DNA from: Acidithiobacillus ferrianus
GTDB taxonomy: Bacteria; Pseudomonadota; Gammaproteobacteria; Acidithiobacillales; Acidithiobacillaceae
Assembly: GCF_010378095.1 (NCBI RefSeq)
Contig: NZ_WNJL01000037.1
Coordinates: 124,001-188,000, forward strand
Direction: 5' to 3'
Length of the DNA: 64,000 nucleotides
Below are positions 1-64,000 of this stretch, in pieces. The position numbers and the translations under genes were made by a program. The notes beneath the pieces were generated by a model. That model had not been told where the DNA came from. It ran no database searches and saw nothing but the letters and a program-made list of their open reading frames with translations. Position 1 is the stretch's first letter. Each line of letters begins with the position of its first letter.

Positions 1-320
1 TCCGTGGTGATGAAGGCTTGCGCGGTATAGTGGTCGGGGAGAATCCGCAGCAGGCTGGTGTCCAACCCTTGTGCGGTGAGATGTTCGAGGTAGGGGGTAA
101 AGTCCTGCCCCGCGGTGCCAACAATCAACGGGTTGCCGCCCAGCAATTTGAGATTGTAGGCGATATTGCCGGCGCAGCCGCCAAAATCGCGGCGCATTTC
201 CGGGACCGTGAAGGATACGTTCAGCATGTGTACTTGGTCGGGCAGGATATGCGCCTTGAAGCGGTCCTGGAAGACCATGATGGTGTCAAAGGCCAGCGAA
301 CCGCAGACAAGTGTGGACAT
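1..320 (-). CDS. PfkB-family sugar/adenosine kinase (partial)
   Basis: This is the N-terminal part of a carbohydrate/nucleoside kinase whose 3' end lies outside the window. About 106 residues are visible from the ATG at 320, beginning MSTLVCGSLAFDTIMVF. The first PfkB signature is recognisable at residues 45-60 (DFGGCAGNIAYNLKLLGG), the glycine-rich segment that binds the sugar moiety. PfkB enzymes transfer phosphate from ATP to ribose, fructose or adenosine. The gene lies divergently from the outer-membrane protein and SAM-cycle genes. An adenosine kinase role would fit, because AhcY just downstream releases adenosine, but the substrate cannot be decided from this fragment. Confidence 0.85.
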   Translation of the reverse strand, partial: MSTLVCGSLAFDTIMVFQDRFKAHILPDQVHMLNVSFTVPEMRRDFGGCAGNIAYNLKLLGGNPLIVGTAGQDFTPYLEHLTAQGLDTSLLRILPDHYTAQAFITT

Positions 321-364
321 GAAAACTCCTTGTTGGATTTTTGTCTAAAACGGGTGGATGAGTG

Positions 365-373
365 TGGTATAAT
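365..373 (+). promoter_or_regulatory. Extended -10 promoter for the outer-membrane protein gene
   Basis: TGGTATAAT matches an extended -10 element (TGnTATAAT). It lies about 70 bases upstream of the ATG at 443. A -35-like TTGTCT at 341-346 is 21 bases away, which is too far for a normal pair, so the extended -10 probably carries the recognition. Confidence 0.45.
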
Positions 374-442
374 TATCCAAAACTGGCTACAATGATAACA
401 GGTTTTGAGGGGCGATGCTGCCACGTCTGAGGTGAACGGGTC

Positions 443-1054
443 ATGAAGGGGTTGTTGCGTGTTTTACTGGTACTTTCCGCGTTTGTCCTTGCCGTTCCGG
501 CGTGGGCGAGTGATCGGTCTGTGCATGACAAAACCTATATCAATCTCTTCGGGGGTAATACCTTCTTTGACGGGTCGAGCGGGCTGGGTCATGGGGGTAA
601 TGCCGGGGTCGTGGGCCTGAGGATGGGGCGCCGTGTCGAGACGCACGTGGGTGTGGAGGCGCAGGTGGCCGCTGCATTCGCCCATTTGCAAAATCCTTTG
701 CATTCAAACGGTGGCGACGCCAATCAATACAGTGGTGCGGTCATCGGCAATCTTTACGCCTTTGGCAGCCCCAACACGCCCTACCTTTCCCTGGGCTTGG
801 GGGCATCCAGCAACTTGTTCAACGACCAGTTGGGCCAAGGTACCTCGTTGATGGGGATATTGGGGGTGGGATACCAATACTTGCTCAATGATCACGTGGG
901 GTTGCGTCTGGATGTGCAGGACCAGTTGCTGTTTAACGCCCCCACGCCCAGCGCGGCTAATATCAATGGAGTGCAGGTTACCGGTGGCATCTCCTATTTT
1001 TGGGGCGGCGGCCACAAGTCTTCTTTTCCCGTAGTGGATCCGGCGCACCCCTGA
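443..1054 (+). CDS. Predicted outer-membrane beta-barrel protein
   Basis: The product has 203 residues. Its first 22 residues form a clear Sec signal peptide (basic start, hydrophobic core, cleavage after AWA). The mature part is rich in glycine and alternating hydrophobic residues (for example YLSLGLGASSNLF and YLLNDHVGLRLDVQDQL). It ends with a barrel-like stretch, GVQVTGGISYFWGGG, as in small OmpA/OmpW-like barrels. No peptidoglycan-binding domain is present. It stands alone between the kinase and metK, with about 140 bases to metK. The export and barrel fold are inferred from composition, and no specific function can be named. Confidence 0.65.
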   Translation: MKGLLRVLLVLSAFVLAVPAWASDRSVHDKTYINLFGGNTFFDGSSGLGHGGNAGVVGLRMGRRVETHVGVEAQVAAAFAHLQNPLHSNGGDANQYSGAVIGNLYAFGSPNTPYLSLGLGASSNLFNDQLGQGTSLMGILGVGYQYLLNDHVGLRLDVQDQLLFNAPTPSAANINGVQVTGGISYFWGGGHKSSFPVVDPAHP

Positions 1055-1195
1055 GCGACATCCCTGGCCGTGCTTGAGCGTTTTTTGCTTGTACGGTGAG
1101 CCGGTTTCACTTCGCTTGCACCGCTTTCCTTTGCTATAGTGCGCGCTGTCCCTGTCGACCCTGACAGATGGAGCAGCCAGCGAGGAGCCTAGCGC

Positions 1196-2365
1196 ATGTC
1201 CAAAAGCCATCTTTTTACCTCGGAGTCCGTTTCCGAAGGCCACCCCGACAAAATCGCGGATCAGATTTCCGATACCATTCTTGACGCGATTTTAACGCAG
1301 GATCCGCATGGCCGCGTGGCCGCCGAGACGCTGATCACTACCGGCCTGATCGTGCTGGCGGGTGAGATCACGACGACGGCGGCGGTGGATTACGCGGATG
1401 TGGCACGTCAGACGGTGCGGCGTATCGGTTATGACTCTTCGGATATGGGGTTCGACTGGGCTTCCTGCGCGGTGGTGCAGACGCTGGACAAGCAATCTCC
1501 CGATATCGCCCAAGGGGTGGATGAGGGCATGGGTATCGACCTTGATCAGGGCGCTGGCGATCAAGGCCTCATGTTCGGCTTTGCCTGCGATGAAACCGAC
1601 GTGCTGATGCCGACCCCTATCTACTTTGCCCATCGCTTGACAGAGCGGCAGGCCTTGGTGCGCAAGGATGGTCGCCTGCCTTGGCTGCGCCCGGACGCCA
1701 AAAGTCAGGTGACCGTACGTTATGAGGATGGTCATCCCGTGGCCATCGATGCGGTAGTGCTCTCCACCCAACACAGTCCGGATGTCAGTCATGCGGATCT
1801 GGTCGAGGCGGTGCGGGAAGAGATCATCAAACCCGTGTTGCCCCCGGAGATGCTGCACCGAGGCACCAAGTACTTCATCAACCCCACGGGGCGTTTCGTC
1901 ATTGGCGGACCTGTGGGTGATTGCGGTCTGACGGGCCGCAAAATCATCGTCGACACCTACGGTGGTCAGGGCAGTCACGGGGGTGGTGCCTTCTCCGGTA
2001 AGGATCCCTCCAAGGTCGATCGTTCCTCCTCCTACGCTGGGCGCTACGTGGCCAAGAACATCGTGGCCGCCGGGTTGGCCACACGTTGCGAAGTACAGGT
2101 GGCCTATGCCATTGGGGTGTCGCAACCGGTGAGCCTGATGGTGGATACCTTTGGTACCGGCAAGATCGATGACGATCGTATCGCCGTGCTGGTGCGCGAA
2201 CATTTCGATTTGCGTCCGAAAGGTATTATCCAGATGTTGGATCTGCTGCGCCCCATCTACGGGAAAACCGCCGTCTACGGGCACTTTGGCCGCGAAGAGC
2301 CAGAATTCACCTGGGAGCGCACGGATAAGGCCGCCATCTTGCGCGATGCCGCCGGATTGCGGTAA
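1196..2365 (+). CDS. metK: S-adenosylmethionine synthetase
   Basis: MetK joins methionine and ATP to make SAM in the cytoplasm. The product has 389 residues, the usual length. The ATP-binding GHPDK motif is at residues 15-19, followed by [12 protein letters not shown] near residue 118 and a glycine-rich loop [15 protein letters not shown] in the second half, all hallmarks of the family. The ATG at 1196 follows a gcgaggagc Shine-Dalgarno (SD) region. A TATAGT -10-like box lies at 1135-1140. A GC hairpin without a clear T-run follows the stop at about 2376-2391, just before the SAH riboswitch. It heads the SAM-cycle genes metK-ahcY-metF. Confidence 0.97.
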
Positions 2366-2403
2366 AAACTGCTGTGGGGGGCCTTTCCCCCGCCCGAAGA
2401 TCG

Positions 2404-2524
2404 GGTCGAGGAGCGCTGCAGTCGTCGTGTTCCGTTGTGCGATTCTGGCTGGACAGTTTTCCAGTCTTTGGCGATGGACCCGAGATCAGGCTCGACCGGT
2501 GATTCCCTCTGTAAAACCGCGCTC
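2404..2524 (+). ncRNA. SAH riboswitch upstream of ahcY
   Basis: The conserved core GAGGAGCGCTGCA lies at 2408-2420 and the partner CAGGCTCG at 2487-2494, as in the SAH (S-adenosylhomocysteine) riboswitch family. The outer stem GGTCGAG (2404-2410) pairs perfectly with CTCGACC (2491-2497). GAGCGC (2411-2416) can also pair with GCGCTC (2519-2524), matching the family pseudoknot. The ahcY start codon is only 27 bases further on. SAH riboswitches turn genes on when SAH accumulates, which fits control of the enzyme that destroys SAH. The motif was recognised by eye, with no covariance-model score. Confidence 0.85.
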
Positions 2525-2551
2525 GCTTTCATGCTCAAGGAATCGCTTACC

Positions 2552-3958
2552 ATGAACGCCGTGCTCAAAAACCCTGTGGATCACAAAGTCGCTGACATCT
2601 CCCTGGCCAACTGGGGGCGTAAGGAAATCCGCATTGCCGAGACAGAAATGCCGGCCCTGATGGCTATCCGCCGCAAATATCAGACGCGGCAGCCACTGAA
2701 GGGCGCGCGCATCGCCGGCTGTATCCATATGACCATCCAGACCGCGGTGCTTATCGAAACCTTGATCGCCCTGGGTGCCGAGGTGCGCTGGTCTTCCTGC
2801 AACATCTTCTCCACCCAGGATCAGGCGGCGGCCGCCATTGCGGCGGCAGGCATCCCGGTTTTCGCCTGGAAAGGGGAGACGGAAGAAGACTACTGGTGGT
2901 GTGTCGAGCAAACCATCAGCGGGCCCGACGGGTGGCGGCCCAACATGTTGCTGGATGATGGCGGCGATCTTACCGGCCTCCTCCACGAGCGGTATCCAGA
3001 GTTGTTGGATGGCATCCATGGCGTTTCCGAAGAGACGACCACCGGTGTGCATCGCCTCTGGGAAATGGCGCATGAAGGTCGTTTGAAAATCCCCGCCATC
3101 AATGTCAATGACTCGGTGACCAAGAGCAAGAACGACAACAAATACGGCTGCCGCCACTCGCTCAGCGATGCAATCAAGCGGGCAACGGACCATCTGCTGT
3201 CCGGCAAAAGGGCGTTGGTGCTGGGATATGGCGATGTCGGCAAGGGCTCTGCCGCTTCCCTACGTCAGGAAGGCATGATCGTGCGCGTGACCGAGGTGGA
3301 CCCTATTTGCGCCATGCAGGCCTGTATGGATGGTTTCGAGGTGGTATCGCCCTATAAAAATGGAATCAATACGGGCACGGATGCCGGTATTAATCGTGAT
3401 CTCCTAGGCCAGGTGGACCTCCTGGTCACCGCGACGGGTAATTTCAATGTCTGTGACGCCAGAATGTTGAAAGCGCTCAAGAAGGGCGCTGTGGTCTGCA
3501 ACATCGGCCACTTCGACAATGAGATTGATACGGCTTTCATGCGCGAGACCTGGGCGTGGGACGAGGTCAAGGCGCAGGTGCACAAGGTCTATCGCGACGC
3601 GTCCGCCGGTCAGTGCTTCCATCCGGACAGCGACGATTATTTGATCTTGCTGTCTGAAGGGCGTTTGGTGAATCTAGGGAACGCCACTGGTCACCCCAGT
3701 CGGATCATGGATGGCTCTTTTGCCAATCAGGTGTTGGCGCAGATTCATTTGTACGCGGAAAGGTTCGCCGATTTGCCGGCAACCGGACGGGCCGAACGTA
3801 TTACGGTCAGTGTGTTGCCCAAATCTCTGGATGAAGAGGTGGCACGTTATATGGTAGAAGGCTTCGCCGGCGTCATTACCCATCTGACCGATGCGCAATC
3901 CAAGTACCTCGGCGTACCGGTTGCGGGGCCTTTCAAAACGGATGCGTATCGCTACTGA
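2552..3958 (+). CDS. ahcY: Adenosylhomocysteinase (SAH hydrolase)
   Basis: AhcY splits SAH into adenosine and homocysteine using bound NAD, relieving product inhibition of methyltransferases. The ATG at 2552 is chosen because the longer open frame runs back through the riboswitch and because AAGG precedes it. The protein is then 468 residues. It carries the NAD-binding loop [10 protein letters not shown] at residues 225-234, the substrate segment [13 protein letters not shown], and the family C-terminus FKTDAYRY. An insertion with the TEEDYWW segment at about 110-116 is typical of the longer bacterial type. Its stop codon overlaps the metF start (ATGA), so the two are probably translationally coupled. 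Confidence 0.97.
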
Positions 3959-4782
3959 TGGCACACTCCGTCGAGTTTTTTCCTCCCAAAAATGCAGCGG
4001 GTGAGGAGCGCCTGCGGGATGCCGTAACGACTTTGCTGCCCCTGAATCCCGAGTATGCTTCGGTGACCTTCGGAGCGGGCGGTTCCACCCGCGAGCGCAC
4101 CTTCGCCGCCGTGACCATGATCCGTCAGGAGTATGGACTGGAGTCGGTGCCTCACTTGTCTTGTATCGGGTCCACGGTAGCGGGCATCCGTGAAATTCTG
4201 GAGGATTACCGGGCGCAGGGAATACATCGTATCGTCGCTTTACGCGGCGATCTACCGGAAGGTATGGAAAATCCCGGCCATTTTCAGCATGCGGCCGATC
4301 TTGTGGCCTTTATTCGCCGCTTTGGCGGCTTTGAGATTTATGTGGCGGGTTATCCGGATATCCATCCGCAGGCTGGCTCAGCGCGGGACGATGTGGCGCA
4401 TCTGGTCGCCAAAATCAAGGCCGGTGCCGATGCGGTCATCACCCAGTACTTCTTCAATCCCGACGCCTATCTGCAACTGCGCGACGACCTGTTGCGGCAA
4501 GGGGTAGAAGTGCCGGTGGTGGTCGGGGTGATGCCTATAGGTAATTATGCGCAAATCGCCCGCTTTTCGGCGATGTGCGGCGCAGATCTTCCCCAGTATG
4601 TGCGGCGGCGCATGGAAGCCTACGCGGATGACGCGCAGTCCCAGTACGAGTTTGGCATTGATCTGTTGAGCCGTCAGTGTCAGTTGTTGTTGCGGGAAGG
4701 CGCGCCGGGTTTGCACTTCTATACGTTGAACCAGGCGGAAGCGACCGCGGCGATTTGGCGTAATCTCGGTCTGGAGTCGTGA
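3958..4782 (+). CDS. metF: Methylenetetrahydrofolate reductase
   Basis: MetF reduces 5,10-methylene-THF to 5-methyl-THF, the methyl donor for methionine synthesis from homocysteine. The product has 274 residues. It starts with the family pattern VEFFPPKN, has the FGAGGST loop at about residues 39-45, HLSCIG at about 65, and RGD at about 98 with FEIYVAGYPDIHP at about 123. The QYFFNP segment that contacts folate is near 163. It overlaps ahcY by one base and so falls under the same riboswitch-controlled transcript. Together with MetK and AhcY it forms most of the activated-methyl cycle, but no methionine synthase is seen here. Confidence 0.95.
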   Translation: MAHSVEFFPPKNAAGEERLRDAVTTLLPLNPEYASVTFGAGGSTRERTFAAVTMIRQEYGLESVPHLSCIGSTVAGIREILEDYRAQGIHRIVALRGDLPEGMENPGHFQHAADLVAFIRRFGGFEIYVAGYPDIHPQAGSARDDVAHLVAKIKAGADAVITQYFFNPDAYLQLRDDLLRQGVEVPVVVGVMPIGNYAQIARFSAMCGADLPQYVRRRMEAYADDAQSQYEFGIDLLSRQCQLLLREGAPGLHFYTLNQAEATAAIWRNLGLES

Positions 4783-4812
4783 AATTCCCAGGCATGCGCG
4801 CCGTGTTTCATA

Positions 4813-4840
4813 TTGACCGGTGGATACCCTTTGCTACACT
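4813..4840 (+). promoter_or_regulatory. Sigma-70-type promoter for phosphoribulokinase
   Basis: TTGACC (4813-4818) and TACACT (4835-4840) are separated by 16 bases. They lie about 70 bases upstream of the phosphoribulokinase ATG, so this gene can be expressed independently of ahcY-metF. Confidence 0.55.
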
Positions 4841-4908
4841 GCCCCGAAGAGTGCTCATCCACAGTATGGAGCGCCATGGATTTCATTCGCCACAGAGGTT
4901 GTACTACC

Positions 4909-5781
4909 ATGTCTAAAAAATATCCCGTCGTTGCCGTGACTGGTTCATCAGGCGCGGGTACCACCACCGTCAAGCATGCCTTCCACGATATTTTCCGGCG
5001 TTTGAAGGTCAACCCGGTGGTGATTGAGGGCGACAGTTTCCATCGTTATAACCGGGTGGAGATGCGAGATGCCATTGCCAAGGCGGCGTCCGAAGGGAAG
5101 ACCATCAGCCACTTTGGACCGGAAGGCAATGATTTCGAATCGCTGGAACGCTTGTTCCGCGAATACGGAGAGACCGGTAGCGGCCGGATGCGTTATTATG
5201 TTCACGACGAGGCCGAGGCCGAATTGCGGGGCGGCGCGCCGGGGACCTTTACCCCGTGGCAGGATATGCCTCCCGGGACCGATTTGTTGTTTTACGAGGG
5301 CCTTCACGGTGGGATCAAGACCGACAGCATCGATGTGGCCAATTATGTCGATTTGCTGATTGGTGTAGTGCCGGTGGTTAATCTGGAGTGGATTCAGAAG
5401 ATCCATCGCGACAATGCGCAGCGTGGTTATTCCGCCCAGGCAATTGTGGATACCATCCTGCGCCGTATGCCGGATTACATCAACTATATCACCCCGCAGT
5501 TCACCCGCGCGCACATCAACTTCCAGCGGGTGCCATTGGTGGATACTTCCAACCCTTTCATCGCCCGCGATATTCCCACACCCGATGAGAGCATGGTGGT
5601 AATCCGCTTCCGCAATCCCAAGGAAGAAAACTTCCCCAATCTGTTGCAGATGTTACCGGGCAGTTTTATGTCCCGCTCCAATACCCTGGTGATTCCGGGT
5701 ACCAAGATGGGTTTTGCCATGGAAATCATCCTGGGGCCGCGTATTGAGCAAATGCTGGAAGAAAAGAGCGACGTGGTCTGA
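4909..5781 (+). CDS. cbbP: Phosphoribulokinase (Calvin cycle)
   Basis: The enzyme phosphorylates ribulose 5-phosphate to ribulose 1,5-bisphosphate, the CO2 acceptor of RubisCO. The ATG at 4909 follows AGAGG and gives 290 residues, the length of the proteobacterial octameric type. The P-loop GSSGAGTTT is at residues 12-20, followed by EGDSFHRYNR, and by FYEGLHGG near 131, all class signatures. No RubisCO or other Calvin gene is in the window. From memory, Acidithiobacillus ferrooxidans carries a cbb cluster that joins metK, the SAH hydrolase gene, metF and cbbP. That recollection supports the genus guess but was not verified. Confidence 0.95.
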   Translation: MSKKYPVVAVTGSSGAGTTTVKHAFHDIFRRLKVNPVVIEGDSFHRYNRVEMRDAIAKAASEGKTISHFGPEGNDFESLERLFREYGETGSGRMRYYVHDEAEAELRGGAPGTFTPWQDMPPGTDLLFYEGLHGGIKTDSIDVANYVDLLIGVVPVVNLEWIQKIHRDNAQRGYSAQAIVDTILRRMPDYINYITPQFTRAHINFQRVPLVDTSNPFIARDIPTPDESMVVIRFRNPKEENFPNLLQMLPGSFMSRSNTLVIPGTKMGFAMEIILGPRIEQMLEEKSDVV

Positions 5782-6085
5782 ACCGCATATATGTGGGGGC
5801 TCAATGGCAAGTCCGGCCAGTACGGTATGGTCCGGCCCCGTTTCCGTCGGGCGGTGTCCGCTTCCGGTATTCCGTGTCCAAGAACAACTGTGCAGCACCC
5901 ATTCCTCATCGGTATTTCCTTTGGTACGAAGGCGGGGTGCTCCTGCCCGTGCCACGGAGCCGGTCGTCACGGTCAACGGTTCGCTGCGTTACTGGCGCAA
6001 GCGGAGCGTTTCCAAGCGTACCGTTCCTAACAGGATATTGGTGAATATCGCCTAAAGAAAAGACCGGGACGTCGCAAATATCGGC
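5782..6085. other. Intergenic stretch, no gene supported
   Basis: This 304-base gap follows phosphoribulokinase. Several overlapping open frames of 60-110 codons exist in different phases, but none has a good ribosome site or a recognisable motif. I see no structured RNA. It may be a decayed gene. Confidence 0.4.
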
Positions 6086-6427
6086 ATGCACTCCACCGAT
6101 ATCGAGCCGGTGGGTCAGCGCTATCCAGGCATGCGTGTGGTTCTGGTCATCGGGCCGGTCTACGGCACAGATGTCCGATCCCGCAATATCGTCGGCAATT
6201 TTCTCGGTGGTGTGCGTGCCATCTTCGGTGGGAAACAGGCTGGGTATCTCAAAATGATTGCCCAGACCCGCGATGATGCCCTGGAACAACTGGCCGAGCA
6301 TGCGCGGTCCCTCGGTGCCAACGCCGTCCTGGGGATGCGCTTTGATTCCGGTGAGTTTGATGCCGGGCAGGGGCAGGCCATGAATGAGGTGACGGCCTAT
6401 GGGACGGCGGTTGTGGTGGAAGGATGA
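6086..6427 (+). CDS. YbjQ/UPF0145-family protein
   Basis: The product is a 113-residue cytoplasmic protein. Its C-terminal two thirds carry the family pattern: a basic GGKQAGYLKMIAQTRDDALE segment at about 48-67, LGANAVLGMRFDSGEF at about 76-91, and the terminal VTAYGTAVVVE. Homologues form pentamers and are annotated as putative heavy-metal-binding proteins, but the role is not established. A stop codon lies in frame 36 bases upstream, so the ATG at 6086 is the only sensible start, although its SD is poor. The N-terminus is slightly longer than usual. Confidence 0.75.
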   Translation: MHSTDIEPVGQRYPGMRVVLVIGPVYGTDVRSRNIVGNFLGGVRAIFGGKQAGYLKMIAQTRDDALEQLAEHARSLGANAVLGMRFDSGEFDAGQGQAMNEVTAYGTAVVVEG

Positions 6428-6520
6428 TGCTCATGAACGGGTTGTTTGACGCATACAGGGGTCGGTAATGCCGGAGATTCCGGAAGGGCAGCCTGAAGTG
6501 GGTCCGGCGGCAGGCGCGTA

Positions 6521-6622
6521 CCTAGTGTAGTGCTGCATTCTTGACGATGCATATAACATGGGTGAAACCCGCAGAGATACTAGGTTTCATATGTTTCCAA
6601 CAGTGCGCAACACTACACTAGG
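6521..6622. mobile_element. MITE-like element with 12-bp perfect terminal inverted repeats
   Basis: CCTAGTGTAGTG at 6521-6532 is mirrored exactly by CACTACACTAGG at 6611-6622. The match extends to 15 of 16 bases at each end if one mismatch is allowed. The 102-bp interior has no open frame and contains a small GGGTGAAACCC hairpin. Such short non-coding elements with terminal repeats are usually moved by a transposase in trans. No clear target duplication is visible. It abuts and truncates the integrase remnant on its right. Confidence 0.6.
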
Positions 6623-6760
6623 ATCATCGATGTATCCCCTCTCGTAAGGAAGCCAGAACACGCGCCCGTCCGGATTGCGCGGCAGGGCTTCCAGCGTCGC
6701 TACAGCACGATTTGACAAAGGGACAGTGCGGGCTTCACCAGTCTTGGTTTTGGTGGTTGA
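6623..6760 (-). pseudogene. Tyrosine recombinase (phage-type integrase) remnant
   Basis: Read on the minus strand from 6760, the frame gives 46 codons without a stop, including TKTGEARTVPLSNRAVATLE and then ALPRNPDGRVFWLP. This is the characteristic stretch of tyrosine recombinases between the first catalytic Arg region and the C-terminal catalytic box. The Arg...HxxR...Tyr catalytic residues that should follow are missing because the frame ends at the MITE-like element. The fragment begins 6 bases beyond the CCA end of tRNA-Arg, the usual position of an integrated element. It is a relic of an excised or decayed island. Confidence 0.75.
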
Positions 6761-6766
6761 TTTTAT

Positions 6767-6842
6767 TGGTGCCCCGAGCGCGAATCGAACGCGCGACCTA
6801 CCGCTTAGGAGGCGGTTGCTCTATCCACTGAGCTACCGGGGC
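6767..6842 (-). tRNA. tRNA-Arg (anticodon CCT)
   Basis: The minus strand folds as a full cloverleaf of 76 bases. The acceptor stem GCCCCGG pairs with TCGGGGC, the D arm includes AGCTCAGTGGATAGAGC, and the T arm includes GGTTCGAATC-like bases (CGTTCGAATCG). The anticodon stem CCGC/GCGG encloses the loop CTCCTAA, giving anticodon CCT. The 3' CCA is encoded. The 3' end faces the integrase remnant, suggesting it served as an attachment site. Confidence 0.97.
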
Positions 6843-6894
6843 GCAGGCTGTAGTCTAGCAAAAGACAGGGTCCCGCCGCGAGTACCTTGGGCAA

Positions 6895-7905
6895 TCAGGT
6901 GAGTGCGAAGAAATAAGCCCCGTAGCATAGGCCATTGAAGAGAAAGTGATAGGGTCTCAGGGTAACCCCGCGTTGCACCAGCAGGTAAGTGTAGCCCCCC
7001 GCCAGCAAGGTCAATCCCGCGCCCAGCAAGACGGGCGGCGAAGGCGACCAGGGGGTCAGCAATACTCCGATAGCGGGCAGTAAGCTCCCCTGAAAAACCA
7101 GGGCGTCCGTAATGTTACCAAAGGCCAGCGTATCCTTGCGCCTGCGAATCCAAAGAATGCTGTTGATTTTTTCTGGTAATTCCGTGGCGACGGGGACAAT
7201 CAGCAAGGATAGAATCAGTGCGGAAATATCGAGCCAATGCGACAATCCTTCGATTCCATCGACGAAAAGGTTGGCCCCGAAAACGATCATGCCGAGTCCC
7301 AGGGCGAGTTGAATCAGAATGACGGGCATGTTCGTGGGCAGGCTGGTCTTGCTCAGATACAGCGCATGTTCGGCCTCGGTACCATGTCCTTCGGCGACCA
7401 GATCCGCGGATGCGCGCAAGGTCACCATCACATACAGAAAGTACATGGTAACCAATGCCATGCCAATGCCGATACGTGCCAGGGTAATGTGGTGCGGTAC
7501 GAAGAGCGCAACGGCCGAGAGGCCAAAGGAGATCAAAAACCAGCGGAGATCACGGCGCAAGCCGGTAGGCTCCGGGGTTAATGCGCCGCGCCAGCCGCGT
7601 TGAGGTGACACAAACAGTGCCATTATGAAGAGGGTCAGTGTCGAAAGCATCATTGGAGCGCCCAGGATGGCACCCACGCCGACTTCTTCGCCCAGTTGCG
7701 CGGGTGCGCCGCTGGTGGCGGTGGAAAAGATCGCGACGATGGGGACCATGGTTTCGGGAAGGGCGGTACCCACTGCGGCGAAGATGGAACCGGTGACACC
7801 CTCGGAGATGCCCAGCCGGTCGCCCAGGTGTTCCAGCGCATTGGTAAACGCTTCGGCCCCGGCGAGGATGACGATGAGAGCAACGATTAGCAGAAAGATA
7901 TCCAT
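6895..7905 (-). CDS. Cation/Ca2+ exchanger-family membrane antiporter
   Basis: The product is an inner-membrane protein of about 336 residues with roughly ten hydrophobic helices. It has two homologous halves, each with the alpha-repeat signature of the CaCA superfamily: GSIFAAVGTALPETMVPIVA in the first half, and VPVATELPEKINSILW in the second. The acidic residue in each TALPE/TELPE motif coordinates the cation. ATG 7905 is preferred over an upstream ATG at 7965 because the first hydrophobic helix starts there directly. It likely exchanges Ca2+ or Na+ for H+/K+. The ion cannot be read from sequence. Confidence 0.8.
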   Translation of the reverse strand: MDIFLLIVALIVILAGAEAFTNALEHLGDRLGISEGVTGSIFAAVGTALPETMVPIVAIFSTATSGAPAQLGEEVGVGAILGAPMMLSTLTLFIMALFVSPQRGWRGALTPEPTGLRRDLRWFLISFGLSAVALFVPHHITLARIGIGMALVTMYFLYVMVTLRASADLVAEGHGTEAEHALYLSKTSLPTNMPVILIQLALGLGMIVFGANLFVDGIEGLSHWLDISALILSLLIVPVATELPEKINSILWIRRRKDTLAFGNITDALVFQGSLLPAIGVLLTPWSPSPPVLLGAGLTLLAGGYTYLLVQRGVTLRPYHFLFNGLCYGAYFFALT

Positions 7906-8097
7906 GGGTGCAGTATGGCACAGCCTTGGTGCGCTGCAATGTACAGTTGAGGTGGGTTTTGACATGGGTTGTGGAAGGCGGACAAGGCAGTTCTGCCGTC
8001 TACGGAGGTCCGTTTACTTGGAAGAAAACGCTGCATGTTGCCCGTGATTGGAGTATAGTACGAGCGCTGAATTCCCCATCGTGGTCAGGTGTGTTTT

Positions 8098-9951
8098 ATG
8101 TCTCAAGAGTCCGGTCTTCGTTTTATTGATTTTGCCCTTGCTGAACCGATCAAGAAGGCGGTGACAGAAATCGGCTACGAACAGCCATCGCCTATTCAGG
8201 CGCAGAGTATCCCGCCGTTGTTGGGGGGGCGGGATGTCATCGGCTTGGCGCAGACTGGTACAGGCAAGACGGCAGCTTTCGCCTTGCCTCTCTTGAGCCG
8301 GGTGGATCTCAGTCTGCGCGTGCCACAGTTGCTGGTGCTGGCGCCGACCCGAGAGTTGGCCATTCAGGTGGCTGAGGCTATGCAGAGTTATGCCAAGTTC
8401 CTTCCCGGATTCCATGTCTTGCCCATCTATGGTGGTCAGTCCATGGGTTTGCAACTCAAGCAGCTTCAGCGTGGTGTGCAGGTGGTGGTGGGTACTCCGG
8501 GACGAATTCAGGATCACTTGCGCCGTAAAACCTTACGTCTTGATCAATTGCAGGCCGTGGTACTGGACGAGGCCGACGAAATGCTGCGCATGGGCTTTAT
8601 TGACGCAGTGGAAGATATCCTCCAGCACACACCGGATGGTCGTCAGGTGGCTCTCTTCTCCGCAACCATGCCCGATGCCATTCGCCGCATCGCCAAAACC
8701 TATCTGCGCGATCCCCTGGAAATCCGCATCAAAACCGCGACGACGACAGTGGCTGCTATTCGTCAACGGTATTGGCAGGTTAGTGGTACCCATAAGCTGG
8801 ATGCGCTTACTCGCATCCTTGAAGTGGAGGACAGCAACGCTTGGCTTGTCTTTGTGCGCACCAAAACAGCGACGGTGGAGTTGGCGGAGCGACTGGAGGC
8901 GCGCGGTTACGCCTGCGGTGCCCTCAATGGTGATTTGAGTCAGGCACTGCGGGAGCAGACCATAGAGCGTCTCAAGAGTGGAATCCTGGATATCGTGGTC
9001 GCGACGGATGTGGCGGCCCGTGGTTTGGATGTCGAACGAATCACGCACGTGATTAACTACGACATCCCCAATGATACGGAAGCCTATGTCCACCGTATCG
9101 GCCGTACTGGACGTGCCGGCCGTAAGGGGGAGGCGATTCTCTTCGTCGCGCCTCGCGAACGCCATCTTTTGCGCGCTATCGAACGGGCGACGGGGCAAAC
9201 CATTACCGCGATGCATTTGCCTAGTATCGAAGATGTCGCCGACCGGCGAATGAGTCAATTCAAAGACCAGTTGACCGAGGTATTGAATGGCCAGGACTTG
9301 TCGGTCTTTGAATCCCTGATTGCAGACTATCAGCGAGAAAATGATGTGGGTTTAGGGGAAATCGCGGCGGCACTCGCCTACATGGTGCAAAAGGAGCGTC
9401 CCTTGGTTCCGGTTGAATCCGAGATGACCAAACCCATGCGAGGCGATTCGGCTGGGATGGGCCATCCGCCATCACGGCACCGCTCCGAAGAAGCGCGGGG
9501 TGCGCGACCGTCGCGTAGCGGATCGGGGAGGGGAGATGAGGTGTCGATGTGTCGTTTTCGTCTGGACGTGGGTGAAAACCACGGTGCGCAAATCAAAAAT
9601 ATTGTGGGAGCCATTGCCAATGAAGCTGGCATTCCCAGTCGCAATATCCGTAAGGTGGAGATTCATGCGGAGCATAGCACTGTGGAGCTCCCCGCGAATC
9701 TACAGCCTTCCATATTACAACATTTGCAGAGAGTCTGGGTTTCTGGCCGGCCTTTGCAAATTACGCCGGCGGAGGGCACCGTGTCGGCGGCGCGCACGCC
9801 GGTCAGGCCACGCCCGACTGCCGTCAGAGAGGAGCCGCATGCACCGCGCAAGATACTCTCCATCAAATCGGTGAAAGGCGAGCATGAGTACAAGTCCAAG
9901 GAACGTGGCGCGGGCGCGGTGAAACGGAAAAGGCCTGCGCGCGGGAGTTGA
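8098..9951 (+). CDS. deaD: DEAD-box RNA helicase (CsdA/DeaD type)
   Basis: This ATP-dependent RNA helicase has 617 residues. In order there are the Q motif (GYEQPSPIQAQSIP), motif I AQTGTGKT, Ia PTRELA, II DEAD, III SAT, and the C-terminal helicase domain ending in HRIGRTGRAGR. Residues from about 483 to 560 form a DbpA-like RNA-binding domain (CRFRLDVGENHG...). A basic tail follows (KRKRPARGS). Such enzymes act in cold-shock RNA unwinding and 50S assembly. The ATG at 8098 is preferred to 8089 because AGG precedes it at the right distance. It converges on a cold-shock gene. Confidence 0.95.
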   Translation: MSQESGLRFIDFALAEPIKKAVTEIGYEQPSPIQAQSIPPLLGGRDVIGLAQTGTGKTAAFALPLLSRVDLSLRVPQLLVLAPTRELAIQVAEAMQSYAKFLPGFHVLPIYGGQSMGLQLKQLQRGVQVVVGTPGRIQDHLRRKTLRLDQLQAVVLDEADEMLRMGFIDAVEDILQHTPDGRQVALFSATMPDAIRRIAKTYLRDPLEIRIKTATTTVAAIRQRYWQVSGTHKLDALTRILEVEDSNAWLVFVRTKTATVELAERLEARGYACGALNGDLSQALREQTIERLKSGILDIVVATDVAARGLDVERITHVINYDIPNDTEAYVHRIGRTGRAGRKGEAILFVAPRERHLLRAIERATGQTITAMHLPSIEDVADRRMSQFKDQLTEVLNGQDLSVFESLIADYQRENDVGLGEIAAALAYMVQKERPLVPVESEMTKPMRGDSAGMGHPPSRHRSEEARGARPSRSGSGRGDEVSMCRFRLDVGENHGAQIKNIVGAIANEAGIPSRNIRKVEIHAEHSTVELPANLQPSILQHLQRVWVSGRPLQITPAEGTVSAARTPVRPRPTAVREEPHAPRKILSIKSVKGEHEYKSKERGAGAVKRKRPARGS

Positions 9952-10011
9952 AAGAAAGAAAAACCGGTATGGCGAACGCTAGACCGGTAACACTGCATAT
10001 TCCTACAGGGG

Positions 10012-10034
10012 CGGGTGGCCCGGAAAGCCACCCG
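10012..10034. terminator. Hairpin between converging deaD and csp genes
   Basis: CGGGTGGC (10012-10019) pairs perfectly with GCCACCCG (10027-10034) around a 7-base loop. There is no long T-run on either side, so it is a plausible but weak two-way terminator. Confidence 0.45.
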
Positions 10035-10042
10035 TTAGGCTG

Positions 10043-10246
10043 CTAAGCCCGACGAACTTTTTCCGCCTGCAAGCCCTTTGGACCGCGGGTTACTTCAAAG
10101 TTTACGCGCTCACCTTCGGCCAATGTCTTGAAACCTGAACCTTCAATGGCGGAATGATGCACGAACACATCCTCCTTCCCATCTTCCGGCGTTATGAACC
10201 CAAACCCTTTGCTGTCATTAAACCACTTCACTGTACCAACCGCCAT
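10043..10246 (-). CDS. cspA: Cold-shock protein (CspA family)
   Basis: The product has 67 residues beginning [18 protein letters not shown]. It contains the RNP1 motif KGFGFI and RNP2 motif VFVHHS of the single cold-shock domain. It binds single-stranded RNA/DNA and acts as an RNA chaperone. The ATG at 10246 is preferred over one 21 bases upstream because the family begins here and GGGGTG precedes it. A long untranslated upstream region follows, as is common for csp genes, but no specific RNA structure was recognised. The convergent neighbour deaD shares the cold-shock theme. Confidence 0.96.
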
Positions 10247-10660
10247 TTTACACCCCAAATTAATCAAAGATAGCCCAACTGGCTGTTGTCAAGCATAGCA
10301 CATGCGCAGCGGCGTGCAAGGTGCTTTCTTGCTGCATTCGATCGGTGGGGCCACATTCTATTCCTGGTCGCTGGTTTACTGCTGCGGTTAATCACAAGAG
10401 GCACCAGTTCATTCATTTACGGATGAACATTGCAGACTTCCTTTTGAGGGGATACCTCGTTAAGAAAAAGGCCTGTTTTGATGTTTCAACATGCGCGGGT
10501 GTATCAGTTGTGATCTTCATGGACTATCGCAACAACCCTTTGTTTTATCAGGGAGGCCGTGTCGCCGAGGTGTCGGTGTGTATCAATCTGTTTACAAAGT
10601 TTTCCCTATGTATGGAGAGAAATTCTCCGGCAACGTTTTGATAAGTTATGGATAAATATA
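10247..10660. other. Intergenic region upstream of the matrix locus
   Basis: This gap of more than 400 bases separates csp from the first amyloid-type gene. A 106-codon open frame at 10321-10641 has no SD, no motif and odd composition, and I do not accept it. The stretch GGAGAGAAATTCTCC near 10614-10628 is an inverted repeat. Binding sites for the sigma-54 activator would be expected here, but I cannot identify them. Confidence 0.4.
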
Positions 10661-10677
10661 TTGGCACACTGTTTGCT
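10661..10677 (+). promoter_or_regulatory. Sigma-54 promoter driving the amyloid-type genes
   Basis: TTGGCAC-N5-TTGCT has the exact GG-N10-GC spacing of a sigma-54 (RpoN) -24/-12 promoter. Transcription would start near 10688, about 28 bases before the ATG at 10716. Sigma-54 promoters need an AAA+ activator, and such a gene lies at the far end of this locus (20529-21920). Confidence 0.8.
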
Positions 10678-10715
10678 TAGGGATGAGCAGCAAGCTGACG
10701 CAATAGGGGTGGATT

Positions 10716-11033
10716 ATGGAAAGGCCGAAGTTCTTACAGCTTAGAAAGTGCCTGTGGGGCGCTCTCGCTGTGGGGGGGATGGCCTTTCCGCCCCTTACTT
10801 TTGCCGATTCCGCATCGGTACTGCACTTGAGCCAATTGCCGGTGCTGTCTAACTCCTCCCTGGCGGGCATTTGCGGCAAGGGAGAGCAGATCGACGGTCC
10901 GTCGGCCATTACCGGTCATCCCGGTGTAGTGCTCTGGGACGAAGTGGTGCAGCCGAGAAAGGGGCTGCCCGAGGTCAATATGGACGGTGGTTTGGGTAAC
11001 CAGCAGTTTAGTGCTGTGACGGTAGGCAGATAG
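10716..11033 (+). CDS. Secreted small protein of the amyloid-type cluster
   Basis: The product has 105 residues. A signal peptide is predicted at residues 1-31 (positive start, ALAVGGMAF core, TFADS). The mature region contains SLAGICGKGEQ at about 48-58, a motif that recurs as VLAKMCGRGE in the secreted protein at 13914. Near the C-terminus, VNMDGGLGNQQFSAVTV matches one unit of the repeat in the large amyloid-type protein at 11789. It is the first gene after the sigma-54 promoter and ends immediately before the next gene. It has no named family that I recognise. A minor fibril subunit or fibril-assembly role is inferred. Confidence 0.6.
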   Translation: MERPKFLQLRKCLWGALAVGGMAFPPLTFADSASVLHLSQLPVLSNSSLAGICGKGEQIDGPSAITGHPGVVLWDEVVQPRKGLPEVNMDGGLGNQQFSAVTVGR

Positions 11034-11717
11034 GTGGGCGATATGTTGGTACAGAAGATCTTGGCGAAGATGAATGGCGTGATGTTCGGCAGCGCGAGTT
11101 TGTTTGTTCTGCTCAATAGCGGGTTGGTGGTGGCGGACCCTGGATCAATTCCAACCTCCCCCTCCCCGATTTCGCAAAGCCTTATTACGGATAACGCCAT
11201 GCGTCATGTTCAGGGGTCGCTGATGGTGAATATGGCCGCTGGGATGGGTAACTCCCAGGCGAACACAGCGGTGATCAGTGTTCGTGGTCCAGGAGGTGGC
11301 TACGCTGCCTCCCAACCTGCGCAGACGAGGGCATCGGTACCCGAAAATATGCGCGGTGCAACCGGTGGGCCTAGTGTGACGGAGATTACGGGCAATGCGT
11401 TCACCCAGAGTAGTGGACTGATGGCGATCAATCAGGCCAACGGGCGGGCCAATGCGGAGTTTAATCACCTGGCCATTCAAACCGGTTTGCGCGGCCTTTC
11501 GACTGCGCAGATCTCAAACTCTCAACTGGCTCAAAGTGTCTCGGGACCAGAGTCGGGATATACGGAATTGCCCTTGGGCAATATGAAGACGTTGGCGGTG
11601 GGCGCCGATGCCTTCAAAGGGGCGCGCGGCGTCGCCATGGTTACCCAAGTATCGGGATCTGGTAATGCGGCGTCCAATAATTTCGCGCTGAATGTGCAGG
11701 CGGGCGCGATACGGTAG
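11034..11717 (+). CDS. Secreted repeat protein, candidate minor amyloid subunit
   Basis: The product has 227 residues with an N-terminal signal peptide ending near VVADP. One good copy of the locus repeat follows (QGSLMVNMAAGMGNSQANTA, about residues 59-78). Two degenerate copies come later (SSGLMAINQANGRANAEFN and GVAMVTQVSGSGNAASNNF). These resemble the glycine/asparagine/glutamine-rich units of Fap fibril proteins. The GTG at 11034 directly abuts the previous stop. An ATG at 11043 is an alternative start. By position and repeat decay it is comparable to FapB, but this is by analogy only. Confidence 0.6.
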   Translation: MGDMLVQKILAKMNGVMFGSASLFVLLNSGLVVADPGSIPTSPSPISQSLITDNAMRHVQGSLMVNMAAGMGNSQANTAVISVRGPGGGYAASQPAQTRASVPENMRGATGGPSVTEITGNAFTQSSGLMAINQANGRANAEFNHLAIQTGLRGLSTAQISNSQLAQSVSGPESGYTELPLGNMKTLAVGADAFKGARGVAMVTQVSGSGNAASNNFALNVQAGAIR

Positions 11718-11788
11718 TAAAACGGTAGACATATTATTGCTTAAAATCAATCAAGTATGGATCACTACACCCAGAGGAGTACACATCA

Positions 11789-13084
11789 ATGAAAACAAGA
11801 TTGACACCCATCGCGATTGCGATTACCACTTTCTGTCTTTCCCCGCTGGCGCTAGCTGGTGCCTATGTGCAGGGCGATCAGGTTTCTGCCCTGAACCAGG
11901 GTGTGGCTGGCTTCAATGCACCGAACAATTCAACGGTGAATGGCCAATCGTTGCGAGGAGCGACCGGCAATATCGGTGTGAACGTGGCAAGTGGTATGCA
12001 AAACCAGCAAGCAAACACCACCGCTATCGCCTCCAACTCCAACATCGATGACGTAGCGGCTTCCTCTGCTTATATGACTACCGGGCAAGTGGCCATCTTT
12101 AATTTTGCACTTCAAGGACTTACGGGTGCAAATAGCGCTGTTATGGAAGGGGGTGCTCTGGAAAACGCTTCGGGCAACCTGAATGTGAATATCACTTCCG
12201 GCATATTCAACCAACAGCGGAACAGTATGTCGTTAGCCACCAAAGCGCAATCCGACGGGGCTTTCACGACAGCTTTCACCACGCAGATGAGTGTCCTGAA
12301 TGCCGATTTGACCGGTTACATGGCCAACCATGCCTGGTTGGGTGGTGATGCACTGCTGGGGGCCACCGGGAACCTCGGTGTGAACATCGCTTCAGGTCTG
12401 AGTAATCAACAGGGCAACGCTCTGAGTGTTGCTCATGCTACCAACACCGATTCAGAGGGATACGGCCTGACTTCCTCGGCATTGCTCAACAGCAATCAGG
12501 GACTGGGTGGCACGGTGGCCTATCAGGGGATACCGTTCTTCTTCTTCAACTATATGCACAATCATGCTGGTTTGGGCAGCACCGCCCTGAAGAACGCCTC
12601 GGGCAACATTGGTGTCAATATCGCGGCGGGCGGACTGAATCAACAAGGCAACAGTACGGCTATCAGCGCGCTAACGGACGCTTCCAATAGTCAAGATGTT
12701 GCGAGCGCCGGAGCGGGTGTCAATCAGGTCAGCATGGGCAATCGTGTCATGGATACCGGCGTGACAGATACGGCCATCATCAATGGACAGGCGGGCATGG
12801 GTGCCTCAGGCAATATCGGTATCAATATGGCCGCTGGCGTTGGTAATCAACAACAGAATGGCCTTGCGTTGGCGGTTGTGGCTTCCAAGAATGCCATGGG
12901 ATCCGCTACGGCTCCGGTCACCCAGGTCGCGGCATTCAACGGTGGTTCGACGATTTTGTCCAGCTACACGGCCGGACTCGGTGGCCATGCGCTGCAAAAC
13001 GCGACCGGTAACATTGGCGTGAATGTTTCATCGGGTAACAACAATCAGCAGGCCAACACCCTGGCTATTGCCAGCGTGCAGTAG
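11789..13084 (+). CDS. Secreted six-repeat protein, candidate major functional amyloid subunit
   Basis: The product has 431 residues, a signal peptide of 23 residues (cleavage after ALA), and no cysteine in the mature part. Six repeats of about 22 residues start near 55, 124, 189, 267, 337 and 402. They are of the form GNIGVNVASGMQNQQAN, with near-invariant Gly-Asn, Val/Ile-Asn, Gly and Asn-Gln-Gln-x-Asn. They are separated by variable linkers of about 43-56 residues. This architecture matches Fap-type fibril subunits (FapC/FapB), whose repeats form the amyloid core, although those usually have three repeats. A strong SD (GAGGAG) precedes the ATG. A terminator-like hairpin follows the gene, consistent with extra expression of a structural subunit. 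Confidence 0.7.
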   Translation: MKTRLTPIAIAITTFCLSPLALAGAYVQGDQVSALNQGVAGFNAPNNSTVNGQSLRGATGNIGVNVASGMQNQQANTTAIASNSNIDDVAASSAYMTTGQVAIFNFALQGLTGANSAVMEGGALENASGNLNVNITSGIFNQQRNSMSLATKAQSDGAFTTAFTTQMSVLNADLTGYMANHAWLGGDALLGATGNLGVNIASGLSNQQGNALSVAHATNTDSEGYGLTSSALLNSNQGLGGTVAYQGIPFFFFNYMHNHAGLGSTALKNASGNIGVNIAAGGLNQQGNSTAISALTDASNSQDVASAGAGVNQVSMGNRVMDTGVTDTAIINGQAGMGASGNIGINMAAGVGNQQQNGLALAVVASKNAMGSATAPVTQVAAFNGGSTILSSYTAGLGGHALQNATGNIGVNVSSGNNNQQANTLAIASVQ

Positions 13085-13103
13085 GGTTATCCTGGCAGTT
13101 ATT

Positions 13104-13140
13104 GCAGCAAATGCGGCCTTGGCCGGATTTGCTGCCTTTT
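13104..13140 (+). terminator. Strong intercistronic hairpin after the major subunit gene
   Basis: GCAGCAAAT (13104-13112) with CGGCC (13114-13118) pairs with GGCCG (13121-13125) and ATTTGCTGC (13127-13135). CTTTT follows. It can act as a partial terminator or as an mRNA-stabilising element, lowering expression of the peptidase gene relative to the subunit gene. Confidence 0.7.
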
Positions 13141-13172
13141 ACAAAATTCAGAAATAATTAAGGCCATATACC

Positions 13173-13883
13173 GTGACGCGACTGATTACGCCTTATTTTA
13201 TACGGTGGATAATATTATTACTCATGGTGTTTTATGCAAGCCCGACATATTCTGCCGATATTGGTTTTGGCAATGTGATCCCAGGTGCTGGTGTGGTGCA
13301 TTTGTCGATGCACAGCATGAAAGGAATGCATTTCATCCATGTGGTGCGTCAGGAGGATGACTTCTCCTGTGGAGCAGCCTCGCTGGCGACTATTTTGAAA
13401 TATGGTTTTAATCTCCCAGTTACCGAGGATTCGGTAATGAAGGGACTTTTTCATATAAGCGATCCCGCAGTGGTACGCAAGATCGGGTTCTCATTGCTGG
13501 ATCTTAAGAATTACGTAGATAACATAGGCTTAAAAGGCCAGGGTTATGAAATTAATGTTGAGCAGTTGCAGCATGTGAATATCCCGGTCATCGTCCTCCT
13601 GAATCTCGGCGGGTACAAACACTTTGTCGTGGTGGAAAAGGTGACGGCGGCGCAGGTATATATGGCTGACCCGATGCTGGGAAACCGCATCATGGGTATC
13701 AAGGAATTTAAGAAGGATTGGAACGGAATTGTCTTTGCGATTTTTGGCAAGAATTACGATCCGCATAATGTGCTATTGACACCATCGGAACCACCAAGCG
13801 CATTGCGTGTCCTGCGCGGGCAGTTACCCGTGCTGAAGGTGCCAGTCGTACATTTTGGTTTCAATCAGGCGAGCCACTTTTGA
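13173..13883 (+). CDS. C39-type cysteine peptidase, FapD-like
   Basis: The product has 236 residues with a signal/anchor helix at 10-27. A papain-like C39 domain follows with all active-site residues: Gln60, Cys66 (DDFSCGAAS), His150 (GGYKHFVVVE) and Asp166 (YMADPMLG). C39 domains cleave leader peptides in bacteriocin exporters. In Fap operons, FapD is a stand-alone periplasmic version needed for fibril production. There is no ABC exporter here, so FapD is the better comparison. It starts with GTG after AAGG. The C-terminal 40 residues (after TPSEPPS) are an unassigned tail. Confidence 0.8.
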   Translation: MTRLITPYFIRWIILLLMVFYASPTYSADIGFGNVIPGAGVVHLSMHSMKGMHFIHVVRQEDDFSCGAASLATILKYGFNLPVTEDSVMKGLFHISDPAVVRKIGFSLLDLKNYVDNIGLKGQGYEINVEQLQHVNIPVIVLLNLGGYKHFVVVEKVTAAQVYMADPMLGNRIMGIKEFKKDWNGIVFAIFGKNYDPHNVLLTPSEPPSALRVLRGQLPVLKVPVVHFGFNQASHF

Positions 13884-13913
13884 TAGATGTAAACATGAGA
13901 GAGGAAGATGACC

Positions 13914-14675
13914 ATGAAAACCAACGCGAATGATAAAATGAGTTGGTTGCTGTATGGTATCGGTGTCTGCTTGGGGATACTACTCATGCCTCAGGCTCTC
14001 GCGGGAGACTTTATATTGACAGCTGCTCCTACAGTACCAGACCCTGTACTGGCGAAAATGTGCGGGCGCGGCGAGTTGGGCGGGCACATCGTTTTCTTCG
14101 GAATTCAGATGCAGACCCAATGGCAGCAAGGCGCGACCACTCAAAGCAGTTCGTTGAATGTTGCACTGAACAATAGTGGTAATACCTTCGTGCCCACGAT
14201 CACTTTTGTGCAAAACAATGTCCAACTTTCACGTCAGCTGGCGCCGAAAGATGTGCGAATGCAGGCTGCTGGGCTGAATAATGTGCATGGGGTGACCCAG
14301 GGTATTCAGATTGGTGGTGATCACAATACGGTCGGCAACAACGTGACCATGAACGTCGTTCGTGGCCAACCGGACATCTTGGCAACGGATTCCGGGGATA
14401 TCTTGGCAATGGGCACTCACACTGTAGGTAATACCACGCTAACCATCAATCCTGATACCCTGAGCATGATGATTAATAATGGAGCCAGCCAGGTTACCCA
14501 GCAGATTGGTGCCAATGGTCTCGCTCAACTGGTTCAGTTGGCGGCCAATAATAGCAATATTCGTAACAATATGACGCTCACTGTCGGAGAAAGTGCGACC
14601 AATCTGTCGCAGCAGATTAATCTGGCAGGCCTGCAGGGAATGTTGAATAACATGCGTGCATTGCCGGTACCGTAA
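13914..14675 (+). CDS. Secreted protein of the amyloid-type cluster
   Basis: The product has 253 residues, starting at the ATG after AGAGGA (an ATG 6 bases earlier is possible). The signal peptide ends near ALAGD. VLAKMCGRGE at about 41-50 parallels the motif in the first gene of the cluster. The rest is rich in Asn, Gln, Thr and aliphatic residues in strand-like blocks, for example GVTQGIQIGGDHNTVGNNVT and NNSNIRNNMTLTVGES, that loosely echo the N-Q repeats of its neighbours. It could be a fibril tip or adaptor protein (FapE-like position). I do not recognise a family. Confidence 0.6.
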   Translation: MKTNANDKMSWLLYGIGVCLGILLMPQALAGDFILTAAPTVPDPVLAKMCGRGELGGHIVFFGIQMQTQWQQGATTQSSSLNVALNNSGNTFVPTITFVQNNVQLSRQLAPKDVRMQAAGLNNVHGVTQGIQIGGDHNTVGNNVTMNVVRGQPDILATDSGDILAMGTHTVGNTTLTINPDTLSMMINNGASQVTQQIGANGLAQLVQLAANNSNIRNNMTLTVGESATNLSQQINLAGLQGMLNNMRALPVP

Positions 14676-14814
14676 GAAAGAATTCTCCGAACGGTTTCTT
14701 CTGTGCCGTTTTTGATGTGGCATACTCCTCTGCGGATACCCTGTATTCTATGGACTGTATTTTTCCATAATATTTTGATAAATATAGCACTTTATGGTGA
14801 AAAGAATGGTATCT

Positions 14815-14833
14815 TATCGGACTTTATCCGATA
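14815..14833. promoter_or_regulatory. Perfect inverted repeat, candidate operator
   Basis: TATCGGA-CTTTA-TCCGATA has 7-bp arms with no mismatch. It lies 12 bases upstream of the sigma-54-like element and could bind a dimeric regulator or form a hairpin. The cognate protein is unknown. Confidence 0.4.
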
Positions 14834-14845
14834 GTTTAGGTGATG

Positions 14846-14861
14846 TGGCACACTGATTTCG
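14846..14861 (+). promoter_or_regulatory. Imperfect sigma-54-like promoter
   Basis: TGGCACACTG is identical to the core of the promoter at 10662-10671. The -12 part reads TTTC instead of TTGC, so the GG-N10-GC rule is broken by one base. It would start transcription upstream of the TPR/YaiO gene. Confidence 0.35.
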
Positions 14862-15129
14862 TGAAACGTCAGGGGGGAGGAGGCTCCTTTCGGGTCTGTG
14901 TGCAGTGGTCCCTTCCATGCGTCGACAATTTCCATCACACGATAGCGAATATTCTATATCCATCTTATTGGGGCACGCTGTGTTACTCTGATGTCCGCCG
15001 TTTGGATCAGGCAAGGAGACGGGTGTGGTCAGGTGGATTTTTTACCAAAATCAGCTAGATAAATCGGTACTATTCCTTTACAATGAAGGGGCCATATACG
15101 AACTTCACTACGCAGTCTCGGACCCCACT

Positions 15130-16770
15130 ATGAAACAGTCAACAAAGGAAAATAAGAGGTACGCGGTGCCGCGGTCGCGTATTTCCGGGGGGCAACCCGG
15201 GTGGATAATTTTTGCGGTGGGTGCTTTTTTATGTCCTGTCTATCCAGTCGCTGCTCTGGCCCAGAACACATCGACACATGTGCCCACGTCCAGGGTCAAA
15301 GCACCCATAGATCACGGAAATGGGGTGGGGAGTGGTCGTTCGATGGGGAAGTCTGATGCTTCTGGTCGGGTCAACTATGACTCCGGTATCCTCTTGGCAC
15401 GTAACTATTTGGCTACGCACCGCATAGCGGATGCCATAAACGTCTACAGGATGCTCCAGAAAAAGTATCCGAATGATATGGAGCTTCATCGTTTGATTGT
15501 GCATTATCAGGGTGTTTTGGAGATAGAAAACGCTGAGTCTGCCCTTTCTGGAAAGCGCTATGATTTGGCAATTAAATTATCTAGAGAGCTCTATAGAGAA
15601 GGCATAGATCGTTATAGGGTAGGGTTAATTTTGGCGAAAGTCTATCTTGCCAAAGGCCAGGTAGGTCGTGCTGCGGAGATATATAAACATCTTGCCAGGC
15701 GTTATCCAATGGACCCGGATCTCGCCCGTCAATATACTCATCTCAACGCAGATATGACGCTTACCGAGGCCCAAGCGGATCTGCGCAAGGGGAATTGGCA
15801 GGATGCTATGGCGCGCAGCATCCCTCTTTATGAACATGGTCCCTATAGACTCCGGGCTGGGGAGATATTCGCGAGGAGCTATGTCGCGGCCGGGAGCCGG
15901 GAGCAGGCAGCTGTAGTCTATATGGCTCTTGAAAAAGATTACCCTGACAATGTAAGTTTGCGCGCGGCAGCGATATGGAATCTATTGTACGCATACCATA
16001 ACGACTCTGCACTACGTGCTTATAATGCGGTGCCTGAGAATGATAAGCCCACAGTGCTTCATGCGCTCGGGGGTAGTATTGCACCTTTATATACCAATTA
16101 TGTAATGCTTTTTGGGGGCATGGCGACGAGTACGCGAGGCTATCCCAACGATAACCGTGTAGGCATAGCGGTGAATAAAAGTTTTAAAGATGGTGCGCTT
16201 TATCTTTCGGCAAGTAAAGAGGCGCGTTTCGGGGAGCATGCCACAGAAATTAGTGGGGTATATTACTTTGGACTCCGTGACGGTTATTCTGGTTATGTAG
16301 GTGCCAGTTTTAGTCCAGAGAACAACTTCTTGGCGCATTACGGTGTCGTCCTTGGCTTGACTAAGAGTATCGGCAGTGTGGAGATTTATGGCTCAGTACG
16401 GCAGCTAGCGTTCTCGAATATCGATGCGACGGTATTGTCGGGCGGTGCGCGTTACTATTTTAGAAACCCGTTGTCGATAGGATTCACCACATTTTATGTG
16501 CCGCAAACTGATGCGTACAGTATTATGTTGTCACCGATATGGAATACCGGTGAGGACAACAAGATCTACATGAACCTATCAGCGGGGATGGCTGGCGAGG
16601 ATCTGGGGTCAAACCGCGGGATATTGAAGACCCCAAGCGCGACGATTGTTCTAGGAGATTCGATACGACTCGATGCGCATATCAGCGTCGGGGGAGAGGT
16701 GTTTCACGAGTATCGCAAGGCTCTCTACAATCGCAGCGGTGGTTTAGCATTTGTTCGGTATTGGTGGTGA
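15130..16770 (+). CDS. TPR plus YaiO-type outer-membrane barrel (polysaccharide export candidate)
   Basis: The product has 546 residues from the ATG at 15130. A signal peptide ends at AALAQ, about residue 45. TPR-like helices span about 85-290 (for example DAINVYRMLQKKYPNDMELH and AAEIYKHLARRYPMDPDLA). The last 200 residues are a beta-barrel of the YaiO/PgaA kind (ISGVYYFGLRDGYSGYVGAS) ending in the aromatic C-terminus FVRYWW. TPR-barrel proteins such as PgaA carry polysaccharide through the outer membrane. A GTG at 15025 with a much better SD (AAGGAG) would add 35 residues before the signal peptide, so the start is uncertain. The stop is followed at once by the HEAT-protein gene. Confidence 0.7.
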   Translation: MKQSTKENKRYAVPRSRISGGQPGWIIFAVGAFLCPVYPVAALAQNTSTHVPTSRVKAPIDHGNGVGSGRSMGKSDASGRVNYDSGILLARNYLATHRIADAINVYRMLQKKYPNDMELHRLIVHYQGVLEIENAESALSGKRYDLAIKLSRELYREGIDRYRVGLILAKVYLAKGQVGRAAEIYKHLARRYPMDPDLARQYTHLNADMTLTEAQADLRKGNWQDAMARSIPLYEHGPYRLRAGEIFARSYVAAGSREQAAVVYMALEKDYPDNVSLRAAAIWNLLYAYHNDSALRAYNAVPENDKPTVLHALGGSIAPLYTNYVMLFGGMATSTRGYPNDNRVGIAVNKSFKDGALYLSASKEARFGEHATEISGVYYFGLRDGYSGYVGASFSPENNFLAHYGVVLGLTKSIGSVEIYGSVRQLAFSNIDATVLSGGARYYFRNPLSIGFTTFYVPQTDAYSIMLSPIWNTGEDNKIYMNLSAGMAGEDLGSNRGILKTPSATIVLGDSIRLDAHISVGGEVFHEYRKALYNRSGGLAFVRYWW

Positions 16771-16772
16771 CT

Positions 16773-17891
16773 ATGGAACCTGCAATATTCAATGATGGCC
16801 CTCTGATAAAGATGGTGCTGGAGTGGACGAGCATTATTATGTTCGTTATTTTTTTTGCGATATTTACGACGCTTTTCGTTCTTAAGCAGAATGTCGAGCG
16901 TAAGGCGCTAAGTGTTGAGGATGCTAAGAATTATTATCTGAATTTCTTGCACGATATGGGACAGAAGTCCTCTTGGGATTTTATGCCCATAAATTCCGTG
17001 GTGCGGCGCTATGGATTCACTGCGGCCATTGAGGATTATTATAACAATCGCCCCATCCGGGATGCGCGAGTGACTGAGTTGATTTCATCGTCGGATATCG
17101 TCGCTTATTATCAGAAGCAGGCGAAGAGTCGTTCTTGGGCGGTGCGTTCCTTTGCGTATTTGCAGTTGAGTCGTTTGGGACTGCCTGGAATGAAGCAATT
17201 TTTTTACGCGTCGGCGGATATGGAGCAGATCAAGAAAAGAAGCGAAAAAGCGTTTGCAATATGTTTGTATTCTGCGGCTCTGCTTTGTGACACGCCGGAA
17301 GACTTTAAAAAGATACTTGCTTTGTTGCAAAAAGATCAGATGATTTCGGGAGGGTTTCAAGAGGGGATTCTGGTGTACGCAGGGAAAACCCTTAAATCAT
17401 CACTGGGTGATGATAAGGCATTTACCATATACCAGGACGCCTTACACGATATTCCTCCCTCTGAACCGGTGATGATCGCTCTTGTGGCTGCGGCAGGAAA
17501 GTTGGGATTCAGGCAAGTCGAACAGTTGTTGGGATACCTCTATGAGATGGCAGGAGAGAGGCAGGCCATACTGAAAGTTGCATGTCTGCGCTCCTTTGGG
17601 GAATTGAAGAAGGGTAGGATGTTTGTGGAACGTAGTTTGACTGACGCTGACTGGCGTGTGCGATCCACGGGCGCGCGCGTGGCGATTGCATTTGTGTGGG
17701 ATGAATTCATTAAGCCCCTTAAAAAATGTTTGACGGATAGTAATTATTATGTCCGCCTCAATGCCGCACGGTCTTTGGCGGGTATGGATGTGGAAGGTAG
17801 CGTTCTGACCCAGGCCATGAATGATACCGATGATCTCTATAGCAAAGAAATGTCGCATTATGCTCTTTCAGGATTGCCGGGTCATGCTTAA
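16773..17891 (+). CDS. Membrane-anchored HEAT-repeat protein
   Basis: The product has 372 residues. One transmembrane helix near residues 17-37 (SIIMFVIFFAIFTTLFVL) is followed by a long helical cytoplasmic or periplasmic part. HEAT-like repeats are clearest at the C-terminal end (SLTDADWRVRSTGARVAIA; CLTDSNYYVRLNAARSLAG). HEAT arrays bind other proteins, so a scaffold linking the glycosyltransferase to the outer-membrane porin is a reasonable inference. The gene sits exactly between the two and overlaps the glycosyltransferase start (ATGCTTAA), implying coupled translation. In-frame GTG/TTG codons just upstream are alternative starts. Confidence 0.65.
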   Translation: MEPAIFNDGPLIKMVLEWTSIIMFVIFFAIFTTLFVLKQNVERKALSVEDAKNYYLNFLHDMGQKSSWDFMPINSVVRRYGFTAAIEDYYNNRPIRDARVTELISSSDIVAYYQKQAKSRSWAVRSFAYLQLSRLGLPGMKQFFYASADMEQIKKRSEKAFAICLYSAALLCDTPEDFKKILALLQKDQMISGGFQEGILVYAGKTLKSSLGDDKAFTIYQDALHDIPPSEPVMIALVAAAGKLGFRQVEQLLGYLYEMAGERQAILKVACLRSFGELKKGRMFVERSLTDADWRVRSTGARVAIAFVWDEFIKPLKKCLTDSNYYVRLNAARSLAGMDVEGSVLTQAMNDTDDLYSKEMSHYALSGLPGHA

Positions 17892-19317
17892 GGAAGTAGG
17901 AAGTTTCCTGATAATATATCAGTATGCTATATTGACATATTTTCTGATTCTAAGCGGAGTTTATAGTGGAATTTTGATATATGCGTTCCATTATATGCGT
18001 AACTCAGAAAAGTCACGTATCGATGGTATTACGCTAAAAAAATTGATGTTTAATTCTAATGCGCGACCAGTATCAGTGCTTATACCAGCTTATAATGAAG
18101 AGGTGAATATACTGCAAACGGTATCATCAACGATAAATTGTGAGCATCCAGAATTTGAGGTGATTGTCATTAATGACGGATCAACGGATGCGACTCTGCA
18201 GACGCTTCAGGTGGCGCTGGAGTTAGTTATGAGCAGCAAACCCATCCAGAAAGTACTCCAATATGAAAAAATTAGGGATGTATATATTTCCCGAAAATAT
18301 CCTAACGTGATAGTAGTGGATAAAGAGAATGGCGGCAAGGCTGACGCGCTCAATGCCGGTATGGATGTTTCTACATATCCTTTTGTTTGCGCGATAGACG
18401 CTGATTCTATTCTTGAGCCGGATGCCTTGCTCAGAATCGGCAATCAATTTCTTATGGACAAAGAGCTGGTCGCCTCTGGAGGATCGGTTCGGGTGCTCAA
18501 TGGCTGTGAAGTCAAGGATGGCAGGGTGGTTCGGATTCGTGCGCCGCATTCCATTATTGAGTGTGTCCAGATCGCAGAATATTTGCGAGGATTCATGGCG
18601 GGACGGGTAACCTGGCAGAGTATGCACAGCTTACTCATTATCTCAGGCGCTTTCGGGATCTTCCGTAAGGACCTCCTCCAAAAGATAGGGGGTTATCGAA
18701 AAACGGTCGGTGAGGATATGGATCTTGTGGTCAGGCTGCATCGTTATTGCATCTTGAATAAAATAAAATATCGTGTCGCGTTTGATCCGGAGCCTGTATG
18801 CTGGACGCAGGTGCCGAGCGACTTTTTGTCGCTACTCAGGCAAAGAAATCGGTGGCAACGTGGACTGGTCGATAGTATGTGGCACAGCCGGGGCATGTTT
18901 TTTAATCCACGATACGGAAAAATTGGTTTTGTGGCGTTTCCATATTTCTTCTTTATAGAAACACTGGGACCGTTGGTGGAGATTACGGGTTATTTTAGTC
19001 TTGCCATATTCTGGATACTGGGTTGGGTGAGCATTGAATTCCTGATTTTGTTTTTTATTTTTGCCGTACTCTGGGGCGCTTTATTAAATATATCCGCGGT
19101 ATTGCTCGACAATCTGATTTCACGTCGATATGAGAAGAGCAGTGATGTCGCTTGGGTCGCGGCCTACAGCGCTTTGGAGTTTTTTGGCTATCGCCAGATT
19201 GTGGATATTGAACGGTTATTCGGCACCTTGTTCGCCTGGCGTACACACTGGGGACATGCAAAGAGAAAAGCCATGAGCAAATCCGATTTGACCGATGAGG
19301 AGAAAGTCACCCACTGA
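17884..19317 (+). CDS. Processive family-2 glycosyltransferase (polysaccharide synthase)
   Basis: This is an inner-membrane GT2 enzyme of 477 residues. N-terminal helix at about 12-32, then the catalytic domain with SVLIPAYNEE, VINDGSTDAT, the KADALN block, the DAD metal motif (CAIDADSILEP), GED (VGEDMDLVVRLH) and QRNRW (QxxRW). The last two mark processive synthases such as PgaC, NodC and BcsA. C-terminal transmembrane helices follow at about 345-425. The ATG at 17884 overlaps the HEAT gene and has AGGA upstream. The sugar is not predictable. The gene is noticeably AT-richer than the housekeeping genes around it, consistent with acquisition. Confidence 0.85.
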   Translation: MLKEVGSFLIIYQYAILTYFLILSGVYSGILIYAFHYMRNSEKSRIDGITLKKLMFNSNARPVSVLIPAYNEEVNILQTVSSTINCEHPEFEVIVINDGSTDATLQTLQVALELVMSSKPIQKVLQYEKIRDVYISRKYPNVIVVDKENGGKADALNAGMDVSTYPFVCAIDADSILEPDALLRIGNQFLMDKELVASGGSVRVLNGCEVKDGRVVRIRAPHSIIECVQIAEYLRGFMAGRVTWQSMHSLLIISGAFGIFRKDLLQKIGGYRKTVGEDMDLVVRLHRYCILNKIKYRVAFDPEPVCWTQVPSDFLSLLRQRNRWQRGLVDSMWHSRGMFFNPRYGKIGFVAFPYFFFIETLGPLVEITGYFSLAIFWILGWVSIEFLILFFIFAVLWGALLNISAVLLDNLISRRYEKSSDVAWVAAYSALEFFGYRQIVDIERLFGTLFAWRTHWGHAKRKAMSKSDLTDEEKVTH

Positions 19318-19320
19318 GGT

Positions 19321-19360
19321 CACACCAGAATTGAGTGTATACTCTAACATTACTGGTGTG
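19321..19360. terminator. Two-way hairpin between converging genes
   Basis: CACACCAG (19321-19328) pairs perfectly with CTGGTGTG (19353-19360). The inner GAGTGTATACTC is itself a palindrome. The hairpin lies between the glycosyltransferase stop and the end of the minus-strand barrel gene. Confidence 0.55.
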
Positions 19361-19385
19361 TACTTGCCGGGTCATGCGACCATCT

Positions 19386-20438
19386 TCAGAAGTTATACGG
19401 AACCGTCGCCGTCAATTGGAAGCTGGGAGCGCTATTGGTAAGACCAATGCCTAGGTTCATGATGACCGAAGTCTTTGGTGTGACGGCGTCGGTGAGCCCA
19501 AAATTGGCGACCGCAACATTTGCGCCGCTGCCGATGATGGGCTGCCACGGTTGCCCGTTCGCGCGGATTTGGGTTTGCGCTTGCATGCGTTCAGCATAGG
19601 ACATGCTCAGGCTCAAGCGATCATTCAGCGCATAGGCGACGCCTAATCCAAATTGAAAGGCGTTTCCTAAGGCGATTGTGCCAGGTGCGACGCTGCCGGA
19701 AGTGTTCAGGTTTTTCACGGATTGCGTCAGATTATAAGAATACCCGAGACTCGCAAAGAAGATGGCGGGATCCGAAGTGGATATGAAAGATACCCCGGGG
19801 GTGATGGTCCAGACCCCGTTCCCGGTGGGTAGGGTCGTTGGTACTTGCAAGTTGGAATTATTGGCGTCGGGAGTGACGAGCTGTATCCCATAGGGGCTGA
19901 TTCCAGTCGGCGCGGTCATCAGTACACTCGCAGTGACGCTGGGCCAGTTTTTAGACTCGTTGAAGACTTGGTAATAGGCACCAGCGCTGATGTCACCGAG
20001 ACGCGGTCCATGGGAGGTGACGGTCGCTTCACTTTGGGTGACTGAGGAGTAACCCGCGCCCCCCGTTTCATATGTGCTCGTTCGATAAAGCACCGGAACG
20101 TTGAGAACCACCTGCAAGCGATTGGAGAGCGGATAGTATGCCGATTCAGTGAAGGTATAGATGCTTGACTTCACCTTGGAGATGTTGATATTTCCAAGGA
20201 AGATGGCACCTAATGCGAGGAATCCGTTCAGGTTGAGGGTGTTCTGATCTGAATAGGCATAAGAAATACTGGATTGCAGTGTGAGGTGTGGATAGAAAAA
20301 ATCACTTTGCTGTTGGAGGATCGCTTTCTTGCTGGCTGATTCTGGTGGTGCCTTAAGATTGTCTGCGTAGGCGCTGGAGGTTGCCAGGCCGAGTGCCAGC
20401 AGCAGGGTTAGTCCAGTTTTAGGATGGCTTGTGGTCAT
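19386..20438 (-). CDS. Outer-membrane beta-barrel protein, FapF-like candidate
   Basis: The product has 350 residues with a signal peptide ending near AYADN. A short helical stretch (ESASKKAILQQQSDFF) precedes a barrel with many amphipathic strands (LQVVLNVPVLYRTSTYE; PRLGDISAGAYYQVF) and a terminal aromatic, VPYNF. It resembles the transporter/phenol-degradation MetA-like barrel group, which also includes FapF, the pore that secretes Fap fibril subunits after a coiled-coil plug. The location beside the amyloid-type genes makes the FapF role attractive, but the N-terminal plug is much shorter than in FapF. It is downstream of, and probably cotranscribed with, the sigma-54 activator gene. Confidence 0.6.
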   Translation of the reverse strand: MTTSHPKTGLTLLLALGLATSSAYADNLKAPPESASKKAILQQQSDFFYPHLTLQSSISYAYSDQNTLNLNGFLALGAIFLGNINISKVKSSIYTFTESAYYPLSNRLQVVLNVPVLYRTSTYETGGAGYSSVTQSEATVTSHGPRLGDISAGAYYQVFNESKNWPSVTASVLMTAPTGISPYGIQLVTPDANNSNLQVPTTLPTGNGVWTITPGVSFISTSDPAIFFASLGYSYNLTQSVKNLNTSGSVAPGTIALGNAFQFGLGVAYALNDRLSLSMSYAERMQAQTQIRANGQPWQPIIGSGANVAVANFGLTDAVTPKTSVIMNLGIGLTNSAPSFQLTATVPYNF

Positions 20439-20528
20439 GTAAATCTCCGTGGTGCCCTTTAGTCATTATGTCCTCCAGTATAAAATCGGCAATTTAAACG
20501 GTTTGATCGTACGCAACTATCGCGGTTA

Positions 20529-21920
20529 CTAGGACTTTGTGATGCCATGTTTTTCCATGAGCCGATATAGCGATACACGTGAAATACCCAGTTGCTGGGC
20601 TGCCACGGTCACGCTTCCGCGACTTTGGGCCAATGCGGCACGGATGCTGCCTACCTCGGCGTTGTCCCTGGCTTCGGTCAGAGTGACTTGCATGCGCGAG
20701 TTGGTGCGCCGTTCGAGACCAAGATCAACGGGTGAAATGAGAAATTTCTCGCACATCACCATGGCTCTGCGCACTCGATTGATGAGTTCACGAATATTCC
20801 CGGGCCAATCATAGTGATTCATGGCGTGCATGGCTTCTTCGCTGAACCCTTTTACCCGATGCCCTTTCTCGTTTGCGAAGCGGCGAAAAATATACTGGGC
20901 CAGGAGCGGGATATCTCCGGTGCGGTCCTTGAGAGGTGGCATTCTGATTTGCAGAACGTTTAGACGATAGTATAAATCCTGCCTAAAGCGACCATCTTTT
21001 ATAGCGGTTTCGAGGTTGACGTGCGTGGCGGCGAGTACTCGGACATCCACATGGATATCTTGACGTCCACCGATGCGATGAATGGTTTTTTCTTGTAAGA
21101 ATCGGAGCAAATTGGTTTGCAGATCCATCGGTAAATCACCTATCTCATCTAAAAACAGGGTACCGCCTGAGGCATTTTCGATGCGGCCAAGCTTTTTCTC
21201 ATGTGCTCCGGTAAATGCTCCTTTTTCGTGTCCAAATAGCTCAGATTGAATGAGATTCGCTGGCAGAGCTCCGCAGTTCACCGCGACAAAGGGTCCTCCT
21301 GCGCGCGATGAACGCTCGTGGATGGCCTGAGCGGTGAGTTCTTTGCCAGTCCCGCTTTCACCGGTGATCAGCACCGGCGCATCCACACCGGCTACTTTAC
21401 GGATTTCCTGATAAATTTTTTGCATCTGCGGACTGGCGCCTACCATCTCACTCTCATGGCCCCGGTTTGCCTCCCAGTCTTCCGACAGCATGGCATCCGC
21501 AGTGATCTGTGCCATGCCTCTGGCGTGTCCAAGTGTCAAAAGTAAACGTTTGCCATCTATGGGCAGCGAATGGTAGTCGTAAAAAGCACCGCCAATCAGT
21601 TGGCGCAATATGGGACGCTCCGCGGCTTCTCGGGGGATGAGAGCGATCCAGCGGAGAGCCGGGGCTTGGGCCACAACAATCTCTATCCGACGACCGTTGT
21701 CGGCGAGTTCTCGTTCGCCAAAAGCAATGAGACCGACCATGGGCGCGGTTTTGGTGATCAGACCGGGGACTTCCTCGGGCCCCGTTGCAAAAATGACATC
21801 CCAGCCCTCCTGCTGAAACAGGGGCGTCCATGGTGCCAGGACATCCCGGGGACCGAGATACAACAAGCTGCGGCTGGTTGCGCTGTCGTAGGTGTCTATT
21901 TCCCGCGTCTGGTTTTTCAC
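20529..21920 (-). CDS. Sigma-54-dependent activator, VpsR-like
   Basis: The product has 463 residues. The N-terminal 150 residues form a receiver-like domain without an obvious phospho-acceptor cluster. The AAA+ domain follows with Walker A GESGTGKE (187-194), the sigma-54 contact loop GAFTGA (234-239), Walker B TLFLDEIG (254-261), and a Fis-type helix-turn-helix at the end ([17 protein letters not shown]). VpsR-type activators control exopolysaccharide genes, in Vibrio with cyclic di-GMP. It starts with GTG at 21920 and has a weak SD. The sigma-54 promoter at 10661 is the obvious target, by inference only. Confidence 0.85.
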
Positions 21921-22167
21921 CGTATTTACCCCGATTCTTCCATAAGTTAAAGAGGTGCCGCATAAAATAAACGTGAAAAACGGTCCCAGGGAGGCGCCGT
22001 ATATGGGCGGTAGTGATCAGATCTACTGAAGTATTTGGTAATAGTCTGCCCCGCCCTTTACTCGCGTCTTCATCTGCTATGACGACGCTGTGGATGTTGC
22101 AAGTGTTGCATAATTTGTCGCAATTCCCAAGAGGTGCGCGCCCCGTTGGTCAACCATTTTATGATAG

Positions 22168-24327
22168 TCATGAAAGCAGTAAAGGATCGACGTCCAATGT
22201 CCAGCGGATCGACTTTGCACCGGGTAGTTTACCGACCGCGGCGAGCCATGTGCCGAGTTGCTTCTGCATTTGTGCGCGATTTGGCGCTTGGATCCACAGT
22301 TCGGCCCGTTCGAAGCCCGCGCGGCGCTCCATCAGTGATGGAATAGGCCCGCTGACGCTCAGGCCGGGTGGCGCGCAGTCACGGGCGGCACTGAGGAATT
22401 TTTCGATGCGCGGGCGTTGGTGCGCCTCTGCGCGCAGTAATGCGAGTGCACTAACAGGGGGGAGTCCGGCAGCGCGGCGCTCCTCCAGGAGCGCCTGAGC
22501 GGGGGCCCGATAATCGCCTAGGGCGAGGCTTTGCAGCAAGGGGTGGTCGGGTAGGTGGGTTTGCAGGAGCACTCGACCGGCCTTGTCGGCACGTCCCGCA
22601 CGCCCCGCGACTTGCAAGACGGTTTGCAGCAGTCTTTCGGGTGCGCGGAAATCAGCACTGAACAAGCCTTGATCCGTGTTGACGATGCCGACCAGGGTGA
22701 CTGCCGGAAAATGATGTCCCTTGGCGAGCATTTGCGTACCGACAAGAAGAGCTGCACGATCCTGACGGATTTCGGTGATGGCGGCGGCGAAGGCGTCGCG
22801 GCCATGCAGGGCATCGCGATCTATCCGCCAGAGGGGTGCCTGTGGAAAGTGCTGGCGGAGTACCTCTTCCAACTGCTCAGTGCCCTGTCCGGCGGTGATG
22901 AGTGTGTTGCTTCCACAGGTCGGGCACGTCCGTGGCCAGCGCGATTCGTGACCGCAATGGTGGCAGCGGAGACGTCCCTGGCGGTGGTGCCAAGTCATTG
23001 ACGCGCTGCAGCGGGGACACGCCATGACATGGCCGCAGTCATGGCAGAGCACTGCAGGGGCATAGCCGCGGCGGTTAAGGAAAAGGAGCACCTGATGGCC
23101 TGCCTCCAGCGTCTCCCGGCAGGCGGTCAGCAGGGTGGGAGAAAGACCTCCCAGCAGGTTCTGGCGCTGCAGGGGTACGATGGTCATCTCGGGCATGGCA
23201 GCGCCTGTGGCGCGCTGGCGCAATGTCAGGTAATGGAAGCGACCGCTTTGCACATTATAAAGACTTTCCAGCGAGGGGGTGGCGGAGCCTAGTACGATGG
23301 GGACGTTTTCCAGGCGTGCGCGCTGAATGGCGAGATCCCGCGCCGAATAATGCCAGCCGCTTTGCTGTTTGAAGGAGGGGTCATGTTCTTCATCAACGAT
23401 GATCATGGCCAGGCGCGGGAGCGGTATGAAGAGTGCGGAACGGGTACCAACAATGATCCGCACCCGCCCTTCCGCTGCGGATGCCCAGATGCGCAGGCGC
23501 TCACCATCGCTTTGGGCCGAGTGTAAGGCGGCCACGCCATAGGTGCCGAAGCGGGCCTGGCAGCGTTCCACTAATTGTGGGGTGAGGCCAATTTCTGGGA
23601 CCAGGATAAGCGCTTGTCCTCCCGATTCCAGATGGGGGCGAAATGCTTCGAGGTACACTTCTGTTTTACCGCTGCCTGTCACCCCTTCCAGAAGCCAAGC
23701 GCGAAAGCCCCGAGCGGCGTGCAGTTGCGCCACGGCGTTCTCCTGTTCCGTATTCAGGTGATGTGATGAGGGGAGTCCTTGTTGTGTGGTGGCGGAATGC
23801 GCCACAGCCTCTATCCAGTCACGTTGGATGGCTTGCCGCAACGTGTGGCGTAATAATGCGGGGATGTCCGATGCCGGCACGATGCCGATTTTGGCGATAT
23901 GATTTAGCAAGGCTTGTTGCCGCTTTCCGGGGCGCCGGGGCGATGTTGGTGTCACGGAGGCACTCAGGCGATAGCCCCAGGGAGTGGGTTTTGGCAGGGG
24001 ACGCCCCTGGCGCAGCAAAGCGGGCAGAGCGGTAGCCCAGGCGTCTCCCAAAGGATGGTGGTAGTATGCCGCCCCAAAGTGGATCAGTTGCTGTAATGCG
24101 ATGGGCAGAATGGGTTGCGTGTCCAGAATCCGTTCAATCGTCTTGAGCTCAATGTCCGCGGGACAACGGGCGCTGCCAATGACGATACCTATGCGTTGGC
24201 CTCTCCCGAAGGGTACGCGCACGCGCACGCCGGGCTGAAGTATCGTGTCGGGTGGTGGCGCGTAGGAAAAGATACGTCGAAGCGGTACCATGACAGCGAC
24301 TTGTATACAGTTGGTTTCAGTATGCAT
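22168..24327 (-). CDS. priA: Primosomal protein N', replication-restart helicase
   Basis: PriA recognises collapsed forks and reloads the replisome. The product is about 719 residues. The DNA-binding domain at the N-terminus is followed by Walker A GVTGSGKTEVY, a DEEH box (IIVDEEHD), and the zinc-binding cysteine cluster CHDCGHVMACPRC and CHHCGHES...CPTCGS. The helicase C-terminal region contains QVAGRAGRADKAGRV. The ATG at 24327 is preferred to the GTG 12 bases upstream. A perfect DnaA box lies just upstream of the start. Confidence 0.96.
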   Translation of the reverse strand: MHTETNCIQVAVMVPLRRIFSYAPPPDTILQPGVRVRVPFGRGQRIGIVIGSARCPADIELKTIERILDTQPILPIALQQLIHFGAAYYHHPLGDAWATALPALLRQGRPLPKPTPWGYRLSASVTPTSPRRPGKRQQALLNHIAKIGIVPASDIPALLRHTLRQAIQRDWIEAVAHSATTQQGLPSSHHLNTEQENAVAQLHAARGFRAWLLEGVTGSGKTEVYLEAFRPHLESGGQALILVPEIGLTPQLVERCQARFGTYGVAALHSAQSDGERLRIWASAAEGRVRIIVGTRSALFIPLPRLAMIIVDEEHDPSFKQQSGWHYSARDLAIQRARLENVPIVLGSATPSLESLYNVQSGRFHYLTLRQRATGAAMPEMTIVPLQRQNLLGGLSPTLLTACRETLEAGHQVLLFLNRRGYAPAVLCHDCGHVMACPRCSASMTWHHRQGRLRCHHCGHESRWPRTCPTCGSNTLITAGQGTEQLEEVLRQHFPQAPLWRIDRDALHGRDAFAAAITEIRQDRAALLVGTQMLAKGHHFPAVTLVGIVNTDQGLFSADFRAPERLLQTVLQVAGRAGRADKAGRVLLQTHLPDHPLLQSLALGDYRAPAQALLEERRAAGLPPVSALALLRAEAHQRPRIEKFLSAARDCAPPGLSVSGPIPSLMERRAGFERAELWIQAPNRAQMQKQLGTWLAAVGKLPGAKSIRWTLDVDPLLLS

Positions 24328-24345
24328 CGAGTTGCCCACAGCTTC

Positions 24346-24529
24346 TGTGGATAAGTCTGTGTGTGAACATCGTGAAAAGTCCTGTATTCCCTGTTCTTCA
24401 AAGTGTTAGGGCGGTTGCCTAAAAAAGTGGCAAACGAAAAAAACAATATAAAACAATATGTTGAATTTTTTGGGCGTGATGTGTGTTGGCTTGTCTGCTT
24501 TGTCTTTGTGTATGAATAAACTGTGTATA
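24346..24529. promoter_or_regulatory. Pair of DnaA boxes around an AT-rich stretch
   Basis: TGTGGATAA at 24346-24354 is the exact complement of the consensus DnaA box TTATCCACA. TGTGTATAA at 24521-24529 is TTATACACA, also within the TTATNCACA consensus. An A/T-rich run of about 45 bases lies between them. Both boxes have the same orientation. This gap between priA and the ubiA end has no gene. Confidence 0.5.
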
Positions 24530-24594
24530 AGTTTGTGAGAATGCGCGGTCATGGACGTTTATCTGTTTGCCGAAGGGGCACAGGTGGCCACCCC

Positions 24595-25500
24595 TCAAAA
24601 GCCTGGCAGCATCGGCATCCCGTTTGGAGCCAGCCCGGCGACGATGCCCCAGAAGAGCATCAGACCGATCCAGTGATTATGCAGAAAAGCGCGGAGGGCT
24701 TGATCCCGATCGCCACCAAGCAGCGTTTGCTCATATGCGGCGAGAACGGCGGCGCCCCCTACGGCCACCCAGTAAGGCCAGTGTATCCCCTGCTCGACGC
24801 CGATCCCAACGAAAATGATGAGCATGACCATCTGCAACCCGGCGATGGCGTGGCGATCATGGCGCCCGAAAAGGATCGCGGTGGATCGGATTCCAGCCTT
24901 GAGATCGTCGGGGCGGTCGGCCATGGCGTAAGCGGTGTCATAGGCCACGACCCAACAGGCGTTGGCCAACATCAGCCACCAGGCGAGCGCCGGAACCTGT
25001 CCCCGGGTCGCGGCAAAGGCCATGGGTATACCCATGGAAAAGGCGATACCTAGATAGGCTTGCGGGAGATGGGTGAAGCGTTTGAACCATGGATAGGTGA
25101 CCGTCACTAGGATGGCCCCCCCGGCCAGTAGCAGGGTGAGTGTATTGAGAAAGAAAAGCAGTGTTGCCGCCAGCAAGCAAAGGACGGCGAACAGACGGAG
25201 CGCCGCACGCGGACTGATCAGCCCTGTCGCGAGGGGGCGATAACGGGTGCGCGCCACCTGGTGGTCCAAGTCGCGGTCGAAGTAGTCGTTGATGACGCAT
25301 CCCGCCGAGCGCATCAGCCAAGTGCCTGCTGTGAAGATCAGAAACAGTCCGAGCGGAGGGGTTCCTTTTGCCGCGAACCAAAGCCCCCAGTAGGTTGGCC
25401 AGAGCAAGAGCAAGGTGCCGATGGGGCGGTCCATGCGCATCAGGGCGGCATAGGCGCGCCAGCGTTGGTGGAACCGCGTGGCGGGTGCCTGCTGCATCAT
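24595..25500 (-). CDS. ubiA: 4-hydroxybenzoate polyprenyltransferase
   Basis: UbiA attaches the polyprenyl chain to 4-hydroxybenzoate, the second step of ubiquinone synthesis, in the inner membrane. The product is 301 residues from the first of two tandem ATGs at 25500. The first Asp-rich motif NDYFDRDLDHQVARTRYRPL is at about 77-96 and the second is near DRPDDLKAGIRS at about 195-206. Eight to nine hydrophobic helices are visible. It overlaps the ubiC stop (ATGATG/TGA), so translation is coupled. A longer open frame upstream is a shadow of ubiC. Confidence 0.95.
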   Translation of the reverse strand: MMQQAPATRFHQRWRAYAALMRMDRPIGTLLLLWPTYWGLWFAAKGTPPLGLFLIFTAGTWLMRSAGCVINDYFDRDLDHQVARTRYRPLATGLISPRAALRLFAVLCLLAATLLFFLNTLTLLLAGGAILVTVTYPWFKRFTHLPQAYLGIAFSMGIPMAFAATRGQVPALAWWLMLANACWVVAYDTAYAMADRPDDLKAGIRSTAILFGRHDRHAIAGLQMVMLIIFVGIGVEQGIHWPYWVAVGGAAVLAAYEQTLLGGDRDQALRAFLHNHWIGLMLFWGIVAGLAPNGMPMLPGF

Positions 25501-26012
25501 CGCCGTCCCCGGCCCGCCCATTGCGGCAAGTCTGGTAGGAAATGTTCCTCTACCAGGAGACCTGCGGCGCCGCGCTGCAACACGGAACGCCTCCACCAGT
25601 GGCGTGGGCTGAATCGTGGCTGACTCTCGACCTGAATAGGGGAACGCCGCAGTCGCCGGTGACGAAAAAGGGTGTTACCGATAGGGCGGATACCGTGGCG
25701 GGTGATTGGCAACAGACCGTTGCGCAGGCCGCGCAAAGGGATGGTGGTGCGTGCCCAGAGTGCGGGCTGATCGGCCTCGCCGCCGTGCAGGATGACCTCT
25801 CGCCAGAACACCTGTTCCCCGCGATGCAGGCGCAATATATGGCGTTCGGTAGGTGTTGGATTTGCACGCCCGCTGCCCAGCAGGAGTGCTTGCACGGGAT
25901 GCGATGCCCCATAGGCGCGTTGCAGCGCCGCGGTAAGGGAAGCTGGCAGCGTCAACCAGGGCCACAGCGCGCGCGGGGCATGGCGTAGGGGAGGTGGGTT
26001 TTTGATGGTCAT
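25497..26012 (-). CDS. ubiC: Chorismate--pyruvate lyase
   Basis: UbiC converts chorismate to 4-hydroxybenzoate plus pyruvate, the step before UbiA. The product has 171 residues. The family pattern is visible: WPWLTLPASLTAAL at about 17-30, the REVILHGG segment near 70, LWARTTIPL near 83, and PIGNTLFRH near 111. A C-terminal basic Arg-rich stretch is longer than usual. The start MTIKN at 26012 is chosen because the longer frame has no family homology pattern. It is coupled to ubiA. Confidence 0.9.
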   Translation of the reverse strand: MTIKNPPPLRHAPRALWPWLTLPASLTAALQRAYGASHPVQALLLGSGRANPTPTERHILRLHRGEQVFWREVILHGGEADQPALWARTTIPLRGLRNGLLPITRHGIRPIGNTLFRHRRLRRSPIQVESQPRFSPRHWWRRSVLQRGAAGLLVEEHFLPDLPQWAGRGRR

Positions 26013-26037
26013 CAGTCTCGCGGCTGGGGTCAAATAA

Positions 26038-26622
26038 TCAGCGCTGCCGGGGGGCGTGATAGCTGAATGTATCCACCCGCGCCGGCGGGACATTACGCCA
26101 GACCACCGCGATCCGCCCGCGACGAAAATCTGGCGACAACCCTTGGCAGGAACTGCGGAAGTGATAGGTGAACTGGATAAAGACAGTACCGTGTGTACTG
26201 ACCTGGGGAAGTTGCTGAAAAATCCGTTGCACGACCTCTTTCGGGATACTCCGCAGGGGGAGACTGGATACCACGGCCCGGGCAGGACCGCGATGTGCCA
26301 CTAGGTATTGCAGACTTGCGGCGTCCCCTTCGATGACCTCCACTTCGGGATAACGGTGGCGCAGATGACGGACCATTCTTGGGGCCTGCTCGATGAGCAC
26401 TAATTCCTGTGCCGGGACGCCACTTTCGAGTAGGGCCTTGGTGACGGGACCCATGCCCGGCCCTAGCTCGATGACCAAACCCGGTCCGGGTGGCACCAGG
26501 GCCGCCATGCGGCGGGCAAGGAAAGGGGAACTCGGTAGCACGGCCCCGATAGTTTGGGGGTCGCGCAAAAACTCGCGGGTAAAATGCCAAGCCTGGGACA
26601 ATGGCCCGGAAGGTCGAGACAT
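26038..26622 (-). CDS. SAM-dependent methyltransferase, PmtA-like
   Basis: The product has 194 residues. Its N-terminal pattern FTREFLRDPQTIGAVLPSS and motif I (VIELGPGMGPVTKALL) followed by VEVIEGDAAS match the phospholipid N-methyltransferase/rRNA-dimethylase-like group. The loop SSLPLRSIP resembles the (S/N)LPL motif of PmtA. PmtA makes phosphatidylcholine from phosphatidylethanolamine, but many relatives have other substrates. It starts at MSRPSG (ATG 26622) and is followed at once by ubiC, so the three genes may form one transcript. It is divergent from the lipoprotein gene. Confidence 0.75.
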   Translation of the reverse strand: MSRPSGPLSQAWHFTREFLRDPQTIGAVLPSSPFLARRMAALVPPGPGLVIELGPGMGPVTKALLESGVPAQELVLIEQAPRMVRHLRHRYPEVEVIEGDAASLQYLVAHRGPARAVVSSLPLRSIPKEVVQRIFQQLPQVSTHGTVFIQFTYHFRSSCQGLSPDFRRGRIAVVWRNVPPARVDTFSYHAPRQR

Positions 26623-26809
26623 GGGCTTTCTCCACCGGTGAAGGCAAAATGTGCAAGGTCGTTTCGACGAAATGATGGCGCGCACTGTAGCATGGTTGGG
26701 TAATGGCGTCATGTACCCCTGATGTGGCGGCGAACAGAGTCAAGTCGGCTTGTTTCGGGTTATACTCATACGCAATCGGACCATGCCCCCGCTCTGAAAG
26801 GACTGCTTC

Positions 26810-27199
26810 ATGCGTAAACGATGGACCCTGCTGGTTACCCTGGCGTTGTTCCCGCTATGGCTCACGGCTTGTAGTACGGAAGGGGGAAACAACCCGCTGG
26901 CGGCCGTCTATACGGGGCAGAGCACACACTATTATCCGGCCGCATTCCAGCCTACACTCGCGGCGGCTACCCAGGTACTGGAACGGATGCACTGTGTCAT
27001 ATTCAAGGTGGACAGCGCGGGACCCTCCGCCCGGGAACGGGTGATTCATGCACGTAATGGGCAGATGTTGGTAGATGTAACCGTTATCCCTAAAGGACCG
27101 CAAGTCACCGCGGTGGTCAGTCGTTTTGGTCTGCTCGGCAGCGTCCAGGATGACCAACGCTTCCATCTCTTGCTGAAATCAGCGCTGGGTTTGCGGTGA
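26810..27199 (+). CDS. Small lipoprotein of DUF3568 type
   Basis: The product has 129 residues with a lipoprotein signal peptide and lipobox LTAC (Cys21), after which the mature region follows. It contains YYPAAFQPTLAAATQVLERM and a C-terminal VTAVVSRFGLLGSVQDDQRF. This pattern is typical of the small DUF3568-like envelope lipoproteins of proteobacteria, whose function is unknown. An AAGGA SD precedes the ATG. It stands alone between two divergent or downstream genes. Confidence 0.6.
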   Translation: MRKRWTLLVTLALFPLWLTACSTEGGNNPLAAVYTGQSTHYYPAAFQPTLAAATQVLERMHCVIFKVDSAGPSARERVIHARNGQMLVDVTVIPKGPQVTAVVSRFGLLGSVQDDQRFHLLLKSALGLR

Positions 27200-27283
27200 T
27201 CCCTTATAGACGGACGCCCCTTGTCAATCCCGCGGGGTGGCCCTATCATCCACTCATAACTTTATACTTTTTCTGGGAATGCA

Positions 27284-28639
27284 TTGCAGAACCTGTATAT
27301 CAAGACGTATGGCTGTCAGATGAATGAATATGACGCCGAGCGCATGGCGGATGTGCTCGCGGTGAGTCATGGTTTGCGTCTGGTGGACGACCCCGCGCTG
27401 GCCGATGTGCTTTTGTTGAACACCTGTTCCATCCGCGAAAAGGCCGAAGACAAGGTTTTTACCCAGCTTGGTTTCTGGCGTCCCTTTAAGGAAAAGCGAC
27501 CGGAAGTGGTGATCGGTGTGGGTGGTTGCGTTGCGAGTCAGGAGGGGGAACGCTTGAGGCGGCGCGCACCTTACGTGGATTTGGTTTTCGGGCCACAAAC
27601 GCTGCATCGTCTCCCTGACCTGTTGGATGCCTGCCTGGCGGAACGGCGACCGCAGGTGGATATCGCTTTTCCAATGCTGGAAAAGTTTGACCGCCTGCCG
27701 CAACGACCGGGTCGCGATGGCGCTACCGCTTTTGTCACCGTACAGGAAGGATGCGATAAGTTCTGCACTTTCTGCGTAGTGCCGCACACCCGTGGACGGG
27801 AGTACAGCCGCGCCATGCCCGATATCGTCCGCGAGGTGCGTGTGCTGGTGAATCAGGGGGTAAGCGAGGTTACCCTGCTTGGACAAAACGTCAACGCCTA
27901 TCGGGGTGCGACGGGGCTGGTGGGCGAGGGCGATCTGGCCGACTTGCTGGAACGCTTGGCGCGGATTCCCGGTCTGCTGCGTTTACGCTATACCACCTCA
28001 CATCCCGGTAACTTGGATGAGCGGTTGATCGCCGCCCATGGCAATATCGAGATACTGGCGCCTCATCTGCATTTGCCGGTGCAGAGTGGTTCTGACCGTA
28101 TCCTCCGGCGCATGCACCGTAAGCACACGGTGGAACAGTATCTGGACAAGATTGCGCGCTTGCGCGCCGCGCGACCGGACATCCGGATTTCTTCGGATTT
28201 TATTGTGGGCTTTCCGGGTGAGACGGATGCGGACTTCGCCGCAACCATGGCACTGATCGACATGGTGGGCTTCGACCAGTCTTTTTCTTTCAAATACAGT
28301 CAACGCCCCAATACACCGGCACTCAGGTTGAAGGATGGTGTCCCCGAGGCCGTCAAGGATGCGCGTCTGACCATGTTGCAGGAGAGGATCAACGGGCTCG
28401 CGCGGGAGTATGCTCGGGCTTTGGTCGGCACGCGGCAGGCGGTGCTGGTCACTGGGCCATCGCGCCGTGATCCGCGGGAACTCACGGGCAAGACCGCCTG
28501 CAACCGCTCGGTGAACATGGCGGGGTCGATGGACTGGATCGGTCAGATGCTGGAGGTCGAGATTGTCGCGGCGCTTCCCAACAGTCTGCGCGGGCGCGTG
28601 GCGCATTCGACAGCGGTAAGCCAGCGCCTTGCGATATAG
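27284..28639 (+). CDS. miaB: tRNA-2-methylthio-N6-dimethylallyladenosine synthase
   Basis: MiaB adds the methylthio group to i6A37 in tRNAs. The product has 451 residues. The N-terminal cluster cysteines are Cys11, Cys48 and Cys82, and the radical-SAM cysteines Cys157, Cys161 and Cys164 lie in [11 protein letters not shown]-terminal TRAM domain begins near 375. The first Cys forces the start very near the 5' end, and the only in-frame choice is the TTG at 27284. An ATG at 27279 is out of frame. It heads the operon miaB-ybeZ-ybeY-corC-lnt. Confidence 0.95.
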
Positions 28640-28643
28640 TCCC

Positions 28644-29627
28644 ATGGAGCCTCCCAGTAAGACACCGAACGTCAGCCACAGCGATTTCGTCGCTGAGCAT
28701 GCCACGGCGGCCATGTTGTCCGAGTTGTCCGGTGAGTTGGACAGCCATGTCAAACAGATCGAATCCCGTCTTGGGGTGGTGGTTCTGCCTCGCGGTCCTC
28801 GCTTTCACATCACCGGCCCTGTGGCTTCCGTACGAGCCGCACGGGACGTGCTCTCCCATCTTTATGACCAGATACGCCAGGGAGGCACGCTCTCCAGTCA
28901 TGAGGTGCATCACAGTATTCAGAACGTGCAACTGGAAATAGAGGCGGGCGCCACAACGGTAGAGTCCTCCGGTGTGCAGACTCTCAAGGGCATGATCCGC
29001 GGCCGTGGACAGAGGCAGTGCCGTTATCTGGAATCTATCCGTCAGAACGATCTCACGTTCGGCATTGGTCCGGCGGGTACGGGAAAGACGTATCTGGCGG
29101 TGGCGGCGGCGGTAGAGCAGATGGACAGTAATCAGGTGCGTCGTTTGGTGCTGGTACGCCCTGCCGTGGAAGCGGGAGAACGTCTGGGTTTCCTGCCGGG
29201 ATCTCTGAGCGAAAAGGTCGATCCCTACCTGCGCCCGCTCTACGACGCCCTCCATGAAATGCTGGGTTACGAGAAGGTGGCCAAGCTGATGGAGCGGCAG
29301 GTGATTGAGGTGGCTCCGTTGGCCTATATGCGCGGACGTACCCTCAACGACGCTTTTATTATCCTCGACGAAGCGCAGAACACCACGCCGGAACAAATGA
29401 AAATGTTCCTGACGCGTATGGGTTTTGGCGCCAAGGTCGTGGTGACTGGCGATGTGACGCAGGTGGATTTGCCCCGGGGACAGCTTTCCGGGCTGGTGCA
29501 GGCCATGGATGTGCTGGGGAACATGCCGGGCGTCGACATGGTGTTTTTTGAAAGTGCTGACGTGGTGCGCCACCCTCTGGTGGCGCGAATCGTGGAAGCT
29601 TACGATCGCTCCAGGGAACGGACATGA
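28644..29627 (+). CDS. ybeZ: PhoH-like ATPase
   Basis: The product has 327 residues. Walker A GPAGTGKTYLA lies near 144, with a later Asp-box IILDEAQNTT at about 240 and GDVTQVDLP near 272. It is the typical partner of YbeY, with which it acts in 16S rRNA maturation. The start at 28644 lies only 4 bases after the miaB stop, and its own stop overlaps ybeY (ATGA). Confidence 0.93.
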   Translation: MEPPSKTPNVSHSDFVAEHATAAMLSELSGELDSHVKQIESRLGVVVLPRGPRFHITGPVASVRAARDVLSHLYDQIRQGGTLSSHEVHHSIQNVQLEIEAGATTVESSGVQTLKGMIRGRGQRQCRYLESIRQNDLTFGIGPAGTGKTYLAVAAAVEQMDSNQVRRLVLVRPAVEAGERLGFLPGSLSEKVDPYLRPLYDALHEMLGYEKVAKLMERQVIEVAPLAYMRGRTLNDAFIILDEAQNTTPEQMKMFLTRMGFGAKVVVTGDVTQVDLPRGQLSGLVQAMDVLGNMPGVDMVFFESADVVRHPLVARIVEAYDRSRERT

Positions 29628-30121
29628 ACCGCCTCTATTTACGCATGTCGGTGGCTGATGAGGTCGCGGCTATGCCGTTACCGTCCCGCGCCGAGGCGCG
29701 GCAGGCGATTCTGCGAGCGTTGTCCGCCTTTTCCGCACGGGTGCAGTCCGCTGGTCAACTGCTGGAATTATCTTTGGCCTTTGTCGCCGATGGGGAGATG
29801 GCGTCCCTGAACGAGCGGTATCGTGGCCAGGCGCAACCGACCAATTGCCTGTCTTTCCCGCAGGCGGCGCTACCACCGATGTTTCGCCGTGATTTGCTGG
29901 GCGATATTGTTATCGCTCCAACGGTAGTCGTGCGTGAGGCCGCCGAGCAGGGTAAGCGCTTGCGTGATCATTATCGTCATCTCCTCGTTCACAGTACCCT
30001 CCATCTTTTGGGTTACGACCATGAAGTGGCTGTCGATGCGCAGGAAATGGAGGCGTTGGAAACCCGGCTTCTGGCCGAAATGGGTGTGGCCGACCCTTAC
30101 CTGAATCATATGCATGAGTGA
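29624..30121 (+). CDS. ybeY: Endoribonuclease YbeY (rRNA maturation)
   Basis: The product has 165 residues. The zinc-binding motif HSTLHLLGYDHE lies near 126-137 (HxxxHxxxxxH). Upstream is the block TNCLSFPQ. It matures the 3' end of 16S rRNA and takes part in ribosome quality control. It overlaps ybeZ at its start and corC at its end, within a tight operon. Confidence 0.94.
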   Translation: MNRLYLRMSVADEVAAMPLPSRAEARQAILRALSAFSARVQSAGQLLELSLAFVADGEMASLNERYRGQAQPTNCLSFPQAALPPMFRRDLLGDIVIAPTVVVREAAEQGKRLRDHYRHLLVHSTLHLLGYDHEVAVDAQEMEALETRLLAEMGVADPYLNHMHE

Positions 30122-30989
30122 AGATCGAGGCAGTCAGGAACGACCGCGGGGTTGGTGGGAACGCTTTACCCAGTCTTTGCGCGGTAATGTGGAAGATCAG
30201 GATACCCTGCTCGAGCTGGTCCGTGAGGCGGGCGAGCGGCAGATCATCGACGCCGAGGCGGCGCGGATGGTGGATGGCATTTTTCGCATGGGCGAATTGA
30301 CGGTACGGGATGTGATGATTCCGCGTGCGCAGATGGAGGTGATCGAACTGGATATGCCTTTGGCGGAAATTATTGCGCGGGTAGCCGAGGTGGGACATTC
30401 GCGCTTTCCCGTGGTGGGGGATGACCGCGATGATGTGCGCGGTATTCTTCTGGCCAAGGATTTGCTGCGGGCCTGGCGAGGTGATGCGCCCGTGCCGCGG
30501 CTCACCGAATTGCTCCGCCCGGCAACGTTTATTCCCGAAGGCAAGCATCTCGATCATTTACTTTATGAGTTCCGTACGGGCCGCCACCATATGGCGGTGG
30601 TTGTGGATGAATATGGCGGTGTCGCCGGATTGATCACCATTGAAGATGTGTTGGAGATTATTGTCGGTGAGATCGAGGATGAATATGACATCGATGAAGA
30701 TGTGATGGTGGCACCGCGCGAAGACGGAGACTTTTTGGCCAATGCTCTGATTCCATTGGAAGAGTTTAATACGTATTTTGGGGTGACACTGGCCGATGGC
30801 CATACGGATACCTTGGGCGGGTGGGTGACGACGCGATTGGGGCACGTGCCCCGCACCGGTGAGGTGATCGAGGAGGGGGCTCTGCGATTGGAAGTGTTAC
30901 GGGCGGATCGTAAACGGGTGCAGGTGTTACGAGTGACGCCGCCCCACAAACCCTCCCTGTTGACAACAGGGTCCCAGGGTACAGCATGA
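30114..30989 (+). CDS. corC: CorC/HlyC-family CBS-domain protein
   Basis: The product has 291 residues and no transmembrane helices. Two CBS domains span about 65-190 (DVMIPRAQMEVIE; HMAVVVDEYGGVAGLITIED). A CorC_HlyC C-terminal domain spans about 205-285 (GDFLANALIPLEEFN). The family (YbeX) is linked to Mg2+/Co2+ efflux and, in the ybe operon, to ribosome homeostasis. It overlaps ybeY by 8 bases. Confidence 0.9.
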   Translation: MSEDRGSQERPRGWWERFTQSLRGNVEDQDTLLELVREAGERQIIDAEAARMVDGIFRMGELTVRDVMIPRAQMEVIELDMPLAEIIARVAEVGHSRFPVVGDDRDDVRGILLAKDLLRAWRGDAPVPRLTELLRPATFIPEGKHLDHLLYEFRTGRHHMAVVVDEYGGVAGLITIEDVLEIIVGEIEDEYDIDEDVMVAPREDGDFLANALIPLEEFNTYFGVTLADGHTDTLGGWVTTRLGHVPRTGEVIEEGALRLEVLRADRKRVQVLRVTPPHKPSLLTTGSQGTA

Positions 30990-32491
30990 CGGTGGATGCA
31001 CCGGAAAGAATGCCCTTCGCTCTGCGGCTTCTGGCCGCATTAATTTTGGGTGTGGCTTGGCCTTTGGCTTTCGCCCCTTTCTCGTGGTGGCCATTGGCCA
31101 TCGCGTTGCCCTTCGCCCTGTTCTGGCTCGCTACCGCAGAGGAGCGCCCCTGGCGTGCGGCGACCCTGGGATATGCTTTCGGTTTCGGCGCTTTTGCCGC
31201 AGGAACCAGCTGGATCGCCATTACTCTGCACAATTTCGCCCATATGGATTGGGTGCTGGCGGGAGCGGCCGTAGGTGTATTGGCCGCCTACTGCGCTTTT
31301 TATCCAGCATTGGCCCTGTGGCTGTCCACCCGTTTTTTCACCGGGGGTGCCCGCCTGTTGATGCTGCCGGTGTTCTGGATTCTCGGAGAATGGGCGCGGG
31401 CGCGCATTTTGACGGGTTTCCCTTGGTTGGCCACGGGGTACACCCAGACCTCTGCCGTCCTGGGGGGCTTTTCGCCCTGGCTGGGACAATATGGGGTGGG
31501 ACTTGTGACAGTCGGGGTTGCGGCCATCCTGGTTTATGTACTGCAACACTCGCGATCCCGTCGGGCACTGGTGGGTGGAATCGCGGGACTTCTCGTGATT
31601 TTTGGTATGGCGATGGCGGCGGCATCCGTGTCGTTTACCCACCCCGTGGGCAAACCGTTGCGGGTGAGCCTGTTGCAGGGAAACATCCCGATCAGCGAGA
31701 AATGGAATGCGGATAGAATCCGCGAGATTCTGCATCGATACGTGACCTTGATCTTGCAGACTCCGCCGGATACCCGGTTGGTCGTCCTGCCGGAGACGGC
31801 CTTTCCCATTTTTCAGACAGAACTCCCCGATTTGATTGGGCATCTACGGCACTGGTCGGCCATTCATCACAAGGTGTTGCTGATTGGTATCCCGGAAGAT
31901 GTTGACCATCGCTATTACAATGCGGCGATGGAGATCGATGGGAGGGCACCCCTGCGCTGGTATCAGAAGGAGCATCTGGTGCCCTTTGGGGAATATATCC
32001 CCCTGCCTGGACTGCTTGGGCCACTGGTGCACCATTTCTTGCCGGGCCTCGGGAGCTTCTCTCAGGGGCATGGGCCCTTCGTGTTGCCGGTTGATGGGCA
32101 AAAGGCCGGCATGAGCATCTGCTACGAAGAGTCTTTTTCTCGGGATGTTCGTAAGGGTGTCGAGCAGGGGGCGGTTTTCTTACTCAACATCAGCGACTAT
32201 GCCTGGTATGGGCACAGCATCGCCGCCGCGCAGAGCCTGCAGATGGCGGCCATGCAGTCCCTGCAGGAGCAGAAGCCGGATGTGCGGGCGACCAACACGG
32301 GCATCACCGCCCTGATCTCGTCGCGCGGGCGGGTGGGCGTGTCATTGCCCCAGTTCGTGACGGGAACCCTCAATGGAGCCATACAACCCATGGCCGGGAA
32401 GACCCCCTTCGGACGCTGGGGCAACATCCCTTATCTGGTGTCGAGCCTGTTGCTTCTGCTGACGGCCTTCGTGCTTAGGCGCCGGCGATGA
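30986..32491 (+). CDS. lnt: Apolipoprotein N-acyltransferase
   Basis: Lnt acylates the N-terminal cysteine of lipoproteins in the inner membrane. The product has 501 residues with about seven transmembrane helices in the first 200 and a nitrilase-like domain after. The catalytic triad is visible as the Glu of VLPETAFP, the Lys of WYQKEHLVPFGEY and the Cys of GMSICYEESF. It starts with overlapping ATGA in corC. Its last 17 bases overlap the convergent pmbA stop. Confidence 0.95.
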   Translation: MTVDAPERMPFALRLLAALILGVAWPLAFAPFSWWPLAIALPFALFWLATAEERPWRAATLGYAFGFGAFAAGTSWIAITLHNFAHMDWVLAGAAVGVLAAYCAFYPALALWLSTRFFTGGARLLMLPVFWILGEWARARILTGFPWLATGYTQTSAVLGGFSPWLGQYGVGLVTVGVAAILVYVLQHSRSRRALVGGIAGLLVIFGMAMAAASVSFTHPVGKPLRVSLLQGNIPISEKWNADRIREILHRYVTLILQTPPDTRLVVLPETAFPIFQTELPDLIGHLRHWSAIHHKVLLIGIPEDVDHRYYNAAMEIDGRAPLRWYQKEHLVPFGEYIPLPGLLGPLVHHFLPGLGSFSQGHGPFVLPVDGQKAGMSICYEESFSRDVRKGVEQGAVFLLNISDYAWYGHSIAAAQSLQMAAMQSLQEQKPDVRATNTGITALISSRGRVGVSLPQFVTGTLNGAIQPMAGKTPFGRWGNIPYLVSSLLLLLTAFVLRRRR

Positions 32492-33821
32492 TCATCTCGT
32501 CGATGAGTATGGAGGGGCAACTGGTATTGCCATGCGTGAGTTGGTCTCCGCCCACGGCAACCATACCCCGAAACATGGCTTGCAGGGTGCTGGCGATGGT
32601 GATCTCTTCCACCGGGTATTGAATCTCTCCATGCTCCACCCAGAAGCCGGCGGCGCCGCGAGAGTAGTCGCCGGTGACCATATTGATGCCGAAGCCAATC
32701 AACTCGGTAACCAACAGGCCACGTTCCATCTGGCGGAGCAGGCCCTCCAGAGAGGCGTCACCGGGTTCGAGGGTAAGGTTGTGGACACCGCCCCCATTGC
32801 CGGTACTGCGCATGTTGAGTTTGCGGGCACTGTAGCTATCAAGAATATAGCCTTTCAATATCCCCCCGGCGATGATATCCCGATTGTGGGTGGCCACACC
32901 TTCGCTATCGAAGCTGCTGCTGCCCAGGCCGCGCTGCCGCAGGGGTTCTTCGTAGATGCGGATGTGTTCGGGAAAGAGTGGCTTGCCAAGGCTATCCACC
33001 AAAAAGGAGCTTTTGCGGTAGAGACTATTGCCGCTGATGGCCGCGGCCAAGTGACTCAACAGGCTGGACGCCACTTGATTTTCAAAAAGGACTGGTGCCT
33101 TGGTCGTCGCTATTTTGCGCGCATTGAGGCGGCGCAGGGCACGTTGAGCGGCGAGCTTGCCGATGGTTTCAGGGCTCGCCAGCGCGTTGGCGGTGCGGGC
33201 CACGTCATACCAGTAATCGCGCTGCATGCCGCCTTGCCTGTCTTCGGCGATGACGGAACAGGACAGATTATGCCGGGAGGAACGACTGCTGCCGAGAAAA
33301 CCGAGACTGTTACCATAAACGGACGTCCCCTCGCCGGTGCCGAGGCTACCGCCCTCCGAATTGTGGATGCGCGGATCGCTGTCGCGGGCGGCTGCTTCAC
33401 AGCGGCGCGCAAGCTCAGCGGCACTATCGGCATCTATGGACCAGGGATGATAGAGATCCAGGTCCGGGAAATCTGTGGCGAGAAGATCAGGGTCGGCGAG
33501 CCCGGCAAAGGGGTCCGCCGCCGTGTGCCGGGCAATGGTCAACGCCGCTGCCACCGTCTCTGAGAGGGCTTTGCGGGAAAAATCGGAGGTCGAGGCACTG
33601 CCTTTACTCTGGCCGAGATAGACCGTTACCCCCAATCCTTTGTCCTGGTGATATTCTATGGACTCCACTTCGCCGAGCCGGACCGTTACCGACAACCCTT
33701 TGCCCGTGCTGGCGGAAACCTCCGCGGCGCTGGCGCCTTGCTCGCGGGCAAGGTTGAGCATGTCGTCAACGATTTGGGCCAGGGCGCTGGTATCGAGGGT
33801 GGATTGAGGGGGATGGCTCAT
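32475..33821 (-). CDS. pmbA: TldE/PmbA metalloprotease-family protein
   Basis: The product has 448 residues of the TldD/PmbA family. The N-terminal block is followed by the conserved glycine/His-rich C-terminal motifs (STGNGGGVHNLTLEPG; GDYSRGAAGFWVEHGEIQYP). PmbA acts with TldD in processing modified peptides such as microcins and in degrading antitoxins. TldE itself lacks the full HExxxH metal motif. TldD is not in the window. It converges with lnt. Confidence 0.93.
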   Translation of the reverse strand: MSHPPQSTLDTSALAQIVDDMLNLAREQGASAAEVSASTGKGLSVTVRLGEVESIEYHQDKGLGVTVYLGQSKGSASTSDFSRKALSETVAAALTIARHTAADPFAGLADPDLLATDFPDLDLYHPWSIDADSAAELARRCEAAARDSDPRIHNSEGGSLGTGEGTSVYGNSLGFLGSSRSSRHNLSCSVIAEDRQGGMQRDYWYDVARTANALASPETIGKLAAQRALRRLNARKIATTKAPVLFENQVASSLLSHLAAAISGNSLYRKSSFLVDSLGKPLFPEHIRIYEEPLRQRGLGSSSFDSEGVATHNRDIIAGGILKGYILDSYSARKLNMRSTGNGGGVHNLTLEPGDASLEGLLRQMERGLLVTELIGFGINMVTGDYSRGAAGFWVEHGEIQYPVEEITIASTLQAMFRGMVAVGGDQLTHGNTSCPSILIDEMIIAGA

Positions 33822-33962
33822 GGAATGGTTTTCCGCAGGTTATGGAACGATCCCCGGTATATTACCCTCAAGTTTCCGGACAGGGAAAGTTTGCAAGGAG
33901 AGCCGGCCGTTTTGGAGATGACTTCCCCTATGCGCAGGGTCCTCTCACGGGTACCGCGCTGC

Positions 33963-34005
33963 TTGACAAGCATCGTCCTGTGAACTACATTGCAACAAAG
34001 TTGCA
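33963..34005 (+). promoter_or_regulatory. Promoter with overlapping operator for the metal ABC transporter
   Basis: TTGACA (33963-33968), 17 bases, then TACATT (33986-33991) make a good sigma-70 promoter. A perfect inverted repeat TGCAAC-AAA-GTTGCA (33991-34005) overlaps the -10 and start site. Such a position is typical of a repressor that blocks transcription, for example a Fur/Zur-family protein, but the repeat does not match a Zur box I know. Confidence 0.55.
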
Positions 34006-34059
34006 TAAGGTGGTGGGGCCTATTGTCATCGCCCGTGCGCCGCTTTCGAGGACTGCACG

Positions 34060-35031
34060 ATGCTCAGGTTTGACTACAAGAAGTCTTCGGCGTTTTTCAC
34101 GGCTGGCTGTCGTTCGTGCAGTCACTTTTCCGTCTTGCGGGTTGCCATGCGGATGGTTGCCGCCGGGTGTGTCGGGTTAGGGATGGCGCAGGCCGCTCCC
34201 GCAACGACCATCCGCGCGGTAGGCGTGGAAAATGTGTACGCCAATGTCATCGGTCAGATCGGTGGGAAGTATGTCACCGTCAGTGCCATCGAGAGCAATC
34301 CCAACACGGACCCGCATAGTTTTGAAGCCAGCCCCGCCGTGGCTCGGGAGATTGCCGCGGCGCAGATTGTGGTGCGTAATGGAGTGGGTTATGACAGTTG
34401 GGCTAAAAAGATTCTGGCGGCGGATCCGAATCCCCAGCGTAAGGTGATCGTCGTTCAGGATCTGTTCCATCTTCCGCAACGTACTCAAAACCCCCATCTC
34501 TGGTACAAGCCGGAGACCATGCCTGTTGTGGCCCAGGCGGTCGCCCAGGGTTTGACGGCGCTGGACCCTGTCCATGCCGCCTATTTTGCAGCCCATTTAC
34601 GCCAATTCGATGCGTCCCTGAAACCCTGGTATCAGGCGATCGCCCGCTTCAGAGCGCAGTTTGGCGGTACACCTGTCGCGGTGACAGAGCCGGTCGCCGA
34701 CTACATGCTGCAGGCTGCGGGTTGTGACATCAAAACGCCGTGGAATCTGCAGGCGGCCATCATGAATGGGACCGATCCGTCACCACAGGACGTGAGCACT
34801 CAGAATAACCTCTTCAAGCGGCATCAGGTCAAAGTCTTCGTCTATAACCAGCAGGTGACGAATTCCCTGACGAGCGCCTTTTTGAGTAACGCGAGGGCGG
34901 CAAAGATCCCGGTGGTCGGCGCCTATGAAACCATGCCGATGGGCTACAGCTATCAGTCCTGGATGTTGACGGAGGTGCATATGCTACGTAACGCCGTGGA
35001 GCGCGGCACATCCACGACCGTGCTGAAGTAG
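34060..35031 (+). CDS. znuA: Metal-binding periplasmic protein, ZnuA-like
   Basis: The product is a 323-residue extracytoplasmic ligand-binding protein of a metal ABC uptake system (cluster A-I). A long N-terminus leads to a signal sequence ending near AQAAP, so the actual start might be an internal ATG. Domain signatures include VGVENVYANVIGQIGG, the metal-site segments NTDPHSFE and NPHLWYKPE, and VGAYETMPMGYS. The His-rich loop of classical ZnuA is absent. It heads a four-gene operon with an ATPase and two permeases. Zn2+ or Mn2+ is likely; the metal is not determined. Confidence 0.85.
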   Translation: MLRFDYKKSSAFFTAGCRSCSHFSVLRVAMRMVAAGCVGLGMAQAAPATTIRAVGVENVYANVIGQIGGKYVTVSAIESNPNTDPHSFEASPAVAREIAAAQIVVRNGVGYDSWAKKILAADPNPQRKVIVVQDLFHLPQRTQNPHLWYKPETMPVVAQAVAQGLTALDPVHAAYFAAHLRQFDASLKPWYQAIARFRAQFGGTPVAVTEPVADYMLQAAGCDIKTPWNLQAAIMNGTDPSPQDVSTQNNLFKRHQVKVFVYNQQVTNSLTSAFLSNARAAKIPVVGAYETMPMGYSYQSWMLTEVHMLRNAVERGTSTTVLK

Positions 35032-35044
35032 TCCGGCGTTGAGC

Positions 35045-35869
35045 ATGCAGGATCCGATACTTTCCGTCGCGCATCTCTCGGTGGATTTGGGTGGCCGCGG
35101 GATCTTGCGCGACGTCAGTTTCGACCTCCACCCCGGCCAGCTCTGCGCTCTGATCGGGGAGAATGGGGCGGGTAAGACGACCCTGCTGCGCAGTCTGCTG
35201 GGTCTGACGCCACACCGTGCGGGGCAGGTATGGATCGAGGGGGTACCCGTCGGCCAGCGTCGTATCCTGGTCGGCTATGTGCCCCAGAAAATTGTCTTTG
35301 ATGTGGATGTTCCCCTACGGACCCGCGACCTGGTGCAGTTGGGGCTGGATGGTCACCGCCTCGGTCTGCCGCTGTTTTCGAGTGGTAAAAAAACTATGGT
35401 GGATCAAGCGTTGCAGATGGTCGGGGCTGAGGCGTTTGCTGACCAGCGGGTGGGAGAGCTTTCCGGTGGGCAGCAGCAGCGGGCGGTCATCGCGCATGCT
35501 CTGGTGCGCCAGCCGCGTCTGCTGATTCTCGATGAGCCCTTGGCCAATCTGGATTTTCGCAGCGCCAATGCGCTGGTTGCACTGCTCGGTACACTCGCCC
35601 GTACTCAGCGGATTGCCATGCTGGTGACGGCGCACGATATGAACCCTCTTTTGCCGGTCATGGATCGGCTGATTTATCTGGTGGGGGGGCAGGTCGCCAC
35701 GGGGAGTGTGGAGGAAGTGGTGCAATCAGAGGTGCTGAGTAAGCTTTATGGTTATCCGGTAACGGTGCTGCGCCACGGCCAGCGGGTACTGGTGCTGCCT
35801 GATGCCGCCGTTGAGCCGTCTGGAGTGATCGCCGCAGGGCAGGTATCGTCCCCGGAAAAGGCGAATTAA
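35045..35869 (+). CDS. znuC: Metal ABC transporter ATPase, ZnuC-like
   Basis: The product has 274 residues. Walker A GENGAGKTTLL is at about 40-50, the signature LSGGQQQR at about 142, and Walker B LLILDEPLANLD at about 160-171. The H-loop is TAHDMN near 200. It energises uptake with the two permeases. ATG 35045 is preferred to a TTG at 35039. The gene follows the binding-protein gene after 14 bases. Confidence 0.9.
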   Translation: MQDPILSVAHLSVDLGGRGILRDVSFDLHPGQLCALIGENGAGKTTLLRSLLGLTPHRAGQVWIEGVPVGQRRILVGYVPQKIVFDVDVPLRTRDLVQLGLDGHRLGLPLFSSGKKTMVDQALQMVGAEAFADQRVGELSGGQQQRAVIAHALVRQPRLLILDEPLANLDFRSANALVALLGTLARTQRIAMLVTAHDMNPLLPVMDRLIYLVGGQVATGSVEEVVQSEVLSKLYGYPVTVLRHGQRVLVLPDAAVEPSGVIAAGQVSSPEKAN

Positions 35870-35873
35870 CGCC

Positions 35874-36779
35874 GTGTGGAGTTTTGGGGCGCTTTTGGGT
35901 AATCCCGGTTTCTTCAGTAGCGGACCCGTGCAAACGGCGCTGATCGTGGGCGCTTGCGCGGCATTGGTCAGCGCGGTGATCGGGGTGTTTTCCGTCTGGC
36001 GCGGTAATGCTTTTGCCGGGCATGCCCTGGCCGACGTGAGTAGCGCGGGCGGAGCGGTTTCCTTTCTCCTGGGTATCAGCCCTTTGCTGGGTTTTCTGGG
36101 CATGGCCTGGATTGCGGCCTTCAGTATGGAATTTTTGGGGATACGCATAGGGCGGGAGCGTGATCTTACCACCGGTATTGTTCTGGGCGCGGGTCTGGGA
36201 CTGTCAGCGCTGTTCCTTTACCTGGATGTGACCACTACCAGCACCACCGGCGCGGCGGTGAGCGTGATGTTTGGTTCTCTATTCGCGATTCCGCAGAGTC
36301 TCATAACCCCGGCGCTAGCCGCCTCCGGCAGCGTATTCTTGCTGGTGGGTCTGTTCTACCGGCCCATGATGCTGGCTGCAGTGGATCCTGATCTGGCGGC
36401 AGTACGGGGCGTTTCCCTGCGCTGGGTTGGTCTGCTGCAACTCCTGGCTCTGGGGCTTGCGGTGGCCGTCTGTGCTTTGGCGATCGGCGCGGTGCTGGCG
36501 ACGGCATTGCTCATTGGTCCGGCGGGTGCGGCCATCCGTTTGAGCCGACGTCCGGGTCAGGCTATCCTCTGGGCCATGGTCATCGGTCTAACGGCGGTCT
36601 GGGGCGGCATCTGGATGGCCTATGCGAGTTATTACTGGTTCTCCGGTAACGCTTGGCCGGTGAGTTTTTTTGTGGTGGCGCTGGTATTTCTGTTTTATCT
36701 GGCGGCGGTATTGTTCGCCAAAGTGGCGGGTTTGGCGGCACATCCGAAGCCGGTCACTTGGCCGCACTGCGAGACATAG
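35874..36779 (+). CDS. znuB: Metal ABC transporter permease 1
   Basis: The product has 301 residues with eight or nine hydrophobic helices of the ABC-3 family. The conserved segment GIFSVWRGNAFAGHALADVSSAG at about 39-60 (only partly quoted here as GNAFAGHALADVSSAG) contacts the substrate path. It starts with GTG at 35874 right after the ATPase gene and is followed by a second permease gene. The pair would form a heterodimeric channel. Confidence 0.85.
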   Translation: MWSFGALLGNPGFFSSGPVQTALIVGACAALVSAVIGVFSVWRGNAFAGHALADVSSAGGAVSFLLGISPLLGFLGMAWIAAFSMEFLGIRIGRERDLTTGIVLGAGLGLSALFLYLDVTTTSTTGAAVSVMFGSLFAIPQSLITPALAASGSVFLLVGLFYRPMMLAAVDPDLAAVRGVSLRWVGLLQLLALGLAVAVCALAIGAVLATALLIGPAGAAIRLSRRPGQAILWAMVIGLTAVWGGIWMAYASYYWFSGNAWPVSFFVVALVFLFYLAAVLFAKVAGLAAHPKPVTWPHCET

Positions 36780-36782
36780 GGT

Positions 36783-37592
36783 ATGTTTTCCAGCTTTATG
36801 CTCAACACTTGGATCGTCGCCACCGCCATCGCTTTTGTTGCGGCTTTTGTCGGATTTTTTGTGGTGGCCCGGCGTTCGGCCTTCGCTGCCCATGCGTTGC
36901 CGCTGGGTGCTTTTCCGGGGGCGGCGGCGGCCAACCTGTTGGGAATCGATCCGCTGATCGGACTGCTGGTCTTTGTCGGGATGGGCGTTTTACTCCTGCG
37001 GCAATTAGTGCGCATGGGGCGACGCGATGTGGGTACGGGGCTGGTGCTGGTGCTGTTTCTAGGTGTGGGTGCGTTGTTACTGAGTATGACCAGCGAGTAT
37101 GCGCCAGCCGTGTTTTCTTTGCTCTTTGGCGAGGTGTTGGGGGTCAGTGACGCGGACTTGCTGCCGATACTGGGCATCTGCGTATTGGTGGTGGTGGGCA
37201 TCGTTCTGTATTTTCGGCCGCTCTTGCTGGATTCGACTTTCCCCGATCTGGCGGCCTTGCAGGGGATTCGCGCATCACGCATGGATCTGGTGTTCCTGAC
37301 CCTGTTGGCCCTGGTGACTGCCACGGCCTTGCCGGTAGTGGGGGCTTTTCTGGTGTTTACCCTGCTGGTCGGCCCGCCGGCTGCCGCCCAGGCGTTGAGC
37401 GGCAATCCCATGCGAGTGCTGGCGCTATCCGTGATTTTTGCGGAGGGCTGCATCTGGAGTGCTATTGCGCTCTCTTACTGGACCAACTGGCCCATCGGTT
37501 TTTTTGTCGGGGCCATTGGTGCGGGCTTGTTTACGGTGGCACGTTCTTACCGGCACTGGAATCAGCGGCAGCGCAATTTCGTGACGGTATAA
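36783..37592 (+). CDS. Metal ABC transporter permease 2
   Basis: The product has 269 residues of the same ABC-3 family as the preceding gene. The shared block ARRSAFAAHALPLGAFPGAA near the N-terminus lines up with that of permease 1. About eight transmembrane helices are visible. It starts 3 bases after the previous stop. Two permease genes rather than one homodimeric ZnuB is a less common arrangement, as in some Mn/Zn systems of actinobacteria and cyanobacteria. Confidence 0.85.
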   Translation: MFSSFMLNTWIVATAIAFVAAFVGFFVVARRSAFAAHALPLGAFPGAAAANLLGIDPLIGLLVFVGMGVLLLRQLVRMGRRDVGTGLVLVLFLGVGALLLSMTSEYAPAVFSLLFGEVLGVSDADLLPILGICVLVVVGIVLYFRPLLLDSTFPDLAALQGIRASRMDLVFLTLLALVTATALPVVGAFLVFTLLVGPPAAAQALSGNPMRVLALSVIFAEGCIWSAIALSYWTNWPIGFFVGAIGAGLFTVARSYRHWNQRQRNFVTV

Positions 37593-37667
37593 ATACGCAA
37601 GGAACGGTCTACGAATCAGTCTGTGAATCTTTAGTGGTTCATCCTGAATTTTGAGGGGAAGCTATCC

Positions 37668-38459
37668 CTATCCCGCGAGTGGCAGCAAGATGACCAGCTT
37701 GAGATCGGTGCTGGTCGCCGGCAACAACGTGCTCTGCTCATAGATCACCTGCCCGTGCTGTGGATGCTGAAAAACCCGCCGGCCACCCTCCCGCTCGACG
37801 ACATCCTGTGCAGCCCAGAGCTGAGCAAAAATCGCACTGTTTTTCTGAAGATGCTCGATTTGGCGGGCCATTTGCGGGTCGTCCAGGTGCTTGCCCACAT
37901 CCGCACGAAATTCCGCGATGATCCGCCGGGTACGGCTTTCCCAGTCGGCGACAAAACTGCGCGCCGTGGGATTCAGCAGGAGGAATTCCAGCAGATTAGG
38001 GGGAGGGCTGCCCGGTGTCTGGGGCTGGTCCATCCAGCCGACAAAATGCGCGGCTGCGGCCGCGTTCCAGGCGATTGCATTCCAATAGCGATCCAGTACA
38101 TAGGCGGGAGTGTCCAGGGTTTGCACAATCCGCAGTACGGCATGTGGGGGCTGGGCATGGGCCTTGTCGGCAGTGGGATCAGCACGACCGGCCAGATCGA
38201 ACAGGTAGGCGCGTTCAGCTTCGGAGAGTTGCAGTGTTTGACTCAGGCGGTCTAGTACGGCAGTGGAGGGCTGTACGGGGCGGCCTTGCTCTATCCAGGT
38301 AACCCAGGTGCTGCTGATTCCACTGAGGAGGGCCAGTTCCTCACGGCGCAGACCCTGGGTGCGTCGTCGTCCCTGTATGCTGAGGCCCGCCTGCTGCGGC
38401 GTGACTTTTCCGCGGTGACGGCGGATGAAGTCGCCGAGAAGAGGCGCGTTGCCGGTCAT
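37668..38459 (-). CDS. XRE-family regulator with MmyB-like ligand domain
   Basis: The product has 263 residues. The helix-turn-helix spans about 5-70, including RREELALLSGISSTWVTWIEQ. A C-terminal MmyB-like domain (YVLDRYWNAIAWNAAAAAHF) follows, which may bind a fatty-acid-like ligand. Such regulators typically repress neighbouring genes. The downstream neighbour on the minus strand is beyond the metal permease genes. The start ATG lies just beyond the end of the decayed MazE frame, so it may occupy the space of a lost toxin gene. Confidence 0.8.
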   Translation of the reverse strand: MTGNAPLLGDFIRRHRGKVTPQQAGLSIQGRRRTQGLRREELALLSGISSTWVTWIEQGRPVQPSTAVLDRLSQTLQLSEAERAYLFDLAGRADPTADKAHAQPPHAVLRIVQTLDTPAYVLDRYWNAIAWNAAAAAHFVGWMDQPQTPGSPPPNLLEFLLLNPTARSFVADWESRTRRIIAEFRADVGKHLDDPQMARQIEHLQKNSAIFAQLWAAQDVVEREGGRRVFQHPQHGQVIYEQSTLLPATSTDLKLVILLPLAG

Positions 38460-38725
38460 GGATGGACGGTCGGCAGAAGATGCCTAGCGCTTATCCGATC
38501 ATCGGTCATGACTTCTCCGCCGCGCTTCAGCAAATCAAAGCGATCCAGGCGTTCGCTGAGCGTCAGGTGGTTTCTGCCGGAACCGGCTCGACGATGGCCC
38601 GACCTGCTTCCACCCACAGCGTCACTTCCTGATCCGCATGCAGGTTGGTTTCGGGAGTAATGGCGGAGGGTGGTCTGACCCCTCAGATTATCACACCACT
38701 TCATGACCGGCAGTCTGGTTTCCAT
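38456..38725 (-). pseudogene. MazE/AbrB-type antitoxin, frameshifted
   Basis: Three segments in two frames align to a MazE antitoxin. The first, from ATG 38725, reads METRLPVMKWCDNL (AbrB-fold strand). After a shift comes VRPPSAITPETNLHADQEVT followed by LWVEAGRAIVEPVPAET (to about 38570). A second shift restores TLSERLDRFDLLKRGGEV and the tail. Antitoxins of this type neutralise a MazF-like RNase encoded directly downstream, but no toxin frame remains. The locus is a decayed toxin-antitoxin module. Confidence 0.7.
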
Positions 38726-38857
38726 GTTTTTTCTCCTGGATGCAATACAAGTGCTTATGGTAGAAAATATACCAGTATAAATTGTCATATTGTACCAGTT
38801 TAACAAGGTTTGTACGATGCATTCACGTCATTAAAAACGACAGCGTAAGGATTGATC

Positions 38858-39622
38858 ATGGACCAGCAAAAATTGGTAGGTGCACAGTTTGGTGCCGCCG
38901 CAATGGATTACCTGCGGAGCCCTACCCATGCGCAGGGGGCTGATCTGGAGCGGTTACGGGCGTTGGTCGATGGTCAGCGGGATTGGCGGGTGCTGGACCT
39001 CGGCTGTGGTGCGGGACACGCGAGCTTTGCGCTGGCGGGTGCGGTCATGGAGGTAACGGCTTATGATCTCTCGGCAGAGATGCTGGTGGTGGCGGCGGCT
39101 GAGGCGCAGCGGCGCAAGCTGGCGAATGTGCGGACGCAGCAAGGCGCGGCGGAAACTTTGCCTTTTGCCGATGCCCGCTTCGATCTGGTGGTGACCCGTT
39201 TTTCGGCGCACCACTGGGCGGATGTGCCACGTGCCTTGAGGGAAGTGCGGCGGGTGCTCCAACCGGAGGGCAGGCTGGTGGTGATCGATGTTATCGCACC
39301 GGAAACTCCGCTGCTGGATACCCTGCTGCAAAGCATCGAAGTCTTGCGGGATGCCTCCCATGTGCGCGATTATCGGGGTTCTGAGTGGGAAGTCATGCTG
39401 GTCCGGGCGGGTTTCGTTGTCAGCGACCGGCAGGGATGGAAACTGCCTCTGCGCTTTGAGAGCTGGGTAGCGCGCATGCGAACCCCGGAGTTGCGGGTCG
39501 CCGCGATCCGCAGTCTTTGCGCGGATGCCGCCACCGAGGTGCGGGACTATTTCGCCATTCAGCCGAACAACGATTGTGCCATAGATGCGGCCTGGATAGA
39601 GGCCGTGCCCCTGCCTGTCTGA
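38858..39622 (+). CDS. Class I SAM-dependent methyltransferase
   Basis: The product has 254 residues. Motif I is [16 protein letters not shown] at about 47-62, then AYDLSAEML, and [20 protein letters not shown] at about 103-122, as in the UbiE/Methyltransf_11 group. Substrates in this family range from quinones to lipids. It does not have the full UbiE family signature, so the substrate is not predicted. The SD AAGGA precedes the ATG at 38858. It ends 50 bases upstream of leuC. Confidence 0.8.
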
Positions 39623-39671
39623 CGCGGTCCGTCGGTGGAACGGGAGCGACAATTTTCTGAGGAGACAAGCG

Positions 39672-41084
39672 GTGTCTGCAAAAACACTCTACGATAAATT
39701 ATGGGAAAGCCACGTGGTCCATACGGAGCAGGACGGTGGGGTATTGCTCTATATCGACCGCCAGCTCCTGCACGAAGTGACCAGCCCGCAGGCCTTTTCC
39801 GGGCTGCGGGCCGCGGGCCGCAAGGCATGGCGCATCGATGCCAACATCGCGACAGTGGATCATAATGTGCCTACGACTGATCGCACTGCGGGGATTGCCG
39901 ATGCCACCTCGCGCTTGCAAGTGGATACGTTGGACCAAAACTGCGCTGAATTCGGTATCGAAGAGTTCGGGATGCACGACAAACGCCAAGGTATCGTTCA
40001 TGTCATCGCCCCGGAACAGGGGCTGACTCTGCCGGGCATGACGGTGGTCTGTGGGGACTCCCACACGGCGACTCACGGCGCATTGGGCGCGCTGGCTTTC
40101 GGGATTGGTACCACCGAAGTCGAGCATGTGCTGGCGACTCAGTGCTTGTGGGTGCGCAAATCCAAATCCATGCGTGTCTGGGTGGATGGCCAATTGAGCT
40201 TTGGCGTGACGGCGAAGGATTTGGTGCTCGCTATCATTGGGCGTATCGGCACCGCGGGCGGTACCGGTTATGCCATCGAATTTGCGGGTCCCGCGGTGCA
40301 GGCCCTGTCCGTGGAAGGTCGGATGACACTGTGCAATATGGCTATAGAAGCGGGAGCGCGTTCCGGCATGGTGGGAGTGGATGCCATCACCATCAACTAC
40401 TTGCAGGGCCGACCTTATGCGCCGATGGGCAAGGTCTGGGACCAGGCCGTCGTGGCCTGGGGAGACTTGCACAGTGATCCCGAGGCGCGGTTCGATGCGG
40501 AAATCCGCATGGACGCGTGTACGGTGGCGCCTCAGGTCACTTGGGGCACCAGTCCTGAGATGGTGGTCGATATTTCCGGCCATGTACCTGATCCCGCTCT
40601 GGAAAAAGATCCCGTGCGGCGCAAGGGCTGGCGTGACGCGTTGACCTACATGGGGCTGAAAGCGGCGACCCCTGTCTCGGCGATCAGCCTCGACAAGGTG
40701 TTTATCGGCTCCTGCACCAATGCGCGGATCGAAGACCTCCGCGTAGCGGCAGCCATTGCCAGGGGGCACCACAGAGCGGCATCCGTCAAGGCGGTACTGG
40801 TGGTGCCGGGTTCCGGGCTGGTCAAGGCGCAGGCAGAGGCGGAAGGGCTGGACCGGATTTTCAAAGAGGCTGGCTTCGAGTGGCGAGAGCCGGGTTGTTC
40901 CATGTGTCTGGCCATGAATGCCGATCGATTGGAGCCGGAGGAACGTTGCGCGAGCACCAGCAACCGGAATTTCGAAGGGCGTCAGGGTGCTGGAGGACGG
41001 ACCCATCTGGTGAGCCCTGCCATGGCCGCAGCGGCTGCCATTGCCGGTCATTTTGTGGATGTGCGTGACTGGGCCGTGCACTAA
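39672..41084 (+). CDS. leuC: 3-isopropylmalate dehydratase large subunit
   Basis: LeuC with LeuD isomerises isopropylmalate in leucine synthesis. The product has 470 residues. Fe-S cluster ligands are the Cys of [13 protein letters not shown] at about 350 and the two of [11 protein letters not shown] at about 409-417. The active-site loops [10 protein letters not shown] and [15 protein letters not shown] are typical. It starts with GTG after a good SD (GAGGAG). Confidence 0.96.
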
Positions 41085-41232
41085 AAAGCGCGCGCGGTCC
41101 TGGTTACCGCGCCTCGCCTTGGGTTTGTGCAGTCTGGGCATGGTGGAGATCGGTATTTTTGCGGCAATCCGTGGCTGGTCAGCAGAATGCGCCGCCGTGG
41201 AGTATGTCGTACAGCGTCGGATGGAGAGATAA
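41059..41232 (+). CDS. Possible small membrane protein between leuC and leuD
   Basis: An open frame of 57 codons overlaps the end of leuC and ends exactly on the leuD start (TAATG). It encodes a hydrophobic stretch, [21 protein letters not shown], flanked by basic residues. In some beta-proteobacteria a small entericidin-like lipoprotein lies in this position, but here no lipobox is convincing. No SD is visible. Confidence 0.25.
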
Positions 41233-41858
41233 TGGAAGCCTTTACCGTAGTAGAAGCGGTGGTTGCGCCGCTGGATCGTCCCAACGTGGACACCGATGCA
41301 ATTATCCCCAAGCAATTCCTCAAGACCATCGAGCGCAAGGGGCTGGGTAAGCACCTCTTTAACGCCTGGCGCTATTTGGAACAGGGCGGGCAGCGGATGG
41401 ACAACCCGGATTTTGTGTTGAATCAGGCGGCCTATGCGGGTGCACGGATCCTGTTGGCGCGAGAAAATTTCGGTTGTGGTTCCAGTCGGGAACATGCGCC
41501 ATGGGCTTTGGCGGACTATGGTTTTCGTGTGGTGATCGCCCCCAGTTTTGCAGACATTTTCGCCAACAACTGCGTGCAGAACGGCATTTTACTGGTACGT
41601 CTGCCGGCCGACGTGGTCGAACATTTGTTCCACGAGGTGGCGGCCAACCCCGGTTATCGTTTGCGCGTCGACCTGCCCGCACAGGAGGTGCAGACCATGG
41701 GCGACAGCCGCTACGCTTTTCCCATGGATGCTGGCCACAAACACAAACTGCTGCACGGTCTGGATGATATCCAACTGACTTTGCGACAGGAAGGCGCGAT
41801 TCGTGCCTATGAAGTGCGGCGTCGGCAGTCGGCACCGTGGCTGTTCCGTGATGAATGA
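41232..41858 (+). CDS. leuD: 3-isopropylmalate dehydratase small subunit
   Basis: The product has 208 residues starting at MEAFTVVEA (ATG 41232, SD GGAGA). The family motif [13 protein letters not shown] at about 18-30 and the [13 protein letters not shown] block at about 80-92 are present. It pairs with LeuC directly upstream. LeuA and LeuB are not in the window. Confidence 0.96.
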
Positions 41859-41876
41859 CACAGGAGGGGCTAGGAC

Positions 41877-42188
41877 ATGGTGCGGGATGCTCAGGGTGAT
41901 GCGGACGGCTTGCCGCCGTTGAGTCCGGATGCGGTGATTGTCGAGGGGGTCACCAAGCGAGGTAAGCCGTGTAAAGTAATCGACAATACCGGCTCGGTGC
42001 CCGAAGCGGAACTGGCGGCTTTGCTGAACGATCTCATCGCCCAAGGGCATTTCGGTCCCTCCGGTGTGAGTACGGCGGGCGGCGAGACCATCAGCATCGG
42101 CGCTCCCCAGTCCGCTCACGTGCAGCTTGGGGAGGATATATACCGGATTATCGTGCTGGGCTACGAGGCGCGTCTGGAGGTGTTTTAG
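41877..42188 (+). CDS. Conserved-looking hypothetical protein downstream of leuD
   Basis: The product is a 103-residue soluble protein with a strong SD (AGGAGGGG) and a start 18 bases after leuD. It contains no signal peptide, transmembrane helix or motif I recognise. It ends YRIIVLGYEARLEVF. Placement suggests cotranscription with leuCD. The function is unknown. Confidence 0.6.
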   Translation: MVRDAQGDADGLPPLSPDAVIVEGVTKRGKPCKVIDNTGSVPEAELAALLNDLIAQGHFGPSGVSTAGGETISIGAPQSAHVQLGEDIYRIIVLGYEARLEVF

Positions 42189-42197
42189 TGGACGCGC

Positions 42198-42854
42198 CTA
42201 CGGCATCAGTCGTTGAATCCTCCACGTTTCCTGAGTTCCTTCCGCGCGGCTATACAGAAAGCGATCATGCAGGCGATTCCGCCGTCCTTGCCAAAATTCG
42301 AAGCGTTCTGGCCGCAGTCGGTAGCCACCCCAGGCGGGGTTGCGGGGGACAGAACCGGTGGGATAACGCGCCTGTAATTCGGTGACGCGCTGTTCCAGTG
42401 TTTCACGATCGGCAATGGGCTGGCTTTGCACCGAGGCCGCGGCCGCGAAACGGCTGCCAAGGGGGCGCTGTTGGAAATAAGCCTCGGCTTCGGCGTCATC
42501 CAACCCTTCGACGGAACCGCTCACACGTACCTGACGATCATTCTCCGGCCAGTAGAACACCACCTCTGCGTGCGGGTTGGTCGCCAGATCCTGTCCTTTT
42601 TGGCTACGCTGATCGGTGTACCAGCACAGCCCACGTTTGTCGATGTGTTTGAGCAGCACAAAACGGACGCTAGGTCGGCCCTGCGCATCCGCGGTCGCCA
42701 GGGCCATGGCCGTGGCATCGAAATTACCCGCTTTCGTGGCGTCCGCCAACCAGCGTGCAAATTGCCCGAAGGGATCAGGATCGAGATCCCGGCGACTGAG
42801 GCCCCCATGGGTGAAATCCCGGCGGGTGCCGCGATGGTCTATTTCGCCTTCCAT
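42198..42854 (-). CDS. pdxH: Pyridoxamine 5'-phosphate oxidase
   Basis: PdxH oxidises PNP/PMP to the cofactor pyridoxal phosphate using FMN. The product has 218 residues. Visible family blocks are RFVLLKHIDKRGLCWYTD, SQKGQDLATNPHAEVVFYW and RLHDRFLYSR near the C-terminus. The block RPLGSRFAAAASVQSQ also matches. It converges on the leuD-downstream gene and is followed by rpiA on the same strand. Confidence 0.95.
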   Translation of the reverse strand: MEGEIDHRGTRRDFTHGGLSRRDLDPDPFGQFARWLADATKAGNFDATAMALATADAQGRPSVRFVLLKHIDKRGLCWYTDQRSQKGQDLATNPHAEVVFYWPENDRQVRVSGSVEGLDDAEAEAYFQQRPLGSRFAAAASVQSQPIADRETLEQRVTELQARYPTGSVPRNPAWGGYRLRPERFEFWQGRRNRLHDRFLYSRAEGTQETWRIQRLMP

Positions 42855-42884
42855 ATCCGTATCCTCAAGTGGCAGGATTCACCT

Positions 42885-43544
42885 TTACGTCTTCCGTTCG
42901 ATGATGCCGTCAGCGCTGCCGAACAGCAGCACATCGGCGCGACGGCGAGCAAAGATGCCATTATCCAACACGCCGGGAATGGCGTTGATGGTTTCTTCCA
43001 TCCGCAGCGGGTCAGAGAGGTCGAGACCGGTGACATCCAGAATGGCATTACCGTTGTCGGTGGTGACTCCGTCGCGTAAAGTGGGGCTGCCTCCCAGTTT
43101 GACCAGTTGCCGGGCAACGTAGCTGCGCGCAAAAGGGATGACTTCGACAGGCAGCGGAAACTTCCCGAGCATGGGTTTGTCCTTGCTGACGTCAGCGATG
43201 CAGACGAAGAGACGCGCGGCGCTGGCAACCACCTTTTCGCGAGTGAGTGCGCCGCCACCGCCTTTGATGAGGCGGAAATGCGGATCGGCCTCATCGGCAC
43301 CATCGATGTAAACCGGGATATCGCCGGTGCCGTTGAGATCGAGCACATTGAACCCTTGCATCTTGAGACGGTTTTCGGTGGCGAGGCTGGAAGCTACGTA
43401 GCCATCCACATGAATCCTGGCGGCGCCAAGCGCTTCAATGAAGAAATTGGTGGTGGAGCCGGTGCCCACCCCGACGATCATGCCGGGTTGGATGTAGCGT
43501 AGGGCGGCTTCAGCGGCCATTTTTTTTAGTGCATCAGCATTCAT
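42885..43544 (-). CDS. rpiA: Ribose-5-phosphate isomerase A
   Basis: RpiA interconverts ribose 5-phosphate and ribulose 5-phosphate. The latter is the substrate of the phosphoribulokinase in this window. The product has 219 residues from MNADALKK. The active-site loops [36 protein letters not shown] and [11 protein letters not shown] are all there. A long open frame upstream is a shadow. It overlaps the DJ-1 gene by 11 bases. Confidence 0.96.
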
Positions 43545-44286
43545 GTGGCTTTCCTCTATGTGCTCCAAGTGATGAAAGACGTTGTACAAAAGCGTGGGAG
43601 AGGGCTGTCGCGGAAGCGGGATTCTGGCCGCTGAGCAGGAGATCGTCACGGATGATGTGGCTTTGCCAGGGGGCGGCGACCCTGACCTGAAAACCCTCCT
43701 GCCGTAGCCGTTCTTCCAAGGTATAGGGCCAGCGTCCCGCCAGCGCGGTCGCCGACTCCTCCGCAGCGCTAAAGCAGGTGACCCGCTGTCCGATGAATGG
43801 CGACCGCTCGGCCCTGCCGCTGGTGGCCAGGAGTGCCGCCGCACCGTGGCAGAGCGTGGCGACGGGCTTGCCTGTCGATCGACAGTGCCGCAGCAGGCGG
43901 TCCACGCTTGCTGCCTGACAGAGATCCACGAGCGGCCCGTTACCACCGGGAATGAACACCCCCAGCAAGGCTTCCAGCGAGGCTGTCGACAGGATGTCGA
44001 GATCGATGGGTGTCCGTAAATGCGTCATTTGTTCGATGGCCGTTTTCAAGGTGGACACCTTTTCGCGATTCCCGCCGAATGTCGCGGGATCGAGACTGTC
44101 TGCATCGACCTGTGGCGTGACGCCACCGGGCGTGGCTATTTGTAGTCGCCATCCCGCCTTGCGCAGTATTTGGCAGGGCACGACCAGTTCCTCCGCCCAA
44201 AAGCCGGTGACTACTTCCGTCCCGTCATTGAGGTAGAGCTGGCGCGCCGCGCTCAGGAGGACCAGGACAAAAGGTGGCGTAGTCAT
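43534..44286 (-). CDS. DJ-1/PfpI-family protein (glyoxalase III-like)
   Basis: The product has 250 residues. The nucleophile elbow [11 protein letters not shown] near residue 144 carries the conserved cysteine, and the [14 protein letters not shown] loop precedes it. The length and overall pattern fit the larger Hsp31/glyoxalase III subgroup. A methylglyoxal-detoxifying or protein-deglycase role is possible. It overlaps rpiA, suggesting an operon. The upstream region is the AT-rich stretch. Confidence 0.8.
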
Positions 44287-44960
44287 GCCTCGAGTTTAGC
44301 ATGGCCAGTCATCAAGGAAAGGGCAGAACGGGCATATTTTGTATGAGATATATCCATATATTATTTAACTTGCTCAAATATAAGGAGTAACAACATCTGT
44401 TTATGGTATTTTCCAATGGGATTGTCGTAATGCGGGGATATCGATAGTTTTAATTTATATTATTATATAGTTTTATAATGATTCTTCTATGTGTCACTAA
44501 TATCGTTTGTTTATACCCAAAAATATTTGTGGCAACTCTCTATTGCTTTGTGTTTTCGGCTGCACTAACTTTACAGCCGAGTGGGAAATAAGCATTAAAA
44601 GTATAAGTTTGTACTATTTATACGATATAAAACTCTGCGCGTAACGCTGAGGAGTGTGATCCTGAAATCGCCAATACCGGATCGCATCGATCGCCCGGTA
44701 TCTCCGTTCTTCTAGGCGCCGCCTGTAGCGCGGAGTGCCGCCGCTCTGCCGTACGCATGGGTACCTGACGCAAGGGGGGCGAAGTTTCGTCGACGCGGGC
44801 TTGGGGCGTCGCAGGGATCAGGCTGCGTGTCACCGTTTTACACGCGGTTCACAACAATCATCCCCGGGCACCGCACCTATCGGGATCGGGCGGGGTCATT
44901 GGATGGTGACCGTTATTTTGTCATATCGCGGATTTCTTGGTTCGCTAGGGAGAAATATCA
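44287..44960. other. AT-rich intergenic region upstream of cyoA
   Basis: This is the longest uninterrupted gap with no gene on either strand (674 bases). The first 350 bases are much AT-richer than the surroundings, with many TATA-like steps. TCGGCTG (44556-44562) and CAGCCGA (44574-44580) form a hairpin. No riboswitch or tRNA was recognised. The promoter of the cyo operon and a regulatory protein's binding sites are expected here but are not identified. Confidence 0.5.
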
Positions 44961-45926
44961 ATGCAAGTGAAGTGGAGGCACAGCCTGAAAAGCGGGTGGC
45001 GCTATATCGCCCTCGCACCGATTCTGTTGCTCGACGGCTGCGCGGGTAACCCCTATTGGATCTTCAACCCCAAAGGGTTGATGGCAGACAGTGACTTGTT
45101 CTATCTCATGGTGGATGTCGCGGTCATGGGTGTCATCGTCGGGCTCACGGCGCTGTTAGTGGTGTGGTTCATGTGGCGCTACCAGAAGGGTAAGAATCGT
45201 GGCGCATACGATCCCTCTTGGTCACATTCCAATGCTATCGAAGTGGTGGTTTGGGGTATTCCGATCATTGCGGTAGGTGTCTTGTCTTGGTTTGCCGTCA
45301 AGGGGACCTTCGAGATAAACCCCTATAATCCGACGGTCATTACCAAACACATGAAGCCCGATGATGATCCGGTGGAAGTGGATGTAATCGCCACGGACTG
45401 GCAGTGGCTGTTTGTGTATCCGCAGTATCATATGGCTGTGGCCAATGAACTGGTACTGCCCGCGCGCACCCCGGTATTTTTCCGTTTAACCTCCACCGCC
45501 GTGACTACGACATTCTTCATTCCGCAGTTGGTAGGCATGATCGATGTGATGCCCGGCATGCGAACCAAAAACGCGTTGGAGAGCAGCCATATGGGCAGCT
45601 ATCAGGGTATCGCCTCGGATTATGCGGGCGCGGGCACCTCGTGGATGACCTTTAAAACCAACATATTGAGCGCAACCGATTATAGCCAGTGGGTGCGGAA
45701 GGTGCAGCGATCGCCAGTATCGATGAGCTACGCCGGTTTCAATCGTTACGCTGACCCTTACATCAATGTGCACCATAAGGTGGTGTATTTCTCATCAGTG
45801 CAGGATGGTTTGTTTGACCATGTCATTGACGAGGTCATGAATGGCAAAACCTGGCCCATCCCGCCGATGATGACGGAAAACATGGTGGGGTACCTGCAGC
45901 AGCAAGATGCTGAACACCGCGATTAA
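44961..45926 (+). CDS. cyoA: Cytochrome bo3 quinol oxidase subunit II
   Basis: The product has 321 residues. A lipoprotein signal with LLDGC, two transmembrane helices at about 48-70 and 92-112, then the cupredoxin-like periplasmic domain, identify subunit II. The CuA-binding cysteines and histidines of cytochrome c oxidases are absent, as in CyoA, so the donor is a quinol and not cytochrome c. TDWQWLFVYPQ is the conserved aromatic stretch. It starts a four-gene cyo operon. Confidence 0.93.
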   Translation: MQVKWRHSLKSGWRYIALAPILLLDGCAGNPYWIFNPKGLMADSDLFYLMVDVAVMGVIVGLTALLVVWFMWRYQKGKNRGAYDPSWSHSNAIEVVVWGIPIIAVGVLSWFAVKGTFEINPYNPTVITKHMKPDDDPVEVDVIATDWQWLFVYPQYHMAVANELVLPARTPVFFRLTSTAVTTTFFIPQLVGMIDVMPGMRTKNALESSHMGSYQGIASDYAGAGTSWMTFKTNILSATDYSQWVRKVQRSPVSMSYAGFNRYADPYINVHHKVVYFSSVQDGLFDHVIDEVMNGKTWPIPPMMTENMVGYLQQQDAEHRD

Positions 45927-45941
45927 CAGGAGGATTGATAG

Positions 45942-48083
45942 ATGCTCGTAGATTTAGCCGGAGGCTGGAACCCCCTAGTGGGGCGTCTTGCCTGGTCCCA
46001 GATTCCCTATGACAACCCCATTTTGGCTCCACTCTTCGTCGCTGTCGTCCTCGGCGCACTCATGCTCTTGGGTCTGATTACCTATTATGGCAAGTGGACC
46101 TATCTGTGGCGCGAATGGTTGACGACCGTAGATCATAAAAAACTCGGCATCATGTACATCATCATCGGTCTGGTGATGCTGTTTCGTGGTTTTATTGATG
46201 GTTTGATGATTCGGACGCAGCAGGCGTGGGCGGTGGGATCACAATCTTCGGGTGTTTTTGGTGCGTTGCACGGCTACCTGACGCCCTTCCATTTTGGACA
46301 GATCTATAGTGCCCATGGCCTGATCATGATTTTGCTGGCGGCGACCCCTTTGCTGGTCGGTTTCATGAACATCATCGTCCCCATTCAGATCGGTGCCCGC
46401 GATATGGCTTACCCTTACCTGAATGCGTTGGGGCTATGGCTGACCGCCGCTGCGGGGGCATTGATCATGATTTCCTTGTTCATTGGAGATTTCGCGCACA
46501 ACGGCTGGTTTGGATATGCCCCTATTTTTGAACTGCAATATAGTCCGGGCGTGGGGGTGGACTACTGGATGTGGACGCTGCAACTGGTGGCCTTGGGTAC
46601 TACCCTGGGTGGTATCAATATTCTGTCTACCATTATCAAGATGCGTGCGCCCGGCATGACGTGGGGCCGTTTACCGATTTTTGTCTGGGCCTCGCTTTCG
46701 GCCAACGTGATTGCTCTGACCTCTTTCCCGGCATTGCAGGTGGCCCTTGCATTGGTTGCTGCAGACCGCTATTTGGGGGCGCATTTTTTTACGGCGGGCC
46801 TGGGTGGCAATCTGATGCTCTACACCAATCTCTTCTGGATATGGGGTCATCCGGAGGTGTATTTCGTGATTCTGCCGGCTTTCGGCATGATGTCGGAGAT
46901 CTTTCCGACCTTTTCAGAGAAGCCGTTGTTTGGTTACGTCACCATGGTGTTGGCCAGCATAGCCATTGCCGGCGTTTCCTGGCTGGTCTGGTTGCATCAT
47001 TTTTTTACCATGGGCGCAGGTCCGTATGTCAACAGCGCGTTCAGTGTGGCCACCATGTTGGTCGGCATTCCCACTGGTGTGAAGGTGTTTAACTGGGCAT
47101 TTACCATGTATCGCGGCCGCCTGACCTTCAATGCGGCCATGCTGTGGGCCATCGGTGCGCTGTTTCTGCTGCTCATCGGTGGTTTGACCGGCATGATGCT
47201 GGCTATTCCAGCCATCAATTACATGGTCCACAACAGCGTTTTTGTGGTCGCTCATTTCCACTCCATGCTGATGGTGATCGTATATGCCATCTTTGCTTCG
47301 GTGATTTACTGGTTCCCGAAAGTCTTCGGTTTCAAGCTGGACGAATTTTGGGCAAAGACCATGTTCTGGCTTTTTTCCGCAGGGACCGCGTTGGTGTTTG
47401 TGCCCATGTACATGCTGGGTTTCATGGGCATGACCCGGCGTTTGGACTACGTGTTCAACACCGCTTGGCAGCCGTATCTCCTGGTGATGGAGTTGGGCAT
47501 CGTCGTGTATATGTTCTCTGTTTTCGCATTCTTTGCACTGCTGTATGTCAGTATCCGTGATCATGCGAAGAACCGCGTCGGTGCCGATGCGTGGGGCACT
47601 TCCCGTTCTCTGGAATGGATCACGCATTCCCCGGTACCGTTTTATAACTTTGCCGTGGTGCCACAGATCAACGCGCGTGATGAGGCGGCTTGGCGACGTG
47701 AGAATGGCCTGGAACACATTCAGCCGGATCACTATGACGACATCCATATGCCGAATAATACCGGTGTGGCAATTATCTTGGGTGGTTTGAGCTTCACCTT
47801 GGGGTTCGCGTTGACCTGGCGAATCTGGTGGCTTTGTTTGCTTTCTCTGATCGCGATTATCGCGTTGGTGATCTACCGTTCGTTTAAGGGCGACCCCGGT
47901 TACATCCTCACCGCCGCGGAACTGGAGAAGATGGAGCAAGAGGCGATCCGGCGTGCGTCACGGATTGATGGTGGCCACCACCTTCGTCCGGTGCGTGGCG
48001 ATGGGTGGGCGCAGGAGCGTGCCGATCTGCCCGCTGCAGGAACACTGTATGGTTTGTCTTCGCCGATGGATCACCATAAGTAG
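45942..48083 (+). CDS. cyoB: Cytochrome bo3 quinol oxidase subunit I
   Basis: The product has 713 residues, with more than a dozen transmembrane helices. WGHPEVYFVILPAFG holds the CuB-ligand His-Tyr pair; the LVWLHHFFTMG histidines and VAHFHSMLMVIVY carry the heme-copper ligands. The protein pumps protons while reducing O2 to water. It is longer than E. coli CyoB at the N- and C-terminal ends. Confidence 0.96.
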   Translation: MLVDLAGGWNPLVGRLAWSQIPYDNPILAPLFVAVVLGALMLLGLITYYGKWTYLWREWLTTVDHKKLGIMYIIIGLVMLFRGFIDGLMIRTQQAWAVGSQSSGVFGALHGYLTPFHFGQIYSAHGLIMILLAATPLLVGFMNIIVPIQIGARDMAYPYLNALGLWLTAAAGALIMISLFIGDFAHNGWFGYAPIFELQYSPGVGVDYWMWTLQLVALGTTLGGINILSTIIKMRAPGMTWGRLPIFVWASLSANVIALTSFPALQVALALVAADRYLGAHFFTAGLGGNLMLYTNLFWIWGHPEVYFVILPAFGMMSEIFPTFSEKPLFGYVTMVLASIAIAGVSWLVWLHHFFTMGAGPYVNSAFSVATMLVGIPTGVKVFNWAFTMYRGRLTFNAAMLWAIGALFLLLIGGLTGMMLAIPAINYMVHNSVFVVAHFHSMLMVIVYAIFASVIYWFPKVFGFKLDEFWAKTMFWLFSAGTALVFVPMYMLGFMGMTRRLDYVFNTAWQPYLLVMELGIVVYMFSVFAFFALLYVSIRDHAKNRVGADAWGTSRSLEWITHSPVPFYNFAVVPQINARDEAAWRRENGLEHIQPDHYDDIHMPNNTGVAIILGGLSFTLGFALTWRIWWLCLLSLIAIIALVIYRSFKGDPGYILTAAELEKMEQEAIRRASRIDGGHHLRPVRGDGWAQERADLPAAGTLYGLSSPMDHHK

Positions 48084-48150
48084 CTGACCATTTTGCGGTG
48101 CTCGGAGATGCCGACCATCGCGGTATCATGTTATTCAAGAGGAGTTTTAT

Positions 48151-48786
48151 ATGCGTCCACCCGCAAGTGATGTTGACCCGAAGACGGCGGAATTATGGGA
48201 TAGACACCAGCATCAGCATGATGTGATTTCTACGCGCACACTGGGTTACTTCTTGTATCTGTTGAGTGATGCCATGCTGTTCGCGACGCTGTTTGCCGCT
48301 TATGGTGTGCTGAGTTACCAGCACAGCTATTTTGGGGGTCCCACCCCGGCGGACTTCGTGAAACCGTGGTATACCTTTGCCCAAACCATGGCGCTGTTTC
48401 TTAGTGTTCTGGCCTACGGTTTTGGTATGAATGCACTCAAGAACAAGAACAAGGGCGGCGTGATCAATGGATTGCTCTCGGCGTTCATATTGGGTGCGCT
48501 ATTTTTAGCGTTGGATATCCATGATATGGCGCATCTGGCGTCATTGGGTGTCAGCGTCGCGACCAGTGGAGGCGTGTCTGCATTTGTTGTCCTGACGCAG
48601 GTGCACGCTACCCATATTTTCTTCGGCCTGATCTGGATTTTGGTCATGATGGCACAGGTGATGACCAAGGGCTTTACCACCGAGGTGGTCGGTCGGTTGT
48701 TGACACTGCGCATGTTTTGGCATTTGCAGGCTATCATTTGGGTATTTGTTTATGTGTTTGTTTATTTGTGGGGATATATGTCATGA
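48151..48786 (+). CDS. cyoC: Cytochrome bo3 quinol oxidase subunit III
   Basis: The product has 211 residues with five predicted transmembrane helices and the family pattern LGYFLYLLSDAMLFATLFAAY. HATHIFFGLIWILVMMAQV and FWHLQAIIWVFVYVFVYLWG complete it. It stabilises subunit I. The SD AAGAGGAG precedes the ATG. Its end overlaps cyoD. Confidence 0.93.
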   Translation: MRPPASDVDPKTAELWDRHQHQHDVISTRTLGYFLYLLSDAMLFATLFAAYGVLSYQHSYFGGPTPADFVKPWYTFAQTMALFLSVLAYGFGMNALKNKNKGGVINGLLSAFILGALFLALDIHDMAHLASLGVSVATSGGVSAFVVLTQVHATHIFFGLIWILVMMAQVMTKGFTTEVVGRLLTLRMFWHLQAIIWVFVYVFVYLWGYMS

Positions 48787-49148
48787 GTCACGGCCACGAT
48801 GATCCGACGTTACATCCAGAAGTACAGATGTCCACATCCCGAGGCTATTTTTTGGGATTTGCGATTTCCAGCGTCCTGATGCTTGTCGCCACTTTTTTAG
48901 TGACGTCACATTCCATGCCGCCATTTGGTTTGTTGATGGTCATCTCGGCGTGCGCAGCTATAGCGATTATTGCGCAGATTTATTTTCTGTTGCATATCGA
49001 CACTTCCGAACATAACATCTGGAATGCCGTAGCGTTGGTGTTATTCATGCCACTATTTTTGATTACGATCGGCCTGACCTGGTGGATGTTCTCGCAATTG
49101 TATCTTCACACGATGATCATGCCGGGCATGCCTGCTATGGTGCACTAG
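48783..49148 (+). CDS. cyoD: Cytochrome bo3 quinol oxidase subunit IV
   Basis: The product has 121 residues starting MSHGHDD, with three transmembrane helices. The segment QIYFLLHIDTSEHNIWN is family-typical. The start ATGA overlaps the cyoC stop. A longer open frame upstream in the same phase is a shadow of cyoC. Confidence 0.92.
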   Translation: MSHGHDDPTLHPEVQMSTSRGYFLGFAISSVLMLVATFLVTSHSMPPFGLLMVISACAAIAIIAQIYFLLHIDTSEHNIWNAVALVLFMPLFLITIGLTWWMFSQLYLHTMIMPGMPAMVH

Positions 49149-49401
49149 CGGAACCCCTGCCGATGGGGATTGAGCGGAAAGCTGCCGCCCCCGCTGTATC
49201 GGCCGGTCCATTCCACACCACGGAATGAGATCCGACGGCGGTGCAGGCTATGGCTGGTTCATTCACTGCGGGATGTCCCCGGCGGCGTTGGAGGTGTGGC
49301 GCGGCCTCTTCTACTGGCATTTTGGTAGCGTTTCACCAGTTTATGGTTTTGCTCATGTGTCTCGCCATTGTTTTGCGATGGCGTTGAATGAGGTTTTGGC
49401 T

Positions 49402-50346
49402 ATGTTGAAAGAAGGGATAAGCTCTGGTGGTGTTGGTGATGCTTCCGGGCGGCGGATGCGGTGGTCGCTGTTGCGTGATCTGTGGGTGTTGGCCAAGGCC
49501 CGGGTGGTTTCATTGCTGGTGTTTACGGCTGCGGTGGGGGAGATTCTTGCTCCCGACGCGCTGGTGCACTGGGAGTCTGCGGTGGCGGGGTTGTTGGGGA
49601 TTGCGCTGGCGGGAGGGGCGGGCGGGGTTTTGAATCAGATCGTCGAGCCTGTTTTGGACCAGCACATGCGCCGCACTCTTCACCGGCCGCTGGCCGAGGG
49701 CCGCATCAGTCGTGGTGGCGCCATTGTGTATGCGGGTGTTCTGATGCTGGCGGCCATGGTGATTCTGGCCTGGGGCACGAATCCGCTGACCTTGGGGCTG
49801 ACGCTGGTTGGCACGGTTGGCTACGGGGTGGTGTACACGCTGTATCTCAAGCCCAGCACGCCCTGGAACATTGTCTGGGGGGGTCTTGCGGGGGCCTTGC
49901 CGCCGTTGATTGGGTGGACTGCGATCACCGGGAGTGTGTCTGCTCTTCCACTGGTGTTGGTTTTGCTGATTTTTGTCTGGACGCCGGCGCACTTTTGGCC
50001 GTTGGCCATTTGTTGCCGGGAAGACTACGCTCAGGCCTGTATTCCCATGTTGCCGGTCACCCACGGGGTGGATCGCACCCGCCAGGAAGTGCTGCGCTAC
50101 GCCGTTCTGACCTGGCTGGTCAGTCTGGCGCCGGTTTTGCTGACCGGCGACTGGGTGTATGGTGGGATTGCGGGCATTTCCGGGGCCTGGTTTGTCGGCA
50201 TGGCCTTGCGTCTCAAAGGGTTGCCGGAAGGCCAGGAGATGGACCGGTATGCCCGGCGGATGTTTGCCTACTCCATTTCCTATCTGTTTCTGTTGTTTAC
50301 CGCCCTGATTCTGGGCAAGTTGGTGATGGGTTATGGCTTCTTCTGA
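49402..50346 (+). CDS. cyoE: Protoheme IX farnesyltransferase
   Basis: The product has 314 residues that convert heme b to heme o, the cofactor of the bo3 oxidase encoded just upstream. First prenyl-diphosphate motif NQIVEPVLDQHMRRTLHRPL at about 75-94 and the family block TPAHFWPLAI near 198 are visible. Nine hydrophobic helices. The ATG at 49402 has TGAGG upstream and is preferred over longer alternatives in the 250-base gap after cyoD, which holds no other gene. Confidence 0.94.
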   Translation: MLKEGISSGGVGDASGRRMRWSLLRDLWVLAKARVVSLLVFTAAVGEILAPDALVHWESAVAGLLGIALAGGAGGVLNQIVEPVLDQHMRRTLHRPLAEGRISRGGAIVYAGVLMLAAMVILAWGTNPLTLGLTLVGTVGYGVVYTLYLKPSTPWNIVWGGLAGALPPLIGWTAITGSVSALPLVLVLLIFVWTPAHFWPLAICCREDYAQACIPMLPVTHGVDRTRQEVLRYAVLTWLVSLAPVLLTGDWVYGGIAGISGAWFVGMALRLKGLPEGQEMDRYARRMFAYSISYLFLLFTALILGKLVMGYGFF

Positions 50347-51613
50347 GAGCGCGGAGGCCACCAGGGCCCCCGATCGTGGCAATGGTTCATCCATGAGTCC
50401 GCTCGAGCGGCGGGCGGTCAGTGGCCTCAGTTTTATCTACGTGGCGCGGATGCTTGGTCTTTTCATGCTGATGCCGGTGCTGGCGTTGGAGAATGACCAG
50501 CTTCGCTACAGCACGCCCCTGCTGCTGGGTCTTGCCGTTGGCATTTACGGACTGGCCCAGGCGCTGCTGCAGTTTCCCTTCGGTGTCGCGTCGGACCGTT
50601 TCGGGCGCAAGCGGGTGCTGGTTTTTGGTCTGCTGATCTTTGTGCTGGGGTCCCTGTTGGGAGCCGTCAGCCACAACATCTGGGGTGTTATTCTCGCGCG
50701 GCTGCTGCAGGGCGGTGGTGCTGTGTCCTCGGTACTGCTGGCCACCGCTGGCGATCTCACCGGGGAACGGCATCGCACCAAGGCCATGGCGGCCATCGGC
50801 GGCAGCATTGCCATTGCCTACGTCCTGGGGGTTGCCTTGGGTCCGGTTTTCTATGGTTTCTCGGGTTTGACCGGTGTGTTTCTGGCGGCGGCGGGTCTGG
50901 GCATCCTGGCGCTGCTGCCGTTGTGGAAGCTCATTCCCCCGATCCCCCGCAACGCGCAGACCCGCATGGGCAGCTGGCGTGACGCCCTGCGGATTTTCGG
51001 GTACCCGCCGGTGCTGACCGCCAGTGTGGGCATTTTCATTTTGCAGATGGTGTTGGGGGCGAGCTTTGTGGTGCTTTCGCCGGAGCTGGTCAAGGCCATG
51101 CATCTTCCGGATGCGGCTGTTTGGGAGGTTTATCTGCCGGTGATGCTGCTTTCGGTGGCGGCCATGGTTTACCCGGTGATGTATGCGGAGAAGCACAAGC
51201 GGCACGGCCGGATGCTGGCCTTGAGTGGTCTGGCGATTGCTGGGGGGGCGCTGATCATGGGGATGCTCTCCGGGCGGTTTTGGCCGGTGGCGGTTGGCGC
51301 GGTGATTTTTTTTACCGGCTACAATATGGCTTCCGCCATTTTGCCGTCGATGATGAGTCGCAGCACCACGCCGGAGCAGCGTGGTGCGGCCAGTGGAGTG
51401 TACTCGCTGATGCAGTTCATCGGGATTTTTGTGGGTGGTGTGGTAGGGGGTTGGGGGTTGGGGATAGCGGGAGAACGCGGTGTGTTTTATCTCCTCGCCG
51501 CCGTCGGTCTCCTGCTCGCCCTGCACAGCTGGAGCGGAAAACGCATGACCCCCCTGCTGGAACCAGAGGAATTGAAAAAATATAAACTGGGCAGATCCTA
51601 TGATATTGAGTAA
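50333..51613 (+). CDS. Major facilitator superfamily transporter
   Basis: The product has 426 residues with twelve predicted helices. The motif A-like loop GVASDRFGRKRVLVFG at about 82-97 is typical of drug:H+ antiporters (DHA group). The substrate is unknown. It overlaps cyoE by 14 bases, so it is probably translated as part of the cyo operon. The region is GC-richer in wobble positions than the following accessory patch. Confidence 0.85.
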   Translation: MASSESAEATRAPDRGNGSSMSPLERRAVSGLSFIYVARMLGLFMLMPVLALENDQLRYSTPLLLGLAVGIYGLAQALLQFPFGVASDRFGRKRVLVFGLLIFVLGSLLGAVSHNIWGVILARLLQGGGAVSSVLLATAGDLTGERHRTKAMAAIGGSIAIAYVLGVALGPVFYGFSGLTGVFLAAAGLGILALLPLWKLIPPIPRNAQTRMGSWRDALRIFGYPPVLTASVGIFILQMVLGASFVVLSPELVKAMHLPDAAVWEVYLPVMLLSVAAMVYPVMYAEKHKRHGRMLALSGLAIAGGALIMGMLSGRFWPVAVGAVIFFTGYNMASAILPSMMSRSTTPEQRGAASGVYSLMQFIGIFVGGVVGGWGLGIAGERGVFYLLAAVGLLLALHSWSGKRMTPLLEPEELKKYKLGRSYDIE

Positions 51614-52043
51614 GGCTAGTGAATACGCGCTGAGGATTCTGGTCTACCTGGCCGCGCAACCATCCGGAGAGCCTGTGCTTAGCCGGGTTATCTCTGATTG
51701 TATCGGGGGGGGATCTGTTCCGTGCGTCAACAAGGTATTACGGTGGTTGGCCAAGCGCGGAGTTCTGGATTCCGTAAAGGGAAAAGGGGGTGGGTTTGTA
51801 TTGCGTCCAGGCGCTGAATCCTTAAGTATTGTGGACGTAATAGAGATCGTCGAAGGTCGTCCTGTGGAGTTGCGTTGTGTGCTCGGTTTTAATATTTGCG
51901 CAAAAGAAACCGTTTGTCCTGTGCATTCCCAATGGGAAACCATCCACAATAATGAAATAGGTTTTCTGCGGGGGCAAACCATTGGTACGATGTCTAACGC
52001 CATATTTTGGCACGGTAGAGCAATGACGCCTGTGCAATGTTAA
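51600..52043 (+). CDS. Rrf2-family Fe-S transcription regulator
   Basis: The product has 147 residues. A winged helix-turn-helix spans about 1-75. Three cysteines, at RCVLGFNICAKETVCP (about 92-107), match the [2Fe-2S]-binding spacing of IscR/NsrR-type proteins. Such regulators sense iron, NO or redox state. The start overlaps the MFS gene by 14 bases. Regulation of the preceding respiratory operon is possible but untested. Two further cysteines lie in the DNA-binding half. Confidence 0.85.
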   Translation: MILSKASEYALRILVYLAAQPSGEPVLSRVISDCIGGGSVPCVNKVLRWLAKRGVLDSVKGKGGGFVLRPGAESLSIVDVIEIVEGRPVELRCVLGFNICAKETVCPVHSQWETIHNNEIGFLRGQTIGTMSNAIFWHGRAMTPVQC

Positions 52044-52069
52044 CAGGCCAGAAACAGGAGTGAGTTGTT

Positions 52070-52597
52070 ATGACAAGAGTGTTGCGATGGGTGACGGCTG
52101 CTTTAGCATGGTTTGCGCTAGGGATAGCGCAGAGCGCATCAGCAGCTTCCATGAAATCGTTTTATGACTGCGTGCTGCCTCCGACATTGGCTGTTTATCA
52201 TGATGCTGTTGCTGCATCTGGTCACGTTACCAGTGACGCAGGATTTTACAAAAATAAAGCTCCCGGAGCATCATTCAATGAGTCCAGCTGGCTGTACGCG
52301 CTGTATGCCAAAAAGAATCTGTCTCGATGTGTGATCCCATCGGATTTTGAAAGCGCGAAAAAGTCGTTATATATTCTTGATGCCGCAAAACAAATAATAG
52401 ATGGATACATATCGTTTACATGGTCTCCAACACGTATGGAATTAACTAAAGAGTGGCCGAAAATAAGGTCAGGATATGACAAAATACGGCAGACCATGGG
52501 AAATAAATATTATACGGTTAGCGTTCCTAAGGGAGTCATAAACACAAATGGCAAGTATGAAGCGATGATTCACATGCAGATGGCCCAGTTGCATTGA
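52070..52597 (+). CDS. Secreted hypothetical protein
   Basis: The product has 175 residues with a clear signal peptide (WFALGIAQSASAASM). The mature part has two cysteines (about 39 and 85) that could form a disulfide and is mostly helical (FESAKKSLYILDAAKQIID). I recognise no family. It follows the Rrf2 gene after 26 bases and could be coexpressed. The AT content rises from here into the accessory patch. Confidence 0.55.
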   Translation: MTRVLRWVTAALAWFALGIAQSASAASMKSFYDCVLPPTLAVYHDAVAASGHVTSDAGFYKNKAPGASFNESSWLYALYAKKNLSRCVIPSDFESAKKSLYILDAAKQIIDGYISFTWSPTRMELTKEWPKIRSGYDKIRQTMGNKYYTVSVPKGVINTNGKYEAMIHMQMAQLH

Positions 52598-52838
52598 AGA
52601 TGCATTCGCTTGTTTTTTGGCGTAATGGGCGCTACGCGCCTGTTCGTTTGCGATAAAGTGTGCTTGTCTGGCTGTGAGACTCCCAGATATATCAGCGTGG
52701 TATAGTAGAAGCTTTTTTATTTATGGTCGGATGATGTGTATTGTCACACAGGCTCTGTAAATCAGAGTGGAGTCTAGTCAGCATGGATGCGCCATCTGCC
52801 CACATTGATCAGGGGCATCTCTGGTGTGGGAGGTCGTC

Positions 52839-53477
52839 ATGGGAGTAAAGATACTTTCCGTCAACGATAGTATTGGGTTGGTGCATTTCCGCGGACTCAT
52901 AAGCGATAAGGAATGCTCCGAACTAATTGCTATTGGCGGATCTAATGCGGAACCTTCAGAAGTGGTTGACGGTGTTTCTGGTGTTTCCCACCAGACACCG
53001 GGGCGCCGCAGCATGGTGGCATCACCAGCGGCAGATTCATATCCAATAATTGAAGAGCTAAAACACCGTATAGCCTGTTTTGTTGGTATCGCAGAAGAAC
53101 ATCAAGAGCCGCTACAGATTTTACATTATACCCCCGGTGGGGCGTACGATATACATTATGATTCATTCTTGGAAGGGGCACCACAACTGAAGAATGGCGG
53201 GAACAGAATGTTAACGGTTCTGTTATATTTGAATGATGTGGAAGAAGGCGGATGGACCCAGTTCCCGCATATCATGACTAACATAGTGCCCAGTGTAGGA
53301 ACAGGTATTTTGTTTCGAAATACTGATACGCAGAATCTTCAGTTGAGGGAATCCTTACACGCTGGATTGCCGGTCGTTGAAGGGGAAAAATGGATAGTCA
53401 GTGTCTGGATAAGGGAAAGAGCATATTTAGTGCCGTTGGTTAACAGGACAACTGAGATTTTAAGAAGAACATTATAA
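52839..53477 (+). CDS. Prolyl-4-hydroxylase-type 2-oxoglutarate/Fe(II) oxygenase
   Basis: The product has 212 residues. The double-stranded beta-helix carries the iron ligands His106, Asp108 (HYDSF) and His174 (SLHAG), with Lys184 (GEKW) to bind 2-oxoglutarate. The conserved tail segment is the P4H pattern LYLNDVEEGGWTQFP. Bacterial P4H-like enzymes hydroxylate prolines in EF-Tu and small proteins. The ATG at 52839 follows GGGAGG. The gene is AT-rich and bordered by an IS remnant, suggesting acquisition. Confidence 0.85.
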   Translation: MGVKILSVNDSIGLVHFRGLISDKECSELIAIGGSNAEPSEVVDGVSGVSHQTPGRRSMVASPAADSYPIIEELKHRIACFVGIAEEHQEPLQILHYTPGGAYDIHYDSFLEGAPQLKNGGNRMLTVLLYLNDVEEGGWTQFPHIMTNIVPSVGTGILFRNTDTQNLQLRESLHAGLPVVEGEKWIVSVWIRERAYLVPLVNRTTEILRRTL

Positions 53478-54003
53478 TGACCCTAGGGACTCCATCCCCG
53501 GGCCCGAAGCATGCCTTCGGTGGCACAGGCGCCCAATGCGCGCTGATCGACGGACATGACCCGGTCTGGTGTGTGTGGCCTGCAGGACCGGTGGGTGGCA
53601 CTGACGGCCATCATGGCCTGTCATTCCCGGGAAGTCCTGGGATGGAGGCGGTCCCGCAACGGCCATATCAAAGTTGGTAGAAGCGACACTGGAGGATGCC
53701 CTGATCGGCCGTTTCTGGACGCTGGCCCGGCGGGCAAGGTGCTCACTCTTCGGGGCGATAATGGGTTGGTTTTCACCTCACGGCGCCTTACCGTGAGCGT
53801 ACGGCGCCTTGGCTTGTAGTAGGAGTTTATCCAGGCCGCACACGCCCCAGCAGAACGGCATGATCGAACGGTGGTTCCGGACCATGAAAAAGCATGTATC
53901 TGGGCAAAGCTGCTTTCCATCACGGGAAGATGCAAGGCCGGTCATAGGCCGGTGGATCGAGCGCTACAACTCGTTACGTTGCAAAGAACACTATTCAGGT
54001 TGA
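53478..54003 (+). pseudogene. IS3-family transposase remnant
   Basis: Three open stretches in different frames match an IS3-type integrase core. STDMT (first Asp) and GLQDRWVALTAIMACHSREV precede VEATLEDALIGRFWTLAR, then RGDNGLVFTS (second Asp), and HTPQQNGMIERWFRTMK (catalytic Glu). At least two frameshifts and a TGA in place of Trp disrupt the frame. The N-terminal OrfA part is absent. Terminal inverted repeats were not found. Confidence 0.8.
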
Positions 54004-54121
54004 TGGATTCTGATGAGGCTTGGTCTGGAGGCTGGTTTGACCGATAGAAATAGGATCACGATAAATGTATACGTGCCATAAAAATACCGTATTTTAGTGC
54101 CACTATTCTAATGAGGCAATC

Positions 54122-54484
54122 ATGAAACACCTACTTATAATTATTACAGCTCTGGATAGAGATAAGTGGACTGATATTGTGGACATTTTTAATAAAGCCA
54201 AGGCTGCTTCTAAAGATTTCCAGGTAGAGATAGTCTTGACTGGAGATTCTGGAATAATAGCGGCGGTACCGGAAGCCACTGCTGCGTTAGGTGAGTGGCG
54301 TTTATCAAAAATATATGAATCCATGAGATCTGCAAAGTCATCTGGTATAAGAATAAATATTTGTGAACGGGCTATAGAATGGTGTGGTGTTAACAATAGG
54401 ATTATCCCTGAAATAGATAGTATACTGAGTAGCTCATCTATTTTGGGGCGGGCGACCGCAGACACGTATGTTACTTATTTTTGA
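54122..54484 (+). CDS. DsrE/DsrF-like small protein
   Basis: The product has 120 residues. The alpha/beta pattern MKHLLIIITALDRDKWTD, VEIVLTGDSG and a cysteine in a VN/INICERAIE segment near 93 resemble the DsrE/YchN-like superfamily of sulfur-handling proteins. Those with one or two Cys carry persulfide. It is AT-rich. A sulfur-relay role would suit a sulfur-oxidising host but remains a guess. Confidence 0.5.
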   Translation: MKHLLIIITALDRDKWTDIVDIFNKAKAASKDFQVEIVLTGDSGIIAAVPEATAALGEWRLSKIYESMRSAKSSGIRINICERAIEWCGVNNRIIPEIDSILSSSSILGRATADTYVTYF

Positions 54485-54581
54485 ATCTTGGTCAAGTTTA
54501 TTGTGTGCATTATATCTGGACATACCGCGCCATATGTACTTTGCGAACAGCTAACTTATATTTGGCCACCGTTGATACAAG

Positions 54582-55259
54582 CTATTGTAACTGCGGCAGT
54601 AGGGCCGTGAACTGTTTCTGGCTTATAAGGCCGGTTATGAGACCCAACCTCCCCTCCTTGGGCATATAAATAACATCTGGAAGATCGTTAACACCTATTT
54701 TTTGTAAAAAGTCATCATTGGTTTCTATTTTTTTTGTCAACTTGATTGTTTCCTGAGACGCCAATCCTATTGCGACTATCGCACGCGGCAGATGGGCTGG
54801 CTTGCCGGTTTTCATGCTATCACCGATTTGCTGTTCGATATCCTGTAATTTTCCCACGGGATCTTTCGCCTGTAAAATGGCAACTGCCTCCGGCATACTG
54901 CTAGGTTTTATCATGGCAACCGGGACATAGCGCACCGTTAGCTTCCCTTCATTGATGAGGCGTGCCTCTGTGGTATATATAAGGTGGCAAACTGGACAAT
55001 TAGTATCCGTAAAGTCGTATATTATTGGTCCATGACTACCTTCTTGGATAAAGGTTAATTGTTTTCCCATCCGATCCCAAAGTTTGCGCTTCGTCATTTT
55101 TGATTGTGCGGAAGCAATATCTGATGGTGCCGTAGTGGGCGCAGAATTATTCTGTAGATCGGATTCTGAGGATGTCTTCTTCGCGCAAGCAAAGAGGAGC
55201 ACTACAATGCCAAACATCAAGAAGAGTCGAACAATAAATACAAGTAGAATTCTAACCAT
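54582..55259 (-). CDS. Thioredoxin-fold lipoprotein, DsbC/DsbG-like
   Basis: The product has 225 residues. A lipobox LLFAC (Cys25) after a hydrophobic N-terminus anchors it to the membrane. The thioredoxin fold carries CPVC at 88-91 (FTDTNCPVCHLIY), the DsbC/DsbG-like active site, and a cis-Pro loop (GVNDLPDVIYMP) near the C-terminus. It likely shuffles disulfides in secreted proteins. The dimerisation domain of DsbC is absent, so it is shorter. Confidence 0.8.
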   Translation of the reverse strand: MVRILLVFIVRLFLMFGIVVLLFACAKKTSSESDLQNNSAPTTAPSDIASAQSKMTKRKLWDRMGKQLTFIQEGSHGPIIYDFTDTNCPVCHLIYTTEARLINEGKLTVRYVPVAMIKPSSMPEAVAILQAKDPVGKLQDIEQQIGDSMKTGKPAHLPRAIVAIGLASQETIKLTKKIETNDDFLQKIGVNDLPDVIYMPKEGRLGLITGLISQKQFTALLPQLQ

Positions 55260-55490
55260 TTTAATTCCAGTTATCGATTGACAAAGGGGTAGTGTAAATT
55301 TTCATTAGCTGTTTGCAGGAAGGAGCAATATTTCTAGACCAATATGGTATAAAACAGATCACTTCTCACTATAGACGCACGCAATTATTAGAAGGTCATA
55401 TATTATTTCCCGATAGCGAATCACTCAACATGTTTCATTGGCAACAACCAAAGTAGCATTATATGGTTGATTGTGCGCTCCATTATCATG

Positions 55491-55649
55491 TTAAGTGGTT
55501 GGATATACTTTAACGGATCTTTTTCCGCAAAAAGAAGGGGCTCCTATACAGGCGACACCAGTGGAGGTATTTTTCACCGTGTTTCTGGTTTCCTTCTTTG
55601 CACAGGCAGAGGCAAACAAAACGATACTAATTATGATCAGCGCTCTCAT
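55491..55649 (-). CDS. Possible small lipoprotein
   Basis: A 52-residue frame with N-terminal MRALIIISIVLFASACAKK, a clear lipobox (FASAC) similar to that of the neighbouring thioredoxin-fold lipoprotein. The mature part has two cysteines. The SD is poor. It could be real or a relic of a gene duplicated from its neighbour. Confidence 0.4.
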   Translation of the reverse strand: MRALIIISIVLFASACAKKETRNTVKNTSTGVACIGAPSFCGKRSVKVYPTT

Positions 55650-56480
55650 TGGTGTGGATTGTGTAAGTGATTTTGTTGGCACATTTATGTCCTTTTAGAG
55701 AAAGAGTAAATACATAATAATACCATGATAATTGGCTTTCCATGCTGTCTGCTGATGCCGCCTGCGGACTAGAGGATAAGGCTATCAAAAAATTCGCGTA
55801 TGCCCAAGTAGTCAATGAATGAGTTTATGATAGATCGACGATGCTTCGAAGGTAATTTTTCTTGTGTTCTCCATCGAGTCCCTTCCTACCCGTGCTCTAC
55901 AGAACGCTCACACATGTACGCATATGGTTTGTGAAGGTTTAAAGTAGGTATTATGCGGAGGGCTGACAAGAATGTCGATAGTGGAAACATTTTGTCTACC
56001 CTTGCCTCGACGTAGATGGCCTAGGTCCAATGGTATGCTCCCCTGCTGTCGATTTATTTCCTGCCACCATTGCGGAAAAGCGGATTTGAAATTTTGCGTC
56101 TTCTATCTCACCAGTGAAGCTCTCCATTTTGGATAACGCATCTCCTAATCCGATTCGTCTTTGTTCCGTTGGGCACTTCTGCGCTTTCCAATGCTCAATC
56201 GCCTAGGCAGCCCACCGGCGGATATACCGAGGTGTATCCTGTGCCGTACCTGCGTATCTGGATTATGTGAATGCCTGTAAACGAATATCGGGTCATGGTC
56301 GCGCTCAGCAGTCGTCTGGGTAGGATCCGCGTTTGCCGGGTAACCGCAGCAAGGTAAGGCGTGCTTTCAGAGGCTTGACCACCGCGGCAAATGGTGGGAA
56401 AATTTCCCACAACACTAAGTCGCGACGAGGAGTTGTTCCCTGTCATTTGTTAACAAACATCTTTTTGAAAGGAGCACACC
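55650..56480. other. Low-gene-density stretch in the accessory patch
   Basis: No sizeable gene is supported here. It holds one small frame (55972-56136) with a good SD and several short open frames without support. The AT-rich part ends near 55970. Confidence 0.5.
55972..56136 (+). CDS. Possible 54-residue Cys-rich small protein
   Basis: An ATG preceded by GGAGGG at a 9-base distance opens a 54-codon frame. It contains CCRFISCHHCGKADLKFC, five cysteines and two histidines in 18 residues, suggesting a metal site. There is no family match in my memory. It is shorter than most gene-callers accept. Confidence 0.25.
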   Translation: MSIVETFCLPLPRRRWPRSNGMLPCCRFISCHHCGKADLKFCVFYLTSEALHFG

Positions 56481-56882
56481 ATGTACCCAGGCAAATACAC
56501 AGCATCCATCATGTTGGCACTCGGTCTGACGGCCCCGATCACGTCTTGGGCCGGAGGAGTGCTGTTGCATCTCAGGGACCAGGCCGAACACTCTTCCACC
56601 GCCTTGCAGCAATTGAAACAGCAGGCCCACACCGGGGACCGGGCTGCCCAGTATTATCTGGGGGCCCTCTATGACCCGAGCCTGAAACTCGGGCACGTAG
56701 AACCTGCCAACTGGAATCAGGCGCTTTATTGGTATCAGCATGTCGCCCTGTCGAAAAATGATCCGATCACCTGCTATCCCGATAAGGCCGTGGCCCATAC
56801 ACCCGCCCAGATGACCGCATGGTGGCGCGCAGAGGCGGAGGAAAACCTGAAGGGTAACGACAACGACAACGGACATTGCTAA
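56481..56882 (+). CDS. Secreted Sel1-like repeat protein
   Basis: The product has 133 residues with a signal peptide ending near SWAGG. A Sel1/TPR-like unit (QAHTGDRAAQYYLGALYD and NWNQALYWYQHVAL) follows, the motif used in protein-interaction repeats. The SD AAAGGAG is strong. It stands alone with a terminator downstream. Confidence 0.65.
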   Translation: MYPGKYTASIMLALGLTAPITSWAGGVLLHLRDQAEHSSTALQQLKQQAHTGDRAAQYYLGALYDPSLKLGHVEPANWNQALYWYQHVALSKNDPITCYPDKAVAHTPAQMTAWWRAEAEENLKGNDNDNGHC

Positions 56883-57334
<452 letters not shown>

Positions 57335-57371
57335 CAAGAGCCGGTAATGTACTGCCAAAACCCCGCCCCGG

Positions 57372-57827
57372 TCAATGCCTGTGATGACACAAATCCAGCA
57401 GGGCCGATAGTTCCTGGTGCAAGTACTGCAGGCGTTTACGGCCCTCTACAACACTGACGGGCATTGCCGACATCTCTTCTAAATCCAACTGCCTCTGCTG
57501 CTCGTCCGGAGGCGCGCCGCGGGAGGCACGCGCCAGCCCCTGCAATCGGTCGCGCGCCCCATGAATGGTATATCCCTCTCCATATAACAACGTACGAATC
57601 TGCCGTGCCAGCAACAAGTCGTGACTTTGATAATAACGCCGGTTGCCTTTTCTTTTCAGCGGGTTCAGCTGTGAGAACTCCTGCTCCCAGTAACGCAGGA
57701 CATGCGCCTTCACTCCGCAGAGCAAGGCGGCCTCACTGATGGAGAAATAGCGTTTTTCCGGTATCTCCGGAAGTGGCGCGAGGTCTTTTCCCACCTTTCC
57801 TTTAGCTGTTATCTGATGCGCTACCAT
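57372..57827 (-). CDS. MerR-family regulator downstream of ihfA
   Basis: The product has 151 residues. The N-terminal MerR helix-turn-helix is visible at about 26-95 ([21 protein letters not shown]). A dimerisation helix and C-terminal coiled tail follow. No effector cysteine set is obvious. It overlaps the 3' end of ihfA by 26 bases, an arrangement widely conserved in proteobacteria. Its regulatory target is unknown. Confidence 0.85.
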
Positions 57828-58101
57828 TGACGTAGGCTTTGAGCTTCTGGCTAGGATGGAAAGTCACCACCCGCCGCGCCGTGATGGTAATCTCCACACC
57901 CGTCTTCGGATTACGCCCCGGACGGGGGCTCTTGTCGCGCAGCGTGAAGTTACCGAACCCGGAAAGCTTCACTTCCTCGCCCTGCGCCAGCTTCTCACGA
58001 ATGCCATCGAAAAAGGCTTCGACAATGCCTTTGGCTTCCCGCTTGTTCAGGCCCATGGTCTCGAACAGCATGTCTACGATTTCTGCTTTGGTAACCGCCA
58101 T
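57802..58101 (-). CDS. ihfA: Integration host factor alpha subunit
   Basis: IHF bends DNA and helps sigma-54 promoters, replication and recombination. The product has 99 residues of the HU family. The DNA-intercalating loop [20 protein letters not shown] is near 60-80 and the start [13 protein letters not shown] is typical. It follows pheT after 9 bases. Confidence 0.97.
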
Positions 58102-58110
58102 ATATTTCCC

Positions 58111-60510
58111 CTATGCCCTAAGTTCTATAGGACCCAGTTGCCGCACCACAGCCAGCAACCGATCCGTTTCTGCCTGCACATCGGCTTCCGTGAGTGTCCG
58201 CTCAACATCCTGCAAGAGCAAGGCGAAGGCCAGACTATATGTACCCGCCATCAGAGACGGCCCCTGATAGCGATCAAAAATCGTGATGTCCTGAACGATC
58301 CGCGAGGCCGCCGCACGCATGGCGGCCCACACCGTCCCCGCCGCGATGTCATCCGGGATGACCAGAGCCAGATCACGTCGCAGTGCGGGAAACGGCGACA
58401 AGGGTCGAAACCGGGACGCACTCGGTTGATCATTCAGCCACTCTGCATCCAAATAGAAGAAAAATGGTGATTTGTCCAGGTCATGCTCCGCAGCCAGCGT
58501 CGGGTGCAGCGCACCCAGAAGCCCTATGCGCTGCTCGCCGACCAGGACTTCCGCCGCCTGTCCCGGATGTAATACCGGATGATCCCCAATGGGCCGAAAA
58601 TGGAACGCCATATCCGGCCATGGCGCGAGCAACGCCGTGACGTCTCCTTTCACATCGTAGAAATCGACCGCGCGCTGCGGTTGTGCCCAGTGCTCCCGGT
58701 CGGCACTACCGACCACACACCCTGCCAGGATGAGTCGCTGGCCGTTGCCGGAAAACACGCGCCCGAACTCAAAAAGCCGTACCCGCTCCTGCTGCCGCTT
58801 CACATTGAACTGCAGGGTCTGCAGCAACCCCGGCCAGAGACTGGCGCGCATGACCGCCAGATCGGCGGACAAGGGGTTCAGCAAAACCGGAGCATCGGCA
58901 TCCGGCGTAAAGGTCGCTTGCGCTTGTCGGGAAATAAAACTATAGGTAATCACTTCGTGATAATCACGCGCTTGCAGTATCCCGCGCAAGGTACCGTGCC
59001 GCGGCGCGCACGGCATGGGCAAGGGGTTCAGCACACCCTGCGGACGACGCAAGGGCAATCGATCGTAACCATATATCCGCCCCACCTCCTCGATCAGGTC
59101 GACCTCAATATGCAGATCAAATCGATGGCTGGGTGGCGTCGCCTGCCAGCCATCATGGGTTTTACAAACCCGCAACCCCAGTCGGGTCAGTGCCGTCTCG
59201 ACCACGGCATCGTCATAATCCATGCCGAGAATGCGTGCCAGCCGGGCACGGCGCAGCGGAATCGGCGCATGCTCCGGCGGAACGCCCACCGAGGTATGCG
59301 AGCGTTCCGCCCGCAGGTAAACTCGGCCCATGGCAATCAGACGCCGCAGGGTGCTTGCGGCTACCGCTGGCGCCAATGCAAAATCCACCCCGCGTTCAAA
59401 GCGCATGGCGGAATCGGTCTGCAAACCCAACCGACGGGCGCGTCCCTGAATAGCCTTGGGCGGGAAGAAGGCCGCTTCCAGGACAATGGTGCGGGTGTGC
59501 GTGGAAACGGCGGCACGCCGTCCGCCGATGATGCCTGCCAACGCTACGGGCCCCGCAGCATCGGCGACCACCAGCATGTCGGGCTCCAGAGGCAGATCCC
59601 GGCCATCCAGCGCGTCCAGGGTTTCCCCTGCCTGCGCCCAGCGTACCGTGAGCCCGCCTTGCAAGGTATCCGCGTCAAAGGCGTGCAGGGGTTGCCCCGT
59701 TTCGAGCATTTGCAGATTCAACAAATCGACCACCGGATGAATGCAACGGTGCCCGGCGCGGCGCAAACGTTCGCGCAAGACGTCCGGCAAACGTTTCGGG
59801 ACACCTTCTATCCACAAGGCGGTATAGGAGGGACACGCCCCCCGCGCATCCACGGCGATATGCGGGGCGAAGTGCTCCCTGGTCTGCGCCAGCATATCCA
59901 GGGAGGATGTCGTCCAAACCGGTTGCGGGGTGTCGCCCTCCGGACAGATCAGGGCACCTGCACCCAGAGCGAACAGATCTCTGGCGACCCCCAGCATGGA
60001 GAGCGCATCGCCACGATTCGGGGTGATTCCCAAGGTCAGAATCTGGTCTTCCAAGCGCAAATAGGTTCGTAGATCAGTACCGATCGGCGCATCGTCATCC
60101 AGAATCAGCAGACCGCTGCCGCCGTCCTCCAATCCGAGTTCCGCCGCCGCGCAGAGCACCCCTTCGGAAGACACGCCACGCAGGGTCGCGATGGTAATAG
60201 CACGCTCACCAGGTAACGCTGCCCCCGGTATGGCCAAAGGCACCCGCTGACCTACTGCCAGGTTATCCGCCCCGCAAACAACAGTGCGTAGCTGCCCGTC
60301 GCCCGCATCCACCTGCGCCACCCGCAGTTGATCGGCTTCTGGATGGGGTGCAATGGACTGAACGGCAGCAACGACCACGCCGTGAAAAAGCGGTGCGGCG
60401 TCTTCAACGGCCTCCACCTCAATACCACCCATAGTCAGGCGTCGGGCAATTTCTTCCGTATCCCAGGAGGTGTCTAACAACTCACGAAGCCATTGTATAC
60501 TGACGCGCAT
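58111..60510 (-). CDS. pheT: Phenylalanyl-tRNA synthetase beta subunit
   Basis: The product has 799 residues, the usual size. In order are the EMAP-like tRNA-binding domain at about 40-150 (VDAGDGQLRTVVCGADNLAVG), B3/B4 editing domain in the middle, B5 and the anticodon-binding domain at the C-terminus. It forms an alpha2-beta2 enzyme with PheS, directly upstream with a 9-base gap. Confidence 0.96.
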   Translation of the reverse strand: MRVSIQWLRELLDTSWDTEEIARRLTMGGIEVEAVEDAAPLFHGVVVAAVQSIAPHPEADQLRVAQVDAGDGQLRTVVCGADNLAVGQRVPLAIPGAALPGERAITIATLRGVSSEGVLCAAAELGLEDGGSGLLILDDDAPIGTDLRTYLRLEDQILTLGITPNRGDALSMLGVARDLFALGAGALICPEGDTPQPVWTTSSLDMLAQTREHFAPHIAVDARGACPSYTALWIEGVPKRLPDVLRERLRRAGHRCIHPVVDLLNLQMLETGQPLHAFDADTLQGGLTVRWAQAGETLDALDGRDLPLEPDMLVVADAAGPVALAGIIGGRRAAVSTHTRTIVLEAAFFPPKAIQGRARRLGLQTDSAMRFERGVDFALAPAVAASTLRRLIAMGRVYLRAERSHTSVGVPPEHAPIPLRRARLARILGMDYDDAVVETALTRLGLRVCKTHDGWQATPPSHRFDLHIEVDLIEEVGRIYGYDRLPLRRPQGVLNPLPMPCAPRHGTLRGILQARDYHEVITYSFISRQAQATFTPDADAPVLLNPLSADLAVMRASLWPGLLQTLQFNVKRQQERVRLFEFGRVFSGNGQRLILAGCVVGSADREHWAQPQRAVDFYDVKGDVTALLAPWPDMAFHFRPIGDHPVLHPGQAAEVLVGEQRIGLLGALHPTLAAEHDLDKSPFFFYLDAEWLNDQPSASRFRPLSPFPALRRDLALVIPDDIAAGTVWAAMRAAASRIVQDITIFDRYQGPSLMAGTYSLAFALLLQDVERTLTEADVQAETDRLLAVVRQLGPIELRA

Positions 60511-60519
60511 GGTGAGCCC

Positions 60520-61922
<1,403 letters not shown>

Positions 61923-61940
61923 GGTACTGTTCCTCTATCA

Positions 61941-62138
61941 TCAACCGTAGGGAAGCATGCGCCGCAATGCGGCCTGATCACTACCCGAAGTAACCAGCGT
62001 ATGGCGCAAGTGGCGCTTCCGCTTGGTCGTTTTCTTCGTCAGGATATGATTCAAAAAAGCCTGACGATGCTTGAACTTACCGGATCCGGTGCGCTTAAAG
62101 CGCTTGGCCGCCCCGCGATTACTCTTCATTTTTGGCAC
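61941..62138 (-). CDS. rpmI: 50S ribosomal protein L35
   Basis: The product has 65 residues starting [20 protein letters not shown], the conserved L35 sequence. It lies between infC and rplT, 9 bases after the infC stop. Confidence 0.98.
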
Positions 62139-62147
62139 GATGGTCTC

Positions 62148-62666
62148 CTATTTTTTCCGCGGCGCGACGATCATCACCATTTGTCGCCCTTCCATGCGTG
62201 GCCGCTGTTCAACCACGCCCACTTCCATTAAATCCTTTTCTACCCGATTGAGCACTCCCATGCCCAGTTCGGGGTGCGACATTTCACGACCGCGAAAGCG
62301 CAACGTAATTTTTGCGCGATCTCCGTCTTCAATGAAACGCAAAATGCTGCGTAGCTTGATCTGGTAATCGGCGTCATCCGTACGGGGACGGAATTTAATT
62401 TCCTTCACCTGCGTCTGTTTCTGCCGACGTTTCGCGTCATGCTGGCGTTTGCTTTCCTGAAAACGGAACTTCCCGTAATCCATTATTCGGCACACGGGAG
62501 GATCCGCTTGCGGGGCGATCTCGACCAGATCCAGTTCAGCGCCCTCGGCGGCGGCAATGGCTTCCGCAAAGGATAACACACCCAGCTGCTCCCCCTCGAC
62601 ACCTATCAATCGGACCCGCGCTGCGGTAATTTCCCGATTGATATTCACCTCTTTCTCTGTCGCGAT
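62148..62666 (-). CDS. infC: Translation initiation factor IF-3, non-ATG start
   Basis: The product has 172 residues when started at the ATC at 62664-62666, with an SD of AGGAGG at 62675-62680 and a spacer of 8 bases. No ATG, GTG or TTG lies near. IF-3 genes commonly start with a rare codon such as AUU, so IF-3 can discriminate against its own mRNA and autoregulate. The N-domain ([15 protein letters not shown]) and the C-domain ([18 protein letters not shown]) are complete. The thrS stop is 17 bases upstream. Confidence 0.93.
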
Positions 62667-62682
62667 CGCCTTATCCTCCTCG

Positions 62683-64000
62683 CTAGCCTTGCCACTCCAA
62701 GGTGTTGTAACGTGCCTGGTCCATTTTCTGCAGGGCGACACCCACAGCGCCCACGGTCAGGGTGCCGAGATCTTGGCCATCCCGATCCCGCACCGCCACC
62801 GTACCCGCTTCCCTCTCCCGTTCCCCGACCACCAAAAGATAAGGCACCCGGCGCAAAGTATGGGCGCGTATCTTATAACCTATCTTCTCGTTTCTCAAGT
62901 CCGTTTCCGCCCGAATACCGCTTTTCGCCAAGGTATCGCGCACGGATTCGGCATATTCTGCATGGTGCTCGCTGATAGGCAGCACCACGGCCTGCACCGG
63001 TGCGAGCCAGACCGGGAACTTCCCTTCGTAATGCTCGACGAGGACACCGAAGAAACGTTCCATTGAACCGAAGATGGCGCGATGCACCATGATCGGCACC
63101 TTTCGTGTGCCGTCTTCCGCCACATACTCCATGGCAAAACGCTCGGGAAGATTGAAATCCAGTTGCACCGTACTACATTGCCATCGACGGCCGATGGCAT
63201 CCTGGATCTTCAGATCGATTTTAGGGCCATAGAAGGCACCACCACCCGCATCCACCTGATAATCCAGGTCCGCGCGCTCCAGGGCATTGCGCAAGGCCTG
63301 GATGGCGACGTCCCAAATCTCGTCACTGCCCACCGAGTGCTCAGGGCGGGTGGACAAATTGATTTCATATTGGCTGAAGCCGAAAGTACCGAGAATTTTC
63401 CGGATCAGTACCAGCACCGCGCCAATCTCCGCTTCTATCTGGTCCGGCCGACAAAAGACGTGGGCATCATCCTGGGTAAAGCCGCGCACCCGCATCAAGC
63501 CATGCAGGGCACCCGACATTTCATGGCGGTAGACAGTACCCAGCTCCGCCCAGCGAATCGGCAACTCCCGGTAGGAGCGCAGCTTGTCCTTGTAGATCAG
63601 GATATGGAAAGGACAGTTCATCGGTTTGAGCTGATAAGGTTGACCCTCGTCCTGCATTGGATCAAACATGGACTCGCTATAGAAATCCTTGTGCCCGGAG
63701 GTGTACCACAGTTGCTCATGGGCGATATGCGGCGTGTACAGCAGATCGTAACCCGCCTCGACGTGGGCACTGCGCCAGAAGTCCTCAATGATGCGACGGA
63801 CCCGCGCGCCCATGGGGTGCCAGAACACCAGTCCGCCACCGGCATCCTCCTGGATGGAGAACAGCTCCAGTTCCGTACCGATGCGCCGATGATCCCGCCT
63901 TTCGGCTTCCACCAACTGCTGGAGATAGGCGTCGAGGTCTTTTTGCTGCGCCCAGGCGGTACCATAAATGCGCTGCAACATGGGATTACGCGAATCGCCG
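62683..64000 (-). CDS. thrS: Threonyl-tRNA synthetase (partial)
   Basis: Only the C-terminal part is in the window; the 5' part is cut by the window edge. Class II synthetase motifs are visible: motif 2 ([20 protein letters not shown]), the [14 protein letters not shown] segment and motif 3 ([13 protein letters not shown]). The C-terminal anticodon-binding domain ends the protein ([20 protein letters not shown]). It is followed by infC, the standard order of the thrS-infC-rpmI-rplT cluster. Confidence 0.96.

Follow-up and report, generated by a model that had tools for sequence, protein, structure and literature searches.

Studies of the biofilm matrix usually treat amyloids and exopolysaccharides separately. 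The Acidithiobacillaceae are acid-loving mineral oxidisers with bioleaching species among them, and Pel has been reported in the genus Acidithiobacillus. The closest described amyloid system is encoded by fapABCDEF of Pseudomonas, in which FapF carries an N-terminal coiled coil from D3 to Q40 (accessible part of PMC5557850). Excerpts of PMC9207406 and PMC13101488 describe an RpoN promoter for Pseudomonas fapA together with an adjacent c-di-GMP-sensing EBP, BrfA. Sigma-54/BrfA control of fap is thus already known and was discarded as a candidate novelty. The presence of Fap in Acidithiobacillus is also already published, the genus having been counted as Fap-bearing with 4 to 8 FapC repeats (PMC3792158, in the portion available).

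What appears to be new here is a putative polysaccharide partner beside fap. The available part of a Pseudomonas survey describes no polysaccharide cluster tied to fap, and in the open-licence literature we found no account of Fap with YaiO and a glycosyltransferase, of a HEAT repeat with YaiO, or of a HEAT repeat with GT2 and GGDEF. The remark of a first-pass annotation that no Fap system is known to be fused to such a module agrees with this literature.

Layout of the locus

Within the 64-kb window, i.e., the whole stretch of Acidithiobacillus ferrianus DNA that was analysed, positions 10662 to 21920 contain a Fap set, genes for a TPR-YaiO barrel, a HEAT-repeat protein and a GT2, and a sigma-54 activator with a VpsR domain. 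All ten genes claimed in the first pass are open frames at the coordinates assigned to them, and its two-part reading (a secreted amyloid plus polysaccharide synthesis and export, all controlled by one activator) holds up, as far as sequence can show, against the tests named with it. The features are as follows.

10662..10676, plus strand: sigma-54 (-24/-12) promoter TGGCACACTGTTTGC, a perfect consensus match some 42 bp upstream of where the fapA-like gene starts
10716..11033, plus strand: fapA-like gene for a small secreted protein that carries the leader-like motif LAGICGK (position, profile of relatives)
11034..11717, plus strand: fapB-like minor fibril subunit (NF058557, 1.6e-17)
11789..13084, plus strand: fapC-like major fibril subunit with six repeats (NF058558, 4.6e-45)
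13173..13883, plus strand: fapD, C39 peptidase (NF058616, 6.6e-68; PF03412, Peptidase_C39, 2.3e-23; residues Q60/C66/H150/D166)
13908..14675, plus strand: fapE-like gene, secreted protein with LAKMCGR leader-like motif (NF058559, 2.8e-20)
14846..14860, plus strand: sigma-54-like site TGGCACACTGATTTC before the module (9/10; weak, -12 element TTTC)
15025..16770, probable start 15130, plus strand: TPRs plus a YaiO outer-membrane barrel of 14 strands, probably exporting a polysaccharide (TIGR04390, PF19413, model, Foldseek)
16761..17891, plus strand: HEAT-repeat protein (PF13646, HEAT_2)
17821..19317, probable start 17884, plus strand: processive GT2, putative polysaccharide synthase (PF13641, 4.6e-25; QRNRW)
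19386..20438, minus strand: fapF, amyloid exporter barrel (NF058560, 2.9e-102; PDB 5o65, 2.6e-79)
20529..21920, minus strand: VpsR-domain sigma-54 activator, BrfA-like role (PF20161, 8.9e-18; PF00158, Sigma54_activat, 1.3e-73; PF02954, HTH_8)

The HEAT gene overlaps both the YaiO and the GT2 gene, and this module sits between fapE and fapF; judging from the starts of relatives, the likely YaiO and GT2 starts lie inside the listed frames. Sigma-70 and terminator signals were not above chance (10 versus 15.5 expected and 6 versus 11.4 expected, respectively). We read the region as one biofilm-matrix locus with two products, an amyloid and a polysaccharide, which would form a composite matrix under one sigma-54 activator, and give this reading a probability of about 0.78.

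Fap genes

The four secreted proteins noted in the first pass can now be assigned to FapB, FapC and FapE by NCBIfam and to a FapA-like protein by position and a profile of relatives, and the C39-like peptidase, credited there with a full active site, is FapD, with Q60, C66, H150 and D166 all present. Searches with Fap and YaiO models, as proposed with that annotation, matched FapB to FapF and YaiO; all Fap scores lay under the NCBIfam equivalog cut-offs, which are naming thresholds, and FapA had no library match. This FapA-like protein of 105 amino acids gave no hit in Pfam or NCBIfam, and a library search returned only the protein itself, while relatives, other Gammaproteobacteria included, have a frame with the same position, motif and profile match. 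FapB and FapC harbor the imperfect G/N/Q-rich repeats of Fap systems (NF058557, NF058558, repeat count), those of FapC being of the GN(I/L)xVNxxSGxxNQ type, and FapE and FapF occur in one cluster, as is also typical of such systems.

The second outer-membrane barrel, previously taken for a separate part, is FapF, the amyloid's own exporter, and so belongs to the amyloid half; its NCBIfam and PDB matches, the latter covering residues 40 to 350, rule it out as the polysaccharide exporter. The NF058560 match begins at model position 89 and the frame starts shortly before the plug, so that the N-terminal coiled coil is missing. The locus thus shares with Pseudomonas fapABCDEF the FapB, C, D, E and F homologues, the C39 catalytic residues and the FapF barrel (5o65), but differs in that fapF is detached and runs on the opposite strand, fapE and fapF are separated by a polysaccharide module, FapF is without coiled coil and linker, and FapC has six repeats.

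FapA and FapE share a putative leader, a degenerate form of the double-glycine type with the pattern [LM]xx(I/V/L/M)xG(K/R/G), so that FapD may process both and not FapE alone. The motif is a concrete candidate for the FapD cleavage site.

C39 and FapF-like parts also occur in the Fil putative pilus system. The window's proteins are nevertheless of the Fap and not of the Fil kind (FilB 5.7e-29 versus FapD 6.6e-68; FilC 8.6e-15 versus FapF 2.9e-102). Fil-like loci were found in three family genomes, all with the same activator; none of the three loci has a YaiO or PgaA-like barrel, though two of them do have a distant GT2-like frame close by (L061_13, L063_1).

The putative polysaccharide module

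TPRs and a YaiO-family outer-membrane barrel are joined in one protein, an architecture of the YaiO/BcsC/PgaA kind (domain matches, model), with scores of 36.2 for PF19413 (cut-off, 23.9) and 55.9 for TIGR04390 (cut-off, 32; 5.7e-15). The structure comparison suggested in the first pass came out in favor of a polysaccharide exporter: with the TPR-YaiO model, Foldseek placed BcsC at ranks 1 and 2 (TM 0.30), PelBC at rank 4 and PDB 4y25, which we take to be PgaA, at rank 38 among generic porins. The YaiO barrel alone (VIA-align) resembled FadL/OmpG types, i.e., generic channels. The HEAT protein, with a predicted model of pLDDT 93, shows one N-terminal hydrophobic (membrane) helix as judged by eye.

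The GT2 contains the motifs NDGSTD, DADS, GED and QRNRW. Its score against TIGR03937 (PgaC/IcaA) was 136.1 bits (1.5e-39) and did not reach the cut-off of 422.3, which is why it was not filed as a PNAG synthase. No match to the PgaB, PgaD, BcsB or PilZ families was found in the ten scanned frames (Pfam, NCBIfam), and PNAG was rejected as the polymer on the GT2 score and the absent PgaB match. The module therefore resembles PgaABCD and BcsABC in combining a processive GT2 with a TPR-barrel exporter, BcsC being the best Foldseek match, but has a HEAT protein instead of PgaB, PgaD, BcsB or PilZ and a GT2 under the PgaC cut-off.

Both the distance from that cut-off and the generic matches of the isolated barrel would also suit a GT2 that modifies the envelope or the fibril (e.g., glycosylates FapC or a surface glycan), with the TPR barrel exporting something else. 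We consider this very unlikely, since QRNRW is the motif of processive synthases, a weak PDB match to hyaluronan synthase extends over residues 37 to 379, the TPR-barrel architecture is as in BcsC, and the alternative module found in relatives (type 1, see below) pairs a PgaC-like GT2 with a barrel that weakly resembles PgaA. A polysaccharide synthase with its own exporter is the reading that we follow.

Activator and sigma-54 sites

The activator combines a VpsR domain, AAA+ (GAFTGA at 234, Walker A) and a Fis HTH, as in BrfA and VpsR. Sites were scored against a sigma-54 consensus that we take to be TGGCAC-N5-TTGC, and a score of 10/10, as before the fapA-like gene, is reached in 0.6% of random sequences of 460 bp. 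Sites before fapA scored 9 or 10 in all 11 rows tested (10 loci), nine of them at 32 to 44 bp before the listed start and two slightly within a listed frame that seems to begin too far upstream. Sigma-54-like sites also precede 7 of the 9 scored modules not directly following fapE, a scoring that omitted the GT2 of G018 (frame missed in ORF selection), and in L054 a 9/10 site is located 159 bp upstream of the YaiO start as listed, at a distance similar to that of the site at 14846. The TTGGCATATTATTTGCTT-like sites are those of five closely related members, which do not count as independent cases. In the whole window, sites with at most one mismatch numbered 5, versus about 7 expected, and no site above 8/10 was found before fapF or the activator. 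The genome has one copy of rpoN.

Among 29 family genomes, the activator gene is present in exactly the 20 with Fap or Fil. This co-occurrence and the sites before fapA speak for the single sigma-54 programme put forward in the first pass; against it, the activator does not adjoin fap in six genomes (G001, G008, G009, G010, G015 and G016), where it lies elsewhere or on another contig. BrfA of Pseudomonas fluorescens PF07 is likewise a sigma-54 activator beside fap with a -24/-12 promoter at fapA, and fapF is not upregulated with fapA-E there, in line with the lack of a good site before fapF here (PMC9207406 and PMC13101488, as far as excerpted). The difference is that the present activator, likened to BrfA by domains and place and with putative c-di-GMP binding, probably also drives the polysaccharide module.

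Linkage of fap and two module versions in the family

Fap genes occur in 17 of the 29 family genomes, and a module of GT2 plus TPR barrel adjoins fap in 14 of these 17, versus a module in 1 of the 12 other genomes (Fisher p 1.2e-4, uncorrected for kinship). The co-conservation expected from the first pass is thus seen for the pairing as such, while the exact eight genes are limited to 3 of 29 genomes, the window's own included. Coordinate differences between the module and the fap gene closest to it range from 37 to 1885 (13 measured), and the GT2 follows fapE on the same strand after 36 to 110 bp in G017, G021, G026 and G027.

Two module versions stand beside fap, the PgaC/PgaA-like type 1 in 11 genomes and YaiO-HEAT-GT2 (type 2) in 3, window included. 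They were rejected as diverged orthologues because the GT2 tree separates them and the YaiO and PgaA-like barrels are not detectably alike by profile comparison, both profiles being shallow. The tree comprised GT2 frames of 430 to 560 amino acids (3 type-2, 12 type-1, L061_13, L165_7 and 30 others from the best 30 far loci), of which L061_13, a distant GT2 of a Fil genome labelled t1, and L165_7 have very long branches, and their placement is not relied on.

Both versions occupy the same slots. In G009 and G008 the module lies between secD with its neighbour and fapF (G008 is split over two contigs inside fapF), and in G021 and G022 between fapF and fapE. The type-1 genome G026, sister of G022 in the FapF tree (94/89), has a 42-residue YaiO remnant just after fapF (69% to G022). 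In this tree of 18 rows (frames below 240 amino acids, G023 and G027 left out; 7 of 15 inner branches open), the starred branches require the type-2 label to have changed at least twice. Fap and module are kept together at two genomic sites, one next to the DEAD-box helicase gene and the other next to groEL.

The module does not need Fap, since G020 has a type-1 module without Fap and G018 combines a module with a decayed fap operon, in which fapF, the activator and fapB are kept, fapC is reduced to its first ~90 residues, and fapD/E were not found on the module's stretch. No module was found in G023 and G024, which have fap genes (G024 is only 61% complete), or in G028, with fapF and activator. 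No Pfam name was found for L059 15955-16782.

Related loci outside the family

Around Fap/Fil-type loci outside the family (up to 20 kb), a GT2 was recognised nearby in 1 of 33. Relatives of the module in other phyla showed no Fap (79 kept of the best 80 of 532 relatives). Among these best 80, the HEAT gene directly precedes the GT2 in 53 of the 69 loci in which a GT2 frame was recognised, the ORF selection having yielded none for the other 11, and response-regulator or GGDEF genes adjoin the pair in all three scanned examples (Pfam scan of one or two examples per gene). This unnamed HEAT-GT2 pair of many phyla thus has the gene order of the window but different neighbours, and YaiO-HEAT-GT2 was rejected as a Fap-specific module because the pair is widespread without Fap.

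Such loci, the Fap-independent modules of G020 and G018, and the unlinked activator in six genomes could mean that fap and the polysaccharide module are independent matrix systems on a common island, perhaps with a common regulator, whose products do not cooperate. We regard this as improbable in view of the linkage in 14 of 17 genomes with two non-orthologous modules using the same slots, the operon-like spacing in four genomes, and the joint presence at two genomic sites, and favor one locus with two cooperating products.

A proposed composite matrix in the Acidithiobacillaceae

In the proposed mechanism, the activator (20529-21920), of the c-di-GMP-sensing kind, would act at the -24/-12 site at 10662 to switch on fapA-E as one operon. 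Through the weaker site at 14846 it would probably also turn on YaiO-HEAT-GT2 as another. FapB and FapC would be secreted via Sec and remain unfolded; FapA and FapE would handle them, FapD would assist in their maturation, and they would exit through FapF to form surface amyloid. The GT2 would make a polysaccharide and thread the chain through the inner membrane, probably with the HEAT protein as its scaffold or regulator on the cytoplasmic side. In the periplasm, the TPRs of the YaiO protein would guide the chain into the barrel of that same protein. Amyloid and polysaccharide would then be physical partners in a composite matrix.

For the family, we see an even chance that Fap is half of a composite matrix machine, with the slot in the fap cluster filled by either of two non-orthologous synthase-exporter cassettes, one c-di-GMP/sigma-54 activator firing both halves, and FapD processing both FapA and FapE at their common leader. 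The pairing is kept in relatives, often with a different polysaccharide set in the same slot, which suggests that both materials may be produced jointly, as a single biofilm glue. The widespread HEAT-GT2 pair is now placed in a matrix context. Since one cluster encodes both materials, with different polysaccharide halves next to the same amyloid half, two questions become directly testable, namely if a polysaccharide partner is required for Fap fibrils and if it matters which polymer this is.

A putative polysaccharide module inside the fap locus

Open frames and Pfam/NCBIfam matches place a functional amyloid (Fap) operon in the window, with a putative polysaccharide module sited between fapE and fapF:

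10716-14675, plus strand: Fap operon encoding a FapA-like protein (105 aa), FapB, FapC, FapD and FapE
between fapE and fapF: three overlapping genes, in the order TPR-YaiO barrel, HEAT protein, glycosyltransferase GT2
19386-20438, minus strand: fapF (match to the FapF model)
20529-21920, minus strand: sigma-54 activator with a VpsR domain

As listed, the frames of the module overlap by 10 bp (YaiO and HEAT) and 71 bp (HEAT and GT2), the latter overlap being smaller if GT2 starts at 17884. GT2 carries processive-synthase motifs and weakly matched hyaluronan synthase over 37-379 (about 1e-4). The predicted structure of the TPR-YaiO protein (pLDDT 77; residues 1-114 unreliable) shows TPR helices at 118-355 and 14 strands. 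Foldseek ranked BcsC first for this model (1.3e-9, TM 0.30), PelBC fourth and PgaA (4y25) 38th, with generic porins in between, and the barrel part alone was closest to FadL-type channels. The HEAT protein (pLDDT 93) was modeled as a helical solenoid plus a single long helix at the N-terminus, with designed alphaRep proteins and PP2A scaffolds as top structural matches; basic residues past the hydrophobic stretch, judged by eye, suggest that the solenoid is cytoplasmic.

FapF of the window matched PDB entry 5o65, a FapF barrel structure, over residues 40-350 (2.6e-79), and it aligned to the NCBIfam model only from model position 89 onward. Unlike Pseudomonas FapF, for which passages of PMC5557850 describe an N-terminal coiled coil, it lacks this element. 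The 15 other strong FapF matches of the family begin at model positions 84-112, with two exceptions: that of genome G009, which reads through a stop, begins at 51, and that of G008, which opens a contig, begins at 177, its other piece starting at 94. Two of these 15 frames were inspected by eye, and for the others the loss of the coiled coil is inferred.

The genome of the window encodes another FapC-like protein of 450 aa on C31 (L184:1518-2870, minus strand), ~190 kb from the fap operon. G016 carries, far from its main fap locus, FapC-like matches and then FapF fragments interrupted by stops (G016:C1:2317108-2321376), which look like a second, decayed fap cluster. Elsewhere in the window, 2402-2531 matched an SAH riboswitch slightly over the gathering score, and 44961-51610 encodes, consecutively, cytochrome/quinol oxidase subunits II, I and III, UbiA and an MFS transporter, an ordinary-looking stretch.

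Fap in Acidithiobacillus has already been published, including its unusual operon structure and additional FapC repeats (PMC3792158); the words "glycosyl", "polysaccharide" and "sigma" are absent from the main text of that paper. According to passages of PMC10853474, vesicles of Fervidacidithiobacillus caldus contain FapF and FapD together with Pel proteins. Among the matches listed in searches of open-licence papers, none described a polysaccharide module linked to fap.

Distribution in the family

A FapF-type match was obtained in 19 of the 29 Acidithiobacillaceae genomes searched. Three of these matches were weak (G003, G014, G019) and had neighbors resembling Fil, a putative pilus system, and G027 carries a fap operon in which FapF was not found; dropping the former and adding the latter therefore gives 17 Fap genomes, of which two are reduced, namely, G018 (fapB, the start of fapC, fapF and the activator) and G028 (only fapF and the activator seen).

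YaiO, HEAT and a GT2 with at least 60% identity (type 2 module) were all confined to one trio of family genomes, G000 (that of the window), G008 and G022. In the type 1 module, the GT2 is PgaC-like and the TPR barrel shows weak similarity to PgaA, below threshold; this module was found in 12 family genomes, of which 11 are Fap genomes and one, G020, lacks Fap. A module is carried by 14 of the 17 Fap genomes and adjoins fap genes in every one, the cluster being split across contigs inside fapF in G008 and G010 and the barrel being cut by a contig end in G027. No module was found in the Fap genomes G023, G024 (61% complete) and G028, and both modules were complete in none of the family genomes.

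The locus of G018 (L048:5798-8194) encodes a near full-length FapB and a FapC cut after ~90 residues, with the GT2-TPR module and fapF directly behind; fapD and fapE were not found on this stretch. It is a shortened fap operon with the module kept. Three Fil-like loci (L061, L062, L063) with a C39 peptidase and a FapF-like barrel occur in genomes sharing the same activator, and distant GT2-like frames lie near two of them.

Two modules in one position

The gene order in G009 is secD and its neighbor, TPR-PgaA and GT2, fapF, fapE-A and groEL; that in G008 is secD and its neighbor, YaiO-HEAT-GT2, one extra gene, fapF, fapE-A and groEL. Likewise, the position between fapF and fapE holds type 1 in G021 and type 2 in G022. 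Immediately past fapF, the type 1 genome G026 has a 42-residue YaiO piece with 69% identity to the YaiO of G022, and the two genomes pair in the FapF tree (support 94/89, marginally below the tool's star). In the GT2 tree, type 2 (100/99) falls among mostly HEAT-linked GT2s of other phyla, apart from type 1. Comparison of the shallow profiles of the two barrels revealed no detectable relation (probability 1.3%).

That one position is filled by two dissimilar cassettes speaks for selection to keep a polysaccharide partner, but retention of the module in G018 despite the shortened fapC, and its presence alone in G020, argue against it. The extra gene of G008 (L059:15952-16782, between GT2 and fapF) encodes a 276-aa protein with no Pfam match, which may resemble a TIM-barrel hydrolase.

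Occurrence outside the family

In a set of 369 genomes sampled from the class, FapF matched at 1e-30 in 33, two of which (G000, G018) belong to the family. From the remaining 31 genomes, 33 loci of up to 20 kb, some shorter, were fetched; many resemble Fil loci more than Fap. Of the 33, 16 had an activator frame nearby and one, L165 (G235), a profile-matching GT2. There, the genes between fapE and fapF (L165:4145-9281) encode a UDP-GlcNAc 2-epimerase, a GT2 and a bactofilin-like protein, possibly a third, independent amyloid-polysaccharide linkage.

The GT2 of the window has at least 532 relatives. Among the best 80 of these loci, HEAT frames were present in 59, YaiO-like frames in 11 and fap genes in L065 only. 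The HEAT-GT2 pair occurs in many phyla (L085, L093, L071 and others of L065-L144) as an unnamed system. Three scanned examples had response-regulator, GGDEF or histidine kinase genes alongside; given the response-regulator or GGDEF neighbors in these far examples, control of GT2 is plausible.

Candidate substrates of FapD

FapA and FapE share an aligned N-terminal motif, [LM]xx(I/V/L/M/Q)xG(K/R/G and a few others). Its L version was present in 16/16 FapA rows and in 28 of 29 FapE rows, 27 of them at the aligned place, against shuffled-sequence rates of 14% (FapA) and 29% (FapE). Three of the 29 FapE rows are of the Fil type, and G026 contributes two copies. L161 matched only elsewhere and L151 not at all, both having M in place of L. 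The pattern was found in 3/12 FapB, 1/15 FapC, 0/18 FapD and 6/20 FapF rows. The Fil-type FapE-like rows read LAKLRGG, a double-glycine leader form.

In the passages seen of PMC5557850, the target of FapD is described as unclear, with no canonical C39 sequence seen, and only FapE looked N-terminally processed, by about 70 residues. We propose the common motif as a candidate FapD recognition site, which would predict that FapA is also cut by FapD; Pseudomonas FapA peptide data in the same paper argue against FapA cleavage there.

Probable regulation by a sigma-54 activator

The activator adjoining the module/fapF region has VpsR, sigma-54 and Fis-type domains (Pfam) and contains GAFTGA; rpoN is present as a single copy in the genome of the window. 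Activator matches at 1e-100 or better were found in 20 of the 29 family genomes; these are the 19 FapF-positive genomes and G027, with no others (Fisher p 1e-7, uncorrected for kinship). The gene lies near fap in the window and eight other fetched Fap loci (G012, G018, G021, G022, G023, G024, G027, G028) and, by coordinates, in G017 and G026; it is on another contig or elsewhere in the genome in G001, G008, G009, G010, G015 and G016.

In 11/11 rows (10 loci), fapA has ahead of it a -24/-12 site that agrees at 9 or 10 of 10 positions, a score reached in 5.7% of random 460-bp windows. The sites before the three YaiO operons scored 9, 9 and 8. A score of 9 was also obtained for five type 1 GT2 operons divergent from fapF; their site coincides with the listed GT2 start or falls slightly inside it, and if it is real these starts must be overlong. 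That of G012 scored 8. The scores of 7-8 in G017, G021 and G026, where GT2 lies close behind fapE, are as expected if GT2 were read from the fapA promoter.

Passages of PMC9207406 and PMC13101488 report for Pseudomonas fluorescens that an RpoN promoter lies ahead of fapA, brfA adjoining fap is required, BrfA senses c-di-GMP, and fapF is not upregulated alongside fapA-E. Because of this published RpoN/BrfA control, the regulatory half of the arrangement is already known from Pseudomonas; what is newly inferred is its extension to a polysaccharide.
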